Part shown: one piece after another, positions 1 through 64,000 of the stretch
How positions within the stretch are numbered: position 1 is the stretch's first letter
Layout of the letters: every line of letters begins with the position of its first letter
Origin: Bacteroidales bacterium
Lineage (GTDB): Bacteria > Bacteroidota > Bacteroidia > Bacteroidales > FEN-979
Length of the DNA: 64,000 bases
Direction of reading: 5' to 3'
Assembly: GCA_030681475.1 (NCBI GenBank)
Contig: JAUXWT010000037.1
Span: 1 to 64,000 of the forward strand
Position numbers and translations under genes: made by a program
Notes under the pieces: generated by a model
What the model was told of the DNA's origin: nothing
Database searches by the model: none
Seen by the model: only the letters and a program-made list of their open reading frames with translations

Positions 1-81
1 GGAATTTCGATTGCCGGTCTTTGTCAAGTTATTAAGAAACTCACGTTCTTTTGATTTTAGTTTTAATATTAACTTTGTCAT
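1..81 (-). CDS. IS630-family transposase, N-terminal fragment running off the left edge
   Basis: An ATG at 81 on the minus strand opens a frame that stays open for 27 codons to the window edge. The peptide starts MTKLILKLKSKEREFLNN, then LTKTGNRNS. This resembles the beginning of IS630 transposases, where a short beta strand and an E-R-E-x-L helix precede the helix-turn-helix. A TATCTTTG -7 element lies upstream at 103-110, suiting a Bacteroidota gene. It is too short for a firm family call. Confidence 0.45.
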   Translation of the reverse strand, partial: MTKLILKLKSKEREFLNNLTKTGNRNS

Positions 82-102
82 GGCTTTGTGGTTTTTACTC
101 CA

Positions 103-110
103 CAAAGATA
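103..110 (-). promoter_or_regulatory. -7 promoter element of the IS630-like gene
   Basis: TATCTTTG on the minus strand matches the Bacteroidota TAnnTTTG -7 element, 22 bases before the ATG at 81. No good -33 TTTG was located. Confidence 0.45.
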
Positions 111-129
111 ATGTTAAATTATTAATTTG

Positions 130-786
130 TCAAGACACTAGGTTTCCCTGGTTTCCTTTCAATGCCAGCACATAATCCGCTCCTTTTTCACGAATCTGAT
201 GAGCTATGTTTTTCTGGCATCCCATGGCATCAATGGTTATGATACATCCGGTGATGTCCAATATTTTCAACAATAGCGGGATGGCCGTGATCTCGTTTGA
301 TTTTTCATTGCACTTGCGTTGCCCTAAAATCATGCCACTTTTGACCGATAATGCACTGACCATGTGAATGGCTTTGTTTGCTTTGCATTTATCTTCTGAT
401 TTCCGAATGGTCTTACCATCAATGGGTATAATATCCGGATCGTCTTTATCTTGCCGGATAGGCAACTGGTGCAAATAGTCGCTGATCCAGTCCACGAAAC
501 ATTGTTCAAATTCTTTCGGGTCAATCGCACACAATATCCGGTTAAAGGTATCATGGGAAGGAATGCCTCCGGGCAGGGTCAGGAATGTCATTAACCATTT
601 ACGTTTCGTTTTGGCATAGTCGTTAATTTCAATAAAGTCTTCTGCGCCTGATATGATGGCCAATACGCAGATAAACAAAATCTCGGACAAGGGATGGATG
701 ACTTTCCATGATTGCCTGGGATCACTGATTTGCGAAAAATGATAGTCAAAATTATCATATGCCTTTTTACTGTTAGTATCTTCCAT
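130..786 (-). pseudogene. ISAs1-family transposase, truncated by IS630 insertion
   Basis: This is the N-terminal 216 residues of an ISAs1-type (H-repeat-associated) DDE transposase, of about 370 in the family. Visible marks are the N-terminal SDPR and PSHDTFNR segments, the first catalytic aspartate D123 in PIDGKTIRKS, the second D186 in TIDAMGCQ, and VLALKGNQGNL. The family continues after KGNQ with a helix and the third acidic residue, which is absent here. The last two residues (VS) and the stop codon come from the inserted IS630 end. The protein cannot be an active transposase. A TATCTTTG element upstream (823-830, minus) would drive it. Confidence 0.9.
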
Positions 787-821
787 GAAAAAGTAAGTTT
801 ATAAATGTAATATATATAATG

Positions 822-851
822 ACAAAGATAAGCAATGTTTATTATCTTTGT
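822..851. promoter_or_regulatory. Perfect inverted repeat carrying two divergent -7 elements
   Basis: ACAAAGATAA (822-831) and its exact complement TTATCTTTGT (842-851) flank a 10-base spacer. Each arm contains TATCTTTG, one facing the ISAs1 gene (minus, 823-830) and one facing the HTH fragment at 872 (plus, 843-850). It is a symmetric divergent promoter, possibly formed from IS ends. Confidence 0.5.
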
Positions 852-871
852 ACTGTTTATAAAAATATTTT

Positions 872-1309
872 ATGGAATTTAATAAAGTTGGTAAACCAGT
901 TGATATATCAGGAATAAATGTTCAGGAACTGGAACAATGGCTCAATATGAACCCAACGAAAATGACCGTATTAAAATGTCAGACAATAATTGCTCTTAGC
1001 AGAGGCGTGGGTATGAACAAGGTCTGTGAAGTGGTGGGTGTTACCCGTGAAACCGTCAGAATATGGAAAGGGCAACTACGGATGGAGGGATTGGGGGGAA
1101 TCCTAAAAAAAGGAAAGGTCGGTAAACGCTCCCGGTTAACTCCCGAGAAACAATCCCAACTAAAGGCATTGTTAAAGAAATCTCCAAAAAAAACCGGATA
1201 TGCCTCTAAAAAATGGACCGGCAATTTGGTCAAGGACTACGCCCTACAGTACTGGGAACTTTCTATCAGCCTTCGTACCGCTAACCTCTGGATGAAATTA
1301 GCTCAATGA
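872..1309 (+). pseudogene. IS630-family transposase, N-terminal helix-turn-helix part only
   Basis: The 145 residues form the DNA-binding half of an IS630 transposase. A helix-turn-helix lies near residues 45-75 (MNKVCEVVGVTRETVRIWK), then a basic linker, then a second winged-helix unit ending in the usual SLRTANLWMKLA. The DDE catalytic half should follow but the frame stops and fabI begins 6 bases on, facing the other way. It is either an ORFA of a frameshifted IS whose ORFB is gone or a truncated remnant. It differs from the IS630 start at 1-81, so two IS630 elements are represented here. Confidence 0.75.
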
Positions 1310-1314
1310 TTTTT

Positions 1315-2163
1315 TCATGCGTTTGCCCTGTCCTCATCATCCTCCAGGCATTTGTTGTACTGTGTCATTGCTTTCAGGCTCATGGCCATGCTTGAAAAAC
1401 CACCATCATGATATATGTTCTGCATGGTTACCTTTCTTGACAGGTCAGAAAAGAGAACGATCGAGAAATCAGCACATTCATCGGCGGTTGCATTGCCAAG
1501 GGGGGACATTCTTTCGGTAAAATCAAGCAGGCCATCAATCCCTTTGATTCCGCTTCCGGCGGTGGTACGTGTTGGAGATTGCGATATGGTGTTGATCCGA
1601 ACATGTTTCTCCCGGCCGTAGATATATCCAAAACTGCGGGCAATGGACTCGAGCAGGGCTTTGGCATCTGCCATATCATTGTATCCGACCAGCGTTCTTT
1701 GTGCGGCAATATATGAAAGCGCCAGAACTGAGCCCCACTCATTGATGGCATCCATTTTTTTGGCTACCTGCAGCATCTTATGAAACGAAAGTGCCGAAAT
1801 ATCAATTGTTTTATGGAAATAATCGTAATCTATATCATCATAAACCTTTTGTTTTCTGACATTTAGCGACATACCTATCGAATGCAGCACAAAATCTATT
1901 TTCCCACCCAATACCTCCATAGACTGTGTGAAAACGTGTTCAAGGTCTTTAATGCTTGTTGCATCCGCAGGGATGACTTCAGCGTTGCATGTGGAGGCCA
2001 ATTGGTGAATCTCACCAAACCTGAGTGCGATCGGTGTATTGGAGAGCGTAAAAACTGCGCCCTCCTCATGTGCACGTGCGGCTATTTTCCACGCAATTGA
2101 TTTGTTATCCAGGGCGCCGAAAATAATTCCCTTTTTTCCCTTCAGAAGATTATTTGACATCAT
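1315..2163 (-). CDS. fabI: Enoyl-[acyl-carrier-protein] reductase (NADH), FabI
   Basis: FabI catalyses the last reduction of each fatty acid elongation cycle, trans-2-enoyl-ACP to acyl-ACP, in the cytoplasm. The 282-residue protein is an atypical short-chain dehydrogenase. It has the N-terminal GALDNKSIAW segment of FabI, HSIGMS at about 94-99, and the active-site set Y151, Y161 and K168 (YNDMADAK, Y-x6-K), corresponding to Y146/Y156/K163 of E. coli FabI. The start may be the first or second ATG (2163 or 2160). It lies 38 bases after recN at the end of the bamD-to-fabI operon. The last bases almost touch the IS630 remnant. Confidence 0.95.
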   Translation of the reverse strand: MMSNNLLKGKKGIIFGALDNKSIAWKIAARAHEEGAVFTLSNTPIALRFGEIHQLASTCNAEVIPADATSIKDLEHVFTQSMEVLGGKIDFVLHSIGMSLNVRKQKVYDDIDYDYFHKTIDISALSFHKMLQVAKKMDAINEWGSVLALSYIAAQRTLVGYNDMADAKALLESIARSFGYIYGREKHVRINTISQSPTRTTAGSGIKGIDGLLDFTERMSPLGNATADECADFSIVLFSDLSRKVTMQNIYHDGGFSSMAMSLKAMTQYNKCLEDDEDRANA

Positions 2164-2201
2164 GATTTCTCTTAAATTAAAAATTTAAATAACATTCCTA
2201 T

Positions 2202-3857
2202 TTAATTATTAAGCAATTCGTTAGCCGTGTTAATAGCTGATACTGTAACAGTTTCGTTGCTCAGCATCTTGGCTATTTCTTCCACTCGTTCGCTTGCTGA
2301 TAATTGTTTAATAAAAGTGGCTGTGGTCTGTTCGTTTTCCGATTTATATACCCAATAATGGTTATCTCCTTTGCCAGCGATCTGTGGCAGGTGCGTTATA
2401 GCAACAACTTGCATATTTCGCCCCATGCGTTTTAAGATATTGCCTACTTTTCCTGCAACCTCCCCGGAAACCCCGTTGTCAATTTCGTCAAAAATGATGG
2501 TGGGAAGCAGATTTTTCTGACTGATCATCGATTTGATTGATAACATCAGGCGTGACAATTCACCTCCCGAGGCGGTATTGGATAACTCTTTCAGTTCAAT
2601 TCCTCTATTGGCGCTGAATAAAAATTTCACTTTGTCGATACCATCCTTTGAAATTGAACCGGACTGCAATAATTCAATAGTGAACCGGGCAACCGTCATG
2701 CCTAATTTATTCATGGTGTCAGTTACCTCCTTTTCAAAATCAGAAACGACCATCTGTCTTTTCGATGAAAGTAATCCAGCCATCTCCAACAGTGAAGTCT
2801 CCAATTTTGTAATTTCTGCACGCAGGATTTTTATCTGTTCTTCCATTCCTGCTTCATCAGATACCCTTAATTCAATGTCCTGTTTGATTAACAACAGTTC
2901 TTCAATCGTTGAAACCTGGTGTTTTTTCATCAGGCGATACAGATAATCTATGCGTTGTGTTAATAGTTCGATCAATGGCGGATCAATGAACACCTTTTCC
3001 TCTATATTGTTCAATTCATTTGATAAATCCTTGATATCAATGTAGTTAATATTTAACCTGTCTGCCAGAATTTTGATTTCTGGTTTGTATTTAGCAACAC
3101 TGTTTAATGTATGTCCTGCTTCTGCCAGTTGTGCCAGGATATTAACATCGGAACCGGAAATTATTTGATTTATCTGGAAAAGGCTGCTTTTTATCTCTTC
3201 GGCATGGGTCAGTAAATCGAGTTGCTCTTCAAGTTCAGGTAATTCACCCGGTTTTAACTGGGCAACATTCAGCTCATCCAGCAAAAATTGAAAATAGTCC
3301 TTCTCTCCCGATGCCCTGGCCTCATTTTCCTCTATTACTGCAAGTTGCCTTTTCAGATCAATCAGCTTATAAAATCCGGTCCTGTAAGCGGAAACTTCAG
3401 CCTGAATACCTGCATAACTATCAATCACAGCCAACTGAAAATCAGAATCATTCAGCGTAATGATTGAATTTTGGGAATGAACATTCACGAGACGGTCACC
3501 CAGGTCTTTTAACATGATGAGGTTAACGGGTGTATCGTTAATGAAAGCGCGTGATTTCCCATTCTGGTTTATTTCCCTGCGCAGAATAATCGAGTTCTCA
3601 AAATCCAGCTCATGATCATTGAAAAAACCTTCAAGGTTATAACCGTTGATCATAAAAAGTCCTTCAATGATACACTTTCTTGATTTATCGAGAAGGATCC
3701 CGGAATCGGCCCTTTGTCCGAGTATCATGGACAGGGCGCCCAAAAGTATTGATTTTCCGGCGCCTGTCTCTCCGGTGATCACGGAGAAACCTTCGTTAAA
3801 GTCAATCTCCAGATCATGAATCAGGATGTAGTTTTTGATCGATAGTTTTAAAAGCAT
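2202..3857 (-). CDS. recN: DNA repair protein RecN
   Basis: RecN is an SMC-like ATPase that acts on double-strand breaks during recombinational repair. The 551 residues show the Walker A GETGAGKS (29-36), a long central coiled-coil region (about 150-370), the ABC-type signature ASGGELSRL, and the Walker B TIIFDEIDNGVSG, followed by a switch histidine in AITHLPQIA. Length and order of motifs match the family. It lies between porD (40-base gap) and fabI in one operon. Confidence 0.95.
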   Translation of the reverse strand: MLLKLSIKNYILIHDLEIDFNEGFSVITGETGAGKSILLGALSMILGQRADSGILLDKSRKCIIEGLFMINGYNLEGFFNDHELDFENSIILRREINQNGKSRAFINDTPVNLIMLKDLGDRLVNVHSQNSIITLNDSDFQLAVIDSYAGIQAEVSAYRTGFYKLIDLKRQLAVIEENEARASGEKDYFQFLLDELNVAQLKPGELPELEEQLDLLTHAEEIKSSLFQINQIISGSDVNILAQLAEAGHTLNSVAKYKPEIKILADRLNINYIDIKDLSNELNNIEEKVFIDPPLIELLTQRIDYLYRLMKKHQVSTIEELLLIKQDIELRVSDEAGMEEQIKILRAEITKLETSLLEMAGLLSSKRQMVVSDFEKEVTDTMNKLGMTVARFTIELLQSGSISKDGIDKVKFLFSANRGIELKELSNTASGGELSRLMLSIKSMISQKNLLPTIIFDEIDNGVSGEVAGKVGNILKRMGRNMQVVAITHLPQIAGKGDNHYWVYKSENEQTTATFIKQLSASERVEEIAKMLSNETVTVSAINTANELLNN

Positions 3858-3897
3858 CCGTTACCCATTTATTTTAAAACTGTGTAGCCGGCTGATG

Positions 3898-4812
3898 CTA
3901 TTTCGATTCCAGAATAGCCTGGTATTTCGAACTGTTTGCAGGATCTATTTCCTTTAATAAATTGGTGATATTTGTTTTTTCCATGGGAGCCACCCGCTGA
4001 TCAGCGTATATATTGACAAATTCATCGCGCTTGGCGTCAAAGATCAACTGCAGGGCATACAGGTTCGGTTTGGCATTATATAACTTCTGTAAAACTTCCA
4101 GGCTTTCCGATACGATATTCCTTCCCTGGTCAACCTTTTCATACATCTGATCAAGTCCGAGCCGGTGGAACCGATAGGAAAAATCCCTCAATTCTGAATT
4201 TGCAGAATTCATATAGTTATTAATAATCCAGTACCGGTTCTTGTCACTTTCATATGCCTTCCACCCGGGTTCTGAAGAGTTTTGAGCGGCGTTGACCACC
4301 TCTTGTGCTTTCTCAAAGTAAGGTGTACCACCGCTGGGGGAGAAAGAATCCATATAAAAACCAATTATGGTGTAAGAATAAAAGGCCAGAATTGAAGTGA
4401 GATTCGATGTAAACGTACCATCGGCATAATCAAGTGGCTGGTATTCAACATATCTGAACTGGATGTTTCTATCTACGGTGTTTAAAAGCACAGAGTTGTA
4501 TGCAGCATTCAAAACCGGACGACGGATTACCACGTTCATCGTACCACGAAAATCATCGGCACTGAGTCGCTCATTAATGGTTATCAACATGGTACATTCG
4601 ATCCTTTCCTCCTGCTTGAAGTTGAAAGTTGACCATTTGCGGTTATTCACAAACTCATAGACGGCGGTCTGCAATGTCTGAAATATCTTTTTATCCGTTC
4701 CCGACAATTTTGGGGTGCTGACGTTAATCATGCAGTTTAGTTCCTGTGAATGCAACCCGCTCGAGGAGAATACCAATAACAGGGTTATGAGAAATGCCGT
4801 TATTCTTGTCAT
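3898..4812 (-). CDS. porD: PorD-like type IX secretion-associated protein (DUF4835)
   Basis: The 304-residue protein has a clear signal peptide (hydrophobic residues 5-18, cleavage near SQE), so it is exported to the periplasm or outer membrane. Its sequence and its position between coaBC and recN match the Bacteroidota DUF4835/PorD family, linked to the type IX secretion system; the exact role is unclear. The ATG overlaps the stop of coaBC by four bases (ATGA), indicating translational coupling. T9SS use in this organism is supported by sorting domains on three peptidases in this window. The family name comes from memory of the gene order and sequence style, not a search. Confidence 0.8.
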   Translation of the reverse strand: MTRITAFLITLLLVFSSSGLHSQELNCMINVSTPKLSGTDKKIFQTLQTAVYEFVNNRKWSTFNFKQEERIECTMLITINERLSADDFRGTMNVVIRRPVLNAAYNSVLLNTVDRNIQFRYVEYQPLDYADGTFTSNLTSILAFYSYTIIGFYMDSFSPSGGTPYFEKAQEVVNAAQNSSEPGWKAYESDKNRYWIINNYMNSANSELRDFSYRFHRLGLDQMYEKVDQGRNIVSESLEVLQKLYNAKPNLYALQLIFDAKRDEFVNIYADQRVAPMEKTNITNLLKEIDPANSSKYQAILESK

Positions 4813-6017
4813 GGTTGAAAAGTTCTTTTTTTTATAATGAAGTCAATGATCTCCGCGGCAACCAGCGCTTTATTCTGCAATACTCCATGGAAGGCGGTTC
4901 CGGAACGGTCAATTATGCTGACTTTATTGGTTTCAACGCCAAATCCAGCCCCTTTGTCATTGAGGGAGTTGAGTACAATGTAGTCCAGGTTCTTGGCAAT
5001 CAATTTTTTCTTTGCGTTGTCAACTTCATGCTCTGTCTCCAGTGCAAATCCAACAAGGATTTGATTTTTCTTTTTTTGTTTCCCGATCTCAAGAAGTATA
5101 TCCGGTGTGGGTGATAGTTCGAGTTTGAGGGGGGATGTACTTTTTTTTAGTTTGATTTTGGATTTCTGAACTATGGTATAATCTGCAACGGCAGCTGCCA
5201 TGATCACGATCTCCGACTGCGGCGCTTCTTTCATGCAGGCCTGGTACATCTCTTCGGCTGATTCAACATTGATACGGTTTACACCGGGATGCTCTATTAC
5301 AAGGCTCGAGGGACCGGCAATCAATGTTACAGTAGCTCCTCTTCTTGCGGCTTCCTCAGCAAGTGAAAAACCCATTTTCCCTGTGGAGTAATTTCCGAGA
5401 TACCTGACCGGATCTATCTTTTCATGGGTCGGACCGGCCGTAATCAGGACTTTTTTTTTATTCAGATCCAGTTTTTGCGAAAAATAAGTTTTAATAATTT
5501 GCAGGATAGATTCCGGTTCTTCGAGACGGCCCGGGCCTGACAAACCACTTGCCAATTCGCCAACTTGTGGTTCAATGATGACATTCCCAAAACTCCGGAG
5601 GATATCGATATTGTTTTTGGTGGATGGATGCGCAAACATATCCAGGTCCATAGCGGGAGCAATAAAAACAGGACATTTAGCTGACAGATAAGCTGTAACA
5701 ACAAAATTGTCGGCTATGCCATGAGCCATTTTACCCAGCGTGTTGGCCGTTACCGGCGCAAATATCATCGCATCGGCCCATTGGCCAAGTTCGACATGGT
5801 TATTCCACTCTCCGTCATTTGCTTTGAATGGGTCAACAATTACAGGATGTTGTGAAAGCGTGGCTAATGTCAGCGGGGTAACAAAATCTTTTGCTACAGG
5901 GGTCATGATTACACGCACATCCACCCCTTCCTTTATGAGAATTCTGACCAGGAATGGGATTTTGTAGGCTGCAATGCTACCGGTTATTCCAACAACAATT
6001 TTTTTCCCCTTCAACAT
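4809..6017 (-). CDS. coaBC: Bifunctional phosphopantothenoylcysteine decarboxylase/phosphopantothenate-cysteine ligase
   Basis: CoaBC carries out two steps of coenzyme A synthesis: joining cysteine to 4'-phosphopantothenate, then decarboxylation. The N-terminal flavoprotein half (about 1-180) begins KIVVGITGSIAAYK and contains FIAPAMDLDM. The C-terminal ligase half begins KKVLITAGPTHEKIDPVRYL with the nucleotide and dimer motif NYSTGKMGF, and contains AAAVADY. The 402 residues are the usual length. It overlaps porD by four bases and lies 18 bases after rpoZ. Confidence 0.95.
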   Translation of the reverse strand: MLKGKKIVVGITGSIAAYKIPFLVRILIKEGVDVRVIMTPVAKDFVTPLTLATLSQHPVIVDPFKANDGEWNNHVELGQWADAMIFAPVTANTLGKMAHGIADNFVVTAYLSAKCPVFIAPAMDLDMFAHPSTKNNIDILRSFGNVIIEPQVGELASGLSGPGRLEEPESILQIIKTYFSQKLDLNKKKVLITAGPTHEKIDPVRYLGNYSTGKMGFSLAEEAARRGATVTLIAGPSSLVIEHPGVNRINVESAEEMYQACMKEAPQSEIVIMAAAVADYTIVQKSKIKLKKSTSPLKLELSPTPDILLEIGKQKKKNQILVGFALETEHEVDNAKKKLIAKNLDYIVLNSLNDKGAGFGVETNKVSIIDRSGTAFHGVLQNKALVAAEIIDFIIKKRTFQP

Positions 6018-6035
6018 GGCAAGTCGAGGTTAAAG

Positions 6036-6377
6036 TTAAAAGTCTTCAGGACGCTCCTTATGAGGATTACGGAAGTAGATTTCACGGTTCAAATATTCAT
6101 GAACTGCGATCAGGGTGGGTTTTGGAAGCTGTTCATAATACTTGGCTATCTCAATCTGCTCACGATTTTCGAAAATCTCTTCAAGATTATCCGTGGTAGT
6201 TGCAAATTCGGCTAACTTCTGGTTAAGTTCTTCCTTAATTTCGAGGCCGATCTGGTTTGCACGCTTCGAGATCACCGCAACGGTTTCATACATATTGTGC
6301 GTTCCGTCTGTAAAGTCTTCAATATTTCGGGTAACTGCGTTAACATCCGTTTTTACTTTCTTATAATCCATGGTCAA
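6036..6377 (-). CDS. rpoZ: DNA-directed RNA polymerase omega subunit (Bacteroidota type)
   Basis: This is a 113-residue protein with the omega core NMYETVAVISKRANQIGLEIK and the Bacteroidota extension ending in YLNREIYFRNPHKERPEDF. Omega helps fold and assemble the beta' subunit. It sits between bamD and coaBC (18-base gap to coaBC, 14 to bamD), an order common in Bacteroidota. The start could be the first ATG or the second (MDYKK) two codons later. Confidence 0.9.
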   Translation of the reverse strand: MTMDYKKVKTDVNAVTRNIEDFTDGTHNMYETVAVISKRANQIGLEIKEELNQKLAEFATTTDNLEEIFENREQIEIAKYYEQLPKPTLIAVHEYLNREIYFRNPHKERPEDF

Positions 6378-6391
6378 CTTATTGGGTTAAA

Positions 6392-7231
6392 TTATTGAAT
6401 TTCAGTGTTTTTCTGTTTTTTTTTCTTTTCGGGCTTATTGAAAGATTCCAGCTCTGATCGCGATTTTTCCTTTAAACCATTGGCCTCGGCCAGGAATTTA
6501 CTGTTGGGAAATTGAGTGATAAACTCTGCATAGGCAGTGATGGCCTTGGTGTATCTTTCCTTTTGTTTACCGGTGATACTCTGCTGGGCGAATTTGTGAT
6601 AGGATTTCAAGATGAGAAATAGTATTTCTTCCTTATGTGGCGTATCCGGGAAATCTTTCAATATATTATTCAACATGGTAATAGATGCAGTATAATCGTA
6701 CATCCTGTAATACAATTTTGCAATCCGATAATCCTTCATTTCAAGCTTTAGCCTGAGTTTATCAATCAGGTCATTACATTCAGATACCCGTTTGCTTGTG
6801 GGATAGGTATTGACAAACAACTGCAGATCCTTCAGCGCCTCGTATGTAACTGTTTGGTCGAGGGTAAATTCGGGGGAACTAAGATAATTGCAATACGCAC
6901 TCATGAACAAACATTCTTCCGCTTCCTCCGTATTCGGATAAGTTGTCGAATACCGCTTGAAATAGTAGGATGCAAGGGTATAATCTTTCTGGTTGTAATA
7001 GCAATAAGCGTAATAATAGGCAATCTTCTGGGCTTTATCAGTAGCACGCATGATTCCTGTGACCTGATCAAAAAGCTGAAGTGCCCGGGAATAATCTTTT
7101 TGATTATATAATTTGACTGCGGCCTCATATTTTTCATCGACTGTACCCTTCTTGACAATTTTTTGAAATTTACAAGCCGAAAGGGAGAGTAACAGACTGA
7201 AAGCAAGTAAATAAATGGCCTTATATTTCAT
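6392..7231 (-). CDS. bamD: Outer membrane protein assembly factor BamD
   Basis: BamD is the lipoprotein partner of BamA that helps insert beta-barrel proteins into the outer membrane. The 279 residues start with a lipoprotein signal (LLLSLSAC, lipidation at C20), followed by tetratricopeptide-type helices with repeated Y-x-A-x-x-x-Y patterns (YEAAVKLYNQKDYSRAL; KIAYYYAYCYYNQKDY). The tail is lysine-rich (KPEKKKKQK). It is the first gene of the operon that runs to fabI. The -7 element ends 5 bases before the ATG, so the message may be nearly leaderless. Confidence 0.9.
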   Translation of the reverse strand: MKYKAIYLLAFSLLLSLSACKFQKIVKKGTVDEKYEAAVKLYNQKDYSRALQLFDQVTGIMRATDKAQKIAYYYAYCYYNQKDYTLASYYFKRYSTTYPNTEEAEECLFMSAYCNYLSSPEFTLDQTVTYEALKDLQLFVNTYPTSKRVSECNDLIDKLRLKLEMKDYRIAKLYYRMYDYTASITMLNNILKDFPDTPHKEEILFLILKSYHKFAQQSITGKQKERYTKAITAYAEFITQFPNSKFLAEANGLKEKSRSELESFNKPEKKKKQKNTEIQ

Positions 7232-7235
7232 GGCG

Positions 7236-7243
7236 CAAAATTA
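7236..7243 (-). promoter_or_regulatory. -7 element for the bamD-rpoZ-coaBC-porD-recN-fabI operon
   Basis: TAATTTTG on the minus strand matches TAnnTTTG. It lies only 5 bases before the bamD ATG, implying a leader of a few bases at most. Confidence 0.55.
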
Positions 7244-7317
7244 CAACTTAATACCGAAAAATCATAATATAAACTGGTACTAACGGTTATGGGTGTGAAA
7301 AAGTATTTGTTTTTTGG

Positions 7318-7325
7318 TACTTTTG
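7318..7325 (+). promoter_or_regulatory. -7 element for the alpha-oxoamine synthase gene
   Basis: TACTTTTG matches the TAnnTTTG consensus and lies 47 bases before the GTG start at 7372. It diverges from the bamD promoter. Confidence 0.5.
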
Positions 7326-7371
7326 CAGGCTGTGAATCAAATTACAATCATATAACTTAACTCAATAAAAC

Positions 7372-8625
7372 GTGGATATTTTCGACAAAGTTGCCAGCAA
7401 TATGGGACCTCTTGGTCAATATGCTGATCAGGGCTATGGTTATTTCTCCTTTCCCAAATTGGAAGGTGATATTTCAAACCACATGTATTTCAGGGGAAAA
7501 CCGGTTATTGTTTGGAGTCTGAACAATTATCTGGGTTTGGCAAATCACCCGGAAGTCAGGCAGGCCGACACAGAGGCATCCGAACGGTTTGGGCTTGCAG
7601 CGCCGATGGGAGCACGCATGATGTCTGGCCAAACGAGTTATCATCAGCAATTAGAGCAGGAACTCGCTGCTTTTGAAAGAAAAGAGTCAGCCTACCTTTT
7701 GAATTACGGGTACATGGGTATGGTATCCATCATCGATGCCATGCTCGATCGTCATGATGTTGTCGTATATGATTCAGAATCACATGCATGTATCCTCGAT
7801 GGACTTCGGCTGCATATCGGCAAGCGATTTGTATATCCACACAATGACCTGGAGAAGTTCGAAAGCCAGATCAAACATGCAAAGAAAGTGGCGGATTCCT
7901 CGGGAGGTGGAATACTTGTCATTACCGAAGGAGTATTCGGGATGCCCGGTGATCTGGGTAATCTGAAGGGAATTCTTCAATTCAAGGAAAAATATGGTTT
8001 TCGTCTGCTGGTCGATGATGCGCATGGATTTGGAACTATGGGTAACACCGGAGCAGGGACCAGTGAGGAGCAGGATGTCATGGATGGCGTGGATGTCTAT
8101 TTTGGAACCTTTGCGAAGGCAATGGCTGGCATCGGCGCTTTTGTGGCCAGTGAAAAACGCATTATTAAATCGCTTACCTTTAACATGAGGTCACAGATAT
8201 ATGCGAAATCATTACCACTTCCGATGGTTGTGGGTTCATTGAAACGCCTCGACATGATCCGGACCCATCCTGAACTGCGTGAAAAACTCTGGACGATTGT
8301 AAATGCGCTGCAATCAGGATTACGCGCAAATGGGTTTGACATCGGGCACACGCAATCACCTGTCACACCTGTATTTTTAAAGGGCGGTGTGATCGAAGTA
8401 ACACAAGTTATAACGGATCTGCGTGAAAATTTCGGAATCTTTTGCTCGGGAGTCATTTACCCTGTGGTACCTAAAGGTGTCATCATGATCAGACTGATTC
8501 CAACAGCATCTCATACCCTTGAGGATGTCAATATTACAATCAGTGCGTTTGCCGAAGTCAGAAAAAATCTTGACTCAGGTAAGTATGCTTCAGGCGGTAT
8601 ACCACCCCTGGCCGATAAATTTTAA
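7372..8625 (+). CDS. PLP-dependent alpha-oxoamine synthase (serine palmitoyltransferase/KBL/CapA-like)
   Basis: This is a 417-residue fold-type I PLP enzyme that condenses an amino acid with an acyl-CoA or acyl-ACP. Motifs are WSLNNYLGLANHPE, the AAPMGARMMSGQT substrate loop, DSESHACILDG, and the cofactor aspartate and histidine in LLVDDAHGFGTMG. GTFAKAMAGIG carries the Schiff-base lysine. Bacteroidota homologues include serine palmitoyltransferases and the cysteate acyltransferase of sulfonolipid synthesis; 2-amino-3-ketobutyrate ligase is another option. Sequence alone does not decide the substrate. The start is GTG. A membrane protein follows after 2 bases, which would suit a lipid product. 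Confidence 0.85.
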   Translation: MDIFDKVASNMGPLGQYADQGYGYFSFPKLEGDISNHMYFRGKPVIVWSLNNYLGLANHPEVRQADTEASERFGLAAPMGARMMSGQTSYHQQLEQELAAFERKESAYLLNYGYMGMVSIIDAMLDRHDVVVYDSESHACILDGLRLHIGKRFVYPHNDLEKFESQIKHAKKVADSSGGGILVITEGVFGMPGDLGNLKGILQFKEKYGFRLLVDDAHGFGTMGNTGAGTSEEQDVMDGVDVYFGTFAKAMAGIGAFVASEKRIIKSLTFNMRSQIYAKSLPLPMVVGSLKRLDMIRTHPELREKLWTIVNALQSGLRANGFDIGHTQSPVTPVFLKGGVIEVTQVITDLRENFGIFCSGVIYPVVPKGVIMIRLIPTASHTLEDVNITISAFAEVRKNLDSGKYASGGIPPLADKF

Positions 8626-8627
8626 TA

Positions 8628-9557
8628 ATGCCAAACCGTCATCGTTCAACGGGAAACAGGTTATATATCGCATATCGAAAAATCCGTTTACTTGCGAAAA
8701 GAGGAACGTTATTTTTAGGATCGAAACCGGCAGGAACCGGGAGAACTGAGATCCCGCAAGGGGCGTTCAAAACGATAACGGTAAACTCGGTACTGCTGTT
8801 TCTCATTGCATACCTGATAATATATGTGGTTAACCTGTTTATCACAGGCTATGCCGCAATATTATTTGATATTCCGGTCGTTGTTTATTATTATGATGTT
8901 GATTATCTGATCAGGGGAATAGATTGGACGCCCGATTCCGTGTCAGGCGTGTTCAGCAGCGGTCCTTTAGCCATGTTGGTATTATCAATGTTCCTGATAA
9001 TACTTTACAAATATGTGGAAACTGAAAGAGGCATTTTACGGTTGTTGCTCCTGTGGATGATCTTTCATGCACTTACGCGGTTCTTTGGTGAAATACTTGT
9101 TGGTGCGATTCTCAGCAAAGGATTTGGATTTGTGATACTCTACATGTTTTTAATGGACACAGGCAAGGTGGTTTTAACCATTCTCGGCTTTGTGGTCATG
9201 TTCACTGCCGGCATCATCATGGCTCGGATGTCGCTCTATTCAGCCAATATTTATTTTAATGACTTGCTAAAACCTTTCAGGAAGAAATTTGTTTTCTGCC
9301 AGTTTATTATTCCCTTTATCATTGGGAACATCGTGATACTGCTCATAAAAATACCTCAAATAAATTACTTCGACATATCTTTAAATGCATCAATGATGCT
9401 ATTCCTTATCCCTATTTTACTGCGCAGTATGACGATAGAGGATTTCTATTTCGATGAAGATCCGAGACTGATAAAAGCCAATCTGATATTTCCGGCAGTA
9501 ACGCTGATTTTGCTGTTTTCATTCAGGCTTATCCTGGGTGTGGGCGTGAGGTTGTAG
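8628..9557 (+). CDS. Multi-pass membrane protein of unknown function
   Basis: I do not recognise a family. The 309 residues have a basic N-terminus (about 45 residues rich in R and K) followed by roughly seven hydrophobic segments: VNSVLLFLIAYLIIYVV, LAMLVLSMFLIILY, LLLLWMIFHAL, GFVILYMFLM, VVLTILGFVVMF, FIIPFIIGNIVILL and a final pair. It begins 2 bases after the alpha-oxoamine synthase stop, so the two are almost surely co-transcribed. A role next to a lipid-forming enzyme is inference from that pairing only. Confidence 0.75.
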   Translation: MPNRHRSTGNRLYIAYRKIRLLAKRGTLFLGSKPAGTGRTEIPQGAFKTITVNSVLLFLIAYLIIYVVNLFITGYAAILFDIPVVVYYYDVDYLIRGIDWTPDSVSGVFSSGPLAMLVLSMFLIILYKYVETERGILRLLLLWMIFHALTRFFGEILVGAILSKGFGFVILYMFLMDTGKVVLTILGFVVMFTAGIIMARMSLYSANIYFNDLLKPFRKKFVFCQFIIPFIIGNIVILLIKIPQINYFDISLNASMMLFLIPILLRSMTIEDFYFDEDPRLIKANLIFPAVTLILLFSFRLILGVGVRL

Positions 9558-9574
9558 CCTGCAACCTACTTTTT
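9549..9574. terminator. Short hairpin between convergent genes
   Basis: AGGTTG (9549-9554) pairs with CAACCT (9562-9567) around a 7-base loop, followed by ACTTTTTG on the plus strand. It overlaps the stop of the membrane protein gene and faces the end of the M14 peptidase gene. The stem is short, so the call is tentative. Confidence 0.35.
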
Positions 9575-11317
9575 GATAATCAGTTTATCAACATAGATCT
9601 TGTAACCGGAATTAAACTTCAGGTAATAGAGGCCATTCGCAAGATTCGGCACTGAAATATCAACTGTTGTATTTTCCGACAACCTGTTTACTTCGGATGA
9701 ATATATGATTGATCCTAAAGTATTGATTATCTGAATGGAACATAATGGTTTGATCGAATTTTCAGGCAACGCCAACCTGAAATGACCATCAGAAGGATTG
9801 GGGTAAATAAAAACCGAACTGACACTTTTATCCTGGGCGTCAAATGTCAGCGGGCGGAGTTGCACATCCAAAGATGTTGTGGTCCGTTTTGATACGCTGA
9901 CATTCTTTATTGTTTTAGTGAAATATCCCGGTGCGGAAAATGTTACATCGTAATTTCCTGCATAAATCTGTCGGGAATAAAAACCTGTCGTCGCCCGTGA
10001 ATACACCTCCGAAAAATCCTTGTCATGGCCAGAGATAAAAACTTTGGCGGCAATGGGCTGGTCAGTAACCGTATCTGTTACAATGCCATTGAATCCATAA
10101 TTTGCCTGTCGTATAAAGTTTAGAAAGGAGCGATAATTATAATCCCAAAATGGTAACAACAGACTGACTGGCAATAGCTTTATATTAGATATTTCAAGTG
10201 TTACTTCACGACAATTATGCCAATAATTCATGTAATCCTGTCGGCCGCCGTTGATTTCATACCAGGCATAACCGTTTGTAATTCCATTGTTTTCATCATC
10301 AAAATAACCCGGAGGTCCATATTGATGAACGGTATCTGCCCATTCGCGGCCAACAAACTGCCACCAGTCATCATCTGCAGTTAGCTTTGACCATGTATCC
10401 CAGGGATAGTTAAAAACTTCAGCGCCACCATGAAAATTTGCGGACATCGAGAAATGGTTGTTTTCAGCATATGCCATCCAGGCTTCAGTCTCCACCTGCC
10501 ACGGATTTCCGTCAGGGTGCTGTCCGGCTTTGGGATCCGGAAAATTACGGTTCAGGTCAATGTTGTTGGCATTATACCTTACCGCTCCGTAAACCGTGTT
10601 GTTTCCGCCACGGTATGTTCCATCGGGGTTTGCCAGCGGGTTAATAAAAATTTCAGTCGTATTGACAATCTCGGTGATGACAGGATCAATCCCATAGTTA
10701 ATCAGCAGATGATCAATAAGATGGAGCATCAGGATAAAACCGGTTGTTTCGTCCCCATGGATAGACGATGTATATAAAAACTGAGGTTCGGCTTCCTCGA
10801 TGTTAACATTTTTACTGATCACTAACGCGAGGATAAGCCTGCCCTGCATGGAATAGCCAACTGTGTCGAGCCTGCAAATTGTGGGATAGGATGCAGCGAA
10901 GCCTGCCATAAAATCAACATACTGTTCATAGGTCGGATAGAAATTCCAAAGCGTCCGGTAACCCGGCAACTTTCCATCCCGGTTCGCATTGACCTCCGAT
11001 ACACTGAGTAAAGTACCCGGATGGGGCAGAATATTGAATTTAAAGTTGTAAGCTAAAAAATCAGAGAACTCTTGTTTATTTGCATAGGCATACACCTTTT
11101 TGCCTTTAACCTGATCAATTGAAATCCGGCGCGTCAGATTGTGCAGGTCTTCCTTATCCGCGATCTTGAATGAAAAATAGACCTCTCCCCTGTCGGCGAA
11201 AATACTATCAATCATTTGTGAATGATCATCTTGTGCAATGACCGGTTGGGATAAACCAAATGCTAAAAAGATGATTAATCCTAAAAGTATCCTATTCATA
11301 CTATTTCTCAATTTCAA
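9566..11317 (-). CDS. Secreted M14 zinc carboxypeptidase with T9SS sorting domain
   Basis: The 583-residue protein starts with a signal peptide (ILLGLIIFLAFGLSQPVIAQ). The peptidase M14 domain (about 120-400) has the zinc ligands H and E in SSIHGDETTGF, a later FHGGAEVFNYPWD histidine, and the catalytic glutamate in EVTLEISNIK. A carboxypeptidase-regulatory-like beta domain follows (GIVTDTVTDQPIAAKVFISG). The C-terminus (about 500-583) is a type A T9SS sorting domain: YPNPSDGHF, NGLYYLKF and the final VDKLIIKK. It should be exported through the outer membrane and kept at the surface or released. The 5' end overlaps dapA by 17 bases. Confidence 0.9.
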   Translation of the reverse strand: MKLRNSMNRILLGLIIFLAFGLSQPVIAQDDHSQMIDSIFADRGEVYFSFKIADKEDLHNLTRRISIDQVKGKKVYAYANKQEFSDFLAYNFKFNILPHPGTLLSVSEVNANRDGKLPGYRTLWNFYPTYEQYVDFMAGFAASYPTICRLDTVGYSMQGRLILALVISKNVNIEEAEPQFLYTSSIHGDETTGFILMLHLIDHLLINYGIDPVITEIVNTTEIFINPLANPDGTYRGGNNTVYGAVRYNANNIDLNRNFPDPKAGQHPDGNPWQVETEAWMAYAENNHFSMSANFHGGAEVFNYPWDTWSKLTADDDWWQFVGREWADTVHQYGPPGYFDDENNGITNGYAWYEINGGRQDYMNYWHNCREVTLEISNIKLLPVSLLLPFWDYNYRSFLNFIRQANYGFNGIVTDTVTDQPIAAKVFISGHDKDFSEVYSRATTGFYSRQIYAGNYDVTFSAPGYFTKTIKNVSVSKRTTTSLDVQLRPLTFDAQDKSVSSVFIYPNPSDGHFRLALPENSIKPLCSIQIINTLGSIIYSSEVNRLSENTTVDISVPNLANGLYYLKFNSGYKIYVDKLIIKK

Positions 11318-12194
11318 TGATGCAACGCTGAATTTGCTTATATACTTCCTGGTTGACCGGAACCAAAGGAAGTCTCAGATGATTAAGGCAGAGTTTTTTT
11401 ATCCCTAACGCGGCTTTAATGCCGGAGGGACTACCATCAGCAAACAATGCATTGGTAAAATCAATCAACTGATAATGCAGAGCCCTGGCAGATTTAATAT
11501 CGCCTGCAATCGCCTGAGAAACCATCCTTGAAAATTCACCCGGATAGGCATTGGCAGTAACTGAAATTACGCCATCGGCACCGGCAGAAATTAATGGAAG
11601 GGTCAATCCGTCATCACCCGACAACACTAAAAAATCTTCCGGTCTGTTTTTAATGACCTGGAAAATCTGTTCAAAATTACCGGATGCCTCTTTTATTCCG
11701 ACAATGTTGGCACATTCATTTGCCAGGCGCAGGGTAGTCGATGATGTGATGTTGCTGCAGGTTCTTCCAGGAACCGTGTACAGGATCACCGGAACGGGGC
11801 TCGCTTCTGAAATTGCTTTAAAATGACTGTAAATTCCATCCTGTTGAGGTTTGGAATAATAAGGAGATACTGACAATATACCATATATTCCCTTGAAATC
11901 GGAGTCTTGAATATCACGGATAACCTCTGCGGTGCTGTTACCGCCAAAACCCACAACCAATGGAATCCTATTATCAATAACTCTGACGGAGCATTCGATC
12001 AGCGCTTTTTTTTCAGGTTTCGTTATTGTTGACGATTCACCTGTGGTACCGAGAAGGACTATAAAATCAACGCCACCACTGATAACATGGTTGACTATCT
12101 TTTCATAGGCCTCAAAATCAATTGTGCACGATTTTGTAAACGGTGTTACAATGGCAACACCGGTTCCCTTGAATTCACGATATCCTTTTCGCAT
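11301..12194 (-). CDS. dapA: 4-hydroxy-tetrahydrodipicolinate synthase
   Basis: DapA condenses pyruvate with aspartate semialdehyde, the first committed step to lysine and diaminopimelate. The 297 residues form one TIM barrel with the substrate-binding TTGES (T50, T51), catalytic Y139 in ILYTVPGRT, and the Schiff-base lysine K168 in IVGIKEASG. It overlaps the downstream peptidase gene by 17 bases and the upstream DUF6913 gene by 20, so the three form a tight operon. No lysine riboswitch was seen upstream. Confidence 0.95.
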   Translation of the reverse strand: MRKGYREFKGTGVAIVTPFTKSCTIDFEAYEKIVNHVISGGVDFIVLLGTTGESSTITKPEKKALIECSVRVIDNRIPLVVGFGGNSTAEVIRDIQDSDFKGIYGILSVSPYYSKPQQDGIYSHFKAISEASPVPVILYTVPGRTCSNITSSTTLRLANECANIVGIKEASGNFEQIFQVIKNRPEDFLVLSGDDGLTLPLISAGADGVISVTANAYPGEFSRMVSQAIAGDIKSARALHYQLIDFTNALFADGSPSGIKAALGIKKLCLNHLRLPLVPVNQEVYKQIQRCIIEIEK

Positions 12195-12732
12195 TGGTTT
12201 TGATAACTGTTAGATAATGCTGCACATGACCAATATAATCATCCGTTGTCATGGATGGTTTTAAATCAATCATCAGATCATAATATTCCGCGTTTGTTTC
12301 AGAAAACTTACCAACCCTGCACAGCGCTTTTGATAGTCCTGAAATATATTTCAAGGTGAAATTGTCGTGCAAACTCAGATCAATCAGCAGATCAAACTCC
12401 TTCTCAATAAAGTCTTTAACACGTGTGTGCATTGGCTTATAAAACCATGTAAGATCGCGGTTTGAGAAGAAATCAAAAGATAACTTCGGCAGAAACCGTT
12501 CAATCAGGAGTTTATTCTTCACAAATCCCAGGGCTTTCACCTCCTTATGTTCTACCTGCAACTGGGATACAAATTTTGAAATACGGTCATAATCAGGCAC
12601 ATTATCCAGTGTATAAAGAATGCCAATGCGTTTTGCATCCTTCAGATTGGTCATTTGACAATGACGTTCTGTTCGTGATTGCTCCTTTTTATAGTAGTAT
12701 TTACCAATTTTGATTCTCAGTTTACCAAACAT
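12175..12732 (-). CDS. Conserved Bacteroidota protein (DUF6913-like)
   Basis: This 185-residue protein of unknown function starts with a basic stretch (MFGKLRIKIGKYYYKKEQSR) and then has an alpha/beta region: RIGILYTLDN, VKALGFVKNK, LSFDFFSNRDLTWFYKP, and FDLLIDLSLHDNFTLKYISGLSKALCRVG. These phrases match the DUF6913 family as I remember it. No enzyme motif is visible. It is the first gene of an operon with dapA, whose start lies inside its last 20 bases. A TACCTTTG element lies 35 bases upstream. Confidence 0.8.
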   Translation of the reverse strand: MFGKLRIKIGKYYYKKEQSRTERHCQMTNLKDAKRIGILYTLDNVPDYDRISKFVSQLQVEHKEVKALGFVKNKLLIERFLPKLSFDFFSNRDLTWFYKPMHTRVKDFIEKEFDLLIDLSLHDNFTLKYISGLSKALCRVGKFSETNAEYYDLMIDLKPSMTTDDYIGHVQHYLTVIKTNAKRIS

Positions 12733-12766
12733 ATTTTTCAGTTAATTATTCATTTAGACTGATTTG

Positions 12767-12774
12767 CAAAGGTA
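12767..12774 (-). promoter_or_regulatory. -7 element for the DUF6913-dapA-M14 operon
   Basis: TACCTTTG on the minus strand, matching TAnnTTTG, 35 bases before the ATG at 12732. Confidence 0.55.
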
Positions 12775-12907
12775 ACGATTCCGAATGAACCTGACACAAC
12801 ACATTATAGTTTACTTTAACGGGCAGTTCGATTATAAAGTATCCTAATTATGTTAATAAAATATAATTTTGTGCTTGCTGCAAATCCAATTATCATTACA
12901 CTATTTT

Positions 12908-12915
12908 TATCTTTG
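12908..12915 (+). promoter_or_regulatory. -7 element for the MBL-fold hydrolase gene
   Basis: TATCTTTG, an exact TAnnTTTG match, 26 bases before the ATG at 12941. Confidence 0.55.
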
Positions 12916-12940
12916 TTGTTCCCGTTGAAAAGAGTTTTTA

Positions 12941-13708
12941 ATGAAGATTACATTTCTCGGCACCGGAACTTCTCAGGGTGTTCCTGTTATTGCATGTGAT
13001 TGTCAGGTTTGTAAATCCGATGATCCGCGTGATAAAAGGCTGCGTTCGGCCATCTCCATCGAAAAAGATGGTTTGAGGATCGTCGTTGATTGTGGTCCTG
13101 ATTTCAGACAACAAATGCTTACAGAGAATATTTGTTCCGTTGATGCCATCCTGATTACCCATGGGCACAAGGATCATATTGGCGGACTTGATGATGTTCG
13201 TGCCTTTAACTATATTAACCGCACCCCTGCCCAGGTTTACGCTGCCGGCAGTGTAAGGCGCATCATTAAACGCGATTTTGCCTACGCTTTTAACAAGAAT
13301 CCCTATCCGGGTGTCCCTGAGATCGTTCTTCATGGATTGACAAATAAATCATTTCTCATCAACGGACATAAAATTATTCCCATACGGGCCTTACACTACC
13401 CACCCGATCAGTTTGTTTTCGGATTTCGCATCGATGATTTCACCTATATTACTGACGCCATAAATATTTCGGAGAAGGAAAAGGAGAAGATCAGGGGGTC
13501 TAAGGTCATCGTGCTGAATGCGCTCCGGAAACAAAAACATTACTCCCATTTTAACCTTGTAGAAGCGCTGGAGCTGATGCATGAATTGGAACCGGAACAA
13601 GGTTACCTGACTCACATCAGCCATCAAATGGGCAGATATGAATCGCTCCGTCCTGAGTTACCCGATTTTGTACATTTAGCTTATGATGGCCTTACCCTGA
13701 CTTTTTAA
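12941..13708 (+). CDS. MBL-fold metal-dependent hydrolase (PhnP-like)
   Basis: This 255-residue beta-lactamase-fold protein begins with FLGTGTSQGVPVIACDCQVC, the cysteine-containing start typical of the PhnP/phosphodiesterase branch. The metal site H74-x-H76-x-D78-H79 is in THGHKDHIGG, with a later histidine in PIRALHYPP, an aspartate in ITDAINIS and a final histidine in LTHISHQMG. It probably cleaves a phosphodiester; the substrate cannot be read from the sequence. Its last 17 bases overlap the end of the convergent substrate-binding lipoprotein gene. Confidence 0.88.
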   Translation: MKITFLGTGTSQGVPVIACDCQVCKSDDPRDKRLRSAISIEKDGLRIVVDCGPDFRQQMLTENICSVDAILITHGHKDHIGGLDDVRAFNYINRTPAQVYAAGSVRRIIKRDFAYAFNKNPYPGVPEIVLHGLTNKSFLINGHKIIPIRALHYPPDQFVFGFRIDDFTYITDAINISEKEKEKIRGSKVIVLNALRKQKHYSHFNLVEALELMHELEPEQGYLTHISHQMGRYESLRPELPDFVHLAYDGLTLTF

Positions 13709-15320
13709 CGCGTTTCAGCGTTAAAAGATTCATGGGGTTGCTTCCCAGTCCATGGATGTTTTTCTGAACGAACCGCAGTACCTGGTCATAGTAAAGGATC
13801 ACCACGGGCGCCTCTTCCATCATGATCTGTTCCATTTTCCGGTAGTAGCTGAACCGGATGGAGTCATTGACCGTTAACATCGATTCTTCATAAAGCCTGT
13901 CAAATTCCGGGTTCGAGAAATGGGTATAATTAGGTCCTTTCGGACAAAAATTCCTGGAGTAGAACATGGAGAGATAATTTTCGGCATCGGGATAATCTGC
14001 AATCCAGGAAGCACGGAAAAACGGTAATTTCGCCTCCGCTTTCATCTCTTTCACAGCGGCCGGCGGACTTACTTCAATTTTCAATTCGATTCCGAAGGTT
14101 GAAACCTGATGTTGGATATACTTGCAAATATCGAGATAATCGGAGGTCGATGTGAGTGTTATTACCGGGAGCCCTGCTCCGTTTGGATAACCTGCCTCTG
14201 CCAGCAGCAATCTGGCCTTTTCCGGATCGTAATCGTAAAAAATCTGAGTGGAATCAAACGAGGGCAACCCTTTGGGTGTAATTCCCTGACAACCGGGTAC
14301 ACCGATATTGTTTCGCAAATACCGGATCATCTTTTTCCGGTCAAATGCAAGGTTGATGGCCTTTCTTATCTCTTTTACCGGAAAATAGCCCTGGATATTC
14401 CGGTTTGCCGGATCGACCATAAATCCTAAATATTCGGTATTCAAATAGGGTTGTGTGATCAAATCCACTGTTGAGAAATATTTGGACTGAAGTCTGCCCT
14501 CTTTGGTAAGCAGTTCATCTTTATAGGTCGGATCAATCCCCGACATTAAGTCCAGGTTTCCTTTGATAAATTCAAGGAATACGGATTGCTTGTCCGGGAC
14601 AAAGCTGATTGCCACCGCGTCAAGGAAAGGCAGCCTGATGCCATGTTCCGTTTCAAAATATACCGGGTTCTTCAACAAGATCAGTTTTACCCCTTCTTCC
14701 CACATGCTGAATCTGAACGGGCCGGTACCAACAGGGTTTCTTCTGAATTCACTGCCATAAAAAGCAACTGCTTCTTTCGGTATCACCGAACAGTACTGCA
14801 TGCTCAGCAATCTCAGAAATGGTGGAAATGGCTGACCAAGATGTATGACGAATGTTGAATCATTTACCGCCTCGAATGCGGCATTTTCTGTTGAATTATC
14901 CACATTGTTGAAGAGCCATGCCCCGGGAGATGCCACCCCGGGATCGATGATCCGTTGAAAAGAGAATACAAAATCCCTCGCCAGTACGCGCCGGCCTTTG
15001 CCGCCGGGAAATGAAGGACTGTCATGAAAACAGACATCATTCCTGAGATGAAATATATAGTCCAGCCCGGATTCCGAAATGTTCCAGGAAGTTGCGATGC
15101 AAGGGAGGATTTCCATGCGGTCATTCAGTTGGACAAGACCATTGAAAATCTGATTTGCAGCCCATATGATGGTCTGATCTTTTGCAAAAGCAGGATCCAG
15201 GGAAGTGATATTTGCAGCTTCGTTATACCTGAATACAGTCTTTCCCGGCTGCCGGTCGTAGGTTGTACAGGAATAAATTAATGTACAGAATAGAAATAAA
15301 AACAGGTTTATTCTACGCAT
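13692..15320 (-). CDS. Oligopeptide/dipeptide ABC transporter substrate-binding lipoprotein
   Basis: This is a family 5 extracellular solute-binding protein (OppA/DppA type). The chosen start at 15320 gives MRRINLFLFLFCTLIYSC, a lipoprotein signal with the lipid cysteine at residue 18, and 542 residues in all. An in-frame start at 15365 exists, but a TATTTTTG promoter element lies at 15330-15337 inside that extension. Family marks are NEAANITSLDPAFAKDQ, IPKEAVAFYG, NPVGTGPFRF and YPDAENYLSMFYS. No permease or ATPase gene is adjacent. It may feed on peptides from the neighbouring aminopeptidases. Confidence 0.88.
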   Translation of the reverse strand: MRRINLFLFLFCTLIYSCTTYDRQPGKTVFRYNEAANITSLDPAFAKDQTIIWAANQIFNGLVQLNDRMEILPCIATSWNISESGLDYIFHLRNDVCFHDSPSFPGGKGRRVLARDFVFSFQRIIDPGVASPGAWLFNNVDNSTENAAFEAVNDSTFVIHLGQPFPPFLRLLSMQYCSVIPKEAVAFYGSEFRRNPVGTGPFRFSMWEEGVKLILLKNPVYFETEHGIRLPFLDAVAISFVPDKQSVFLEFIKGNLDLMSGIDPTYKDELLTKEGRLQSKYFSTVDLITQPYLNTEYLGFMVDPANRNIQGYFPVKEIRKAINLAFDRKKMIRYLRNNIGVPGCQGITPKGLPSFDSTQIFYDYDPEKARLLLAEAGYPNGAGLPVITLTSTSDYLDICKYIQHQVSTFGIELKIEVSPPAAVKEMKAEAKLPFFRASWIADYPDAENYLSMFYSRNFCPKGPNYTHFSNPEFDRLYEESMLTVNDSIRFSYYRKMEQIMMEEAPVVILYYDQVLRFVQKNIHGLGSNPMNLLTLKRVKKSG

Positions 15321-15329
15321 AATGATGCA

Positions 15330-15337
15330 CAAAAATA
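15330..15337 (-). promoter_or_regulatory. -7 element for the substrate-binding lipoprotein gene
   Basis: TATTTTTG on the minus strand, ending 10 bases before the ATG at 15320. It decides in favour of that start over the upstream in-frame ATG at 15365. Confidence 0.5.
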
Positions 15338-15389
15338 TCTGTTTTTTCAACATCAGCAAGCACAATGAATGACCTCAGAAAAAAAACTG

Positions 15390-15397
15390 TACTTTTG
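15390..15397 (+). promoter_or_regulatory. -7 element for the tandem M1 peptidase genes
   Basis: TACTTTTG, 32 bases before the ATG at 15429 and inside the longer open frame that starts at 15369. It supports the shorter start. Confidence 0.5.
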
Positions 15398-15428
15398 TGA
15401 ACTCATTCACCTTTCAAATTCAAATCCC

Positions 15429-17426
15429 ATGAAACTGCGTTATTCGTTGACCATCCTGTTCTTCTCGATTTTCCTGATCTCCTATTCCCAGGATTTTTCC
15501 ACCATGAAAGGATCTGCCTATTGTTCTATGAAAAAAACTGAAGCTTCTACGTTAGGCAAGCAACCCATCAACCCGAATTCAGGTCCTAAACATTCATTTG
15601 ATGTTCTCAAGTACAACCTGGACCTCGATCTTTACAGTTGCTATACCTCGCCTTATCCCAAAAGTTTTACCGGTTCAGCCATCATCACTTTCAAGGTTGA
15701 CTCCACGTTGAATTCGATCAAACTGAACGCGGAGAATTTTTCAATGATCATTGATTCCGTCAGGCTCGCCGGAGTATCATTCTCCCATGCCAGTGATATA
15801 TTGACCATACAGCTCAACCGCACATATAATATCGGGGAAACAGCCGATGTTAAAGTTTACTACCGGCATAAGAATGTGGTCGATCATGCTTTTTATGTAA
15901 ATTCAGGATATGTTTTCACCGATTGCGAGCCTGAAGGCGCCCGCCGGTGGTTTCCATGCTGGGATCAGCCCTCGGATAAGGCATTGTTCGAATTGACCGC
16001 CAAAGTCAAGGCCAACGTCAGACTTGGCTCGAACGGGCGATTGGCCGATTCAACGCTTGCAGGAGATTTCCTGACTTATCATTGGGTCTCCGACCATAAT
16101 GTCGCTACATATCTGATGGTGATCTCCTCCAAGGTAAACTATCAGTTGAAAATAGGCTGGTGGCCAAAATTAAGTAATCCGGCCGACAGTATTCCGTTAA
16201 GATATTACTTTAACCTTGGTGAAAACCCTGATGGGGTTATGGCCATCATGCCTGCCATGACAACCTGGTTTTCCCAGAAATTCGTTGAACATCCGTTCGA
16301 TAAAAACGGATTTGCAACGCTGAATTCCGACTTTGCATGGGGAGGAATGGAAAATCAGACATTGACAAGCCTGTGTCCGGGATGCTGGTACGAAAGTCTG
16401 GCTGCCCACGAATATGCCCACCAATGGTTCGGAGATATGATCACCTGCAGCACCTGGGCGGATATCTGGCTCAATGAAGGGTTTGCTACCTGGTCGGAGG
16501 CCTTCTGGTACGAAAGTTACGCTGGGTATTCCGCCTATAAATCCGATATAAATTCAAATGCATCTTCTTACCTTTCCAGCAACCCCGGCTGGGCGATTTC
16601 AAATCCCGACTGGGCGGTCAACACACCTTCGGTCAATGTCCTTTTCAATTATGCTGTTACTTATGCCAAAGGCTCCTGCGTGCTGCACCAGTTGAGATAT
16701 GTCCTGGGTGATTCCCTGTTCTTTCAGACGATTCAGGACTATTGTGCCGACACAAATATAAAATACAAGTCAGCCGTCATCGCTGATTTCATTGCGAAGG
16801 TAAACCTGGTTACGGGTGAAGATTATAATTGGTTCTTCAACCAATGGATCTTCCAACCCAATCACCCGATCTATCAGAACAAATATGATTTTGAAAATCT
16901 CGGCGGTGGCCAGTGGAAAGTAAACTTTCTGGCGAAACAGATACAGTCGAATCCTGCCTTTTTCAAGATGCCGGTCGAGGTATTGATCCGGTTTACCGAT
17001 GCCTCGGATACAACGATCAGGGTGATGAATGATGTAAACCTTCAGCGGTTCGCCTGGACTTTCAATAAACAGCCGGCTGTTTTTAAATTTGATCCCGATA
17101 ATCAGATCGTGCTCAAAGCGGGAAGTACGCTCGTAGGCATTGATGAACACCTGCCCTCCGGAAATCAGGTGTTCCTTTCCCAGAATTCTCCAAACCCTGC
17201 CGGCAGTTCAACACGAATTCATTATGAAATCGGTGAACCCATGAAGGTAAGACTTGAAGTTACCGATATGCTGGGTGTTGTAATGCTGAGACCGGTGGAT
17301 GGACATCAACCGGCCGGCCAATATGACATAAACCTCGATTGCTCGAACCTTGCTGCAGGAAATTATCTGTATAAACTTACAGCAGGAAGCACATGTTTTG
17401 TGAAAAAACTGGTGATCATCAAATAG
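15429..17426 (+). CDS. Secreted M1-family aminopeptidase with T9SS sorting domain (copy 1)
   Basis: From the ATG at 15429 the protein has 665 residues and a signal peptide (LRYSLTILFFSIFLISYSQ). The M1 domain has the exopeptidase motif GGMEN (305-309) and the zinc site H327-E328-x-x-H331 with E350 in HEYAHQWFGDMITC and WLNEGFAT. The C-terminal 80 residues form a T9SS sorting domain: SQNSPNPAGSSTRIHYEI, then LAAGNYLYKL and VKKLVIIK. It should remove N-terminal residues from peptides outside the cell. A paralogue follows 4 bases later. The frame also opens at 15369, but the promoter lies between the two starts. Confidence 0.9.
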   Translation: MKLRYSLTILFFSIFLISYSQDFSTMKGSAYCSMKKTEASTLGKQPINPNSGPKHSFDVLKYNLDLDLYSCYTSPYPKSFTGSAIITFKVDSTLNSIKLNAENFSMIIDSVRLAGVSFSHASDILTIQLNRTYNIGETADVKVYYRHKNVVDHAFYVNSGYVFTDCEPEGARRWFPCWDQPSDKALFELTAKVKANVRLGSNGRLADSTLAGDFLTYHWVSDHNVATYLMVISSKVNYQLKIGWWPKLSNPADSIPLRYYFNLGENPDGVMAIMPAMTTWFSQKFVEHPFDKNGFATLNSDFAWGGMENQTLTSLCPGCWYESLAAHEYAHQWFGDMITCSTWADIWLNEGFATWSEAFWYESYAGYSAYKSDINSNASSYLSSNPGWAISNPDWAVNTPSVNVLFNYAVTYAKGSCVLHQLRYVLGDSLFFQTIQDYCADTNIKYKSAVIADFIAKVNLVTGEDYNWFFNQWIFQPNHPIYQNKYDFENLGGGQWKVNFLAKQIQSNPAFFKMPVEVLIRFTDASDTTIRVMNDVNLQRFAWTFNKQPAVFKFDPDNQIVLKAGSTLVGIDEHLPSGNQVFLSQNSPNPAGSSTRIHYEIGEPMKVRLEVTDMLGVVMLRPVDGHQPAGQYDINLDCSNLAAGNYLYKLTAGSTCFVKKLVIIK

Positions 17427-17430
17427 TATT

Positions 17431-19377
17431 ATGAGAACGATCAGCTTCTTCATCCTGTCGCTGGTTCTGGCCCTGACATCCATGGTTTTTGCATCACCGG
17501 GGAATATCAGATCGGAAGACCCATCCCGTTTTATTACCAGGCACAGCTTTGATGTTCTGAAATACAAACTGGAGGTAAATTTATATGCGTGTTACCAAAG
17601 TCCATTTCCTAAAAGCTTTATTGCCAATGAAGTAATAACCTTCAAGGTTGATTCCGCCTTAAATTCAATTCAACTTAACGCAAACAACCAATCCCTGACA
17701 ATTGATTCTGTCACTATGGCCGGTGTTTCTTTCACCCATCTGGCCAATATCCTGAATATTTTACTTGACACGACATACCAACCCGGGGAGGTTGTGAGTG
17801 TCAGGATTTATTACAAACATAAAAATGTAACTGACTACGGTTTCTTCGTTTCCTCCGGTTTTGTTTTTACTGATTCGCCACCGGAAGGCATGAGGAAATG
17901 GATGCCTTGCTGGGACCGGCCGTCGGACAAGGCTGTCTGGGAGTTGATCGCAAAAGTGCCGGTATCGGTGAAACTTGGCTCTACCGGGATGCTTGCCGAC
18001 TCCATCATATCAGGAGATACACTGATATATCATTGGGTGAGCAACAGTCCGGTATCAACCTATTTAATTACAATCACTTCGAGTGTTAATTTTCAGATTC
18101 TTACCAGGTATTGGCACAAATTATCAGACCCAACCGACAGTATCCCGATACTTTTATACCATAAACCTGGTGAGAACCTTAAGATTATTGACAGCATCAT
18201 CATTCCGATGACCAATTTTTTCTCGGAGAAATTCGGGGATTATCCATTTGAAAAGATTGGTTTTGCCACACTCAACGGCTCCTTTCCATGGGGAGGCATG
18301 GAAAATCAAAGTATGGTAAACCTGAAACCGGGCGGATATAGTGATGCCAACCTGATCGCCCATGAACATTCACATCAGTGGTTCGGCGATTTAATTACCT
18401 GCGGAACCTGGGCAGACATATGGTTAAATGAGGGTTTTGGAACCTATTGCCAGAATTTATGGGTTGAGCAAACCGAGGGTTACGAAGCATACAAGAACAG
18501 CATGAACCTGGTTGCCAATTATTATCTTGCCCATAACCCCTCCTGGCCGCTCTACCATCCTGAATGGGCAGTCACGACGCCGAACGGCAATACGCTGTAC
18601 AATCAAGCGGTTACCTACAATAAAGGCGCTTGCGTGCTTTTTCAGTTGCGATATGTTTTGGGTGACAGTATTTTCTTCAAGGTGATGCACGATTATGCTA
18701 CCGACACCAATTTGATGTTTAAAAATGCATTCACACATGATTTTGTAGAGAAAGCCAATGAGGTATCGGGGGAAAACCTTGACTGGTTCTTTGATGAATG
18801 GGTGTACAGCCCAAACCATCCTGTTTATCAGAACACATTTGATATCGACAGCATCGGAGAACATTTATGGAGAGTTTCGTTGATCCTGAGTCAAACCCAG
18901 ACCAACACGGTTTTTTTCAACATGCCTGTTGAGATCATGGTCAGTTTCGATGATGATACCGACACGGTCATTCGGGTCACGAATGATGCAAATCATCAGG
19001 AATTTGCATTTACCTTTTCGAAAAAACCTGTGAATCTTATCTTTGACCCATACCGGAATATCTTGCTTAAGAAAGAAGCCACCATTTATAATATCAAGAA
19101 GATTTCCGGCAAGCAAGGTTTTAAATTAAACCAGAATGACCCCAACCCATTCAACAATACCACCACGGTATCATACAACTTATCGTCGGAGGAAACGGTA
19201 ACCATCTCCATATTTGACAGTAATGGCAGGATGTTGAATTGTCCGGTCAGCCGGATACACACCCCAGGTTCATACAGATTTGAATGGTCAGATCCGGGCT
19301 TATCTCCGGGAACCTACTTATTGAAAATGGAGGCGGGAAGTTTCACGGAAACAAAAAAAATGGTACTGACCCGATGA
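17431..19377 (+). CDS. Secreted M1-family aminopeptidase with T9SS sorting domain (copy 2)
   Basis: This 648-residue paralogue of the preceding gene is clearly similar along its whole length (shared phrases such as HSFDVLKY, CYxSPxPKSF and VSxSGxVFTD). It has a signal peptide (FFILSLVLALTSMVFASPG), GGMEN at 288-292, the zinc site H311-E312-x-x-H315 with E334 in HEHSHQWFGD and WLNEGFGT, and a T9SS domain ending NQNDPNPFNNTTTV and TKKMVLTR. All catalytic positions are kept in both copies, so neither looks dead. The 4-base gap makes one transcript likely. Confidence 0.9.
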   Translation: MRTISFFILSLVLALTSMVFASPGNIRSEDPSRFITRHSFDVLKYKLEVNLYACYQSPFPKSFIANEVITFKVDSALNSIQLNANNQSLTIDSVTMAGVSFTHLANILNILLDTTYQPGEVVSVRIYYKHKNVTDYGFFVSSGFVFTDSPPEGMRKWMPCWDRPSDKAVWELIAKVPVSVKLGSTGMLADSIISGDTLIYHWVSNSPVSTYLITITSSVNFQILTRYWHKLSDPTDSIPILLYHKPGENLKIIDSIIIPMTNFFSEKFGDYPFEKIGFATLNGSFPWGGMENQSMVNLKPGGYSDANLIAHEHSHQWFGDLITCGTWADIWLNEGFGTYCQNLWVEQTEGYEAYKNSMNLVANYYLAHNPSWPLYHPEWAVTTPNGNTLYNQAVTYNKGACVLFQLRYVLGDSIFFKVMHDYATDTNLMFKNAFTHDFVEKANEVSGENLDWFFDEWVYSPNHPVYQNTFDIDSIGEHLWRVSLILSQTQTNTVFFNMPVEIMVSFDDDTDTVIRVTNDANHQEFAFTFSKKPVNLIFDPYRNILLKKEATIYNIKKISGKQGFKLNQNDPNPFNNTTTVSYNLSSEETVTISIFDSNGRMLNCPVSRIHTPGSYRFEWSDPGLSPGTYLLKMEAGSFTETKKMVLTR

Positions 19378-19382
19378 TGCAA

Positions 19383-21860
19383 TCAATTTTCGTTGGTTAA
19401 ATTAAGCGGGTTGTTCACCTTCTCTTCAAGCAGGGCAATATCTTTTATCTCACGCATTTCATCAACATAATGAAACCTCAATCCCTGGATATATTCGGGT
19501 TTTATATCTTCAATGTCCTTTTGGTTCTCCTTCGATAACACAATATCAGTGAGGTTTGCGCGTCGGGCGGCGAGCATTTTTTCCTTAATCCCCCCAACCG
19601 GCAGGACTTTTCCCCGTAATGTAATTTCGCCGGTCATGGCGAGCCGTTCACGAACCTTGAATTGGGTAAATGCCGAGGCAAGGGCAGTAAACATGGTAAT
19701 ACCTGCTGAGGGTCCATCTTTGGGGGTCGCTCCTTCCGGTACATGGATGTGTACATTCCACTTTTGAAAAACCCCGGGATCAATACCAAATCCCTCCGAA
19801 TGTGATTTGAGATAGGCAAGCGCAATGGACGCTGATTCTTTCATGACATCTCCCAGATTGCCGGTTAATGTCAGGTCACCTTTCCCCCTGCTCAGACTCA
19901 CCTCAACGAAAAGAATTTCACCACCCGCCATCGTCCAGGCCAATCCGGTAACCACGCCGGCGACCTCGTTGGAAATATATCTTTCTGCCTGGAAGATCGG
20001 AATACCCATTATTTTTTTAAGATCGGCCAATCCGAGGTTTTTATTAAATTTTTCATTTGAAACAATTGACTTCACTTTGCTCCGGATGACCTTTGCAATA
20101 CCTTTCTCAAGCATACGCACACCGGCTTCCCTTGTATAGTCTTCAATTATTTTAGTGATCAATTCATCGTTGAATACGATCTGTTTTTTCTTAACGCCGT
20201 GATCCTTATATTGTTTGGGCAACAGATGCCGTTTGGCAATTTCAATCTTCTCCTCAATTAAATATCCGGGAATGTCGATTATTTCCATCCGGTCGCGCAA
20301 TGCAGGGTGAATGGTGCTCAGGGTGTTGGCCGTTGCGATGAACATGATCCTCGACAGATCATATTCTATTTCAAGATAATTATCATAAAATGCATTATTT
20401 TGCTCAGGATCAAGTACTTCAAGCAAGGCAGCCTGGGGATCCCCATTGATGTTCATCCCCATCACTTTGTCGATTTCATCGAGCACGAACACCGGGTTTG
20501 AACTTTTGGTCTTTTTTAGACTCTGCACGATACGTCCGGGCATAGCGCCGATGTATGTTTTCCGGTGTCCCCGCAGTTCGGATTCATCACGCAGGCCGCC
20601 TAAGGACATCCTGGTATATTTTCGTCCGAGCGCCCTGGCAATACTTTTGCCCAATGATGTTTTGCCGACTCCCGGAGGGCCAACCAGACATAATATCGGT
20701 GATTTCAGGTCACGTTTCAGTTTGATGATCGCGAGATGTTCTATGATACGTTCCTTGACCTTTTCCAGGCCAAAATGGTCTTCGTCGAGAACCTGTTGTG
20801 CATGGTGAAGATCAAGGTTGTCGGGGGTATATTCACGCCAGGGCAATTGCACAAGCGTTTCGAGGTAGTTGGTTTGGATGGAATATTCAGCCGCCATGGG
20901 ATGCATCCGCTGAAGTTTATTGATCTCCTTTTCAAAGACTTCAGATACCTCCTTTGACCATTTTTTATTCTTTGCCTGTTCGCGGAGAGCATTTATTTCC
21001 TGTGAATTCGGAGCGCCGCCGAGTTCCTCCTGGATGGTTTTTAATTGCTGGTTCAGTAAAAAATCACGCTGTTGTTTATCCAGGTCCGTTTTAACCTTAT
21101 TCTGTATTTGCTGTTTCAGGTCGGCAACCTGCAACTCCTTGGTCAGCAAAGTCAAAACATGATTGGCACATACTGATAGATCGGCCATCTCAAGTAATCG
21201 TTGTTTTTCCGTAAGATCAACATTCAGGTTTGACGAGATAAAATGGACAAGAAATGAGGGTGATTCAATATTCTTTATGGCAAAAGCCGCCTCTGAAGGA
21301 ATATTAGGTGACTTTGTAATGATTTGAATGGCTAGATCTTTCAGGGAGGCGATCAGGGCATTGAACTCACCATTGTCGGCTGGAATGGTCACCGGAGCTT
21401 CAAATGCTGATACAGATGCCATGATATAAGGATCGCTCTGGATCATTTTAGTGATTGCAAAACGTCGTTTACCTTGAATAATAGCTGTATTGCTGCCATC
21501 GGGCATTTGCAGGATCTTGATAATATAAGCTACGGTACCGACTTGATTCAGATCATCGAATTCGGGATCTTCGATATTGGGATCTTTCTGGGCAACCACC
21601 CCGATGATACGGGTTCCTTTGTAAAATTCACGGATCAGTTTTATCGATTTATCCCGGCCGACCGTGATCGGAATCACCACACCCGGAAAAAGAACGGTAT
21701 TACGCAAGGGAAGTATGGGAAGCGCCTCAGGAACTTCCTCAGTATTCATCGCCTCTTCATCCTCTGATGACAATAAGGGAATAAATTCAGTTTCCGAATC
21801 GATCAGATCAGAAAACAAGAATGCATCAGGTACCATCAGTTTATCCATAATTTTATTCAA
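19383..21860 (-). CDS. lon: ATP-dependent protease La (Lon)
   Basis: Lon degrades misfolded and regulatory proteins. The 825 residues comprise the N-terminal substrate domain starting at [16 protein letters not shown] (about 47), a coiled-coil helical region, an AAA+ module with Walker [10 protein letters not shown] and Walker [10 protein letters not shown], and the C-terminal protease with the Ser-Lys pair S718 (DGPSAG) and K761 (GGIKEK). The first 45 residues are an acidic leader, common in Bacteroidota Lon. The gene stands alone, with an 83-base gap upstream that shows no clear TAnnTTTG element. Its end faces the second M1 gene across 5 bases. Confidence 0.96.
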
Positions 21861-21943
21861 GACAATATATCAATTTTCCCAATACGTGTTCAGGAATTGC
21901 AACAATGACAATAAATGTGCCAATAAATTGGTGACACCTTATG

Positions 21944-23134
21944 TTAAAGGTATCTGTTCTTCAGGGTAAGGGTGTAAACGCTTGTCATCAGGTCTTTTTC
22001 AACTTCATCGAATGTACGTCCCCGGCGTTTAAAGACTATTTCCGCTACCTCGATCGCCTTTTTGATACTGTAACTGGTATTGCCTGAAGTTCCACCCCAC
22101 GAGAAAGAAGGGATAAAGTTCCTTTGAAAACCCGGGCCAAAGATATTTGCGCTCACACCAACCAGCGTGCCGGTATTGAACATGGTATTGATCGCGCATT
22201 TTGAATGATCGCCCATGATCAGTCCGCAAAATTGAAGGTGTGTATTGATAAAGGTTTGTTTGGCATAGCTCCAGAGCCGGACATGATCGTAGGTATTTTT
22301 CAGATTGGATGTATTCGTGTCAGATCCCAGGTTACACCATTCACCAATAACGGAATGGCCGAGGAAACCATCGTGGGCTTTGTTTGAATATCCGAAGAGA
22401 ATAGCATTGTTAACTTCACCGCCTACACGGCAATACGGACCGATGGTGGTAGGCCCGTATATTTTAGCGGCCATTTTCACAATGGCGCCTTCACACAGGG
22501 CAAAGGGTCCGCGTATAACTGCTCCCTCCATGATTTCAGTGTCCTTTCCAATATATATTGGGCCGGTGGTTCCATTGAGCACAGCACATTCAACCCGGGC
22601 CCCGGGCTCAACAAAAATATTTTCAGGGCCCAATATCCTGTTTGTTTCACTGAGTTTCTGTGATTTTCTTCCTTTTGTAAGCAACCTGAAATCGTCCTTC
22701 AGGGCAATGTCATTTTTTGCAAAAATATCCCAGGTATGGTTTAATTTAACCGGTGCATCTGAAATCATGATCTCTTCGATCCCCTCAGAGGTTGAGTCGG
22801 CAATATTGTCGAGCTCCTCCGCGGTAACGTGCAAGGCAATTATCGTATCATTATGAATTATCGTTTGGTTGGGTTTCAGCTTTTTTATTGCTGCAATAAT
22901 TTCATCATTTGGGCATATGGAGCCATTGATCAAAATGTTTTCAGCCATTTTAACAATGGGATATTTGGCGCTGAGGTAGGGGTCAGTAAGCGAGGAGGTA
23001 GGCGATTTCAGCCGCTTCTCCCACTTTTCGCGGATCGTGAGGATACCGATCCGGATATCAGAAACCGGTCTTGTAAAGGTAAGGGGAAGCAGATTTGTCC
23101 GGACGATACTTTCATCAAAGAGAATATAGTTCAT
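21944..23134 (-). CDS. GlmU-like nucleotidyltransferase/acyltransferase (alternative Bacteroidota form)
   Basis: The 396-residue protein begins YILFDESIVRTNLLPLTFTRPVSDIRIGI, the degenerate nucleotidyltransferase start of the alternative GlmU family in Bacteroidota. The C-terminal half is a left-handed beta-helix with hexapeptide repeats (VECAVLNGTTGPIYIGKDTEI; GAVIRGPFALCEGAIVKMAA). It probably makes UDP-N-acetylglucosamine, the precursor of peptidoglycan and lipid A, combining uridylyltransfer with acetyltransfer. The substrate is inferred from family knowledge. A TAACTTTG element lies 46 bases upstream. Confidence 0.85.
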   Translation of the reverse strand: MNYILFDESIVRTNLLPLTFTRPVSDIRIGILTIREKWEKRLKSPTSSLTDPYLSAKYPIVKMAENILINGSICPNDEIIAAIKKLKPNQTIIHNDTIIALHVTAEELDNIADSTSEGIEEIMISDAPVKLNHTWDIFAKNDIALKDDFRLLTKGRKSQKLSETNRILGPENIFVEPGARVECAVLNGTTGPIYIGKDTEIMEGAVIRGPFALCEGAIVKMAAKIYGPTTIGPYCRVGGEVNNAILFGYSNKAHDGFLGHSVIGEWCNLGSDTNTSNLKNTYDHVRLWSYAKQTFINTHLQFCGLIMGDHSKCAINTMFNTGTLVGVSANIFGPGFQRNFIPSFSWGGTSGNTSYSIKKAIEVAEIVFKRRGRTFDEVEKDLMTSVYTLTLKNRYL

Positions 23135-23180
23135 TTTTCAGAAGAATTATTGCATAGCACATTCGCGAGGTTCATTCCTG

Positions 23181-23188
23181 CAAAGTTA
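23181..23188 (-). promoter_or_regulatory. -7 element for the GlmU-like gene
   Basis: TAACTTTG on the minus strand, 46 bases before the ATG at 23134. It lies just past the L31 terminator. Confidence 0.5.
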
Positions 23189-23200
23189 GAAAATAAAACA

Positions 23201-23240
23201 AAATAAAAAAAGAGCCTCCGCAGAAAAACAGAGGCTCTTT
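23201..23240 (-). terminator. Rho-independent terminator of the L31 gene
   Basis: Read on the minus strand, AAAGAGCCTC (23240-23231) pairs perfectly with GAGGCTCTTT (23218-23209) around a 12-base loop, followed by a run of Ts (23211-23201). It lies about 20 bases after the L31 stop. Confidence 0.85.
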
Positions 23241-23260
23241 GAAGAATCTTGTTTGTTGGA

Positions 23261-23533
23261 TTATTTACCTGCTGAATTTTTATCAATATGTTTTTGATAC
23301 CTGCTTTTGAATTTATCTACACGCCCTGCCGTGTCGACCAGTTTCATTTTGCCGGTATAAAAAGGATGCGAAGTGTGCGAGATTTCCAATTTTATTAATG
23401 GATACTCAAGCCCATCTTCCCATACAATGGTTTCCTTTGTTTTCACAGTTGATTTCGAAAGAAAAGTGTATTCGTTCGACATATCTTTGAATACAACAAG
23501 CCGGTAATCTTTCGGATGAATATCTTTTTTCAT
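23261..23533 (-). CDS. rpmE2: 50S ribosomal protein L31, type B
   Basis: This 90-residue ribosomal protein starts [17 protein letters not shown] and contains TWSxxHPFYTG in the form [25 protein letters not shown]. It lacks the CxxC zinc pair of type A L31, so it is the zinc-independent B form. It binds the 50S central protuberance and bridges to the 30S subunit. It has its own promoter (23560-23567) and a strong terminator. Confidence 0.95.
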
Positions 23534-23559
23534 TGCAATGTGGTATTTTTATGAGGGTG

Positions 23560-23567
23560 CAAAATTA
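23560..23567 (-). promoter_or_regulatory. -7 element for the L31 gene
   Basis: TAATTTTG on the minus strand, 26 bases before the ATG at 23533. Confidence 0.5.
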
Positions 23568-23602
23568 ATGTTTTTATTTTGAATTCCAAAGAAATATTCA
23601 AA

Positions 23603-24649
23603 TCAGATCCCCGACAGCAAGAACTCCATGGTATCAACCTGATCAGCATAATCCCACAATGCGGGATTTTGTCCTTCTCCGGGCCGGAACGAATTGATTG
23701 GCAACTCCATTTTGGTGATCACACATTGTATTAACTCCCTGTCGCGTTGAAGGGATTGAACAACAGCATCTGCATGGTCATAATATTCATAGTGCAGCAT
23801 GGCAATTCGAGAGGCAATGGCCTGATCTTCTTTTAAGATGAGAACTCCGGTATCGATAAACGGTTCCCGGCCAACAAGGAATATTGATTTTAAATAATCA
23901 TAATTATTGCGAAATTTGTGATGATCGGCAAAGTGATCATAGTTGCACAGCGCTTGTATCAGGGGAGAGAAATCGTATCCCCGTGGTACATAGATTTTTG
24001 AAATGCTGCGGCATCCCATTCCAAAAAAAAGCAAGATATCGTCAGCGAGGTTAAGCAAATCCTCAGCGGTTTCGGAACCACTCAGCGCCCCAATACCATT
24101 CCGGTTCTTGCGGATAATATGAGGATACTTTCCAAAGTAGAATTCGAAATACCTCGATGTATTGGCGCTTCCAGTTGCAATGATGGCATCGAAATTTTCA
24201 AGTCTCCCTGAAGTAAATGTGATATGGTTTTGCCAATCAGGCATATGGTCCGATAAAATAGTTGCCATGGCAGGCAACAGGTAATTATCGGAAGAGGATA
24301 GTTTTGCAACCAGTTTATGTCCCGGGATCAGGACACACAAAAGGTCATGAAACCCGACAGCAGGAATATTCCCGGCCATGACAACCCCGATGGTTTTAGG
24401 AATGGATATACCCGCTAACTTATCGTTATAAGCTCTTAACCACCGGTTTATATTTGCACCGGTCAAAGCCTTGCCCAAGTTGTTCAATGCAACCCTGATC
24501 TGCCGGTGAGTGAACCAGGGGTTGGCCTCAGATGCCAAACCGGCGGCTGTAACCAATGGCAAATTGTCAATTGAAGTGGAGTTCTCATCATACATGCGCA
24601 GTCTCTCACCTAACAATTCAAACGATTTTACTCGGTCTGCGAGATCCAT
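23603..24649 (-). CDS. Acyl-CoA reductase (LuxC family)
   Basis: LuxC-family enzymes reduce acyl-CoA or acyl thioesters to aldehydes with NADPH. The 348-residue frame from the ATG at 24649 shows IGVVMAGNIPAVGFHDLL, the NAD(P)-binding FDAIIATGSANTSRYFEFYF, and the predicted active-site cysteine in LFFGMGCRSISKIYVP. An in-frame TTG at 24667 would add MQKKSP, but it overlaps the TACATTTG -7 element (24665-24672), so the ATG is preferred. No luxD or luxE neighbours are present; the single gene is common in Bacteroidota and its role is not known to me. Confidence 0.88.
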   Translation of the reverse strand: MDLADRVKSFELLGERLRMYDENSTSIDNLPLVTAAGLASEANPWFTHRQIRVALNNLGKALTGANINRWLRAYNDKLAGISIPKTIGVVMAGNIPAVGFHDLLCVLIPGHKLVAKLSSSDNYLLPAMATILSDHMPDWQNHITFTSGRLENFDAIIATGSANTSRYFEFYFGKYPHIIRKNRNGIGALSGSETAEDLLNLADDILLFFGMGCRSISKIYVPRGYDFSPLIQALCNYDHFADHHKFRNNYDYLKSIFLVGREPFIDTGVLILKEDQAIASRIAMLHYEYYDHADAVVQSLQRDRELIQCVITKMELPINSFRPGEGQNPALWDYADQVDTMEFLLSGI

Positions 24650-24664
24650 GGGTGATTTTTTTTG

Positions 24665-24672
24665 CAAATGTA
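24665..24672 (-). promoter_or_regulatory. -7 element for the acyl-CoA reductase gene
   Basis: TACATTTG on the minus strand, 16 bases before the ATG at 24649. It excludes the upstream TTG as a start. Confidence 0.45.
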
Positions 24673-24705
24673 ATTCAATAAACGGTAATCGGGAGCCTTT
24701 GTCAC

Positions 24706-24713
24706 TACCTTTG
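24706..24713 (+). promoter_or_regulatory. -7 element for the secreted protein gene at 24730
   Basis: TACCTTTG, 17 bases before the ATG at 24730, divergent from the acyl-CoA reductase promoter. Confidence 0.5.
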
Positions 24714-24729
24714 CAGTACGCTGGATTTA

Positions 24730-25668
24730 ATGATTTTCTATCAAACCGCTCGACGAATGACTCAAAGAATATTCCTCTTCACTGCTTTGCTTTATCTAAC
24801 TTGCGGAATTTGCAACCACCTTTCCGGACAACGGTTTCAAAGCGTCAGGCAGGCGGAAGACACGCTGATGTCCATTTTGTCCGATTTGAATATGGCTGGC
24901 AGCGACAGTTCAAAAATTCACATCAACCAAAAATTTTTCGACGTTTTATATAGTGCTATAACACTTTCTTCATCAGATAATTACCCTTTTGACTCCTTAA
25001 AAACACTGGTTAAAATATCATCGCCCGACCAAAAATTCCAGATTTTTCAGTGGAATCTGCCCACGAGCGATGGGAAACACCGGTACTATGGCTTTATTAA
25101 AGTGCCTGATCATGATCCGCCCCTGATTTACCGTTTGGTTGATATGACAGATTCATTGCCTGCACCCGATACCTTGTTTCTTGACAATCTGCACTGGTTA
25201 GGTGCATTATATTACAAGATCATACCGGGAACTACGGTATCCGGGCGTCAAATTTATACGCTTCTTGGCTGGGCTGGAAGAAACCCGATGTTGACGCAAA
25301 AAATTATTGAGATACTTTACTTTGATGAGTCGGATATACCCCATTTTGGATTAAAATTATTTCCCGATTACGCCGGGGGAAACATGACCCGGATCATTTT
25401 TCGTTTCTCCGCCTCAACTTCAATGTCCATGAAGTATGAAAAACAGACAATTTCATCAGATAAACGATGGAACAGTAAAAAAAGGAGGTTCGACTTTACG
25501 TTAAAGGAAATCCAGATGATCGTTTGCGAACGCCTGGTTCCGCTTGATCCTGACCTGGAGGGCCAATACCAGTTTTATGTTGCTGCAGGAGACCTGTTTG
25601 ATGGCTTTACTTTTATAAATGGCCGCTGGACATACACCCCCGGAATAGATTTCCTAAACAGGAAATAA
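24730..25668 (+). CDS. Conserved secreted protein of unknown function
   Basis: I do not recognise a named domain. The 312 residues begin with a signal sequence (IFLFTALLYLTCGICNHLSGQ) and should be periplasmic or surface-exposed. Recognisable phrases are IHINQKFFDVLYSAI, DQKFQIFQWNLPTSDGKHRYYGFIK, YYKIIPGTTVSGRQIYTLLGWAGRN and CERLVPLDPDLEGQYQFYVAAGDLFDGF, giving a mostly beta, aromatic-rich protein. A second ATG at 24757 would also leave a full signal peptide. It diverges from the acyl-CoA reductase gene and precedes serC by 100 bases with its own promoter in between. Confidence 0.8.
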   Translation: MIFYQTARRMTQRIFLFTALLYLTCGICNHLSGQRFQSVRQAEDTLMSILSDLNMAGSDSSKIHINQKFFDVLYSAITLSSSDNYPFDSLKTLVKISSPDQKFQIFQWNLPTSDGKHRYYGFIKVPDHDPPLIYRLVDMTDSLPAPDTLFLDNLHWLGALYYKIIPGTTVSGRQIYTLLGWAGRNPMLTQKIIEILYFDESDIPHFGLKLFPDYAGGNMTRIIFRFSASTSMSMKYEKQTISSDKRWNSKKRRFDFTLKEIQMIVCERLVPLDPDLEGQYQFYVAAGDLFDGFTFINGRWTYTPGIDFLNRK

Positions 25669-25692
25669 CCTTTATATTTTTTAAAATACTCG

Positions 25693-25700
25693 TATTTTTG
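25693..25700 (+). promoter_or_regulatory. -7 element for serC-serA
   Basis: TATTTTTG, 68 bases before the serC ATG at 25769. Confidence 0.5.
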
Positions 25701-25768
25701 TATCCTATGTTTTCTTAATATTGCAGCACTAAATCCAACTCATCTGATAAATTTAAAACCTACTTACT

Positions 25769-26839
25769 ATGAAAAAACACAATTTTAGCGCAGGTCCGTC
25801 AATACTTTCCCGTATTGCCCTTGAAAACTCTGCTAAGGCCATCCTGGACCTGAACGGAATTGGTTTGTCGTTGCTTGAAATTTCACACCGCAGCAAAGAA
25901 TTTCAGGCTATTCTTGACGAAACTGTAGCCTTGTTCAATGAACTTCTTAATATTCCGGAAGGATATAAGGTTATCTTTTTGGGCGGAGGCGCCAGTCTTC
26001 AATTTTGTATGATCCCGTACAATTTTCTTAACAAGAAGGCTGCCTATTTAGAAACGGGAGTTTGGGCACAAAAGGCTATCAAAGAAGCAAAATTCTTTGG
26101 GGAGGTGAACGTTGTCGCATCCTCGGCTGATAAAAATTTTTGCTACATACCATCCGGATATAGCATCCCTGCTGATGCCGATTATTTCCACATTACAACA
26201 AACAACACGATTTATGGTTCAGAGATCCATGAGGACATGAACTGCCCGGTACCATTGATTGCCGATATGTCGTCCGATATCCTGAGCCGCCCGGTCGATG
26301 TTTCCAAATATGCGTTGATCTACGGGGGCGCCCAGAAAAACCTCGGCCCTGCCGGTGTCACATTTGTAATTATCAGGGAGGATATGCTCGGCAAAGTGGA
26401 GCGCAAGATACCGACGATGCTCAGCTATGCAACCCATTTGAAAGAACCTTCGCTTTACAACACCCCTCCTGTTTTCGCCATATACACCTGCCTTGAAACG
26501 TTAAGGTGGATCAAGAGCCTTGGTGGCGTGAAAGCCGTAGAAACCATGAATAAAAAGAAGGCTAATCTTTTGTACGATACCATCGATAACAGCAAAATGT
26601 TCGAAGGTACGGTAGCCAAAGAGGACAGGTCGCTGATGAACATTTGTTTTGTGATGAAGGAGCAATATAAAGATAAGGAGGATGCCTTTATGGAACTTTC
26701 AAAAACCAAAGGGATGATTGGGATAAAGGGACACAGGTCGGTTGGCGGATTCAGGGCTTCCACCTACAACGCGCTGCCAATTGAGAGTGTCCAGGTTTTG
26801 GTTGATGCGATTCACGAATTTGAAAGTATTCACGCATAA
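25769..26839 (+). CDS. serC: Phosphoserine aminotransferase
   Basis: SerC converts 3-phosphohydroxypyruvate and glutamate to phosphoserine. The 356 residues start [13 protein letters not shown] and contain [13 protein letters not shown], the [10 protein letters not shown] phosphate-binding loop, and the PLP lysine in [13 protein letters not shown]. The end [23 protein letters not shown] is diagnostic. serA follows after 11 bases, giving two consecutive steps of serine synthesis in one operon. Confidence 0.96.
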
Positions 26840-26850
26840 ATAGTTGTGAT

Positions 26851-27774
26851 ATGACAAAAGTATTGATAGCAACAGATAAGCCATTTGCCGCTGCAGCGGT
26901 AAAAGGCATCCGCAAGGTGACTGAAGCAGCCGGTTTTGAGCTGGCACTTCTTGAAAATTATACTAGTCAGGATGATTTCATTAAGGCCATCGCTGATGTT
27001 GATGCCGTGATCATTCGAAGCGATAAAGCTGATAAATCTGTGATCGAGGCAGGCGGTAAGCTTAAAATTATTGTCAGGGCAGGCGCTGGATACGACAACA
27101 TTGACCTTCAGGCAGCCACAGCCAAAGGAGTCGTTGCCATGAACACACCCGGGCAGAATTCAAATGCGGTGGCCGAACTCGCCCTTGGAATGATGGTTTA
27201 CTACGCCCGTGGGTTTTTCAACGGCAAATCAGGAAGTGAACTGATGGGTAAAAAACTCGGGATCCATGCCTATGGATTTGTTGGAAAAAATGTTGCACGC
27301 ATTGCCAAAGGATTTGGCATGGAGGTTTACGCGTTCGATCCATTTATTTCACGTTCTGATATTGAGAAAGACAATGTAAAATGGATTGGAACCGTTGAGG
27401 AATTGTACAGTACCTGTCATTTTATCTCATTGCATATCCCTTCAAACAGTCAGACAAAACTTTCGGTCAATTATGCTTTAATGTCGAGGATGCCGATTCC
27501 TGCATGCCTTGTAAATACTGCAAGGGCAGAGGTTATTCATGAGAGTGACCTGCTGAAGATGTTCCGGGAACGTTCAGATTTTGCTTATCTGACCGACGTA
27601 GAGCCGACCAATAAAAGTGAAATAGAAACCAGTTATAAGGCAAGATTTTTCTGCACACCAAAAAAAATGGGTGCGCAGACGGAAGAGGCGAATATAAACG
27701 CCGGCATTGCTGCCGCAAGACAAATTGTCAGCTTTATCAAAGAGGGAGATACAACCTTTCAGGTTAATAAATAA
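26851..27774 (+). CDS. serA: D-3-phosphoglycerate dehydrogenase (short type, catalytic Lys variant)
   Basis: SerA oxidises 3-phosphoglycerate to 3-phosphohydroxypyruvate, the entry to serine synthesis. The 307 residues hold the substrate and NAD domains (IVRAGAGYDNIDLQAAT; GKKLGIHAYGFVGKNVARIAKGFGMEVYAFDP) but no C-terminal ACT regulatory domain. The site where most family members have TPHxGA with a catalytic histidine reads TPKKMGAQT, with lysine (K271/K272). As I recall, this lysine form is known from Bacteroidota and Entamoeba enzymes, so it is probably active. It lies 11 bases after serC. Confidence 0.92.
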   Translation: MTKVLIATDKPFAAAAVKGIRKVTEAAGFELALLENYTSQDDFIKAIADVDAVIIRSDKADKSVIEAGGKLKIIVRAGAGYDNIDLQAATAKGVVAMNTPGQNSNAVAELALGMMVYYARGFFNGKSGSELMGKKLGIHAYGFVGKNVARIAKGFGMEVYAFDPFISRSDIEKDNVKWIGTVEELYSTCHFISLHIPSNSQTKLSVNYALMSRMPIPACLVNTARAEVIHESDLLKMFRERSDFAYLTDVEPTNKSEIETSYKARFFCTPKKMGAQTEEANINAGIAAARQIVSFIKEGDTTFQVNK

Positions 27775-27856
27775 ACAGCAGGGTGTTTTTTTTCTTATTA
27801 TTGCAACAACAAAGATTGCTACTTGTCAACATAATATCTAATTAATGCACTAACCC

Positions 27857-28282
27857 ATGGAACAAGAACACGAACGACCTGTTACTTTCTTTAGGTTTGA
27901 AGATCTCAGGATATACCATAAAGCTCTTGAATATGTCGATTGGGTTTATTCAGTGGCAAAAAATACCAATGATGATCCATATTTAAAATCATTTTTTGAC
28001 CGTTTTCTCGCTTCTGCTTATGGAATATCATTGAATATTGCAGAAGGCTCCTCACGTAATAAAAGCCAATTTGTATATTATCTTAAAATGGCAAAGAGTT
28101 CTGTCAGAGAATGTGTCGTTTTATCAACGATAGCGCAAAATCAAGGCTTTATAACCGATGGCGCTTACGATGATTCCAAGAATCGCCTGATGGAAATGAC
28201 AAAAATGATCGGAGCCCTGATAGGTTCACTGCAACGCAGCGTTAAACCGGAGGAACTTGATGATGATGATGTTCCTGATTAA
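27857..28282 (+). CDS. Four-helix bundle protein (23S rRNA intervening-sequence type)
   Basis: This 141-residue helical protein has FEDLRIYHKALEYVDWVY, GISLNIAEGSSRNKSQFVYYLKMAKSSVRE and a late helix, the marks of the S23/four-helix bundle family. Members are often encoded in intervening sequences of 23S rRNA genes, but many, like this one, stand free among ordinary genes. The biological role is not known. It lies between serA and the DUF1015 gene on the same strand, with gaps of 82 and 68 bases. Confidence 0.85.
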   Translation: MEQEHERPVTFFRFEDLRIYHKALEYVDWVYSVAKNTNDDPYLKSFFDRFLASAYGISLNIAEGSSRNKSQFVYYLKMAKSSVRECVVLSTIAQNQGFITDGAYDDSKNRLMEMTKMIGALIGSLQRSVKPEELDDDDVPD

Positions 28283-28350
28283 CTGCCTCCGCTACTCGTC
28301 CAACTTCGTTTTTAACTCGTAAGACAATAACTCAATTTCAATCCACCCGT

Positions 28351-29598
28351 ATGGCAATACTTAAACCTTTTAAAGGGCTGAGACCTCCTGCAATGATCGC
28401 TCAGAAGCTGGCTTCGAGACCCTATGATGTTCTGAACTCCGCCGAGGCCAGAAAAGAGGCAGATGGAAACCAATATTCACTTCTCCATATCATTAAACCC
28501 GAAATTGATCTGCCGGTTTCGACAGATATTCATTCACAACCGGTTTACGATAAAGCAAATGAAAACTTTGAAATCTTTATAAAAAATGGCTGGCTTATCC
28601 CTGATGACCAGGATTATCTGTACATCTATGCACAAACGATGTATGGGAAAACCCAATATGGTATTGTGGGTTGTGCCGGTGTGAGCGACTATCTGAATGG
28701 CATCATCAAAAAGCATGAGCTCACTCGTAAGGACAAAGAAGAAGACCGGATGAAACATGTCCGCATTACCAATGCCAATATGGAACCTGTTTTTTTTACC
28801 TATCCTGCAGTAACTGAAATAGATGAGATTGTTGCCATTTTTGTAAAGGATAATCCCCCCGAATATGATTTTAAGGCTGACGATGGCGTCGGGCACCATT
28901 TCTGGGTCATCAAGGATCGGGAAATTAACAAAAAGATCGTCGGATTATTCGAAAAAGTCCCGTACACCTATGTTGCCGACGGGCATCACCGTACCGCCGC
29001 CGCCGCGCTGGTTGGTAATGAGCGGAAACTTAACAATCCACAACATTCCGGTTTCGAAGAGTATAATTTTTTTCTTGCTGTTCATTTCCCCGACAACCAG
29101 CTTTCGATCATTGATTATAACAGAGTGGTTAAGGATCTGAATGGTTTGTCGAAGGAAACATTCCTTAAAAGGCTAGACGTTGTCTTTACGATCGAAGAGA
29201 AGGGAAGCGGGATATACAAGCCTGTTTCGCTTCATAATTTTGGCTTGTACCTGGAAGGCACATGGTACTCGCTGACTGCAAGAGAAGGGACATTCAATGA
29301 TTCCGATCCCATTGGGGTACTTGATGTTACGATCCTGTCGCAGCTTGTTTTAGCAGATATCCTGGGAATAACAGATCTAAGAACTTCTGACCGCATTGAT
29401 TTTGTTGGCGGGATCCGTGGATTAGGTGAGTTAAAGAAGCGGGTTGACAGTGGAGAGATGAAAGCTGCATTTGCACTATACCCTGTTTCGATGAAGCAAT
29501 TGATCGATATTGCCGATTCAGGTAACATCATGCCTCCGAAAACAACCTGGTTTGAGCCTAAACTACGGTCAGGCCTTGTCGTTCACATGCTTGATTAG
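28351..29598 (+). CDS. DUF1015 family protein
   Basis: The 415 residues contain the family phrases LKPFKGLRPP, RPYDVLNSAEAR, VGCAGVSDYLNGIIKKHELTR and YVADGHHRTAAAA. The DGHHR segment near residue 215 resembles the active-site histidines of ParB/SerK-type serine kinases, so phosphorylation of free serine is possible. Placement behind serC and serA fits a serine-related job, which is inference. The convergent sulfatase-fold gene ends 3 bases away. Confidence 0.85.
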   Translation: MAILKPFKGLRPPAMIAQKLASRPYDVLNSAEARKEADGNQYSLLHIIKPEIDLPVSTDIHSQPVYDKANENFEIFIKNGWLIPDDQDYLYIYAQTMYGKTQYGIVGCAGVSDYLNGIIKKHELTRKDKEEDRMKHVRITNANMEPVFFTYPAVTEIDEIVAIFVKDNPPEYDFKADDGVGHHFWVIKDREINKKIVGLFEKVPYTYVADGHHRTAAAALVGNERKLNNPQHSGFEEYNFFLAVHFPDNQLSIIDYNRVVKDLNGLSKETFLKRLDVVFTIEEKGSGIYKPVSLHNFGLYLEGTWYSLTAREGTFNDSDPIGVLDVTILSQLVLADILGITDLRTSDRIDFVGGIRGLGELKKRVDSGEMKAAFALYPVSMKQLIDIADSGNIMPPKTTWFEPKLRSGLVVHMLD

Positions 29599-29601
29599 TG
29601 G

Positions 29602-31458
29602 TCAGTTATCCATGTATTCTCCGAAAACAGTCTGAAGATAAGCCTTCCCCTCCTGCTTTATTGAATCGGCCAGGTTAGGGTCTGTCCACCAATAGTAAAA
29701 ATCGGGGCCTTTATCGTAGGTAAAATATCCGTAAGGCCTGATCCATCCGACACCATCTTCGGTGGTATAATAAGCAAATTCCGGTGATGACGTGTTAAGT
29801 AGATCTTTGCTGTAATGAAAATCGTTGGCCGGCAATTTCATCTGACCCAGCAAAGTGGCAGCAATATCGTGCTGATTTCCAAGCTTATGACAAACAGTTC
29901 CCTGAAACGTGTCTTTTATCACCTTTCCATAGAATAGCATCGGTATTTTATGATATTCCTTCGAAGCCGGGTGCCAGTTCCTGTATGAATTATGGCTGTG
30001 ATCGGCAACAATGATAAAAAGGGTATTATCAAACCAGGGATTTAATTCAGCCTTTTGAATGAATTCACCGAGACAGTGATCGGTGTACAAGGCGGCGTTT
30101 ATATATTCGCGCTCATTTTCTCCCCATTGTAAAGGTTTGCTATAAGGCTGATCCCATGGCGAGTGTGTGCTCAGTGTAAACAGGGTCGCAAAAAATGGTT
30201 GTTTCATATTTCCAATGTCCCTTTCCATATAGCCGAGGGTAAATTCATCATGAATACCCAGTTTCCCCTGTGGAAGGTTTTCGGGAAAGTCATCATCTTC
30301 CATTATCTTGTCGAACCCATTGAATATGATATAACTTTTTATATTGCCATAGATCAACTGGCCTCCAAAATAGAACGATGTACTGTACCCGTTTTTTTTC
30401 AGTACCTTAACGATACTGGGTAATTTGACAAATTTATCGGGTTGGACCGTGATCGAACTTACGGGATGGGCAGGGAATCCCCCCAAAATTGAGGCCATTC
30501 CCTGTTCTGAACGTGATCCGGAGGCATATACCTGGTCGAAAAGGATCCCTTTCTTTGCCATTTTTGAAAATTCAGGTGTAATACCTGGTTCACCTCCCAA
30601 CTCCTCAACAAGATCGGCTGACCAGCTTTCAAAGATAAGCAAGACAATATTTGGACGGTCGGTTTTAAGCATAGATTGAGCAGAATCGGCCGGTGATGTA
30701 TATATTTTTTTCATAATTCCGGTAGCAAGACCTTTATCCATGAATACGTACGGATTATGATCAAAATTCCGGAGGTTTTCGAAAATGCTGATATAGAGAT
30801 TAAAAGCGTTGTTTACTGCTGCAATATTGAGGATGTTGTGATCAGAGAAGTACGATTCACTCTGGTTGATCGGTATTTGCCTGACCCCTCCGCGCAAACC
30901 GATGAACAGCAGGCCGGGAACAAATACAATAAAAGCAATCGAGTACGAGAGTTTCCTGTCAACTCGCTCAAGATTCAGATAAAATACCTTCAGATAAGTG
31001 ACGATACCAGCGGTGATTATCAGAATAAAAATAATGATCAACAGGTAAAACGTCCCTGTTTCAGCAGAATTGAATATTTCCCCCGGGTGGCTAAGATATT
31101 TAACGACCTTGTAAGTCAGTTTTGTTTTCCATTCGGCATAGATGCCCATTTCACCGGCTGCGGTCAGGCTATAAACAATAATTACAAATCCTGCATACAC
31201 CTTGTTTATCAGGTTAAGCCACCGGGGACTCCATACAGATTGAATGGCAAGTATAAAAAACGGGATGATCATGATGTAGCAGGCAGTGGCCAGATCCAGT
31301 TTCAAAGAATGGAAGAACACACCCATGACCTCGGAAAACCTGATCTTCTCTATGATGATGATATTCAGGTAGTACAAGATGAAAATCAACCGTGCAGCGT
31401 TAAAAAACAATATCCAGAACAGCAGTTGTTGTAAAAAGGAAAGGATTATTTTTCTCAT
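29602..31458 (-). CDS. LTA synthase-family sulfatase-fold membrane protein
   Basis: The 618-residue protein has five N-terminal membrane segments (about 10-210), then a periplasmic sulfatase/alkaline phosphatase-fold domain beginning RPNIVLLIFESWSADLVEEL. Metal ligands appear as FES, the WDQPYSKP region and VADHSHNSY. The nucleophile position, threonine in LtaS-type enzymes, appears to be serine here (SGSRSEQG). In Gram-negatives such proteins move phosphoglycerol or phosphoethanolamine onto glycans or lipids; the substrate is unknown. Its promoter (31472-31479) lies 13 bases upstream and diverges from yggS. Confidence 0.88.
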   Translation of the reverse strand: MRKIILSFLQQLLFWILFFNAARLIFILYYLNIIIIEKIRFSEVMGVFFHSLKLDLATACYIMIIPFFILAIQSVWSPRWLNLINKVYAGFVIIVYSLTAAGEMGIYAEWKTKLTYKVVKYLSHPGEIFNSAETGTFYLLIIIFILIITAGIVTYLKVFYLNLERVDRKLSYSIAFIVFVPGLLFIGLRGGVRQIPINQSESYFSDHNILNIAAVNNAFNLYISIFENLRNFDHNPYVFMDKGLATGIMKKIYTSPADSAQSMLKTDRPNIVLLIFESWSADLVEELGGEPGITPEFSKMAKKGILFDQVYASGSRSEQGMASILGGFPAHPVSSITVQPDKFVKLPSIVKVLKKNGYSTSFYFGGQLIYGNIKSYIIFNGFDKIMEDDDFPENLPQGKLGIHDEFTLGYMERDIGNMKQPFFATLFTLSTHSPWDQPYSKPLQWGENEREYINAALYTDHCLGEFIQKAELNPWFDNTLFIIVADHSHNSYRNWHPASKEYHKIPMLFYGKVIKDTFQGTVCHKLGNQHDIAATLLGQMKLPANDFHYSKDLLNTSSPEFAYYTTEDGVGWIRPYGYFTYDKGPDFYYWWTDPNLADSIKQEGKAYLQTVFGEYMDN

Positions 31459-31471
31459 AGGAAATAAAATG

Positions 31472-31479
31472 CAAAGGTA
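31472..31479 (-). promoter_or_regulatory. -7 element for the LTA synthase-like gene
   Basis: TACCTTTG on the minus strand, 13 bases before the ATG at 31458. Confidence 0.5.
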
Positions 31480-31506
31480 CGCCTAAGACCAATCCGCTCA
31501 ATTGTG

Positions 31507-31514
31507 TATTTTTG
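31507..31514 (+). promoter_or_regulatory. -7 element for yggS
   Basis: TATTTTTG overlaps the GTG at 31504 that opens the longest frame, so that GTG cannot be the start. The TTG at 31537 is the next sensible one. Confidence 0.5.
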
Positions 31515-31536
31515 TCTTACCTTAAACCCGATCAGT

Positions 31537-32205
31537 TTGAATGTCGCTGACAATTTATTGTTTCTGAAAAGATCCCTTCCCGGAGATGTAAAGCTGGTAG
31601 CCGTTTCGAAAATGCAGCCTGCTTCTGTGTTGAAAGATGCCTATCTTGCAGGCCAGCGCATATTTGGGGAGAACAAGGTCCAGGAACTGGTTTGCAAACA
31701 ACCACAACTTCCGTTGGATATTCAATGGCATTTTATCGGACATCTCCAGACAAATAAAGTCAAATACATTGGTTCATTCATAAGTCTAATCCATAGTATT
31801 GACAGTCTGAACCTGCTTAAAGAGGTAAACAAGCAGGCATCTCGACATGACCGAGTAATTGAATGCCTGCTTCAATTTCACATTGCAATGGAAGAAACCA
31901 AATTTGGCCTGAATTTAGAAGAGGCAAAAGAACTATTGGAATCTGATCGATATCTTGCCATGAAAAATATTAAGATCACCGGGGTCATGGGCATGAGCAG
32001 TTTTTCTGATGATCCTGATCTGGTCAGGAGGGAATTTGCTGTTTTGCGGAACTATTTCCTCACCCTCAAGTCGTTATACTTTGGTAATTGTGATACGTTC
32101 AAAGAAATTTCGATGGGGATGACCGGCGATTATACGATCGCTATTGAAGAGGGCAGTACCATGGTGCGTATAGGTACAGCTATTTTCGGAGAACGGAATC
32201 ATTAA
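31537..32205 (+). CDS. yggS: PLP homeostasis protein, YggS family
   Basis: YggS-type proteins bind pyridoxal phosphate and buffer its level. From a TTG at 31537 the protein has 222 residues and reads MNVADNLLFLKRSLPGDVKLVAVSK, which matches the family start, with the PLP lysine at K25. Other marks are IFGENKVQELVCK, WHFIGHLQTNKVKYI, FGLNLEEAKELL, GVMGMSSFS and EISMGMTGDYTIAIEEGSTMVRIG. The frame also opens at a GTG (31504), but this overlaps the -7 element. The convergent prmC ends 8 bases away. Confidence 0.92.
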   Translation: MNVADNLLFLKRSLPGDVKLVAVSKMQPASVLKDAYLAGQRIFGENKVQELVCKQPQLPLDIQWHFIGHLQTNKVKYIGSFISLIHSIDSLNLLKEVNKQASRHDRVIECLLQFHIAMEETKFGLNLEEAKELLESDRYLAMKNIKITGVMGMSSFSDDPDLVRREFAVLRNYFLTLKSLYFGNCDTFKEISMGMTGDYTIAIEEGSTMVRIGTAIFGERNH

Positions 32206-32213
32206 GTTATACG

Positions 32214-33110
32214 TTACTCCTGCGAAATATAACGGGATTTCATTACCGCTGTTAAGAACCTTTCCTTTCCATGAAAATCAGGTAATACACGGACTTCTTC
32301 GTATCCTAACGCACTGACAAATCCGGCTACCTCCTTGCCATACCGTTCGTTGATCTCAAAATAGAGGCGTGCCCGGGGTTTCAGGTGAGAAACAGCAAAA
32401 CCGGCTATGGTTTTGTAAAACATAAGCGGATCATTATCAGAGACAAACAAGGCCTTTTCCGGTTCAAATCCGGTCACATTCAGGTGCATCTGTTTTCGTT
32501 CCAGTTCCGTAACATAAGGAGGATTGCTGACGATAATGTGATAAGTTCCCAACTTTTTCCAATTGGCCTCAGACAATGCATCGCTGTGAATAAAGGCAAT
32601 TTCACAATTGTTTTGTACGGCATTTTCGCCGGCAACTTTCAGGGCGCCTTTGGAGTTGTCGATCGCCGTTACTTCCGAATGGGTAAAATACTTTTTCAGG
32701 TCAATCGCAATACATCCCGAACCTGTGCCAATATCCAGGATGGAAAGGCGCCGGTTTTGTTCACCAGAAAGATCTGCTTTGATCATTGAGCAAAGTTCCT
32801 CAGTTTCAGGTCGCGGAATCAATACATTGCCATCAACCTTCAACAATGTTCCGTTAAACCATGACTTACCGAGAATATATTGTATAGGTTTTCCGGTAAT
32901 CAATTCATCCAAAGCCCGATGTAAGGAACCGATTACCGGTTCAGGGATTTCGGTATCCGGGTATAAATGCACCATGGGTTTTGTCCATCCCAGGTACTCT
33001 TCAAAAAGCATAAAGACAAATTGCCGGATCTCATGGTCGGGGTAAATTCCGGAAAGTTTCATCCGGAAACCAGGGATCACATTTTTTACCAAATTAAGCG
33101 CCGGTTCCAC
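32214..33110 (-). CDS. prmC: Peptide chain release factor N5-glutamine methyltransferase
   Basis: PrmC methylates the glutamine of the GGQ motif in release factors RF1 and RF2. The 298 residues have the N-terminal helical domain (PIQYILGKSWFNGTLLKVDG, then VLIPRPETEEL) and the SAM-binding domain (ILDIGTGSGCIAIDLKK) with the catalytic NPPYV. It is divergent from yigZ with a 32-base gap; no clear TAnnTTTG element was found on its strand. Confidence 0.95.
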   Translation of the reverse strand: MEPALNLVKNVIPGFRMKLSGIYPDHEIRQFVFMLFEEYLGWTKPMVHLYPDTEIPEPVIGSLHRALDELITGKPIQYILGKSWFNGTLLKVDGNVLIPRPETEELCSMIKADLSGEQNRRLSILDIGTGSGCIAIDLKKYFTHSEVTAIDNSKGALKVAGENAVQNNCEIAFIHSDALSEANWKKLGTYHIIVSNPPYVTELERKQMHLNVTGFEPEKALFVSDNDPLMFYKTIAGFAVSHLKPRARLYFEINERYGKEVAGFVSALGYEEVRVLPDFHGKERFLTAVMKSRYISQE

Positions 33111-33142
33111 GCCACGAAATTAAAAATAAAAGTAACTTCGCC

Positions 33143-33769
33143 GTGATGGAGGAGATTCAAGATTCATTTTTATCAATTGCAGGGGAATCACGTGGAGTCT
33201 TCAGAGAAAAGGCGAGTAAATTCCTGTCGGTTGCAGTGCCTGTTGCTACCGAGGAAGAGGTAAAAGCCAGTCTTGAAGAACTTAAAAAATCATACCACGA
33301 TGCAAATCACCATTGTTATGCCTATCGCCTGGGGATGGAGAACCAGGCGTACCGTATCAATGACGATGGTGAACCATCCGGTTCAGCAGGAAAACCAATC
33401 TATGGACAAATTCTGTCAATGGGTCTGTCAGATATTCTTGTTGTGGTAGTAAGGTACTTTGGCGGGACAAAACTCGGAATTCCCGGTTTGATACATGCAT
33501 ACCGGACAGCAGCAAGAGAGGCGCTGGAGCAGGCGGTCATCATTGAAAAAATCATCAGGGTTGAATTTAAGGTCACTTTCGATTATCCCATGATGAACGA
33601 TGTCATGCGGATATTGAAGGAGGAAGGGGCAAAAATTGTTCAACAGGCTGCCACGGATAAGTGTGAAATTGATTTTTTTATCCGAAAAAGTCATGCAAAT
33701 CTGGTTGAAAACCGGATAATCAGGCTTAAAAACATAAGTTTACTTCAAAAACAGGCAGAAAAATATTGA
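33143..33769 (+). CDS. yigZ: YigZ/IMPACT family protein
   Basis: The 208 residues contain ESRGVFREKASKFLSVAVPV, the central AYRLGMENQAYRINDDGEPSGSAGKPIYGQI with DDGEPSGSAGKPI as the family hallmark, and VVVVRYFGGTKLGIPGLIHAY. A C-terminal ferredoxin-like DUF1949 segment follows. Relatives of the eukaryotic IMPACT protein have been tied to translation control, but the bacterial role is unsettled. It lies upstream of the probable origin region and dnaA. Confidence 0.9.
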   Translation: MMEEIQDSFLSIAGESRGVFREKASKFLSVAVPVATEEEVKASLEELKKSYHDANHHCYAYRLGMENQAYRINDDGEPSGSAGKPIYGQILSMGLSDILVVVVRYFGGTKLGIPGLIHAYRTAAREALEQAVIIEKIIRVEFKVTFDYPMMNDVMRILKEEGAKIVQQAATDKCEIDFFIRKSHANLVENRIIRLKNISLLQKQAEKY

Positions 33770-34135
33770 TTTTCAGCAATTTTCACGATTTAAAAAACTG
33801 CTCAAATGGTTGATTTTTCTAACTAATTGAAGTATAGGCATCCAGTTATTTATACCCATTATGAATAGTCAAAACAGCCCATTCATATTGTGCAATCAAT
33901 TAGCTGACATGACGCCAAATAGGACTTGTCAAATAGATAAATGCATGAACTGACCAGCATATTCCGAAAACTTTTTTTTAAATAATCAAGCATAAAATGT
34001 TTTTTTTATCCACTTTTTTTTACAAAATTTGTTAATTAAATCTTGTGGCCCGAATGAGGAGGATTTTGACTTGTGGACAATTTCCAACACCTTGATAAAT
34101 AAACTTATATAAAATAATTGAACTATTAATCTTTC
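33770..34135. other. Gene-free region before dnaA, possible oriC
   Basis: This is 366 bases with no supportable gene. It is very AT-rich, with T-runs (33971-33979, 34001-34007, 34014-34020). Two DnaA-box-like sites sit near dnaA: TTATCCACT at 34006-34014 (plus) and TTGTCCACA at 34072-34080 (minus), each one base from TTATCCACA. Between them is TTGTTAATTAAAT. No other boxes are convincing. It may be the origin or only the autoregulated dnaA promoter. Confidence 0.4.
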
Positions 34136-35587
34136 ATGGTATTTGAATTAATGGAAAAAAATGCGGTCGAAGTTTGGGAAAATTGCCTTAAAGTCATTAA
34201 AGACAATATAAATTATCAAAGCTTTAAAACCTGGTTTCTTCCGATAAGCGCTGTAAAATTGCAAGACCACGTTTTAACCATTCAGGTTCCGAGTCAGTTT
34301 TTTTATGAATGGCTTGAAGAACATTATATCGCATTACTTAAAAAAACGATCCGGAAGGAGTTGGGGAATGAAGGGCGGTTGGAATACAGTATCATTGTTG
34401 ACAATTCTGATACTGATCCCGGGCCATACACGATCAAAGTACCTACAGGAGATAAAAAAGCAACCATAAATCAGCCCGTTTCGATGCCTATAGATTTAAA
34501 CAGAGGTACATCAAAAGAAATTCCAAACCCTTTTATCATTCCGGGGTTGAAGAAGATCAAGATCAACTCTCAACTTATGGAGAGTAACTCTTTTGAGAAT
34601 TTCATCGAAGGTGATTGTAACCGTTTGGCAAGGTCGGCGGGTTTTGCCATTGCAAGCAATCCCGGAAAAACCGCATTTAACCCACTCCTTATATATAGTG
34701 TTACCGGGTTGGGGAAAACTCATCTTTCACATGCCATCGGCCTTCAGGTAAAGAACAATTTTCCTGAAAAAATTGTTTTATACGTGACAACCGATCAATT
34801 TACCAATCAATTCATCGATTCGGTCAGGAATAACAACCAAAATGATTTCATTCATTTTTACCAGATGATCGATGTGCTGATCCTGGATGATATTCACAAC
34901 CTCGCTGGCAAAGAGAAGACGCAGGATGTATTTTTTCATATCTTCAACCATCTGCATCAAAAGAGCAACCAGATCATCCTGACTTCTGATAAACCGCCTG
35001 TAGAGATGAAAGGTATTGAACCCCGGCTTCTCTCTAGGTTTAAATGGGGTTTATCTGCCGACCTTCAGGTTCCTGACCTGGAAACACGTATCGCCATCCT
35101 TCACAAGAAATTATATAATGATGGTATATTGGTACCCGATGAAGTCATTGAATATATTGCCTATAACATTAATACAAATATCAGGGAACTTGAGGGTGCA
35201 TTGATCTCCCTGCTTGCACAGTCTTCACTGAACAAAAAGACGATCACACTCGAGCTTGCCAAGCAAATGATTGACAAGTTTGTAAGAAATACTTCTCGGG
35301 AAGTTTCGATTGATTATATACAAAAGGTAGTGTGTGAGTTTTTCAATATCCCGATCGAGATGATCGCATCAAAAACCAGAAAACGGGAAATCGTACAGGC
35401 ACGGCAGCTTTCGATGTATTTTTCAAAGAAACATACCAAATCTTCTCTTGCCAGCATCGGTCTCCATTGCGGAAATAAAGACCACGCAACAGTTTTGCAT
35501 GCCTGCCGCACGGTGACAAACCTCGTTGAAACTGACAAGCAGTTCCGGCAGTTTGTCGAAGAACTGGACAAACGGATAAAACTGTAA
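34136..35587 (+). CDS. dnaA: Chromosomal replication initiator protein DnaA
   Basis: DnaA binds DnaA boxes and opens the origin. The 483 residues have domain I (VWENCLKVIKDNINYQSFKTWF), a linker, and the AAA+ domain starting at NSFENFIEGDCNRLA with Walker A GLGKTHLSHAIG and Walker B VLILDDIHNL. The C-terminal DNA-binding helix-turn-helix ends in HCGNKDHATVLHACRTV. A second ATG at 34151 (MEKNAVEVW) is an equally good start and matches relatives better. Confidence 0.96.
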   Translation: MVFELMEKNAVEVWENCLKVIKDNINYQSFKTWFLPISAVKLQDHVLTIQVPSQFFYEWLEEHYIALLKKTIRKELGNEGRLEYSIIVDNSDTDPGPYTIKVPTGDKKATINQPVSMPIDLNRGTSKEIPNPFIIPGLKKIKINSQLMESNSFENFIEGDCNRLARSAGFAIASNPGKTAFNPLLIYSVTGLGKTHLSHAIGLQVKNNFPEKIVLYVTTDQFTNQFIDSVRNNNQNDFIHFYQMIDVLILDDIHNLAGKEKTQDVFFHIFNHLHQKSNQIILTSDKPPVEMKGIEPRLLSRFKWGLSADLQVPDLETRIAILHKKLYNDGILVPDEVIEYIAYNINTNIRELEGALISLLAQSSLNKKTITLELAKQMIDKFVRNTSREVSIDYIQKVVCEFFNIPIEMIASKTRKREIVQARQLSMYFSKKHTKSSLASIGLHCGNKDHATVLHACRTVTNLVETDKQFRQFVEELDKRIKL

Positions 35588-35604
35588 CAGAACCTACAAA
35601 GGCT

Positions 35605-36081
35605 TTGATAAAAATTCTTTTCGTGTGTACCGGTAATATATGCCGGTCTCCTCTTGCAGAAGGAATCCTTCGTGAAAAATTCCGGAAAAAAAATATCACT
35701 GCGGAAGTTGATTCTTGCGGATTTGAAGCATTTCATGTCGGAGATCCTCCCGATCACCGGGCGATGAAGGTTGCCGAAAAGCGAGGGATCGACCTGTCAT
35801 CGCTCAGGGCCCGGCTTTTCAAAATTAATGATTTTGACAGGTTTGATTTTATCTATGCCATGGACTCCTCTCATTATAAAAATATTATTAAGCTTGCCAG
35901 GAATGGTGCTGACAGATTGAAAGTCGATTATATTCTGAATGTGTTGGATCCCGGGAAAAATTTTGATGTTGAGGATCCCTGGTACCACGACCTTGCTGCC
36001 TTTGAAGATGTTTACAAGCAAATCGATGCAGCTTGTGACGTGATTGTGGAGAAAATCGTTGCAGTCTCCGATCAAAAATGA
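35605..36081 (+). CDS. Low molecular weight protein-tyrosine phosphatase
   Basis: This 158-residue phosphatase starts at a TTG: MIKILFVCTGNICRSPLAEG. The P-loop is C8-x5-R14 and the general acid is in DPWYHD near residue 128. It removes phosphate from tyrosine residues, in bacteria often on exopolysaccharide kinases, or from arginine. It follows dnaA by 17 bases and overlaps the dehydratase gene by four (ATGA), so it is co-translated with it. Confidence 0.93.
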   Translation: MIKILFVCTGNICRSPLAEGILREKFRKKNITAEVDSCGFEAFHVGDPPDHRAMKVAEKRGIDLSSLRARLFKINDFDRFDFIYAMDSSHYKNIIKLARNGADRLKVDYILNVLDPGKNFDVEDPWYHDLAAFEDVYKQIDAACDVIVEKIVAVSDQK

Positions 36082-37043
36082 ATGAAAGTTCACAAATACA
36101 AGCGGGTATCATCCTTGGTGCCGCCACAAGGATTTCTCCATATATAAACAGAACGCCAGTAATTACTTCCCACACGTTAAACCGGCTTTTTGAATCACAG
36201 ATATTCTTTAAATGTGAAAATTTTCAAAAAGTCGGCGCTTTCAAAGCAAGGGGAGCTACCAATGCGGTATTATTGCTTGATCAACAGCAATTATCGAGCG
36301 GAGTTGCCACGCATTCGTCTGGCAATCATGCACAAGCGCTTTCCTGGGCAGCATCTCTTGTTAATTCAAAGGCGTACATCGTCATGCCTGAAAATTCCTC
36401 GAAAATAAAGGTGGCCGCAGTCAGGGACTATGGCGGAATCATCACCTTTTGTGAGCCTACCCTTCAGGCGAGAGAGTCAACACTTGCCTCGATTCTTGAA
36501 AAGACGGGAGCAATCGAGATTCACCCGTACAACGACGAAAGGATCATTGCAGGACAAGCCACAGCAGCATTGGAGCTGATTGAAGAGATAAAAAACCTCG
36601 ATATCATCATGGCGCCGGTTGGCGGAGGTGGATTACTTAGCGGAACATCACTCTCAGCGCATTACTTCCGTCCGGAAGCAAAAGTAATCGCGGCGGAACC
36701 GGAACAGGCCGCCGATGCTTTCCGCTCTTTTACAAACCAGAAATTCATTCCTTCGGAAAATCCCCAAACCATCGCCGATGGACTCCGTACTTCACTGGGT
36801 TCCATTACATTTCCAATTATTCTTCGTCATGTTCACCAGATCGTTACCGTAAACGAGGAGAGTATCGTGACAGCCATGCGATTGATATGGGAACGCATGA
36901 AAATCATCGTGGAACCCTCTGCTGCTGTTCCGGTCGCCGCACTTTTAGAGAAGAAAACAAATATTAAGGGGAAACGGGTTGGCATCATCCTGTCTGGCGG
37001 CAATGTTGACCTTGATGAATTGCCCTGGAGGAAATATGAATAA
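36078..37043 (+). CDS. Threonine/serine dehydratase (serine racemase-like)
   Basis: This 321-residue fold-type II PLP enzyme has KCENFQKVGAFKARGA with the PLP lysine at K56, SSGNHAQALSWAA, and the phosphate-binding glycine loop in PVGGGGLLSGTS. It is short and has no C-terminal regulatory ACT domain, so it resembles serine racemase or catabolic threonine dehydratase more than biosynthetic IlvA. It overlaps the phosphatase gene by 4 bases and the methylase gene by 8. Confidence 0.9.
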   Translation: MNESSQIQAGIILGAATRISPYINRTPVITSHTLNRLFESQIFFKCENFQKVGAFKARGATNAVLLLDQQQLSSGVATHSSGNHAQALSWAASLVNSKAYIVMPENSSKIKVAAVRDYGGIITFCEPTLQARESTLASILEKTGAIEIHPYNDERIIAGQATAALELIEEIKNLDIIMAPVGGGGLLSGTSLSAHYFRPEAKVIAAEPEQAADAFRSFTNQKFIPSENPQTIADGLRTSLGSITFPIILRHVHQIVTVNEESIVTAMRLIWERMKIIVEPSAAVPVAALLEKKTNIKGKRVGIILSGGNVDLDELPWRKYE

Positions 37044-37743
37044 AGGAATATTGTACTTACTTCCATCCTTGTTAGCCGAAAGCAGCATGGAATCTGTCCT
37101 TCCGGAAGGAACACTTTCAATTATCCGGAGCCTGGAATACTTTATTGCCGAAGAGATCCGCACCGCACGACGTTTTCTTATCAGGGCAGGTATTAAAAAG
37201 CACATTGATGAACTTAATTTCCTGGTGTTTAACGAGCACTCCCGTGACCATGATATTCATGAATACCTTACCGCTGCCATGCAGGGACACGATATCGGTC
37301 TATTGTCAGAGGCGGGAGTGCCCTGTGTCGCCGATCCCGGATCACTGATCGTTAGGGTTGCCCACCGCCAGGGCATCCGGGTCGTACCCCTCACCGGCCC
37401 CTCCTCCATCCTGCTGGCTTTAATGGCATCCGGGTTTAACGGACAGAACTTTGCTTTCATCGGATACCTGCCGGCTGATAAATATTTGCGCGTGAAAAAA
37501 ATCAGAGAACTTGAAAAATTGATCCTTGAAAAAGACCAGACACAGATTTTTATTGAGACGCCTTACAGGAATGTTCAGGTTTTTGAATCACTGATCAGTG
37601 TTTGCCGGCCTGAAACACAACTTTGCCTCGCCACAAATATTTCCGGAACTGATGAAGTGATCAAATCACTTTCAATAGCAGAATGGAGCGCTGTGAAGCC
37701 TGATATACGAAAGAAACCTACAATATTCCTCCTTTACCGGTGA
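37036..37743 (+). CDS. SAM-dependent tetrapyrrole-methylase-fold protein (RsmI-like)
   Basis: From the ATG at 37036 the protein has 235 residues starting MNKGILYLLPSLLAES. The frame opens further upstream (36979), but that would overlap the dehydratase by 65 bases; the short start overlaps by 8. GLLSEAGVPCVADPGSLIVRVAHRQGIRVVPLTGPSSILLALMASGFNGQ is the SAM-binding core shared with RsmI, which methylates C1402 of 16S rRNA. Bacteroidota often have this shorter form besides true RsmI, so the exact target is uncertain. Confidence 0.85.
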   Translation: MNKGILYLLPSLLAESSMESVLPEGTLSIIRSLEYFIAEEIRTARRFLIRAGIKKHIDELNFLVFNEHSRDHDIHEYLTAAMQGHDIGLLSEAGVPCVADPGSLIVRVAHRQGIRVVPLTGPSSILLALMASGFNGQNFAFIGYLPADKYLRVKKIRELEKLILEKDQTQIFIETPYRNVQVFESLISVCRPETQLCLATNISGTDEVIKSLSIAEWSAVKPDIRKKPTIFLLYR

Positions 37744-37822
37744 CGGGTGGTTTTTATTGTAATAATCTCTGAGATCGAACGTCTTAGTTTCACTGCTTGT
37801 TAACACTTTATTATTTCAGATT

Positions 37823-38719
37823 TTGGAAAACATACTCACCATCAGTAATATTTCGAAACGATATGGAAAGATCCATGCGGTAAGCGACCTGTCACTGGAG
37901 GTAAAAAGAGGCCAGGTTTTTGGGATCCTTGGTCCGAACGGTAGCGGGAAAACCACCACCCTTAGTGTAATACTTGAGCTGATCAGAGCCAACAGCGGCA
38001 GTTTTCAATGGTTTGGGCAAACGCCTGACAAGGAGAGCCGTAAGCGGATCGGCAGCGTTATTGAGAGTCCGAATTTCTTTCCATACCTGACGCCGGTCAT
38101 TAACCTTAAGATCGTAGCAGACATTAAGAACATTGGCTACGATGATATTGAACGGGTACTTAACCTTACAGGATTGTTTGACCGGAGGAACAGCCGGTTT
38201 AAAACTTTTTCATTCGGGATGAAACAGCGACTGGCTGTTGCATCTGCTTTGCTTGGGAACCCAGAGGTATTAATACTTGATGAACCAACCAATGGGCTTG
38301 ATCCACAAGGAATTGCCTATATCCGTGAGTTGATCCTTCTCATTGCCAGCCAGGGAATCACGATTATTATTGCATCCCACCTGCTGGATGAAGTTCAGAA
38401 AATTTGCAGCCACGTTGCCGTTTTGAGTAGCGGAAAAAAATTGTTTGACGGTCAGGTGAGAGAAGTGCTGGCAATATCTGACTCTTTTGACCTTGCGGCA
38501 ACAAATATTGAACTGCTCGTCAACACAGTTAAATTTCATCCTTCATTCAGGTCGGTGATCACCAATGCTGAAAAAATTCAGGTTTTCTTTAAAGATCATG
38601 TTAGTCCGGAGGAATTGAACCGGTTTTTTATACATCATGATGTGATCCTGACCCATTTATCGGAACGTAAACGCAGCCTCGAACAACATTTTCTGGAATT
38701 ATTAAACAACAACAAATGA
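37823..38719 (+). CDS. ABC transporter ATP-binding protein
   Basis: This 298-residue ABC ATPase starts at a TTG (MENILTISNISKRYGK). It has Walker A GPNGSGKTTT, signature FSFGMKQRLAVA, Walker B EVLILDEPTNGLDP and the switch histidine IIIASHLLDE. It belongs to the drug/bacitracin/gliding-type exporter group (CcmA/BcrA-like). The permease gene overlaps its last four bases, so the two form one exporter. The substrate is unknown. Confidence 0.92.
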   Translation: MENILTISNISKRYGKIHAVSDLSLEVKRGQVFGILGPNGSGKTTTLSVILELIRANSGSFQWFGQTPDKESRKRIGSVIESPNFFPYLTPVINLKIVADIKNIGYDDIERVLNLTGLFDRRNSRFKTFSFGMKQRLAVASALLGNPEVLILDEPTNGLDPQGIAYIRELILLIASQGITIIIASHLLDEVQKICSHVAVLSSGKKLFDGQVREVLAISDSFDLAATNIELLVNTVKFHPSFRSVITNAEKIQVFFKDHVSPEELNRFFIHHDVILTHLSERKRSLEQHFLELLNNNK

Positions 38720-39546
38720 GCAGGTTATTAAAAATAGAATTCAAGAAAATCCTGACGTATAAAGTCTTTTGGATTCTGGTTGGCCTATACTTTGTTTTTC
38801 TCTCTTCCGGGATACTGATGGCTGAGTTTGTGATCAACAGCATGGTTGACGACATGAATACGCATTTACCGATTCCCCTGCCCCATGTCACCCTCTACTT
38901 TTTTCCATGGATATGGCAGAACATAACTTTTTTTGCGACCATACGGTATGTCCTTATATTTCCGGCCATTGTGATCATTATCCTGATCACCAACGAGTTT
39001 ACCTTTAAGACAATCAGGCAGAATGTGATCAACGGCATGAGCAAAGCAGAATTTCTTGCTTCAAAACTCTTACTGATTGTACTGATATCATTGGTAATGA
39101 CAATATTATTAACTTTTGGCGCCTTCATCATCGGGATATCCAATACATCGGGACTTACCCCGGCGGTGATCGCTGAAAAATCAATTTTTATTCTTGGATT
39201 TTTCATTGCCATTCTGACATTCCAGGTTTTTGCGCTTTTTTTTGGATTCCTGCTGAGAAATACGGGACTTGCTATTGCGTTATTCACGCTGTATGTCTTT
39301 ATTGTCGAGCCTATAGTGTATTATTTTTTGAAAAGCCCGATTGTTTTTAAAAACACCATTTACACATACCTCCCGGTAAACTCCGTGTTGCGAGTGTCGG
39401 AATATCCGGCCATTCCGGTCTTAAAGAAAGTTATGGGGCTGAATCTCCAGGACTCGATCAGTCTCACATCCTGCTGCATTCCATTGGGATATGCTGTGAT
39501 CATGATTGTGATTGTATATTGGGCATTAGTTAAAAAGGATCTGTAA
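38716..39546 (+). CDS. ABC transporter permease
   Basis: This 276-residue membrane protein starts with a cytoplasmic basic segment (SRLLKIEFKKILTYK) and has about six membrane helices (residues 17-37, 65-95, 115-140, 155-185, 190-215 and the C-terminal helix), the ABC-2 type layout. It begins with ATGA inside the ATPase gene and forms the membrane half of the exporter. EFTFKTIRQNVINGMSKAEFLASK is the usual coupling region of this family. Confidence 0.9.
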   Translation: MSRLLKIEFKKILTYKVFWILVGLYFVFLSSGILMAEFVINSMVDDMNTHLPIPLPHVTLYFFPWIWQNITFFATIRYVLIFPAIVIIILITNEFTFKTIRQNVINGMSKAEFLASKLLLIVLISLVMTILLTFGAFIIGISNTSGLTPAVIAEKSIFILGFFIAILTFQVFALFFGFLLRNTGLAIALFTLYVFIVEPIVYYFLKSPIVFKNTIYTYLPVNSVLRVSEYPAIPVLKKVMGLNLQDSISLTSCCIPLGYAVIMIVIVYWALVKKDL

Positions 39547-39557
39547 CCCGTAAAAAA

Positions 39558-41630
39558 TTACATTCCTTCACGTTTCCTGATGACCCATTCTGCTGCAAGT
39601 AAGGCAAGGATCATTACAAAAAGCCAAGGATTTCCGATCAAATCCGTCATTTTTTGCCGGTAGATGGAAACAGAACGGATATCTTCGCGTGCGAGAATTT
39701 TATCCGCAAGTTTGTCAATATCTGCCTTATCTATCATCTCGCCATCGTGCGAGGAGGCGATCCTGAAAAGGATATTATGGTCGGCAACAAGGTTTGAACT
39801 TTCAATATTTACCTGTTCGATAAAGAATTTGCCACTCTTCTGATATAATTCCGAGCCAACCTTTACGGATGCTTTGTAGGAATACTCACCGACAGGGAAA
39901 AGCCCCGCATTGAGGTAATAGGCATTGGGTGTCTTTCCGAAGACAAATGGATATGTTTTGTTTTCAGCATCCGAAATGGTTATGTTTATATCTGGCTCAT
40001 TGATCAACTCATAGGAGGCGTTAAAAACCTCTGCTTCCAGTTCAACAGGCTCATTTTCAGATATTCTGTTGTTAAGGTGTATTCTGAAAAAACTTTTATC
40101 ATCCTTCGTTGATAGATATTGTGCGATCTTGTCGATCAGCAGGTCAAAAGATTCATGGTTTGATTGCCGGACATAATCAGAGATCCTCCAGCGCCAGATA
40201 TTTTCACCCGCGATAAACCCTACTTTTTTGTCAGCAACACGGGTAAACATGACCAGGGGCGTCCGGGTGGTAATATTTCCGATCCGCTGATAAAACAATA
40301 CGTCGGTCAACGGACTGAACTGGTAACTACCAAATGGACTTTGCAAAGGCGGGAACTCCTTGAATGCTTCAATTACTTTTTTATCAACGGTAAATAATGA
40401 GAAATCTTCGTTGAAAATTGGTTGAGAATCTAAAAAGGAGCTTTTCGAGGCATTGATAATCAGTCCGGGTTTGAGCGTATTGAGCGCGTTGATATCTGTT
40501 AGTGATCCAATGATAATCAACAGGGAGGCCTTTGATTTAAATAGCGGGACGAAGTCAGCCACATTGGTGACAGTTGGAAGCTGGTTCAGGATGACAAGAT
40601 CATATTTGTCATATGTTTTCGGAAGGTCTGAAACATGAAGCAGTTCAATTTCGAAATGCGAAGAACCTTCCAATCCTTTTTGGACCGCCATGACATCAGG
40701 ATGCGGTGAACCAACAATGAGTGCAATCTTCTGACGGGCGTCAAGTATTTCAACGATGAAGTTGGCGTAATTGTTCATTTTACTTCCCTCACCCTCAATC
40801 TCACTTAGTTTCATCGAATATTTAAAGACCCCAAGATCTTTTGCTTCCAGCATAAAAGCAACCTTTTGAATGCTGTGGTCGCTGTTTGCCCTGATCTCTT
40901 TCGTTTCGATCAGCTGTGATCCCTGGGACAGTGTGAGTTTTGTAACGGCTCCTGCGCATTTATTCATTTCAATCAACGCTTCAACAGGGAATTGATCTCC
41001 TTTATAGGCTGATTTATTGACCATTACCTTTCGAATAAGGATATCTTTTTTAAGCAGGGTATCACCCAGAGGTATGGTATAGACGGGGAAGGTAATTTTT
41101 CGTGCCGCATAAAACGGATCAGTTCCCTCATTGTAAATTCCATCACTGGCCACGACAAGCGCTGCAGCATTCCTGTTCGAGAATCGGGTATTCACTTCAT
41201 TAAAAAACGAAGACATATCCGTTTTTATTCCACTGAAAGTTGCATCGAAACCGCTTGAGAGATTGCTGCCAAACGAATAGGTTTTAACATCACACTTTTG
41301 TTGGAGGGCTTCCACTAATAGTTTAATGGATTCCGGGAACTGAGTTTTATAATAATTTGAATCACTTGTGAGAACAATAGATCTGGAGTTGTCAATACCA
41401 AGAATAACAATTGGTTTCTCAACAAGTTTATCTGATTGTTTAATCATGGGACCTAAAAGAAGGAAGGCGATCAATGAGACAGCAAGAAATCTGAAAACCA
41501 GCATCACCCGGTGTGTCATCTGTTTCAATCCCTGCCTGATATCCCGGAAATAAAGGATAAAAGCATAAATTGCGCCAATAAGGAGGCACAACAACACAAA
41601 GCCTAACGGATATTCAGTAACTAGTCCCAA
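39558..41630 (-). CDS. Membrane-anchored VWA-like protein of unknown function
   Basis: The 690-residue protein has two N-terminal membrane helices (FVLLCLLIGAIYAFILY; VLVFRFLAVSLIAFLLL), a large periplasmic region and one C-terminal helix (NPWLFVMILALLAAEWVIRK). The region starting PIVILGIDNSRSIVLTSDSN looks like a von Willebrand factor A-type core with a D-x-S-x-S metal site, and AALVVASDGIYNEG could be its second loop. Later parts look like beta domains and a flavodoxin-like or amidotransferase-like segment. Bacteroidota carry many such BatA-like proteins. It lies 26 bases after fabG. Confidence 0.8.
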   Translation of the reverse strand: MGLVTEYPLGFVLLCLLIGAIYAFILYFRDIRQGLKQMTHRVMLVFRFLAVSLIAFLLLGPMIKQSDKLVEKPIVILGIDNSRSIVLTSDSNYYKTQFPESIKLLVEALQQKCDVKTYSFGSNLSSGFDATFSGIKTDMSSFFNEVNTRFSNRNAAALVVASDGIYNEGTDPFYAARKITFPVYTIPLGDTLLKKDILIRKVMVNKSAYKGDQFPVEALIEMNKCAGAVTKLTLSQGSQLIETKEIRANSDHSIQKVAFMLEAKDLGVFKYSMKLSEIEGEGSKMNNYANFIVEILDARQKIALIVGSPHPDVMAVQKGLEGSSHFEIELLHVSDLPKTYDKYDLVILNQLPTVTNVADFVPLFKSKASLLIIIGSLTDINALNTLKPGLIINASKSSFLDSQPIFNEDFSLFTVDKKVIEAFKEFPPLQSPFGSYQFSPLTDVLFYQRIGNITTRTPLVMFTRVADKKVGFIAGENIWRWRISDYVRQSNHESFDLLIDKIAQYLSTKDDKSFFRIHLNNRISENEPVELEAEVFNASYELINEPDINITISDAENKTYPFVFGKTPNAYYLNAGLFPVGEYSYKASVKVGSELYQKSGKFFIEQVNIESSNLVADHNILFRIASSHDGEMIDKADIDKLADKILAREDIRSVSIYRQKMTDLIGNPWLFVMILALLAAEWVIRKREGM

Positions 41631-41656
41631 TGTTTAAATCTTAAGAAGCGATAATG

Positions 41657-42403
41657 TTATGTGTGCAATCCACCACAAACGGGAATGGCCTGACCGGTAA
41701 TATAGTTGCTCAGATCGGAGGCCAGGAATAAGGCAAGGTTTGCCACATCGTCTGGCGTACCCGCGCGTTTCATCGGGATATCCTGGATCCACTTGTCACG
41801 GAATTCCTGTGGTAATTTTGCCGTCATTTCGGTTTCAATGTACCCTGGCGCGATCGCATTGCAGCGAATGTTGCGGGAACCAAGTTCCTGTGCAATGGAT
41901 TTCGTGAAGCCGATAATTCCTGCTTTGGAAGCTGCATAATTTGACTGGCCGCTGTTTCCTTCAACACCAACGACCGAACTCATGTTAATGATCGAACCAA
42001 ATCTTTGTTTGATCATTACCTTTTGAATAGCCTTGGTAAGGTTAAACACTGATTTAAGATTTACGTTGATCACCCGGTCCCAATCCTGTTCAGTCATCCG
42101 GAGCAGCAGGTTGTCACGGGTGATCCCGGCATTGTTCACAAGCACATCCAGCGTTGTAAAATCCTCCATGATACGGCTGATAAGTTGTTCGCTGTCGGTA
42201 AACGAACTCGCGTCAGAAGCATATCCTTTAGCTTTGATACCTAATGCACCAAGTTCCAGTTCCAATTGTTTCGAGTCATCGTTGTACTGGATATCTGAAA
42301 AAGCGATGTTTGCGCCATGTTCTGCGAATCTGATTGCGATAGATTTGCCGATGCCACGATTAGCGCCGGTAATCAAAGCAGTTTTTCCTTCAAGTAGTTT
42401 CAT
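41657..42403 (-). CDS. fabG: 3-oxoacyl-[acyl-carrier-protein] reductase
   Basis: FabG reduces 3-oxoacyl-ACP with NADPH in fatty acid elongation. The 248 residues form a classic short-chain dehydrogenase: TGANRGIGKSIA, NNAGITRDNLLLRM, catalytic serine in INMSSVVG and the Y-x3-K in YAASKAG. The end ITGQAIPVCGGLHT is also typical, with cysteine where most have aspartate. It follows the glycogen fusion gene by 25 bases on the same strand. Confidence 0.93.
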   Translation of the reverse strand: MKLLEGKTALITGANRGIGKSIAIRFAEHGANIAFSDIQYNDDSKQLELELGALGIKAKGYASDASSFTDSEQLISRIMEDFTTLDVLVNNAGITRDNLLLRMTEQDWDRVINVNLKSVFNLTKAIQKVMIKQRFGSIINMSSVVGVEGNSGQSNYAASKAGIIGFTKSIAQELGSRNIRCNAIAPGYIETEMTAKLPQEFRDKWIQDIPMKRAGTPDDVANLALFLASDLSNYITGQAIPVCGGLHT

Positions 42404-42428
42404 CTTTATCGATTAAAAACATGAATAA

Positions 42429-45400
42429 TTATATCCATTTTACAAGGTTAAAGTCCTGTCTGTGAGGCAACATCGGATTTTTAGGCGACATCCGGAAAAC
42501 AAAATCATATACACCTGCCTGATTGATCGGGATATCGCAGGCAAATGAAACGAGATTTTTTTCCACCTTAACCAGTGTCATCTCCTCTTTAAAACTGGGT
42601 TCTTTCACTTCATCATTGATCTTTTTCCCGAAAAGCACTTCAATTCCAATGTCGGTTCCCGACAATTCATTCAGGTCAAGTACGATTTCTGCTTTGAATG
42701 ATTCGCCCAATGAAAGTGGTTTAACTGTTGAATCGGGGGTTTTTACCGAAACAACCTCGATGCTCTCCCATCCTCTGGTGACTTTGCGTTTCCAACTGGC
42801 AATATGCCTGGCCATCTCATAGTTTTTACTTCTCATGAGCCGTGAGCGTATGAATAACGGGCTGTAATACTGACGAATGTAATCGTCGAGTTGCCGCTTC
42901 ATTGTAAAATGCGGGGCTATTTCAGAAATCGTATTTTTTATATAGGAGACCCATTTCACAGGAACATTTTGTTCATTGACATCATAGTAAATCGGAATAA
43001 TTTCATCTTCGAGGACAGAATAGATGGTTTCGGCATCCAACTCATCCTGGAATTGATGGCTGTTATAGGTGGATTCCTCCTGAAGCGCCCAGCCGGCATT
43101 TGGGCGATAACCTTCGGCCCACCATCCGTCGAGAACGCTGAAATTGACAACACCATTCATAACGGCCTTTTCCCCGCTCGTACCCGAAGCCTCCAGGGGG
43201 CGGGTTGGTGTATTCAACCAGATATCAACGCCCTTGATCAGGTATTTGGCGATTTGAATATCGTAGTTTTCGAAAAAGAAAATTTTACCGACAAATTCAG
43301 GCATGTGAGAAATTTCAAAGATCCGTTTTATCAAGTCCTGCCCGGCTTTGTCGTTTGGATGCGCCTTTCCGGCAAACATAAATTGCACCGGCCTGTCAAT
43401 GTTATTGACAATTCTTGAAAGCCTGTCAAGGTTGCTGAATAACAGATGTGCCCTTTTGTAGGTGGCAAATCTCCTGGCAAACCCAATCGTAAGCGCTTTA
43501 GGATTAACGGCTTCCTTTATTTTGAATATTATTTTAGGATTCTCATGACGACGGGTCATATCGGCATAAAGATGCTGCAAAAGGTATTCGGTCATCTGAT
43601 CCTTTTGTTTGAGCTTCATGGTCCAGATCTTCTGGTCATCAACCTGGTGAATGTTTTTCCAATATTCAGGATTTGACTGGTCGTTAAAAAATCCTTCCCC
43701 GAATTCCTTGTGGTATAGTTGCAACCACGACTTTGCAGTCCATGTAGGTAAATGTACACCATTCGTTACATACCCGATATGAATTTCCTGAGGATAATAG
43801 CCCTGATATAATTTAACGAACATCTCCCGTGTTACCCTGCCGTGTATCCTGCTGACGCCATTTATTTCCTGTGATAATTTTGCGGCAAGCACGCTCATGG
43901 AGAACTTTTCATTAACATCATATTCCACCATCCGTCCAAGGTTCATGAATTGGTCCCACTTGAGGTTCATGTGATCAGGATAGTGAGACAGATAACGACG
44001 CAACAGGTCTTCAGGAAATGTATCATGGCCTGCAGGCACAGGGGTATGTGTTGTGAACAAGGTTGAAGAACGAACTATTTCCAAGGCTTGCGGGAAGGTG
44101 AGTTTCTCGTTCTGTATCAGCTTTCTTAGCCTTTCAAGGCCGATAAAGGCAGAATGTCCTTCGTTGCTGTGAAAAACTTCCGGATGGATTCCCATGGCAT
44201 CTAACATGCGGATCCCTCCTATTCCAAGCAGTATTTCCTGACGAAGCCGGTTTTCAAGATCTCCGCCATATAACTTGTGTGTGATTCCGCGGTCGGCTTC
44301 TTCATTCTCTTCAATATCAGTATCCATCAGAAACAGAGGAACCCGGCCAACATCGCATCTCCATACTTTGGCAAACATCCGGCGCCCGGGCAAGGCAAAG
44401 GTGATCTTCAACCAGTTTCCATCTTCATCACGAACCGGGATCAATGGAAGGTGGGTGAATTTTTGCGGTGTATAGCTGGCGATCTGGTCTCCATAAACTG
44501 TAAGACTTTGTGTGAAATACCCATAACGGTATAAAAGTCCTATCCCGACAATGTTGTAGTTTGAATCGCTCGCCTCTTTGAGGTAATCGCCTGCGAGCAT
44601 CCCCAATCCGCCGGAAAATATTTTAATGGTGTCATGAAGGCCATATTCCATGCTGAAATAGGCGACCTGGTCCTGCGATTTCTCTGAAGCCTTGGCCATA
44701 TATTCATCAAAATCGCTGGTAACCTTCGTCAGTTTGCTTACAAATTCTTCATCTGCATTCAGTTCCTGAAGCTCATTGAACGACAAGGATTCAATCAGGG
44801 CGATCGGATTATAATTTACACGGTTCCAGCGACCTTTGTTGATCATTTCGAACAGCTCCGATCCTTCATAATTCCATGACCACCATAAATTCTTTGCCAG
44901 GCGTTCAATACCGGCTAAATTTTCCGGAATACGCTGCTGGATTAGTACCTTTTTCCATTCAGGTTTAATATCAACAGCACATTTAAGCGCCGATACAAGG
45001 ATTTGAGGTTGCTTGCCGGCATATAAGTCACCCCTGGCGGCAGTTTTTTCCAGGGTATGAGAATAAGCCTCTTTATAATTGACGATCAAATTCTTCCACA
45101 ATGCAGACCTGGAGATCTCATAGGCCTTGATCCTGGCTGCGACAATCTCTTTTTCTGTTTTTGTCGTGCAATTGAGAATATGTTTAAAAACTTTGTCAAC
45201 TACCTCATTAGCGTTATCATCATTCCGCTCGATCACCATGGTACAATCCTTCGCAGTGGGCAAGAAAGTTTTAATCCATTGCCCAAATCCTGTTAATGAA
45301 GTCGTAATGGATGGAATGTGGTATGCAAGGCTTTCCAGTGCAGAATATCCCCATGAATCATAATATGCAGGGAAAACTGTACCGTCGAAGCCGATTAAAA

Positions 45401-46682
45401 GATCATAATAATTTAAATTATAGATACCATCTTTGCCATCAAGAAAGATCGGAATGTAAATTACAGTAACTTTATCTTCAGGCCTGTTTAACAGTTCATT
45501 CGCTTTTATCTTCCTTAGTATAAAGTCGTTATCAGGTTCAGCCAGTCCATGTGTGCAGTATTCCTCTGACCTTGGAGGAACAGTATCCTTTTTCTTCAAG
45601 CGGTCGAGCAGATATTTTTTAGGTATATTAGTTCCGGAGGAGACAGCAATGACTGCGACTACTTTTTGCGGCAAACCTGATTGTTTGTTGAGCAATCCCA
45701 ATGCATCAATAAAGATATCAATTCCTTTGTTACGAATCTCGTACCGGCCACTGGTTAACAGGAGGATGGTGTCCTCTGAATAGTCCTGTCCGGTCATGGC
45801 GCCGGCGACTTCCAGCATTTTTGCACGTGACCGGGCTCTTTTTTCTGCATATTCTTCCTTTACGGGAACCCAGGAATCTTCGAAACCATTGGGGGTAAGC
45901 AAATCTGCCTCTTTTTCAAGGAAATGCCGGCATTCATTGTTTGTGACCTTCGATTGTGTCGTGAAATAATCTGCTTCCCTGGCGGCTAATTTTTCCAATG
46001 AAAATTTTGCCGTAACGCCAAACTGCCTGGCAATGCTCTCCGCGTTGTAATTTTCCAGGTTTTTATACAATGGCAAGCCATTGGTTGCGATGGTTCGCCC
46101 AACCACCGTTGCATGGGTTGTAAATACAGTCCCAACCTGCGGTACATGTTCTTTAAGGTATAAAATCCCCGTTCCGGTAAGCCATTCATGGAACTGAGCT
46201 ATTATTTTATCCAGATGTGAGCAATTGAAATTGTAAAAACTATCGATGACCTTACCTGCTGCATATCCGAAGAAGGCAGGTTCCACGTAATCCCAGTCCC
46301 CGGTAAGGGAATCAAGTTTATAGTGTTCCCACAGATGTGCAAAGATCTTGTCTTTCTCCGAAAAATAGGAGGTAAAGTCGACAAGTATGACTGCCGGTTT
46401 ACCGGGAATGTTCCATCTCCCTACTTTTATCCGCAATCCTTCTGCTTCAGCTACTTCACGCCAAGATTTAAAAAGAAATTTATCTTCCGTAAATTCAGGA
46501 TTCTGATAGGTCTCCTTCCAAACATCAGGACCGATTAAAATATGGTTATCCTTGAATTCCTCTCCTAAGATCTTTGCTTTTGATGCAATACTGGTATATA
46601 TTCCTGCGACTTTGTTACAAACTTCCCAACTAATCTCAAACAGATAGTCGGGAACCATCAGCAGCTTTTCCTTCTTAACCAT
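42429..46682 (-). CDS. Glycogen synthase (GT3-like) fused to alpha-glucan phosphorylase (GT35)
   Basis: This 1417-residue fusion joins two opposing enzymes of glycogen metabolism. The N-terminal half (1 to about 560) resembles eukaryote-type glycogen synthase: LFEISWEVCNKVAGIYTSI, FTTHATVVGR, TTQSKVTNNECRHFLEKEAD, and DSWGYSALESLAYHIPSITT. There the catalytic E-x7-E pair of the family is D442-x7-E450. The C-terminal half (about 590-1417) is a Thermotoga-type alpha-glucan phosphorylase: NLWWSWNYEGSELF, HSNEGHSAFIGLERL, and EASGTSGEKAVMNG with the PLP lysine near residue 1172. Fusions of this kind occur in Bacteroidota. It lies four bases after the GH57 gene in the glycogen operon. Confidence 0.92.
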   Translation of the reverse strand: MVKKEKLLMVPDYLFEISWEVCNKVAGIYTSIASKAKILGEEFKDNHILIGPDVWKETYQNPEFTEDKFLFKSWREVAEAEGLRIKVGRWNIPGKPAVILVDFTSYFSEKDKIFAHLWEHYKLDSLTGDWDYVEPAFFGYAAGKVIDSFYNFNCSHLDKIIAQFHEWLTGTGILYLKEHVPQVGTVFTTHATVVGRTIATNGLPLYKNLENYNAESIARQFGVTAKFSLEKLAAREADYFTTQSKVTNNECRHFLEKEADLLTPNGFEDSWVPVKEEYAEKRARSRAKMLEVAGAMTGQDYSEDTILLLTSGRYEIRNKGIDIFIDALGLLNKQSGLPQKVVAVIAVSSGTNIPKKYLLDRLKKKDTVPPRSEEYCTHGLAEPDNDFILRKIKANELLNRPEDKVTVIYIPIFLDGKDGIYNLNYYDLLIGFDGTVFPAYYDSWGYSALESLAYHIPSITTSLTGFGQWIKTFLPTAKDCTMVIERNDDNANEVVDKVFKHILNCTTKTEKEIVAARIKAYEISRSALWKNLIVNYKEAYSHTLEKTAARGDLYAGKQPQILVSALKCAVDIKPEWKKVLIQQRIPENLAGIERLAKNLWWSWNYEGSELFEMINKGRWNRVNYNPIALIESLSFNELQELNADEEFVSKLTKVTSDFDEYMAKASEKSQDQVAYFSMEYGLHDTIKIFSGGLGMLAGDYLKEASDSNYNIVGIGLLYRYGYFTQSLTVYGDQIASYTPQKFTHLPLIPVRDEDGNWLKITFALPGRRMFAKVWRCDVGRVPLFLMDTDIEENEEADRGITHKLYGGDLENRLRQEILLGIGGIRMLDAMGIHPEVFHSNEGHSAFIGLERLRKLIQNEKLTFPQALEIVRSSTLFTTHTPVPAGHDTFPEDLLRRYLSHYPDHMNLKWDQFMNLGRMVEYDVNEKFSMSVLAAKLSQEINGVSRIHGRVTREMFVKLYQGYYPQEIHIGYVTNGVHLPTWTAKSWLQLYHKEFGEGFFNDQSNPEYWKNIHQVDDQKIWTMKLKQKDQMTEYLLQHLYADMTRRHENPKIIFKIKEAVNPKALTIGFARRFATYKRAHLLFSNLDRLSRIVNNIDRPVQFMFAGKAHPNDKAGQDLIKRIFEISHMPEFVGKIFFFENYDIQIAKYLIKGVDIWLNTPTRPLEASGTSGEKAVMNGVVNFSVLDGWWAEGYRPNAGWALQEESTYNSHQFQDELDAETIYSVLEDEIIPIYYDVNEQNVPVKWVSYIKNTISEIAPHFTMKRQLDDYIRQYYSPLFIRSRLMRSKNYEMARHIASWKRKVTRGWESIEVVSVKTPDSTVKPLSLGESFKAEIVLDLNELSGTDIGIEVLFGKKINDEVKEPSFKEEMTLVKVEKNLVSFACDIPINQAGVYDFVFRMSPKNPMLPHRQDFNLVKWI

Positions 46683-46685
46683 AAA

Positions 46686-48071
46686 TTACTTTCTTTTTCT
46701 GACGATTTTTGAAGCTGTTGTATCCTTGTTTTTTTCTTGTTTAACATTTTTCCCGGCGCCTCTTTTTATGGTTGTCCCCTTCTCTCCCGCCTTCTTTTTC
46801 ACCTTTTCTGCTTTAACTTTAGATATGTCATCTTTCTTTAAAGATTTCTCAAGTAAACTGATCTGTCCGGCAAGTTGAGCAGCGCCGGGTCCTTCGTCAA
46901 CCCTGATCATAAAATCAGAAAGCACATTCATATAGTTTATAAATGCTTCGTACGGAGTGCCATAGGGATTAAAATACTTATGAACCTCACCGGCAGAAAA
47001 CCATTTCGTGCACATATAATAGAAATGGTTGCTTGTTTGAAGGTAAAGCCAGTCTTTTAATATCCCGGGGTCCTGGCAATTTCTGACTTTCGATTCATAG
47101 GAATAGAGCTTACCAAAAGCTTCGTCCTGTAATTCATTGCCGAGCCAGGCCGTAAGATCACGTTCCTCGTCGGCCCATGAAATGGGATAAGGTACCGAAA
47201 TAGCAGACACCGGCTGGAGTTCATGATACAATTGCTCGGGGGTGTTAAAAGTGAAATTGGATTCCGCAAAAACCGTAGCAGGCAGATGTCTGAAGAAATC
47301 GAAGATCCCTGTTTCCTCCCACTGATGTTCGCCAATGGTTTCATAATCAAGAAAAAGATTCACAACCTCTTCCTTCTTTTCGACTTTATTGAGCCATTTC
47401 ACAAATTTTTCAGTGGTCAGGGGCCATTCAGACCACTCCTGGTTGGAAAACCGGAAGGTAAGATCGTCGCTGAGCCGGAAATTTCGTAGAAGCAATTTCA
47501 GTTTAGGATTTATGTTGTTGCAATACATGTAGTTGGGACTTTTCCACCCAAGCACATGTTTGGCGCCTTCGGTAAGCATGGTATGAAATCCCATGTCGGC
47601 AACCATTTCGCCGATCTTATCCGAATAGATCAACTCCGTATTCCGGAATGTTACCGGTTTTTTCCCAAACAGCTCTTCAATCAGCGAGGCGTGCTTTTCT
47701 ACCTGCCTGACAAATTCATCTTTGTTACTCAGCGAGGCTAGGGAATGAGCATAGGTTTCAGCAAGGAATTCAACCTGTCCGGTATCGGCCAATTGCCTGA
47801 AACTCCTGATTACTTCCGGAACATGCTGCTGCATTTGTTCCAATGCAGTGCCGGAGATGGAGTAGCTGATATTAAAGGCGGCGCCAAACTCCCTGATCAA
47901 TTCGAGCATAAGTTTATTGGCCGGCAGATATGATTTTTCTGCAACACGCTTTATTAAATGTCGGTTTTGATAGTCATCATAGTAGTGATGATCATGTCCG
48001 ATGTTGAAAAACCGGTAAGTCCGCAGGCGAAATGGCTGATGGACCTGAAAGTACAAACAGATGGATCTCAT
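46686..48071 (-). CDS. GH57-family alpha-glucanase/amylase
   Basis: The 461-residue protein has the GH57 start ICLYFQVHQPFRLR (HQP motif), the catalytic glutamate in FRNTELIYSDKIGE, and the catalytic aspartate in LFLDYETIGEHQWEETGIF. It lacks a signal peptide and so acts on internal glucan, probably trimming or branching glycogen. The last 55 residues are lysine-rich and low in complexity (KVKAEKVKKKAGEKG onwards), beyond the catalytic domain. It lies 3 bases before the fusion gene and 4 after the GT4 gene. Confidence 0.9.
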   Translation of the reverse strand: MRSICLYFQVHQPFRLRTYRFFNIGHDHHYYDDYQNRHLIKRVAEKSYLPANKLMLELIREFGAAFNISYSISGTALEQMQQHVPEVIRSFRQLADTGQVEFLAETYAHSLASLSNKDEFVRQVEKHASLIEELFGKKPVTFRNTELIYSDKIGEMVADMGFHTMLTEGAKHVLGWKSPNYMYCNNINPKLKLLLRNFRLSDDLTFRFSNQEWSEWPLTTEKFVKWLNKVEKKEEVVNLFLDYETIGEHQWEETGIFDFFRHLPATVFAESNFTFNTPEQLYHELQPVSAISVPYPISWADEERDLTAWLGNELQDEAFGKLYSYESKVRNCQDPGILKDWLYLQTSNHFYYMCTKWFSAGEVHKYFNPYGTPYEAFINYMNVLSDFMIRVDEGPGAAQLAGQISLLEKSLKKDDISKVKAEKVKKKAGEKGTTIKRGAGKNVKQEKNKDTTASKIVRKRK

Positions 48072-48075
48072 ATGA

Positions 48076-49362
48076 TCAATTTATTACAGCTTTATTATAT
48101 ACATTTAAAATATTAACGGCAGCATTCTCCCAGATAAGATTGTCAACTTCAGTTTTTCCGTAACGGATAAACATTTTGCTCAGTCCCTCATAGTGAAGAA
48201 TCCCGTATATGGCATCGGCTAACGCATCGATATCCCAGAAATCAACTTTTAATGCATGTTGCAGCACCTCTGCCACCCCCGACTGTTTGGAAATAACAAC
48301 CGGAACGTTCGAACGCATGGCCTCCAACGGAGAAATTCCAAAGGGTTCCGAAACAGAGGGCATTACGTACACGTCACTCATGGCAAACATGGTGTCCACT
48401 TCCGGACCGGCAAGAAAACCAGTGAAGTGAAATTTTGTGGCAATTTTCAGTTTCGCCACCCGGCGGATCATGCTGTTAAGCAGGTCGCCAGAACCTGCCA
48501 TGACAAAACGAACGTTTGAATCTCTTTTCAGAACCTTATAGGCTGCTTCGACAAAATAATCAGGTCCTTTTTGATAGGTTACACGACCAAGAAAGGTAAC
48601 GACCTTTTCTTTGACATGCTTTGAAACGCCTTCCAGGTCAGGCCGGTCAACAGGTTCAACAGCATTATGGACGGTGATCACTTTTTCGGGAGAAATGCCA
48701 TATTTCTCGATGACAGTCTGCCTGGTCAGGTTGCTGACAGCAATTATCAGATCGGCTTCCATCATCCCCTGGCGTTCAATATCATAAACAGGTTGGTTGA
48801 CATTCTCTCCTGTCCGGTCGAACTCAGTCGCATGGACATGTATGACCAGGGGTTTCCCTGTCACTTTCTTGGCAGCAATTCCGGCAGGGTATGTGAGCCA
48901 GTCATGGGCATGGATCACATCAAAAGTATTGTTTACAGCAATAGATGATGCAACTAATGCATACCGCGACACCTCCATCATCAGGTTCGGTCCGTACTTG
49001 CCAGAGAAAGCATATTGCTTGGCGAACACCGAATGAATTTCACTCGTACCGCCCAACTGATCCCTTGTCACCGTCCTTTCAAACTCTTCGGGATCGAGGT
49101 AAGGCACCAGGTTTGAACCGATTTCCATGAATTTGATCCGCTCCATGTATTCCTGTTTATCGATCTTGCTGAAGTCAAGGACCACATCACTGGCATTGAC
49201 CAGCCTGAAACCATCTTTAGTCTCATCACCGTATGCTTTGGGGACAACAAAAATAACATCAACTCCATTTTTGACAAGTCCTTTGGTCAATCCAAAACAA
49301 GCTGTCCCTAATCCTCCGGTGATATGTGGCGGGAATTCCCACCCGAACATTAATACACGCAT
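48076..49362 (-). CDS. GT4-family glycosyltransferase (glycogen synthase-like)
   Basis: The 428 residues start MRVLMFGWEFPPHITGGLG, typical of GT4/GT5 enzymes that bind the acceptor at a G-G-L loop. It contains FDVIHAHDWLTYPAG, the phosphate-binding VTFLGRVTYQKGPDYFVEAA, and the nucleotide-sugar acidic pair E-x7-E in EPFGISPLEAMRSNVPVV. It probably transfers glucose from a nucleotide sugar in glucan synthesis; the donor is unknown. Neighbours are a debranching enzyme and GH57. A tandem 7-base repeat lies immediately upstream (49367-49401). Confidence 0.9.
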   Translation of the reverse strand: MRVLMFGWEFPPHITGGLGTACFGLTKGLVKNGVDVIFVVPKAYGDETKDGFRLVNASDVVLDFSKIDKQEYMERIKFMEIGSNLVPYLDPEEFERTVTRDQLGGTSEIHSVFAKQYAFSGKYGPNLMMEVSRYALVASSIAVNNTFDVIHAHDWLTYPAGIAAKKVTGKPLVIHVHATEFDRTGENVNQPVYDIERQGMMEADLIIAVSNLTRQTVIEKYGISPEKVITVHNAVEPVDRPDLEGVSKHVKEKVVTFLGRVTYQKGPDYFVEAAYKVLKRDSNVRFVMAGSGDLLNSMIRRVAKLKIATKFHFTGFLAGPEVDTMFAMSDVYVMPSVSEPFGISPLEAMRSNVPVVISKQSGVAEVLQHALKVDFWDIDALADAIYGILHYEGLSKMFIRYGKTEVDNLIWENAAVNILNVYNKAVIN

Positions 49363-49366
49363 ATTT

Positions 49367-49401
49367 GATTTATGATTTACGATTCACGATTTACGAATGA
49401 T
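49367..49401 (-). repeat. 7-base tandem repeat, GATTTAC type
   Basis: Units GATTTAT, GATTTAC, GATTCAC, GATTTAC and a decayed GAATGAT run head to tail between the debranching enzyme and GT4 genes. Related copies lie at 53840-53867 and 53970-54004. Confidence 0.7.
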
Positions 49402-49422
49402 GTTGAACTCAAACATGTGAGA

Positions 49423-51387
49423 TCAACTATATTTTTTTATAAGATAACCGATCCTGATCACTTCGGCGACGGAGGATGCCTGTGAAATGGCGCCTCTTCC
49501 GGCATGAGGAGGATCTCCGTCGTACAGTTCAGAAATGGTACCAACCCCATGTTCCGTCATCGAGGGTTCAAACCCTTCATACAACGAACTGATCAGCGAC
49601 ATCCCCCCTTTACCATGAATTTTGAGATATCCTTCCACGAAGTGACCAAGCAGCCATGGAGAGACAGACCCCTGATGGTATGCTGCTTCCCGTTCGGGCT
49701 GAGCGCCCTGATATGAACCTTTGTATATCGGGCTCTTTGGTGTAAGCGTACGCAGACCAAAGGGAGTTAGCAATTCCTGCTTTATCCGGCTTAATACCTC
49801 TTTTCTGATCTCCTCCGACACTGGGCTGTATGGCAAGGAAGTTGCGATCACCATATTTGGTCGGACCGTCCAATCCGTATAAACTCCATCAACGTAATCG
49901 GCAAGGTAATGTTTTTCCGGGTTCCAGAATGCTTTTTCAAAAGATGCCGGGATTTGTGCGGCGATTTTTTCCCAATCTTTACAAAATGCCTTATCTCCAT
50001 GTTCTTTTGCAATCTCCAGGCTAAAACAAATGGCATTGTACCAGAGCGCATTTATTTCAACAGTTTTGCCGATCCGGGGTGTGACTGGCTTGCCATTAGC
50101 CATGGAATCCATCCATGTTAGCGCAACGCCATGCATCCCGGCGTATATTAAACCATCTTCCTCCATATGAATATTAAAATCAGTCCCCTGACGGTAACCT
50201 TCAAGGATGATTTTCATTTTTTCGCCATATTCCTTCCAAACGGACTTTTTATCATTCGTAAAACTGGCATATTGCTGCAATGTCCAGAAGAACCACAGTG
50301 AAGTGTCGGCCGAATTATACTTTGCGTTTGTCCCGTTGCCACAGAGAGGAAACAGCGGTCCTTTCATTTCAGAAACCATGGTGTCAATAACATCTTTACA
50401 GGTGGAGATGTCGCCATTCACCAATGTAAGGCCGGGAAGTGAAACGAAAGTACTCCTGCCCGACCTTCCGAACCAGGGAAACCCTGCAATTACTTCAGTG
50501 CCTTTTTCCTTTTTGATTATAAATTGTTGTGCGGAATTGTTAAGGCAATTGGTGAAATTGTTCCTTGGGATCCTTTTTTCTAGTTCTGCGTCAAACGCCC
50601 GTTTCATCAACCCGGGAGTTATTTCTTTGGTACCTGCGGCAAAGTAAACACTCTCCCCCTTCTTAATGTCAACTTCAAAAAAACCGGGTATATAAAGATC
50701 TTCCTGATAGTCATAACCTCTGGCCATTTCCTCCTGATATTCAATACTGTAATACCAATCCGGCACATGAGTATATTCGTTTTTAGCGGAAATCTGCATG
50801 TACAGGTCCGTATAACCCTGGTACATCCTTACTTTAATTCCATGAGGCACCTTTTCATATTTCTTATCGGCAAAAATGTTCTCCTTGCTTAAGTCATGTA
50901 CATTCCTGAAAGCAAGGAAGGGTTTAAACCGTAATTTTGTTGGCGAGTGTGCGTCAACGAGGGTATATTTGATGATCATTCGGTCTTCATGCGTGGTAAA
51001 TACCATCTCTTTTGTAAGAATTACACCACCCACCCTGTAGGTCATTTTTGGATACGGTTCGATTACAAAATCCCGGAGGTATTTATGCCCTTTCGGGTTA
51101 TATATTCCTCCGGGATATTTATGTATTCCCAGGTTAAAGTCAGCATCCATCTGGATGACCGTTTCGTCGAGGGAGGACAATAAAACGTGGTTTTCATTGT
51201 CGATGGCCGGTTGTGGGGTGACAAGCAGACCGTGATACTTGCGGGTATTGCAATTGATAATAGTTGAATTTGCATAGGACCCGGCCCTGTTCGACCGTAA
51301 AATCTCACGGTTAAGGGAATACTCAAGGTTCACCAACTGGTTTTTGTCAAAATTGATGTAACTCATTTTGCGAAATTTTCCAGACAA
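49423..51387 (-). CDS. Glycogen debranching enzyme (amylo-alpha-1,6-glucosidase, GH133)
   Basis: The 654 residues comprise an N-terminal beta-sandwich domain (about 1-270; SNRAGSYANSTIINCNTRKYHGLLV) and an (alpha/alpha)6 barrel (FPWFGRSGRSTFVSLPGL; DTSLWFFWTLQQY; MDSMANGKPVTPRIGKTVEINALWYNA; HQGSVSPWLLGHFVEGYLK). It cleaves alpha-1,6 branch points in glycogen. It is the first gene of the glycogen operon, with a TACCTTTG element 29 bases upstream (51416-51423). Confidence 0.92.
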   Translation of the reverse strand: MSGKFRKMSYINFDKNQLVNLEYSLNREILRSNRAGSYANSTIINCNTRKYHGLLVTPQPAIDNENHVLLSSLDETVIQMDADFNLGIHKYPGGIYNPKGHKYLRDFVIEPYPKMTYRVGGVILTKEMVFTTHEDRMIIKYTLVDAHSPTKLRFKPFLAFRNVHDLSKENIFADKKYEKVPHGIKVRMYQGYTDLYMQISAKNEYTHVPDWYYSIEYQEEMARGYDYQEDLYIPGFFEVDIKKGESVYFAAGTKEITPGLMKRAFDAELEKRIPRNNFTNCLNNSAQQFIIKKEKGTEVIAGFPWFGRSGRSTFVSLPGLTLVNGDISTCKDVIDTMVSEMKGPLFPLCGNGTNAKYNSADTSLWFFWTLQQYASFTNDKKSVWKEYGEKMKIILEGYRQGTDFNIHMEEDGLIYAGMHGVALTWMDSMANGKPVTPRIGKTVEINALWYNAICFSLEIAKEHGDKAFCKDWEKIAAQIPASFEKAFWNPEKHYLADYVDGVYTDWTVRPNMVIATSLPYSPVSEEIRKEVLSRIKQELLTPFGLRTLTPKSPIYKGSYQGAQPEREAAYHQGSVSPWLLGHFVEGYLKIHGKGGMSLISSLYEGFEPSMTEHGVGTISELYDGDPPHAGRGAISQASSVAEVIRIGYLIKKYS

Positions 51388-51415
51388 ATTTAAAGTAGGG
51401 TAAAATAATGATTTG

Positions 51416-51423
51416 CAAAGGTA
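51416..51423 (-). promoter_or_regulatory. -7 element for the glycogen operon
   Basis: TACCTTTG on the minus strand, 29 bases before the ATG at 51387. Confidence 0.55.
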
Positions 51424-51474
51424 CGATTTTCCCTGCTTTTAACGTTTGAGTCTGAATAAAAGTTCATAATTGAT

Positions 51475-51482
51475 TAATTTTG
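51475..51482 (+). promoter_or_regulatory. -7 element for the beta-helix lipoprotein gene
   Basis: TAATTTTG overlaps the TTG at 51480 that opens the longest frame, so the ATG at 51504 is the likely start. Confidence 0.45.
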
Positions 51483-51503
51483 ATGCCTAAAAGCACTGTG
51501 ATT

Positions 51504-52913
51504 ATGCGAAGATTTAAGTTGTTTGTTTTCTGCCTCCTGGCTGGGGTTATTGCAGTCGTTTCAGTATCCTGTCGTAAAAATGATAAAATTGATGCCAATC
51601 CCGTGCTGAGACTTGACTTTTCAACGGATACCGTCTTTTTTGATACGGTATTTCCTACCGTGGGCTCACTCACACAACGGTTGGTTGTGTATAATCCAAA
51701 TAACAGCAAAGTCAGCATCTCAAAAATTCAGCTTGTGGGGGGGGCAGCGTCAAATTATCGTATCAATATCAACGGGTCGCCGGTTATCAGCGCTTTAAAT
51801 GTCGAACTTCCCGCAGAAGACAGCATCTATATATTTGTGCGGGTCACCATTGATCCACAGAATCAAAGTACGCCATATGTGGTAAGTGATTCCATTGAAT
51901 TTTTGACTAACGGCAACCGCCAGCAGGTGAAGCTGGTGGCCTGGGGAAGAGAGGCTGTATTTTACCGGAAAGCATCACTCAAGGGCAATATTTTCTGGGA
52001 CAGTCTGAAAGCCCATGTGATTTACGAATCGCTTCGGGTTGATACTAACTCCACACTTACCATCATGCCCGGCGCCAGGGTCTATTTTCACAGGGATGCC
52101 TACATGGCAGTTTCGTGGCAATCTACCCTAAAAATAGCGGGAACACTTGACCATCCCGTTCGGTTCCAGGGCGATAGAATGGATCCGTTTTATAAGGATC
52201 TGCCGGGGCAGTGGAGCGGGATATATCTTGAAAAGGGCAGTAAAGACCATGAAATAAACTATGCCTATATCAAAAACGGATTTTACGGGCTGGCCGTCGA
52301 TTCGATGGGTTCTTCAACGATGCCAATGCTTACGATCACCAATTCCATCATACAAAACATGGCCTCCGTGGGTATTTACGCTTCTGGTACCTCCATTACA
52401 TCAGTTAACTGCGTGATCGGCGATTGTGCAAGAAACTGCATTGCAGTTGATAATGGCGGAGCCTATGATTTCAGGTATCTCACGGTCGGAAACTACTGGC
52501 ATGCCTCCGTCCGCAAAACTTCATCCATTTATCTGAGTAATCACGGTTATAATATCATTGGTTTACCAACTTATAACCCATTGTCAAAAGCAAATTTCGT
52601 GAATATTATCATTTACGGAACGAATGACGATGAGATTGAACTGGATTCTGTGGCATCAGCCCAGTTTGAATACACTTTTGACCATGCCATACTGAAAACC
52701 AGGTTAAAAACAACTAATCCGTTGAGATACATCAATTGCATGATCAACAAAGATCCACGGTTTGTCGATGTATCGAAACTGAATTACCAGATCGACAGCA
52801 TCTCCCCCGCGATTAAAATGGGCAAGGATTTGGGTATCCCATTGGATATCCGTGGAAATGCGCGGGGAAATACCCCGGCGCTGGGGGCATATGAATACAT
52901 TAAAAAGGAATGA
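51504..52913 (+). CDS. Lipoprotein with right-handed beta-helix fold
   Basis: From the ATG at 51504 the protein has 469 residues and a lipoprotein signal (LFVFCLLAGVIAVVSVSC, cysteine at 24). Residues about 35-160 look like a beta-sandwich domain (DTVFFDTVFPTVGSLTQRL). Residues 180-420 resemble a parallel beta-helix (ITNSIIQNMASVGIYASG; VNCVIGDCARNCIAVDNGG). It ends in GNARGNTPALGAYEYIKK, a frequent ending of Bacteroidota choice-of-anchor beta-helix proteins. No catalytic site is recognised. It may bind or process polysaccharide at the cell surface. Confidence 0.82.
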   Translation: MRRFKLFVFCLLAGVIAVVSVSCRKNDKIDANPVLRLDFSTDTVFFDTVFPTVGSLTQRLVVYNPNNSKVSISKIQLVGGAASNYRININGSPVISALNVELPAEDSIYIFVRVTIDPQNQSTPYVVSDSIEFLTNGNRQQVKLVAWGREAVFYRKASLKGNIFWDSLKAHVIYESLRVDTNSTLTIMPGARVYFHRDAYMAVSWQSTLKIAGTLDHPVRFQGDRMDPFYKDLPGQWSGIYLEKGSKDHEINYAYIKNGFYGLAVDSMGSSTMPMLTITNSIIQNMASVGIYASGTSITSVNCVIGDCARNCIAVDNGGAYDFRYLTVGNYWHASVRKTSSIYLSNHGYNIIGLPTYNPLSKANFVNIIIYGTNDDEIELDSVASAQFEYTFDHAILKTRLKTTNPLRYINCMINKDPRFVDVSKLNYQIDSISPAIKMGKDLGIPLDIRGNARGNTPALGAYEYIKKE

Positions 52914-52932
52914 CGAAAATGGGACGGCACAC

Positions 52933-52964
52933 ATTTCACCATTTCGCTATTTCACCATTTCGCT
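52933..52964. repeat. Perfect 16-base tandem duplication at the end of sucD
   Basis: ATTTCACCATTTCGCT occurs twice in direct succession (52933-52948, 52949-52964). Each unit is itself two related 8-base halves. It fills the gap between the convergent lipoprotein and sucD genes and touches the sucD stop codon. Confidence 0.8.
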
Positions 52965-53835
52965 ATTTTTTCAGGGCTTCGACCATGGCCACACCCAGAT
53001 CTGCTGGTGAATCCACAACCATGACACCACATTGACGAAGGATCTCCTTTTTTGCTTCCGCGGTATCTGATTTTCCGCCTACGATGGCGCCGGCATGGCC
53101 CATCGTACGGCCTTTTGGGGCAGTAGCGCCGGCGATGAAACTAACGACGGGTTTTGTTCCGTGTTCCTTGATCCAGTACCCGGCATCGGTTTCCATGTTT
53201 CCGCCGATCTCCCCGATCATAATGATCCCCAAAGTGTCAGGATCCTCCATGAAAAGTTTGACAGCGTCAACAATGGTAGTTCCGGGAATAGGATCCCCTC
53301 CTACTCCGATCATGGTGGTCTGACCCAGGCCGACTTTTGTGATCTGGTCCACTGCCTCGTACGACAAAGTCCCTGAGCGGGAAACGATACCGATCGATCC
53401 GGGTTTATGAATAAAACCTGGCATAATTCCGATTTTCGTGTCTGGCGGTGTAATGATTCCGGGGCAATTGGGACCGATCATCCTTACGCCACGACAACTG
53501 AGGTATTCCTTTACCGGGATCATATCTTTGACAGGGATCCCCTCGGTGATGCAAACGATGGTCCCTATTCCTGCATCTGCTGCTTCGAGAATGGCATCAA
53601 CCGCCAGCGGCGGAGGTACAAAGATGATCGAAACATTTGCCCCTGTGGCCTTGATCGCTTCTGACACAGTGTTGAATACCGGCTTACCGAGATGCATCAT
53701 GCCGCCTTTGCCCGGAGTTACCCCGCCTGCAATGTTGGTGCCGTACTCGATCATCTGGCTTGTATGAAAAGAGCCTTCCTGGCCTGTGATACCCTGAACG
53801 ATGACAATGGAATCCTTATTTACTAAAATACTCAT
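52963..53835 (-). CDS. sucD: Succinate-CoA ligase, alpha subunit
   Basis: SucD with SucC interconverts succinyl-CoA and succinate with nucleotide triphosphate formation in the TCA cycle. The 290 residues from the ATG at 53835 start [20 protein letters not shown]. They contain [15 protein letters not shown] and GHAGAIVGG with the phosphorylated histidine. A longer frame opens at 54099 but its extra 88 residues overlap mnmE and look like noise. A TAACTTTG element lies at 53901-53908. sucC is not in the window. Confidence 0.95.
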
Positions 53836-53839
53836 ATTG

Positions 53840-53867
53840 GATTTACGGTTTACGATTATGGGATTTA
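53840..53867 (+). repeat. GATTTAC-type repeat, arm of a distant inverted repeat
   Basis: Units GATTTAC, GGTTTAC, GATTATG. The 19 bases 53849-53867 are exactly complementary to 53978-53996 on the other side of the sucD-mnmE intergenic region. Confidence 0.7.
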
Positions 53868-53900
53868 GAATATGCGAATGAGATGTTGAGTTTCGGGGTT

Positions 53901-53908
53901 CAAAGTTA
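53901..53908 (-). promoter_or_regulatory. -7 element for sucD
   Basis: TAACTTTG on the minus strand, 65 bases before the ATG at 53835 and between the two arms of the 19-base inverted repeat. Confidence 0.5.
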
Positions 53909-53969
53909 GTCTCTTTTGGGAAAACGGAATGTTTTTTTAGAGAAATTTCTAAGCAGCCCCTGGTATTCA

Positions 53970-54004
53970 CATAATCGTAAATCCCATAATCGTAAATCAA
54001 TAAT
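53970..54004 (-). repeat. GATTTAC-type repeat, second arm
   Basis: On the minus strand this reads as alternating GATTTAC and GATTATG units. Bases 53978-53996 are the exact reverse complement of 53849-53867. Confidence 0.7.
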
Positions 54005-54008
54005 GTTG

Positions 54009-54016
54009 TATCTTTG
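54009..54016 (+). promoter_or_regulatory. -7 element for mnmE
   Basis: TATCTTTG, 34 bases before the ATG at 54051. Confidence 0.55.
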
Positions 54017-54050
54017 AAAAAAGTGTTATCATTTTCACAAACAAAAGGCC

Positions 54051-55448
54051 ATGGGTATATTTCAAATGAATGATACGATCTGTGCGCTGTCAACCGCACC
54101 CGGGGTGGGCGCCATCGCGGTGATCAGGCTTTCGGGACCTGCTTCTTTTGCAACGATCGGGCAGCTTTTCAAGTCATCGGAAAAGAACCTAGAAATAGCT
54201 GCGATAAAATCGCATACCATCCACCACGGGGTGATCGGGGATGGAATGTCAATTCTTGATGAGGTACTGATCAGTTGTTTCAGGGCGCCTCACTCCTACA
54301 CCGGGGAGGATGTGATTGAAATTTCATGTCACGGATCGGACTATATCCAGAAAAAAATTCTGGAGTTGCTTATTTCCGCAGGATTAAGACTGGCAAAACC
54401 GGGAGAATTCACTTTCCGGGCCTTTATGAACAAGAAATTCGACCTGTCACAAGCGGAGGCTGTTGCCGACCTTATCGCATCCCATTCAGGCACGTCACAT
54501 GAACTGGCGTTGAAGCAGATGCGTGGCGGATTTTCAAAAAAGATTGGCGCCCTCAGGGAATCACTGATTGAATTTACATCACTGATCGAGCTCGAACTTG
54601 ACTTCAGCGAGGAGCACATGATATTTGCCGACAGGGCCGACCTCCGGACATTGCTGGACCATATTGAGACCGAACTTACCCAACTCATCAAGTCGTTCAG
54701 CCTGGGGAATGTGATAAAAAACGGCATCCCGGTAGCTATTATCGGGAAACCAAATGTTGGGAAATCGACTCTGTTGAATGCCATTCTCAATGAAGAAAAG
54801 GCCATCGTCTCCGAACTTCCCGGCACCACACGCGATGCCATTGAGGATACCATTGTGATCGGCGGATACAGTTTCCGGTTTATCGATACCGCCGGACTGC
54901 GCGCTTCGGAGGAGGTCATTGAAAATATTGGCATCGGCAGGACCTGGGAAAAGATCAGCGAAGCAAGTATCATATTATATGTGTTCGATGTCACTGAACA
55001 ATCATTTGCAGATGTAAAGGAAGCGATATCCGAACTTAAAAAGCCCGGCGAAGTGCCGCCTTTAAACCTCGTACTGGTGGGAAACAAGACCGACCTGTTG
55101 GACCAACTGCCCAGGGGCTTCAAAGAGTTCGTTGAATATGAGACCATTTTCGTGTCTGGCAAACGCAAGGAGAATTTACATCTCCTCGTCGAGCACCTGG
55201 TGGATGTCGTGGGCAAAGCAAAAACCACCGATAAAACAATCGTTTCCAACTCCCGGCATTACGAGGCCCTGCAGCAGGCGCATAACGCCATCCTCGCTGT
55301 CCGCACCGGACTCAGTGAAAGCATTTCTCCCGACCTGCTTACCGTAGATATCCATAAGGCATTATACCATCTTGGCGAGATTACCGGCGAAATTACGACG
55401 GATGAGATTTTGGGGGCGATTTTTGGAAGGTTTTGCGTGGGAAAGTAA
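54051..55448 (+). CDS. mnmE: tRNA uridine-5-carboxymethylaminomethyl modification GTPase
   Basis: MnmE, with MnmG, modifies wobble uridine 34 of several tRNAs. The 465 residues have the N-terminal tetrahydrofolate-binding domain ([22 protein letters not shown]), a helical domain, an inserted G domain ([47 protein letters not shown]) and the C-terminal redox cysteine motif CVGK. The family usually starts at MNDTICAL, so the ATG at 54066 is an alternative. A putative integrated element begins directly at its 3' end. Confidence 0.96.
55431..55448 (+). other. Possible attachment site at the 3' end of mnmE
   Basis: The last 18 bases of mnmE, TTTTGCGTGGGAAAGTAA, encode FCVGK and the stop. The equivalent 3' end of trmE/mnmE is the attB used by the SGI1 family of integrative elements in Proteobacteria. 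Here a tyrosine recombinase gene follows within 850 bases. No second copy was seen before the right edge, so attR would lie outside the window. Confidence 0.4.
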
Positions 55449-55489
55449 CCGGCACTTTATAAGCAATCACCAAAACGGAACAGTCAATG

Positions 55490-55516
55490 AAAAGCCCAGT
55501 AAATACGGGCTTTTTT
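55490..55516 (+). terminator. Rho-independent terminator after mnmE
   Basis: AAAAGCCC (55490-55497) pairs with GGGCTTTT (55507-55514) around a 9-base loop; Ts continue to 55516. It separates mnmE from the element genes. Confidence 0.8.
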
Positions 55517-55565
55517 AATGTTCATAACTATTATTTATTATTTGCTTAATACTGGTTATTCAGTC

Positions 55566-55573
55566 TATCTTTG
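55566..55573 (+). promoter_or_regulatory. -7 element of the element's first gene
   Basis: TATCTTTG, an exact TAnnTTTG match, overlapping the first GTACCTC operator-like copy; the leader would be about 110 bases. Confidence 0.6.
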
Positions 55574-55621
55574 TACCTCATTTGTACCTCGCTTCAGATT
55601 GAGGTACATTTTTGTACCTCA
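55572..55621 (+). promoter_or_regulatory. Operator-like cluster of four TGTACCTC copies
   Basis: TGTACCTCA (55572-55580), TGTACCTCG (55583-55591), the inverted TGAGGTACA (55600-55608) and TGTACCTCA (55613-55621). The last two form a perfect 9-base inverted repeat with a 4-T spacer. The first copy overlaps the -7 element, which suits repression by an element-encoded regulator. Confidence 0.6.
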
Positions 55622-55642
55622 ACTCGATTTTAAAAATATTTC

Positions 55643-55692
55643 TGCAACATATTGCAACACATTGAAACAAACCGCAACATTAAGCAACAAAA
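55643..55692 (+). repeat. Five 10-base GCAACA repeats up to the start codon
   Basis: Units TGCAACATAT, TGCAACACAT, TGAAACAAAC, CGCAACATTA, AGCAACAAAA follow each other without gaps; the ATG of the next gene begins at the following base. The exact 10-base spacing puts each GCAACA on the same face of the helix, as expected of a protein-binding array such as integrase arm sites or an operator. Confidence 0.7.
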
Positions 55693-56280
55693 ATGAGCTC
55701 AAACATCAAGGTACAAAGAATTTGCCAGCACTGTGGTACTGAGTTTACAGCTAAGACAACAGTTACCCAGTATTGTGGAGATAGCTGTGCAAAGCAAGCA
55801 TACAAATCAAGGGTAAGAACCCAAAAAGTTGAGCTAAGTAATATGGAGACTCAACTTATCAGAACAAAACCCATCGAGGAACTGCAAGCAAAAGAGTATT
55901 TAACCATTACTGAAACCTGTAAACTCTTATCTGTCAGTCGCTGGACAATCTGGCGAGCGATAAAAAATGAGGATTTGCCGGCCGGAAAAATTGGAAGGAG
56001 AACCCTGATCAAACATTCTGATCTGAATCGACTCTTTAAACAGAATATAACCCCAGACGACGAAGATATACAAAAGGAACAGAGGGATGAAGTAAAAGAA
56101 TGGGCTGACGCTGGTCAATTTGAGATTGCAGAATGTTATAATCTTAAGGAAGTACAGGACCTATATAGTATTTCCGAATCGGCATTGCAAGACCTGATTA
56201 AAAGGAATAACATACCGAAAATAAAATATGGTTGGTTCGCTTATGTTCCGAAGATTGTGATTGATAAATTATTGAAATAG
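55693..56280 (+). CDS. Zinc-ribbon and double helix-turn-helix protein
   Basis: The 195-residue protein starts with a zinc ribbon (C-x2-C-G in [10 protein letters not shown], then [11 protein letters not shown]). It then has a MerR/excisionase-type helix-turn-helix at about 70-115 ([20 protein letters not shown], ending [15 protein letters not shown]) and a second, more distant one at about 145-190 ([20 protein letters not shown]). Such proteins precede integrases in Bacteroidota mobile elements and may act as regulator or directionality factor. The integrase gene starts 8 bases after it. Binding to the repeats upstream is inference. Confidence 0.82.
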
Positions 56281-56288
56281 AATAAATA

Positions 56289-57527
56289 ATGGCCATAAAA
56301 GTAAAGTTAAGATCAAAGACAATCTCGGGGAACAGGCACAGCCTGTACCTGGATTTTTATCCTCCTATCCCCCACCCTGAAACGGATAAACCAACCCGGC
56401 GGGAGTTCTTGAATTTTTTTCTCTTCAATGAAAATGTAATCGAAGAGCAACAGTACCTTGATAAAAATGGTAACGTTAAAAGACGATTTATCAAGGTATT
56501 GAATAAGAAGGGTGAACCCCGAAAAGTTAAGTTAACCCCAATTGACAAACAACACAACTGTGAAACCCTTCAGCTTGCCGAACAAATCAGGCAAAAAAGA
56601 GATAATCAACTTAATAAGCCCGAAATTTATACAGGATATGAGAGGGAACAATTAAAGATCAAAGAAAGGGAAAATACCTCTTTTTTGGAATATTTTAATC
56701 AGTTGAAGGAAAAACGGAAGGCTTCAAACCATGACAACTGGGTTTCGGCCTACCACTACCTTGAGGATTTTACCGGCGGAAAATTAAAGTTCGTCGATAT
56801 TGATGAAAAATTCTGCAATGATTTCAAGGAACACTTGTGCAGTGCACCCAGTTACCGGAGCGATAAAACCAAACTGTCTCAAAATTCAGCCTTCTCCTAT
56901 TTCAACAAATTCAAAGCTACTTTAAAACAGGCATATAAGGACGGGTATTTGCGTACTGATTTAAACAGTCGAATCGGTCGTATTAAGGAAGAAGAGACTC
57001 ACAGAAATTTCTTGACGCTTGAAGAATTGAATAACCTTGTACATAAGGATTGCCTAAGCCCTGTGTTAAAAAATGCTGCCTTATTTTCCGCTCTAACCGG
57101 GGTGAGGTTTGGTGATATTGCCAAACTTACCTGGAGCGAAGTGGAATTTATTAAAGGCAATGGGTATTTTATTCGATTCACCCAGCAAAAGACCCATGGT
57201 GTTGAGATGATGCCAATTTCCGACCAGGCATATAGTCTGATGGGTGAACGAAGGGACCCAAATCAAAGGGTATTTGACGGACTTACCTATTCTGCATATA
57301 CCAATAAACATTTAGCTCAATGGATTGGTTCAGCCGGAATCACCAAAAATATCACCTTTCATTGTTTCAGACATACATTCGCCACTTTGCAGCTAAGCAA
57401 TGACACAGACTTTTACACGCTCTCAAAAATGCTAGGGCACCGGGATCCAAGGACAACAGCGATATATGGCAAGGTCATTGACCGGACAAAACGCATTGCT
57501 GCTGATAAAATATTCTTAAAATTTTAA
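56289..57527 (+). CDS. Tyrosine-type site-specific integrase
   Basis: This 412-residue integrase of the Bacteroidota type has an N-terminal arm-binding domain (about 1-110; KVKLRSKTISGNRHSLYLDF), a SAM-like core-binding domain (130-230; FLEYFNQLKEKRK) and a catalytic domain. The active site is complete: R273 (TGVRFGD), H358 and R361 (HCFRHTFA), H384 (GHRDPRTT) and nucleophile Y393 (AIYGK). It should insert and, with a directionality factor, excise the element. It is co-transcribed with the zinc-ribbon protein. Confidence 0.93.
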   Translation: MAIKVKLRSKTISGNRHSLYLDFYPPIPHPETDKPTRREFLNFFLFNENVIEEQQYLDKNGNVKRRFIKVLNKKGEPRKVKLTPIDKQHNCETLQLAEQIRQKRDNQLNKPEIYTGYEREQLKIKERENTSFLEYFNQLKEKRKASNHDNWVSAYHYLEDFTGGKLKFVDIDEKFCNDFKEHLCSAPSYRSDKTKLSQNSAFSYFNKFKATLKQAYKDGYLRTDLNSRIGRIKEEETHRNFLTLEELNNLVHKDCLSPVLKNAALFSALTGVRFGDIAKLTWSEVEFIKGNGYFIRFTQQKTHGVEMMPISDQAYSLMGERRDPNQRVFDGLTYSAYTNKHLAQWIGSAGITKNITFHCFRHTFATLQLSNDTDFYTLSKMLGHRDPRTTAIYGKVIDRTKRIAADKIFLKF

Positions 57528-57557
57528 TTTATTTGATTTTCAACACAAAACGAATTC

Positions 57558-58448
57558 ATGAATAGAGAAATGTTAGATAAATCATTGAGGTTGATTGGCT
57601 TCTTTAACAATAGTGATGCAGTTGCACTAAATGATATAATAGCACCCGATATTCAATTAGCAAAAGATTATGTAGAACCATTTAGGAGGGAGCTTGTTGA
57701 CAATATTATGACGAAACCAACCCTTCAGGGAAAAAAGGATTTAATAGTTTTTTACATCAAGGAACTAAACAGGGTCCTTATGTATTGTCATGACTATACA
57801 ATATTGAGAAACAGGAAATTAAATCCCATAAATTATGCCGATGATCATTCTGCAACAAGTGAAAGACTCGGCAGAGGCCAAGTCATTTCTTTTCAGTTGT
57901 ACGGATTACTTTTTGATCAAATACAAATCTACTGTAAACTTTATAAGATCCCATTTCTCGAATTGTGCAAAAGTATCCCGGCTTTTATTGACAGTATAGA
58001 AATCTACCGTGATTGGGACGACGAAGATTTTTTCCCTGTTCCAGAAATTGAAAATTCATATCAACTGCCTGCCCTGCCTGCAATAAAACCAACAGGAACG
58101 TTGATACTGACGAACGAGTTATTGAAACACGACTTTTATAACCTAAAAATGGTGAAGGATTTGACGAGGACCAGTGTAGATACCTTGGTTGGATTTCTAA
58201 GATCAAATGATTTGCCTTACCAGATTGCTATGTTCGACTATTTAGGATTTATAAAGCATGTTGAAAAAGAATTTGGACACAGTAAAACAGGGCTATACAA
58301 GAATATGGCTGATATTTTGTCAACCACCGCCAGGAGTGTCAAAGGAAACATCAATGTTTTGAATTCGTATTCAAAGGAAAATAAACAGCGTTATACTGCT
58401 CATTTGTTTAAAGAAATTGTAAAAGATGACTATCAAAAGGTAAAATAG
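57558..58448 (+). CDS. Element-encoded protein of unknown function
   Basis: The 296-residue, mostly helical protein has no motif I can name. The C-terminal part (HVEKEFGHSKTGLYKNMADILSTTARSVKGNINVLNSYSKENKQRYTAH) resembles the ends of proteins I have seen beside integrases in Bacteroidota elements, such as RteC-like ones. A region near 195-215 (KMVKDLTRTSVDTLVGFLRSN) may be a helix-turn-helix. Composition is AT-rich like the rest of the element. Possible regulator; unproven. Confidence 0.7.
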   Translation: MNREMLDKSLRLIGFFNNSDAVALNDIIAPDIQLAKDYVEPFRRELVDNIMTKPTLQGKKDLIVFYIKELNRVLMYCHDYTILRNRKLNPINYADDHSATSERLGRGQVISFQLYGLLFDQIQIYCKLYKIPFLELCKSIPAFIDSIEIYRDWDDEDFFPVPEIENSYQLPALPAIKPTGTLILTNELLKHDFYNLKMVKDLTRTSVDTLVGFLRSNDLPYQIAMFDYLGFIKHVEKEFGHSKTGLYKNMADILSTTARSVKGNINVLNSYSKENKQRYTAHLFKEIVKDDYQKVK

Positions 58449-58519
58449 GGAGTACTCCCTGGCATTTGCCCCGAAATGCCCCAACTAACATCGCAGAATA
58501 ATTCTAAAACTTATTCTGC
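58448..58519 (+). promoter_or_regulatory. Three palindromes before the excisionase gene
   Basis: The 12-base palindrome GGGAGTACTCCC (58448-58459) is followed by a 7-base hairpin GGCATTT/AAATGCC (58461-58467, 58474-58480) and a 9-base hairpin GCAGAATAA/TTATTCTGC (58493-58501, 58511-58519). The last arm ends directly before the ATG at 58520. Roles could be terminator of the upstream gene, operator and translational control. Confidence 0.6.
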
Positions 58520-58858
58520 ATGGAACCTACATTTGACAAATTACCTCAAGCCGTAAACCAGATATACGATAAACTGGAAAACATTGAACGGCTGTTACTT
58601 TCAATAAGTAACGACTCCCAACCAGAACCCGATTCTTTATTGACCATTAAACAGGCCGCCGAAATATTACACCTTTCGGTTCCTACGATCTATGGTTTGG
58701 TTCAACGCTCTGAAGTACCTGTATGTAAGCGCGGGAAGCGCCTATACTTTTCTAAACAGGAATTAACCACGTGGATAATGGCTGGCCGTAAAAAAACAGC
58801 CGCGGAAATTAATGAAGAAGCAGAAACATATATTAGAAATGCAAACAGACGGAGGTAA
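58520..58858 (+). CDS. AlpA/excisionase-type helix-turn-helix protein
   Basis: The 112-residue protein has a helical N-terminus (about 1-35) and a MerR-like excisionase domain: LLTIKQAAEILHLSVPTIYG, then CKRGKRLYFSKQELTTWI. Its basic tail ends RNANRRR. Proteins of this kind assist integrase in excision or regulate element genes. Its 3' end contains the GGAGG that serves the following micro-ORF. Confidence 0.87.
   Translation: MEPTFDKLPQAVNQIYDKLENIERLLLSISNDSQPEPDSLLTIKQAAEILHLSVPTIYGLVQRSEVPVCKRGKRLYFSKQELTTWIMAGRKKTAAEINEEAETYIRNANRRR
58851..58855 (+). promoter_or_regulatory. Strong Shine-Dalgarno GGAGG of the micro-ORF
   Basis: GGAGG lies six bases before the ATG at 58862. Such a site is rare in this window, where most genes lack one, and it decides that the small frame is probably translated. 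Confidence 0.6.
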
Positions 58859-58861
58859 CCC

Positions 58862-58978
58862 ATGTGTCTAATTGAAATTAACAAAGCAATTTTTCGTCTG
58901 ATAGACCAGATCCTTGGGCTTATTGAACTGCCAGCTAAAATTCTATTTTCATTAACTTTCCTCAAAACCCTGTCATGA
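58862..58978 (+). CDS. 38-residue micro-ORF coupled to the replication gene
   Basis: The ATG at 58862 has a GGAGG six bases upstream and the frame runs to a TGA at 58976-58978. The TGA overlaps the ATG of the primase gene (ATGA), while the primase itself has no visible ribosome site. The peptide starts MCLIEINKAIFRLIDQILGL, continues with a hydrophobic stretch and ends FLKTLS, so it may form one or two amphipathic helices. It may be a real small protein or only a device to couple translation. No homologue is known to me. Confidence 0.5.
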   Translation: MCLIEINKAIFRLIDQILGLIELPAKILFSLTFLKTLS

Positions 58979-61900
58979 TATCGAACGCAGAAGAAATCAA
59001 AGGTGCTGTCCAGATTGCCGATATCATTGGTGATTTTATCACCCTTAAAAAGAAGGGTGTTAATTACACTGCCTGTTGTCCGTTCCATCATGAAAAAACA
59101 CCCAGCTTCATGGTGAACCCTACTCGCGGTACCTTCAAATGCTTTGGATGTGGAAAGTCAGGCGACGCCATCGAGTTCCTTCGGGAGCATGAGGCAATGA
59201 GTTTTACAGAAGCGCTTACTTATATCGCTGGAAAATATGGCATCGGCATCATCCTTAATAACAATGATTCAGAATATTCCGATGCCCAAAAACGGCGCGA
59301 TGGAATCTTTGCCGTTCTGAACTGGGCCCGGGAACATTTCTCTGAAAACATTGAGAAAAACAAGGCAGCCACGGGATACCTTCAGGAAAGGAAACTCAAT
59401 AATGCCATTGACCTGTTTAAGATTGGCTATGCTGATTCCGGTAATAACCTGCTTAAAGCAGCCAGGAAAGCCGGGTATTCTAATGATATATTATTGTCCG
59501 CCGGTTTGATCAGAAAGAATGATCAAGGCCAGTATTATGATTACTTCCAAAAACGGATCATGTTCCCGTTTTACGATCGTTCAGGACGGGTGATAGGCTT
59601 TACCGGAAGGATTATTACAAATGAAAAGGATAAACAAAAGTACCTGAACAGCCCGGATACTGAAGTATTCAAAAAGAGCAAGGCTCTTTATGGACTATTC
59701 CAGTCTAAAAAGGAGATCATGAAGGAGAACGATTGCCTGCTGGTGGAAGGTCAAACTGACCTGATCAGCTGGCACCTGGCCGGGATCAGGAACGTAGTGG
59801 CCGGTTCTGGAACTGCACTGAGCGAAGATCAGGTTAAGATGATACAATCGTTCACCAATTGCATCACAATTGTGTATGATGGCGACCCGGCCGGAATCAG
59901 GGCCAGCATCGCTAACCTTAATAAACCACTTCAAATGGGGCTTGATGTTTACATTGTTGTCTTGCCGGATGGTGAGGATCCCGATTCTTTTGTATTAAAG
60001 CATGGCGCTGAAACCCTAAAGGCTTTCATTGAAGATAACCGAAAGGATATCGTTTCGTTCCGCATCGATATGATTAAGGAGCAGGTGGATCAGGACCCAC
60101 TGCAAAAAGCAAAGCTGGTCAAAGAACTTGTCTCCCAGGTTTCACTCATTGAGGATGAGCAAACACGGGAATATCTGACCAGCGACATTGCGAAAAAACT
60201 GGATGTGAGCCTCTCTGACATCGAGCGGCATGTAAAAAAGCAACTTCCAAAAATCAAACACCAGGAAAAAGGATTTTTCGGACTTGATGCCGCCGAGGAG
60301 ATGATTAAGGACAAAGGCTTTGCTGTTTTGCTACCAGACCCGGGGGGAGTTGTTTCATGTCATGCCGAAGGGAATGAAAATACAATCAGTCTGCCGGCTG
60401 GTCCGCTGATGAAAGATGATATTTCCCGGCTGGCAAAATTGACAAAGAATGTTAAAATTCAAGGCCTTAAACTTATCGTTGATGAAAATGATGTTGAATT
60501 TCCGCTGGCCGAGGCTGGACGTCTCCTCACCGAAAATGGGATGCAGGTTGAAGTACTTGAAGAGAATGCCTTTGATTCTTTGAGTGAGGATCATGATTCT
60601 GTTGTGTATATTGATTTCCTTGATTTTTATGTGCATGGTTTAGTCATTCCGTTGAAACGACAACCCGACACAAAACGTTCCAAGAAGTTTGTGGAGATGG
60701 TAGCCGAGTTCCTGTCCAAACTTGATAACACCATTATCCATATCAAGACCAATTGGATTGCCAAACAATTCGACCTCACTCAGTCCGCATTTTCAAAAAT
60801 ATTGCGCCCTTATGTTGAGAAGTGCAAGAACCTGGCCGTTCAGAGGCAGGAACAAGTTGTTATTGATGATCAACAATTTGTCTTCGATATAGGGCACCTT
60901 CCATCATATGTTAACCAGGCTTTTTTTCAAAGGTATGGTTTCTTCGCAGCACAAAATAAAAGCGGGAACAAGATATTTTATGTGTTCCGCACACTCGAAA
61001 ATACCCTGGTGAAGGTTGGGAATTTCTTCATGGAACCTTTGTTTCAGGTGTATGATCCTGATCCTGTAAAGAATAAAAGGGTTGTAAAGCTTATTCATTC
61101 AGAACTTAATAAAGAGGAGTATGTTGAGTTCAAGAGTACTGATATGGTTGAATTGCAACAGTTCAAGAAATTTCTTTGGAATAACGGAGGCTATATTTTT
61201 ACAAATGGCAAGCCTTTTCATCATGAAAAAATACTTGAAAGCATTGCACTGCAATTCCCCAAGTGCTGGGAATTTTCAACATTCGGATGGCAACCTGAGG
61301 GTTTCTTTGCATTTGCAAATGGCATTATTGCTGGTAATTCTTTTACTGAGGTTGATGAACTCGGATTGGTGACATTTAAAAACGTAACCTACTACTCTCC
61401 TGCATTTAGTACTATATATAAGGATCAGCGGTCTGACAATGACAGATACGAGTATGATCGGTTTTTGGTTTACAAGCCTGAACAACGAACCTCATGGGCA
61501 AAGTGGTCTACACTGATGAACAATGTCTACAAATATAATGGTAACGGCATGTGGGCACTTCTTTTCTCTATTTTATCCGCTCACAGAAGTGTTATTTTTC
61601 CGATCGAACGTTTTTTTACATCATTGTTTTTCATAGGTCCTACCGAATCCGGCAAGTCAAGAATCGCCGAAAGTATCCGGGCTCCATTCATGTATGGTGC
61701 TCCACTGTTTAACCTTAATTCGGGCACCGATGCCGCGTTCTTCACGAGTCTCGAACGATTTCGTGACATCCCGATAATATATGATGAATATAACGATTAC
61801 CAGATCTCTGATGTGAAGTTCCAGGGATTAAAGGCAGCCGTGTATGACAATGAAGGGAAGCAGAAACGCAAGGATGCAACCAGCAAGGATATTGATGTAT

Positions 61901-62814
61901 CGAAAATTAATGGCAGTCCGATCCTGCTTGGCCAGGAAGGTCCTGAACGGGATGATGGGGCATTGGGTAACCGTGTAGTTCAGAAACACGTTCCGAAAAA
62001 GGATGACTGGACCGAAGAGGAGGTTGCAATGTATATAGATTTAAAGGACCGTCAGCGTGACGGATTAAGCAATATCGCCATGGAAATTATCAACTTAAGG
62101 CCTATTGTGAAAAAGTATTTTGCTACGTACATGCGTGAATCTCAAAAGCAGGTAAAGATAGATATTGAGAAAGAAGGTGGCGCTTATCAAACTCGCCTCA
62201 TCAATACCGTTAGCATTTTTATTGCATTGGTTAAAATGATGGAAGTTCATGTGAAGGATCTTCCGCTTCCTTTCACTTTTGATACATTTTATGAAGATGC
62301 TAAACGACAAATCCTTCGCCAAAGCGAAGAATTGAGCACCAGCAACCGGTTATCCGTGTTTTTCAATACCATCAGCATGTTGTATGCACAGGGACAAATC
62401 ATAAGCGGACGGGAGTTCGATATTTCCACGGAATCTCAGGTGACCATTACCGTGTCAAAAACGGAAAGATCCGAAGTTCCAATGGATGGGGGATCAGCAC
62501 CGGTGTTATTCCTTATATTGAACGACACGGCTCACATCTGCCAGAAAATGCACAATTCTGAAAGTTTAAAGATTAACGCACTGCGGATGTACCTCAAAGA
62601 CCACCCCGCCTATATTGGCCAGGTTAACAGTCACCGGTTTATATACCAGGTGGAATCATGGGAACCAGATCCTGTAACTGGTATTAACCGTAAGATCATC
62701 AACAAAGCAGATCGGGTTACAAGTTGCATTGCGCTTAAGTACAAATTGATCGAGGCTATGGGAATCGATCTTCAGCGGTTTAAAACCCCTGAGCCGGATG
62801 AACCGCCGTTCTGA
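58975..62814 (+). CDS. Primase-helicase replication protein (CHC2, Toprim, ATPase)
   Basis: The 1279-residue protein begins with a DnaG-type CHC2 zinc finger, C35-x2-H38-x17-C56-x2-C59. A primase catalytic region with a Toprim domain follows (LLVEGQTDLIS near 256 and VYDGDPAGIRA near 302). After a middle region (about 400-850) comes a P-loop ATPase with Walker A GPTESGKS (near 888) and Walker B IIYDEYN (near 935), probably a helicase. Joining primase and helicase in one chain lets an element start its own replication. The iteron cluster begins 35 bases after the stop. It may be translated by coupling to the micro-ORF. Confidence 0.88.
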   Translation: MISNAEEIKGAVQIADIIGDFITLKKKGVNYTACCPFHHEKTPSFMVNPTRGTFKCFGCGKSGDAIEFLREHEAMSFTEALTYIAGKYGIGIILNNNDSEYSDAQKRRDGIFAVLNWAREHFSENIEKNKAATGYLQERKLNNAIDLFKIGYADSGNNLLKAARKAGYSNDILLSAGLIRKNDQGQYYDYFQKRIMFPFYDRSGRVIGFTGRIITNEKDKQKYLNSPDTEVFKKSKALYGLFQSKKEIMKENDCLLVEGQTDLISWHLAGIRNVVAGSGTALSEDQVKMIQSFTNCITIVYDGDPAGIRASIANLNKPLQMGLDVYIVVLPDGEDPDSFVLKHGAETLKAFIEDNRKDIVSFRIDMIKEQVDQDPLQKAKLVKELVSQVSLIEDEQTREYLTSDIAKKLDVSLSDIERHVKKQLPKIKHQEKGFFGLDAAEEMIKDKGFAVLLPDPGGVVSCHAEGNENTISLPAGPLMKDDISRLAKLTKNVKIQGLKLIVDENDVEFPLAEAGRLLTENGMQVEVLEENAFDSLSEDHDSVVYIDFLDFYVHGLVIPLKRQPDTKRSKKFVEMVAEFLSKLDNTIIHIKTNWIAKQFDLTQSAFSKILRPYVEKCKNLAVQRQEQVVIDDQQFVFDIGHLPSYVNQAFFQRYGFFAAQNKSGNKIFYVFRTLENTLVKVGNFFMEPLFQVYDPDPVKNKRVVKLIHSELNKEEYVEFKSTDMVELQQFKKFLWNNGGYIFTNGKPFHHEKILESIALQFPKCWEFSTFGWQPEGFFAFANGIIAGNSFTEVDELGLVTFKNVTYYSPAFSTIYKDQRSDNDRYEYDRFLVYKPEQRTSWAKWSTLMNNVYKYNGNGMWALLFSILSAHRSVIFPIERFFTSLFFIGPTESGKSRIAESIRAPFMYGAPLFNLNSGTDAAFFTSLERFRDIPIIYDEYNDYQISDVKFQGLKAAVYDNEGKQKRKDATSKDIDVSKINGSPILLGQEGPERDDGALGNRVVQKHVPKKDDWTEEEVAMYIDLKDRQRDGLSNIAMEIINLRPIVKKYFATYMRESQKQVKIDIEKEGGAYQTRLINTVSIFIALVKMMEVHVKDLPLPFTFDTFYEDAKRQILRQSEELSTSNRLSVFFNTISMLYAQGQIISGREFDISTESQVTITVSKTERSEVPMDGGSAPVLFLILNDTAHICQKMHNSESLKINALRMYLKDHPAYIGQVNSHRFIYQVESWEPDPVTGINRKIINKADRVTSCIALKYKLIEAMGIDLQRFKTPEPDEPPF

Positions 62815-63225
62815 AAGTTCACACGGAAAATCCTGCCGGGAAAGTTGCGCCCTACAGCCCTACAAATACAATATGAAACTATTATTATATTATTTATCAG
62901 TATGTTATGTTTTATAATTCTTATAGGGCTGTTTATTTTTTGTAGGGATTTGAAGGGATTATGGTGAAGCCACATTTTTTTGGATCCGTAGGGCTGGAAA
63001 AACCGCCCTACGGAATTTTGGGAAGATCCTGCAAATATTTGATATTCATTATCAGGGTTTTATTGCTTTTCAAATGTTTTTGTAGGGCTGTAGGGCTGTA
63101 GGGATTAAAAAATGATGCTTCCCTATACTGAATAATTATTTGAGCATTAATCGAATTAGCCATGGGGATTATGATCAAGCTATTAATTTACAACTATTCA
63201 ATTTTAATCATAAATATAACGACGG
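62815..63225 (+). other. Gene-free region with iterons, probable replication origin of the element
   Basis: These 411 bases contain ten copies of TGTAGGGC or close variants. Minus strand: 62849-62856, 62857-62864, 63005-63012. Plus strand: 62922-62929, 62941-62948, 62951-62958, 62987-62994, 63081-63088, 63089-63096, 63097-63104. An almost pure A/T stretch lies at 62865-62921. A perfect 9-base hairpin CCGTAGGGC/GCCCTACGG is at 62986-62994 and 63005-63013. Iterons around AT-rich DNA behind a replication gene fit a Rep-dependent origin, as in SaPI islands. Confidence 0.7.
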
Positions 63226-63897
63226 ATGAATACGTATAAACTTCAAGAAAATACGCTCTATGAGCGTCTTCGCCTCCATTATTTGGAAGAGTATGAAATT
63301 ACCGCAGCGGATGCCAAGATATTGGAACGATGGGAAGCAGCCCATGCTCTTGTACTTGCAGAAAAAGAAACAGATCACAACGTAGTGAAAATCCTGATGA
63401 AGCGATTTAGTATTTCAAATGTATGTGCATATAATGATATCAGGAATTCCAAACAATTTTTTGGAGATGTACGTTCTTCAAATAAACAAGGCTTACGCTA
63501 TATCGTAACACAATGGTCGATTGAATTATTTAGAATGGCAAGAATCGCACATGATCTGAATGCGATGGCAGGGGCTTTAACCGTAATCACTAAGGCAAAC
63601 AACCTTGATAAAGATGATCGGGATATTCCTGATTTCTCAAAGATTCAGCCACCAGTGCAACTCCTGCAAGTCAATTTTACTTTCATAAACACTCCTTTCT
63701 TCAAACTCATTGATGAGGCAGCCCAAAAAGCCATTCTCTCACAATATGATGATTTCATGCGACAGGTGAAACTATCTCCAATGGCTGAATATACGGATGT
63801 ATGGAAGATTGATGACTCAGCCCGGCCGGACAAAAAGAGACGTGGACCTGCTAAAAGCAAAGCCTGCAAAGACTGCCCATATTTTAAACCATCATAA
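63226..63897 (+). CDS. Putative terminase small subunit-like protein
   Basis: The 223-residue protein has a helical N-terminus, a helix-turn-helix near 55-80 (VVKILMKRFSISNVCAYNDI), the phrase FFGDVRSSNKQGLRYIVTQW, and a basic tail ending KACKDCPYFKPS with a CxxC. The shape and the HTH resemble small terminase subunits and genes next to terminases in Bacteroidota phages, as far as I remember; no search confirms it. If right, the element marks its DNA for packaging. Position behind the origin is compatible. Confidence 0.5.
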   Translation: MNTYKLQENTLYERLRLHYLEEYEITAADAKILERWEAAHALVLAEKETDHNVVKILMKRFSISNVCAYNDIRNSKQFFGDVRSSNKQGLRYIVTQWSIELFRMARIAHDLNAMAGALTVITKANNLDKDDRDIPDFSKIQPPVQLLQVNFTFINTPFFKLIDEAAQKAILSQYDDFMRQVKLSPMAEYTDVWKIDDSARPDKKRRGPAKSKACKDCPYFKPS

Positions 63898-63945
63898 GCG
63901 CAGCATTCGTACTTGTAACATTTCCCGGACACTAATTGATATAAC

Positions 63946-63957
63946 CAACAATTGTTG
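63946..63957. repeat. 12-base perfect palindrome after the last gene
   Basis: CAACAATTGTTG lies 48 bases after the stop of the gene at 63226; a related CACAATTGTA is 15 bases on. It could be an operator for genes beyond the window. No gene is visible in 63898-64000. Confidence 0.35.
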
Positions 63958-64000
63958 AATATCACAATTGTATCTAAATTGGTTTTGGCAACACAGGGGA

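What the first reader, a model, noticed from the sequence alone, without database searches (positions are those of the whole stretch)
62849..63104. Ten TGTAGGGC iterons around an AT-rich core and a hairpin, directly behind a replication gene
Seen: ten 8-base units in both orientations within 256 bases, two tandem clusters at the ends (62849-62864 and 63081-63104), 57 bases of nearly pure A/T between, and a perfect 9-base stem. Known: SaPI origins lie 3' of rep and have iterons flanking AT-rich DNA. Inferred: the primase-helicase binds these iterons to start element replication.
Basis: partly seen in the sequence, partly recalled or inferred. Interest (0 to 1): 0.85.

Follow-up and report, generated by a model that had tools for sequence, protein, structure and literature searches.

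The report
Iteron origin behind Bacteroidota phage primase
The repeats are most likely the replication start site of a mobile element: related phage primase-helicase genes are followed by the same layout of repeats, but the 8-letter repeat changes as a set together with one end of the protein, which points to a matched lock and key.

Summary
The array is real: ten 8-bp units (four exact TGTAGGGC, five with one mismatch, one with two) at 62849-63104, 34 bp behind a 1279-aa DnaG-type primase/helicase gene. Two further copies lie in the same genome. In 19 aligned loci the same layout returns (reverse tandem, A/T-rich core, single sites, inverted pair, forward tandem), but the unit changes as a set: TGTAGGGC, CGTTGGGA, GGTTGGGC, CGTTGGAA, CGTTGTCA, CGTTGGCA, TTGGAT. 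Across 18 primases this 'dialect' follows mainly the C-terminus (peak aa 1146-1185, partial r 0.69; 0 of 500 permutations reach it). GGG-dialect proteins form one clade in the C-terminal tree; the rest of the protein rejects that (AU p 6e-50, 1e-6). The modelled helicase half matches SCCmec Cch and SaPIbov1 Rep best. Seven Porphyromonas gingivalis phages examined carry the layout, displaced downstream, in two dialects. Best reading: a SaPI/PICI-type origin read by the C-terminal domain of a primase-helicase initiator, on an integrated, satellite-like element. Binding and replication are inferred. New: a DnaG-type primase fused to a Rep-type helicase, shared by Bacteroidota phages and satellites, with a fixed layout, switching dialects and a mapped specificity region.

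The parts
58975..62814 (+). 1279-aa initiator: DnaG-type primase (CHC2 zinc finger, DNAG_N, TOPRIM; aa 6-413) fused to a Cch/SaPIbov1 Rep-type helicase (aa 640-1135) and a C-terminal recognition region
   Evidence: Pfam and PHROG hits; AlphaFold model of aa 640-1279, mean pLDDT 89.3; Foldseek best hits 5dgk and 8tch
62380..62784 (+). codes for aa 1136-1270, inferred iteron-recognition region; co-variation peak aa 1146-1185 (62410-62529)
   Evidence: partial Mantel scan, trees, linkage control
62849..63104 (.). iteron array, inferred replication origin: ten 8-bp units
   Evidence: layout conserved in 19 aligned loci
62849..62864 (-). left cluster, two reverse tandem units (three in most of the other aligned loci)
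62865..62921 (.). A/T-rich core, 49 of 57 A/T, inferred melting site; its sequence is partly conserved between loci of different dialect
62922..62929 (+). single unit TATAGGGC
62941..62958 (+). two units, TGTAGGGA (62941-62948) and TGAAGGGA (62951-62958)
62985..63014 (.). inverted unit pair (62987-62994 + / 63005-63012 -), a perfect 10-bp stem with a 10-nt loop
63081..63104 (+). right cluster, three forward tandem units
63226..63897 (+). 223-aa ORF, terminase-small-subunit-like by position only
   Evidence: its homologues are directly followed by a terminase large subunit in 15 of 16 viral contigs examined; no family or confident fold match
56289..57527 (+). tyrosine integrase of the element
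   Evidence: Pfam Phage_integrase 8e-18
55693..56280 (+). HTH_17 protein next to the integrase, possible excisionase or regulator
58520..58858 (+). 112-aa HTH_17 protein directly upstream of the primase
   Evidence: found in only 1 of 18 related loci

Best explanation
The array is the replication origin of an integrated, satellite-like mobile element, and the gene in front of it codes for its matched initiator. After excision, the C-terminal domain of the primase-helicase binds the 8-bp units. The two clusters lie in opposite orientation on either side of the A/T-rich core and probably seat one helicase hexamer each, facing each other, as proposed for SaPI Rep. The helicases melt the core, and the DnaG-type primase on the same polypeptide lays the first primers. 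Shown here: the array, its conserved layout, the switching of the unit as a set, its co-variation with aa 1136-1270, and the predicted fold of the helicase half. Inferred: excision, binding, hexamer loading, melting and priming.
For: Layout kept and unit switched as a set in 19 aligned loci: identity at variable unit positions is 0.82 between sites of one locus and 0.52 / 0.50 between loci; 0 of 2000 per-site permutations reach it (that permutation ignores relatedness). Dialect follows the protein's C-terminus: partial r 0.690 at aa 1146-1185, permuted 99% point 0.362, 0 of 500. All 12 columns that separate GGG-dialect proteins from the others lie at aa 1154-1255. GGG-dialect proteins are one clade in the C-terminal tree (support 100/99; 1 change) but need 4 changes in aa 1-640 and in aa 641-1135, where one clade is rejected (p 6e-50 and 1e-6). 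Not mere linkage: the stretch between gene and array follows the protein backbone (r 0.63), not the dialect (r 0.04), and C-terminus against dialect keeps partial r 0.486 after backbone and spacers are removed, 0 of 2000. The primase is the only one of six window proteins found in 17 of 18 related loci; integrase 0, HTH 0 and 1, 296-aa ORF 1, 223-aa ORF 9 of 18. Helicase half: Foldseek best hits are SCCmec Cch (3e-14) and SaPIbov1 Rep (3e-13). Separate clade: 5 P. gingivalis phages with TGTTGGAC have Asn, 2 with TGTAGGAC have Ile/Val at the position of aa 1248. Print: SaPI Rep recognises the downstream origin with its C-terminal domain (PMC7581432, passages).
Against: No binding, replication or read-depth data. 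The full dialect (not only GGG against the rest) needs 6 changes on the C-terminal tree against 7 on the others, a small gain. The A/T core and spacers also correlate with dialect (r 0.52 and 0.43), so some exchange of whole blocks is likely. A second, lower co-variation peak lies at aa 756-835 (0.51). In the simple 7-mer test only 22 of 34 closer and 27 of 46 remote loci pass; 10 of the 12 closer misses carry a tandem array that is displaced or mixed, but L106/L205 have only a degraded one. aa 1248 does not fit everywhere: T-dialect L098-L101 have Val, L207 Ser, L199 Gln, and the remote L215 has Asn with A. The window protein itself has no DUF927 hit (7 of 47 relatives do), and a profile search of PDB sequences found no relevant match.
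Confidence: 0.87

Rival explanations
1. The array is the origin, but another protein binds it; the co-variation with the primase C-terminus reflects exchange of one block of DNA that holds the end of the gene and the array.
For: Gene end and array are adjacent; A/T core and spacers correlate with dialect too (r 0.52, 0.43) and with the C-terminus (r 0.68, 0.67).
Against: The DNA between gene and array follows the backbone, not the dialect (r 0.04); partial r stays 0.486 after backbone and spacers are removed. No other window protein is shared across the loci. Arrays 1.2-2.3 kb away from the gene in P. gingivalis phages still show the dialect difference together with aa 1248.
Confidence: 0.08
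2. The array is a control region only (copy number or incompatibility, like crr of phage P4), and the origin lies elsewhere.
For: Iterons of this kind often serve both purposes (recalled). In P4 the initiator binds such repeats.
Against: No second array in the window element: outside the array the best 7-mer count per 330 bp in the window is 5, for an unrelated motif at 55401-55880. The array includes an A/T-rich core between inverted clusters, as printed for PICI origins.
Confidence: 0.04
3. The array is the packaging (pac/cos) site read by the terminase-small-subunit-like product of the next ORF.
For: In the window and in C15, C72 and L094 the array lies directly before that ORF.
Against: In the capsid-carrying relatives L096-L099 and L101 the array stays behind the primase, several kb away from this ORF, and no repeat cluster lies within 0.8 kb of the ORF in six loci looked at (best 7-mer counts 2-4).
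Confidence: 0.02
4. The repeats are operators, or the stem is a transcription terminator or structured RNA.
For: A perfect 10-bp stem.
Against: No terminator or promoter excess at the stem, no Rfam match; the stem is imperfect in several dialects because it is simply two units facing each other.
Confidence: 0.02

Closest known systems
SaPI / PICI replication module (pri-rep followed by ori)
   Same: Initiator gene followed directly by an origin with two iteron sets around A/T-rich DNA (PMC6092414, passages); helicase half closest in fold to SaPIbov1 Rep (8tch); C-terminal part inferred to read the iterons, as reported for SaPI Rep (PMC7581432, passages)
   Different: The primase is of the DnaG type, whereas SaPIbov1 and SaPI5 primases are AEP; host is a Bacteroidales-related bacterium; the same module also occurs in full-size phages, although the PICI paper calls this organisation unique to PICIs; extra single units and an inverted pair between the clusters
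SCCmec Cch helicase (5dgk, DUF927)
   Same: Best Foldseek match, E 3.4e-14
   Different: No primase domain in the same protein (print); 9-13% identity among the top hits
Phage P4 alpha protein with ori/crr
   Same: Primase, helicase and origin binding on one polypeptide; iterons (partly recalled; fused helicase and primase in PMC7145576, passages)
   Different: P4 alpha has an SF3-type helicase (recalled); here the fold matches Cch/SaPIbov1 Rep first, with D5/E1/AAV Rep-type helicases far behind
Vibrio cholerae PLE RepA and its iterons
   Same: Modular pairs: replication only with cognate origin and RepA, and diversification of iterons (PMC8263062, passages)
   Different: RepA_N initiator without primase or helicase; three ~30-bp iterons

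Membership tests
SaPI/PICI replication module | primase and Rep helicase, adjacent or fused | tested here: met
SaPI/PICI replication module | origin directly 3' of rep, two iteron sets flanking A/T-rich DNA | tested here: met
SaPI/PICI replication module | C-terminal domain of Rep recognises the iterons | tested here: inconclusive
   co-variation supports it; binding itself not testable here
SaPI/PICI replication module | AEP-type primase (as in SaPIbov1 and SaPI5) | tested here: not met
   DnaG-type: CHC2 zinc finger, DNAG_N, TOPRIM
PICI (whole element) | integrase and specific attachment site | tested here: inconclusive
   integrase present, element begins 3' of mnmE; no second att copy found, contig ends inside the element
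PICI (whole element) | terS without terL and capsid genes | tested here: inconclusive
   TerS-like by position only; no TerL hit in the about 2 kb that follow it in C15 and C72; right end of the element not assembled
PICI (whole element) | induction and packaging by a helper phage | not testable with these tools
   needs culture
P4-like alpha/ori | SF3 helicase between primase and origin-binding domain | tested here: not met
   Foldseek puts Cch and SaPIbov1 Rep seven orders of magnitude ahead of SF3-type helicases
DnaA-dependent iteron plasmid origin | DnaA boxes in the origin | tested here: not met
   0 matches to TTATNCACA with up to one mismatch in 19 arrays; mean 8.7 in composition shuffles (consensus recalled)

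The most novel reading that the evidence does not exclude
A family-wide origin recognition code. One domain at the C-terminus of a phage primase-helicase reads an 8-bp unit of the form nGTnGnnn at about ten fixed places; a few residues (aa 1248 for unit position 4; aa 1154-1176 and 1255 for the GGG part) set the dialect, and matched sets of domain and array have spread between full phages, tail-less capsid-carrying elements and TerS-only satellites. Dialects keep the origins of co-resident elements apart (the window's genome holds six arrays in three dialects), or let a satellite be fired by a helper that speaks its dialect.
Probability: 0.45. Interest if true: 0.8.

Novelty: new variant of a known kind. 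Interest (0 to 1): 0.62.

Why it matters
It gives a predicted origin and a matched initiator for a large group of Bacteroidota phages and satellites, including P. gingivalis phages whose array region is annotated as small hypothetical proteins. The natural series of dialects makes origin specificity of Rep-type helicases directly testable, and a fixed layout with a changing unit is an easy search key for further replicons. It also weakens the printed statement that this origin organisation belongs to PICIs alone (PMC6092414, passage).

Tried and rejected
Packaging site: rejected by position in relatives. Terminator, promoter or RNA: no support. Host DnaA-dependent origin: no boxes. Binding by a neighbouring HTH protein: those are not shared between loci of one dialect. 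My first guess that an HTH-like stretch near aa 600 of the primase reads the units was not borne out: the scan gives no positive signal there.

Led nowhere or weak: the genome-contig scan with the primase alignment returned 80 loci whose matches cover mostly the N-terminal 400-470 residues at 38-44%, taken as host DnaG and not analysed further. Profile search of PDB sequences: no relevant hit. Fold of the 223-aa ORF: model pLDDT 71, no PDB match below E 0.6; two uncharacterised viral proteins below 0.001; terminase-small-subunit names only at E 0.18 or weaker. Right attachment site: one three-mismatch match in contig C3 beside an unrelated gene, taken as chance. The window array has no similar DNA in the phage collection. 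Ten paper searches listed no paper that from its title or abstract describes this origin; seven papers were read in passages only, the rest seen as listings.

Rows dropped: L106, L196 and L205 from the 19-array alignment and trees (degraded or displaced arrays); L011 (C72) from protein analyses, as only 15 nt of its primase remain; L302 and L303 (weak matches) from the terminase count; loci (L275-L284) and P. gingivalis records beyond the seven fetched were not analysed. The GGG/other grouping was made from the iterons, but after I had seen the protein alignment, so the AU p-values are not from a blind grouping.

Full report
What is there. The window is C51:1-64000 of a 4.24-Mb genome in 111 contigs. 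Behind mnmE (54051-55448; NCBIfam TIGR00450) follow, all on the + strand, an HTH protein, a tyrosine integrase, a 296-aa ORF, a second HTH protein, a 1279-aa primase-helicase (58975-62814), the array (62849-63104, 34 bp behind the stop codon) and a 223-aa ORF (63226-63897). Contig C51 ends at 65402, so the right end of the element is not seen. The array holds ten 8-bp units, confirmed one by one.

Copies in the same genome. Tandem pairs of the unit occur only here and in contigs C15 and C72; there too the array is followed by a homologue of the 223-aa ORF (74% identity). C15 has an intact primase (87%); in C72 only the last 15 nt of the primase remain. Three further full-length primases in this genome, in C100, C111 and C95 (77-79%), have no GTAGGG cluster behind them, but they do have an array of the same layout in other letters.

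Layout fixed, letters switched. Nineteen array regions were aligned: three reverse tandem units 34-52 bp behind the stop (two in the window), an A/T-rich core, single forward units, an inverted pair, and three forward tandem units, over about 265 bp. Eleven site columns were compared. Each locus uses its own unit nearly throughout: TGTAGGGC (7 loci), CGTTGGGA (1), GGTTGGGC (1), TGTTGGAT and variants (1), CGTTGGAA (4), CGTTGTCA mixed with CGTTGGCA (5). G-T and the second G (nGTnG) are near-constant. At the variable positions 4, 6, 7 and 8 identity is 0.82 between sites of one locus, 0.52 between loci at the same site and 0.50 at different sites; 0 of 2000 permutations of loci within sites reach 0.82 (mean 0.51). 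This permutation ignores relatedness; the tree tests below do not.

How general. In the first 600 nt behind the primase, 22 of 34 loci with at least 35% identity (or in the first set) exceed all but two of 200 dinucleotide shuffles, and 27 of 46 more remote loci do. Of the 12 closer misses, L095 has a drifted array, L197, L201 and L255 a GTTCCCGC triple beside a second unit type, L209 and L202 the same triple at +460 and +2767, L207 an array at +1613, L198 at +2681, L204 one beyond its primase match, and L111 one about 2 kb away. L106 and L205, which look alike, keep only a degraded array. In the same family of bacteria the tandem TGTAGGGCTGTAGGGM was found in 4 of 43 genomes, 17 hits: 13 directly behind an intact primase and 4 in C72 behind the remnant.

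Which part of the protein goes with the letters. For 18 primases the distance between dialects was compared with protein distance in 40-aa windows, with the rest of the protein as control. The peak is aa 1146-1185 (partial r 0.690); the highest value in 500 label permutations never reached it (99% point 0.362). A lower peak lies at aa 756-835 (0.51). All 12 columns whose residues separate GGG-dialect proteins from the others lie at aa 1154-1255. The pair L019/L095 illustrates it: 94-97% identical in segments up to aa 1140, 80% after it, with units GGTTGGGC and TGTTGGAT. In trees the eight GGG-dialect proteins are one clade for aa 1136-1270 (support 100/99; one change) but need four changes for aa 1-640 and for aa 641-1135, where a single clade is rejected (AU p 6e-50 and 1e-6). 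For the full dialect the gain is small (6 changes against 7 and 7).

Recognition or linkage. Gene end and array are neighbours, so exchange of one block could mimic recognition. The 43 columns between stop codon and first unit follow the protein backbone (r 0.63) and not the dialect (r 0.04); the C-terminus keeps a partial r of 0.486 with the dialect after backbone and spacers are removed (0 of 2000 permutations). The A/T core and spacers do correlate with dialect (0.52, 0.43), so some block exchange is likely as well. Of six window proteins only the primase is found in 17 of 18 related loci.

A second test set. The P. gingivalis phages carry a primase of about 35% identity (18 Porphyromonas records). 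Seven were fetched. All seven have the array, 1.2-2.3 kb behind the primase: five with TGTTGGAC, two with TGTAGGAC (L308 with some mixed units); the five have Asn and the two Ile or Val at the place of aa 1248. In the set of at least 35% identity, A at unit position 4 goes with Val, Ile or Ser (9 of 9) and Asn goes with T (15 of 15), but six T-dialect proteins have Val, Ser or Gln, four 47%-identity loci have units that do not fit the nGTnG form, two loci (L198, L204) gave no motif, and the remote L215 contradicts the rule. Lys at aa 1255 goes with GGG in 8 of 8 and with no other array in that set, but no GGG array exists outside the first set to test it.

Fold. An AlphaFold model of aa 640-1279 (47 sequences) has mean pLDDT 89.3 and pTM 0.74. 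Foldseek's four best PDB matches are SCCmec Cch (5dgk, E 3.4e-14 and 8.5e-14) and SaPIbov1 Rep (8tch, 3.0e-13 and 5.1e-13; TM by target 0.60-0.70, rmsd 7-10, so domains are placed differently); the next is 2e-6. DUF927, the Pfam domain printed for Cch and SaPIbov1 Rep, is hit by 7 of 47 relatives at E up to 0.1, not by the window protein. The co-varying stretch falls on strands 509-541 of the model and the helix-helix-long-hairpin end that follows, which I read as a winged-helix-like domain; that reading is mine.

What carries it. The 223-aa ORF is followed by a terminase large subunit in 15 of 16 viral contigs examined (of 18 loci returned, one a duplicate, two not examined... see dropped rows) and in 20 of 29 genome loci. 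In C15 and C72 no TerL match lies in the about 2 kb after it. Relatives such as L096-L098 carry prohead protease and capsid-like genes between array and TerS/TerL. The window element therefore looks like a TerS-only satellite, but its right end is missing.

Mechanism and comparison. The anatomy is that printed for PICI origins: initiator gene, then two iteron sets around A/T-rich DNA (PMC6092414, passages), with recognition by the C-terminal domain of Rep and probable loading of two hexamers (PMC7581432, passages). It differs in the DnaG-type primase, in the extra units and in occurring in full-size phages. Cognate-only replication and diversifying iterons are known from PLE RepA (PMC8263062, passages), which offers a reason for dialects: avoiding cross-firing or attack by other elements in the cell. 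I file it as a new variant of the SaPI/PICI type of replication module, not as a proven PICI.

Noticed in passing
window 55560-55630: Repeats of TTTGTACCTC / GAGGTACA (7-mer AGGTACA five times per 330 bp, second-highest cluster of the window) between mnmE and the HTH/integrase genes; perhaps integrase arm sites or operators.
   Followed up: no
L097 4771-18345, L098 4020-17606: Elements of about 14 kb beside a tRNA-Arg with primase, array, prohead protease, capsid-like gene, TerS-like and TerL, and no recognised portal or tail gene among the proteins scanned; possibly capsid-forming satellites in Bacteroidota.
   Followed up: partly
L094 (G006:C40) 1-6677: Primase, array, TerS-like and TerL in a row without capsid genes between, an intermediate between the two element types.
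   Followed up: partly
L010 12966-13562, L011 2629-3225; also L098 18595-19422, L108 4809-5549: RadC-family genes follow the packaging end of both element types; in C15 and C72 the RadC reading frame is shortened at the same place.
   Followed up: partly
window 62887-62908 and 63042-63063: A second, A/T-rich repeat (22 nt, 77%; core TTATCAG) on both sides of the array centre; both places are partly conserved across dialects. Possible second protein site.
   Followed up: no
L111 9690-10000 (BK068107) and matching places in 12 further P. gingivalis phage records: The array region is annotated as two or three small hypothetical proteins, which are probably not genes.
   Followed up: partly
L201, L255, L197 downstream of the primase: Mixed arrays: outer units GTTCCCGC, inner units TGGGTCACGC; perhaps an array caught between two dialects.
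   Followed up: no
L011 1-160: C72 keeps an intact array behind a primase reduced to 15 nt; the sequence before it is unrelated.
   Followed up: no
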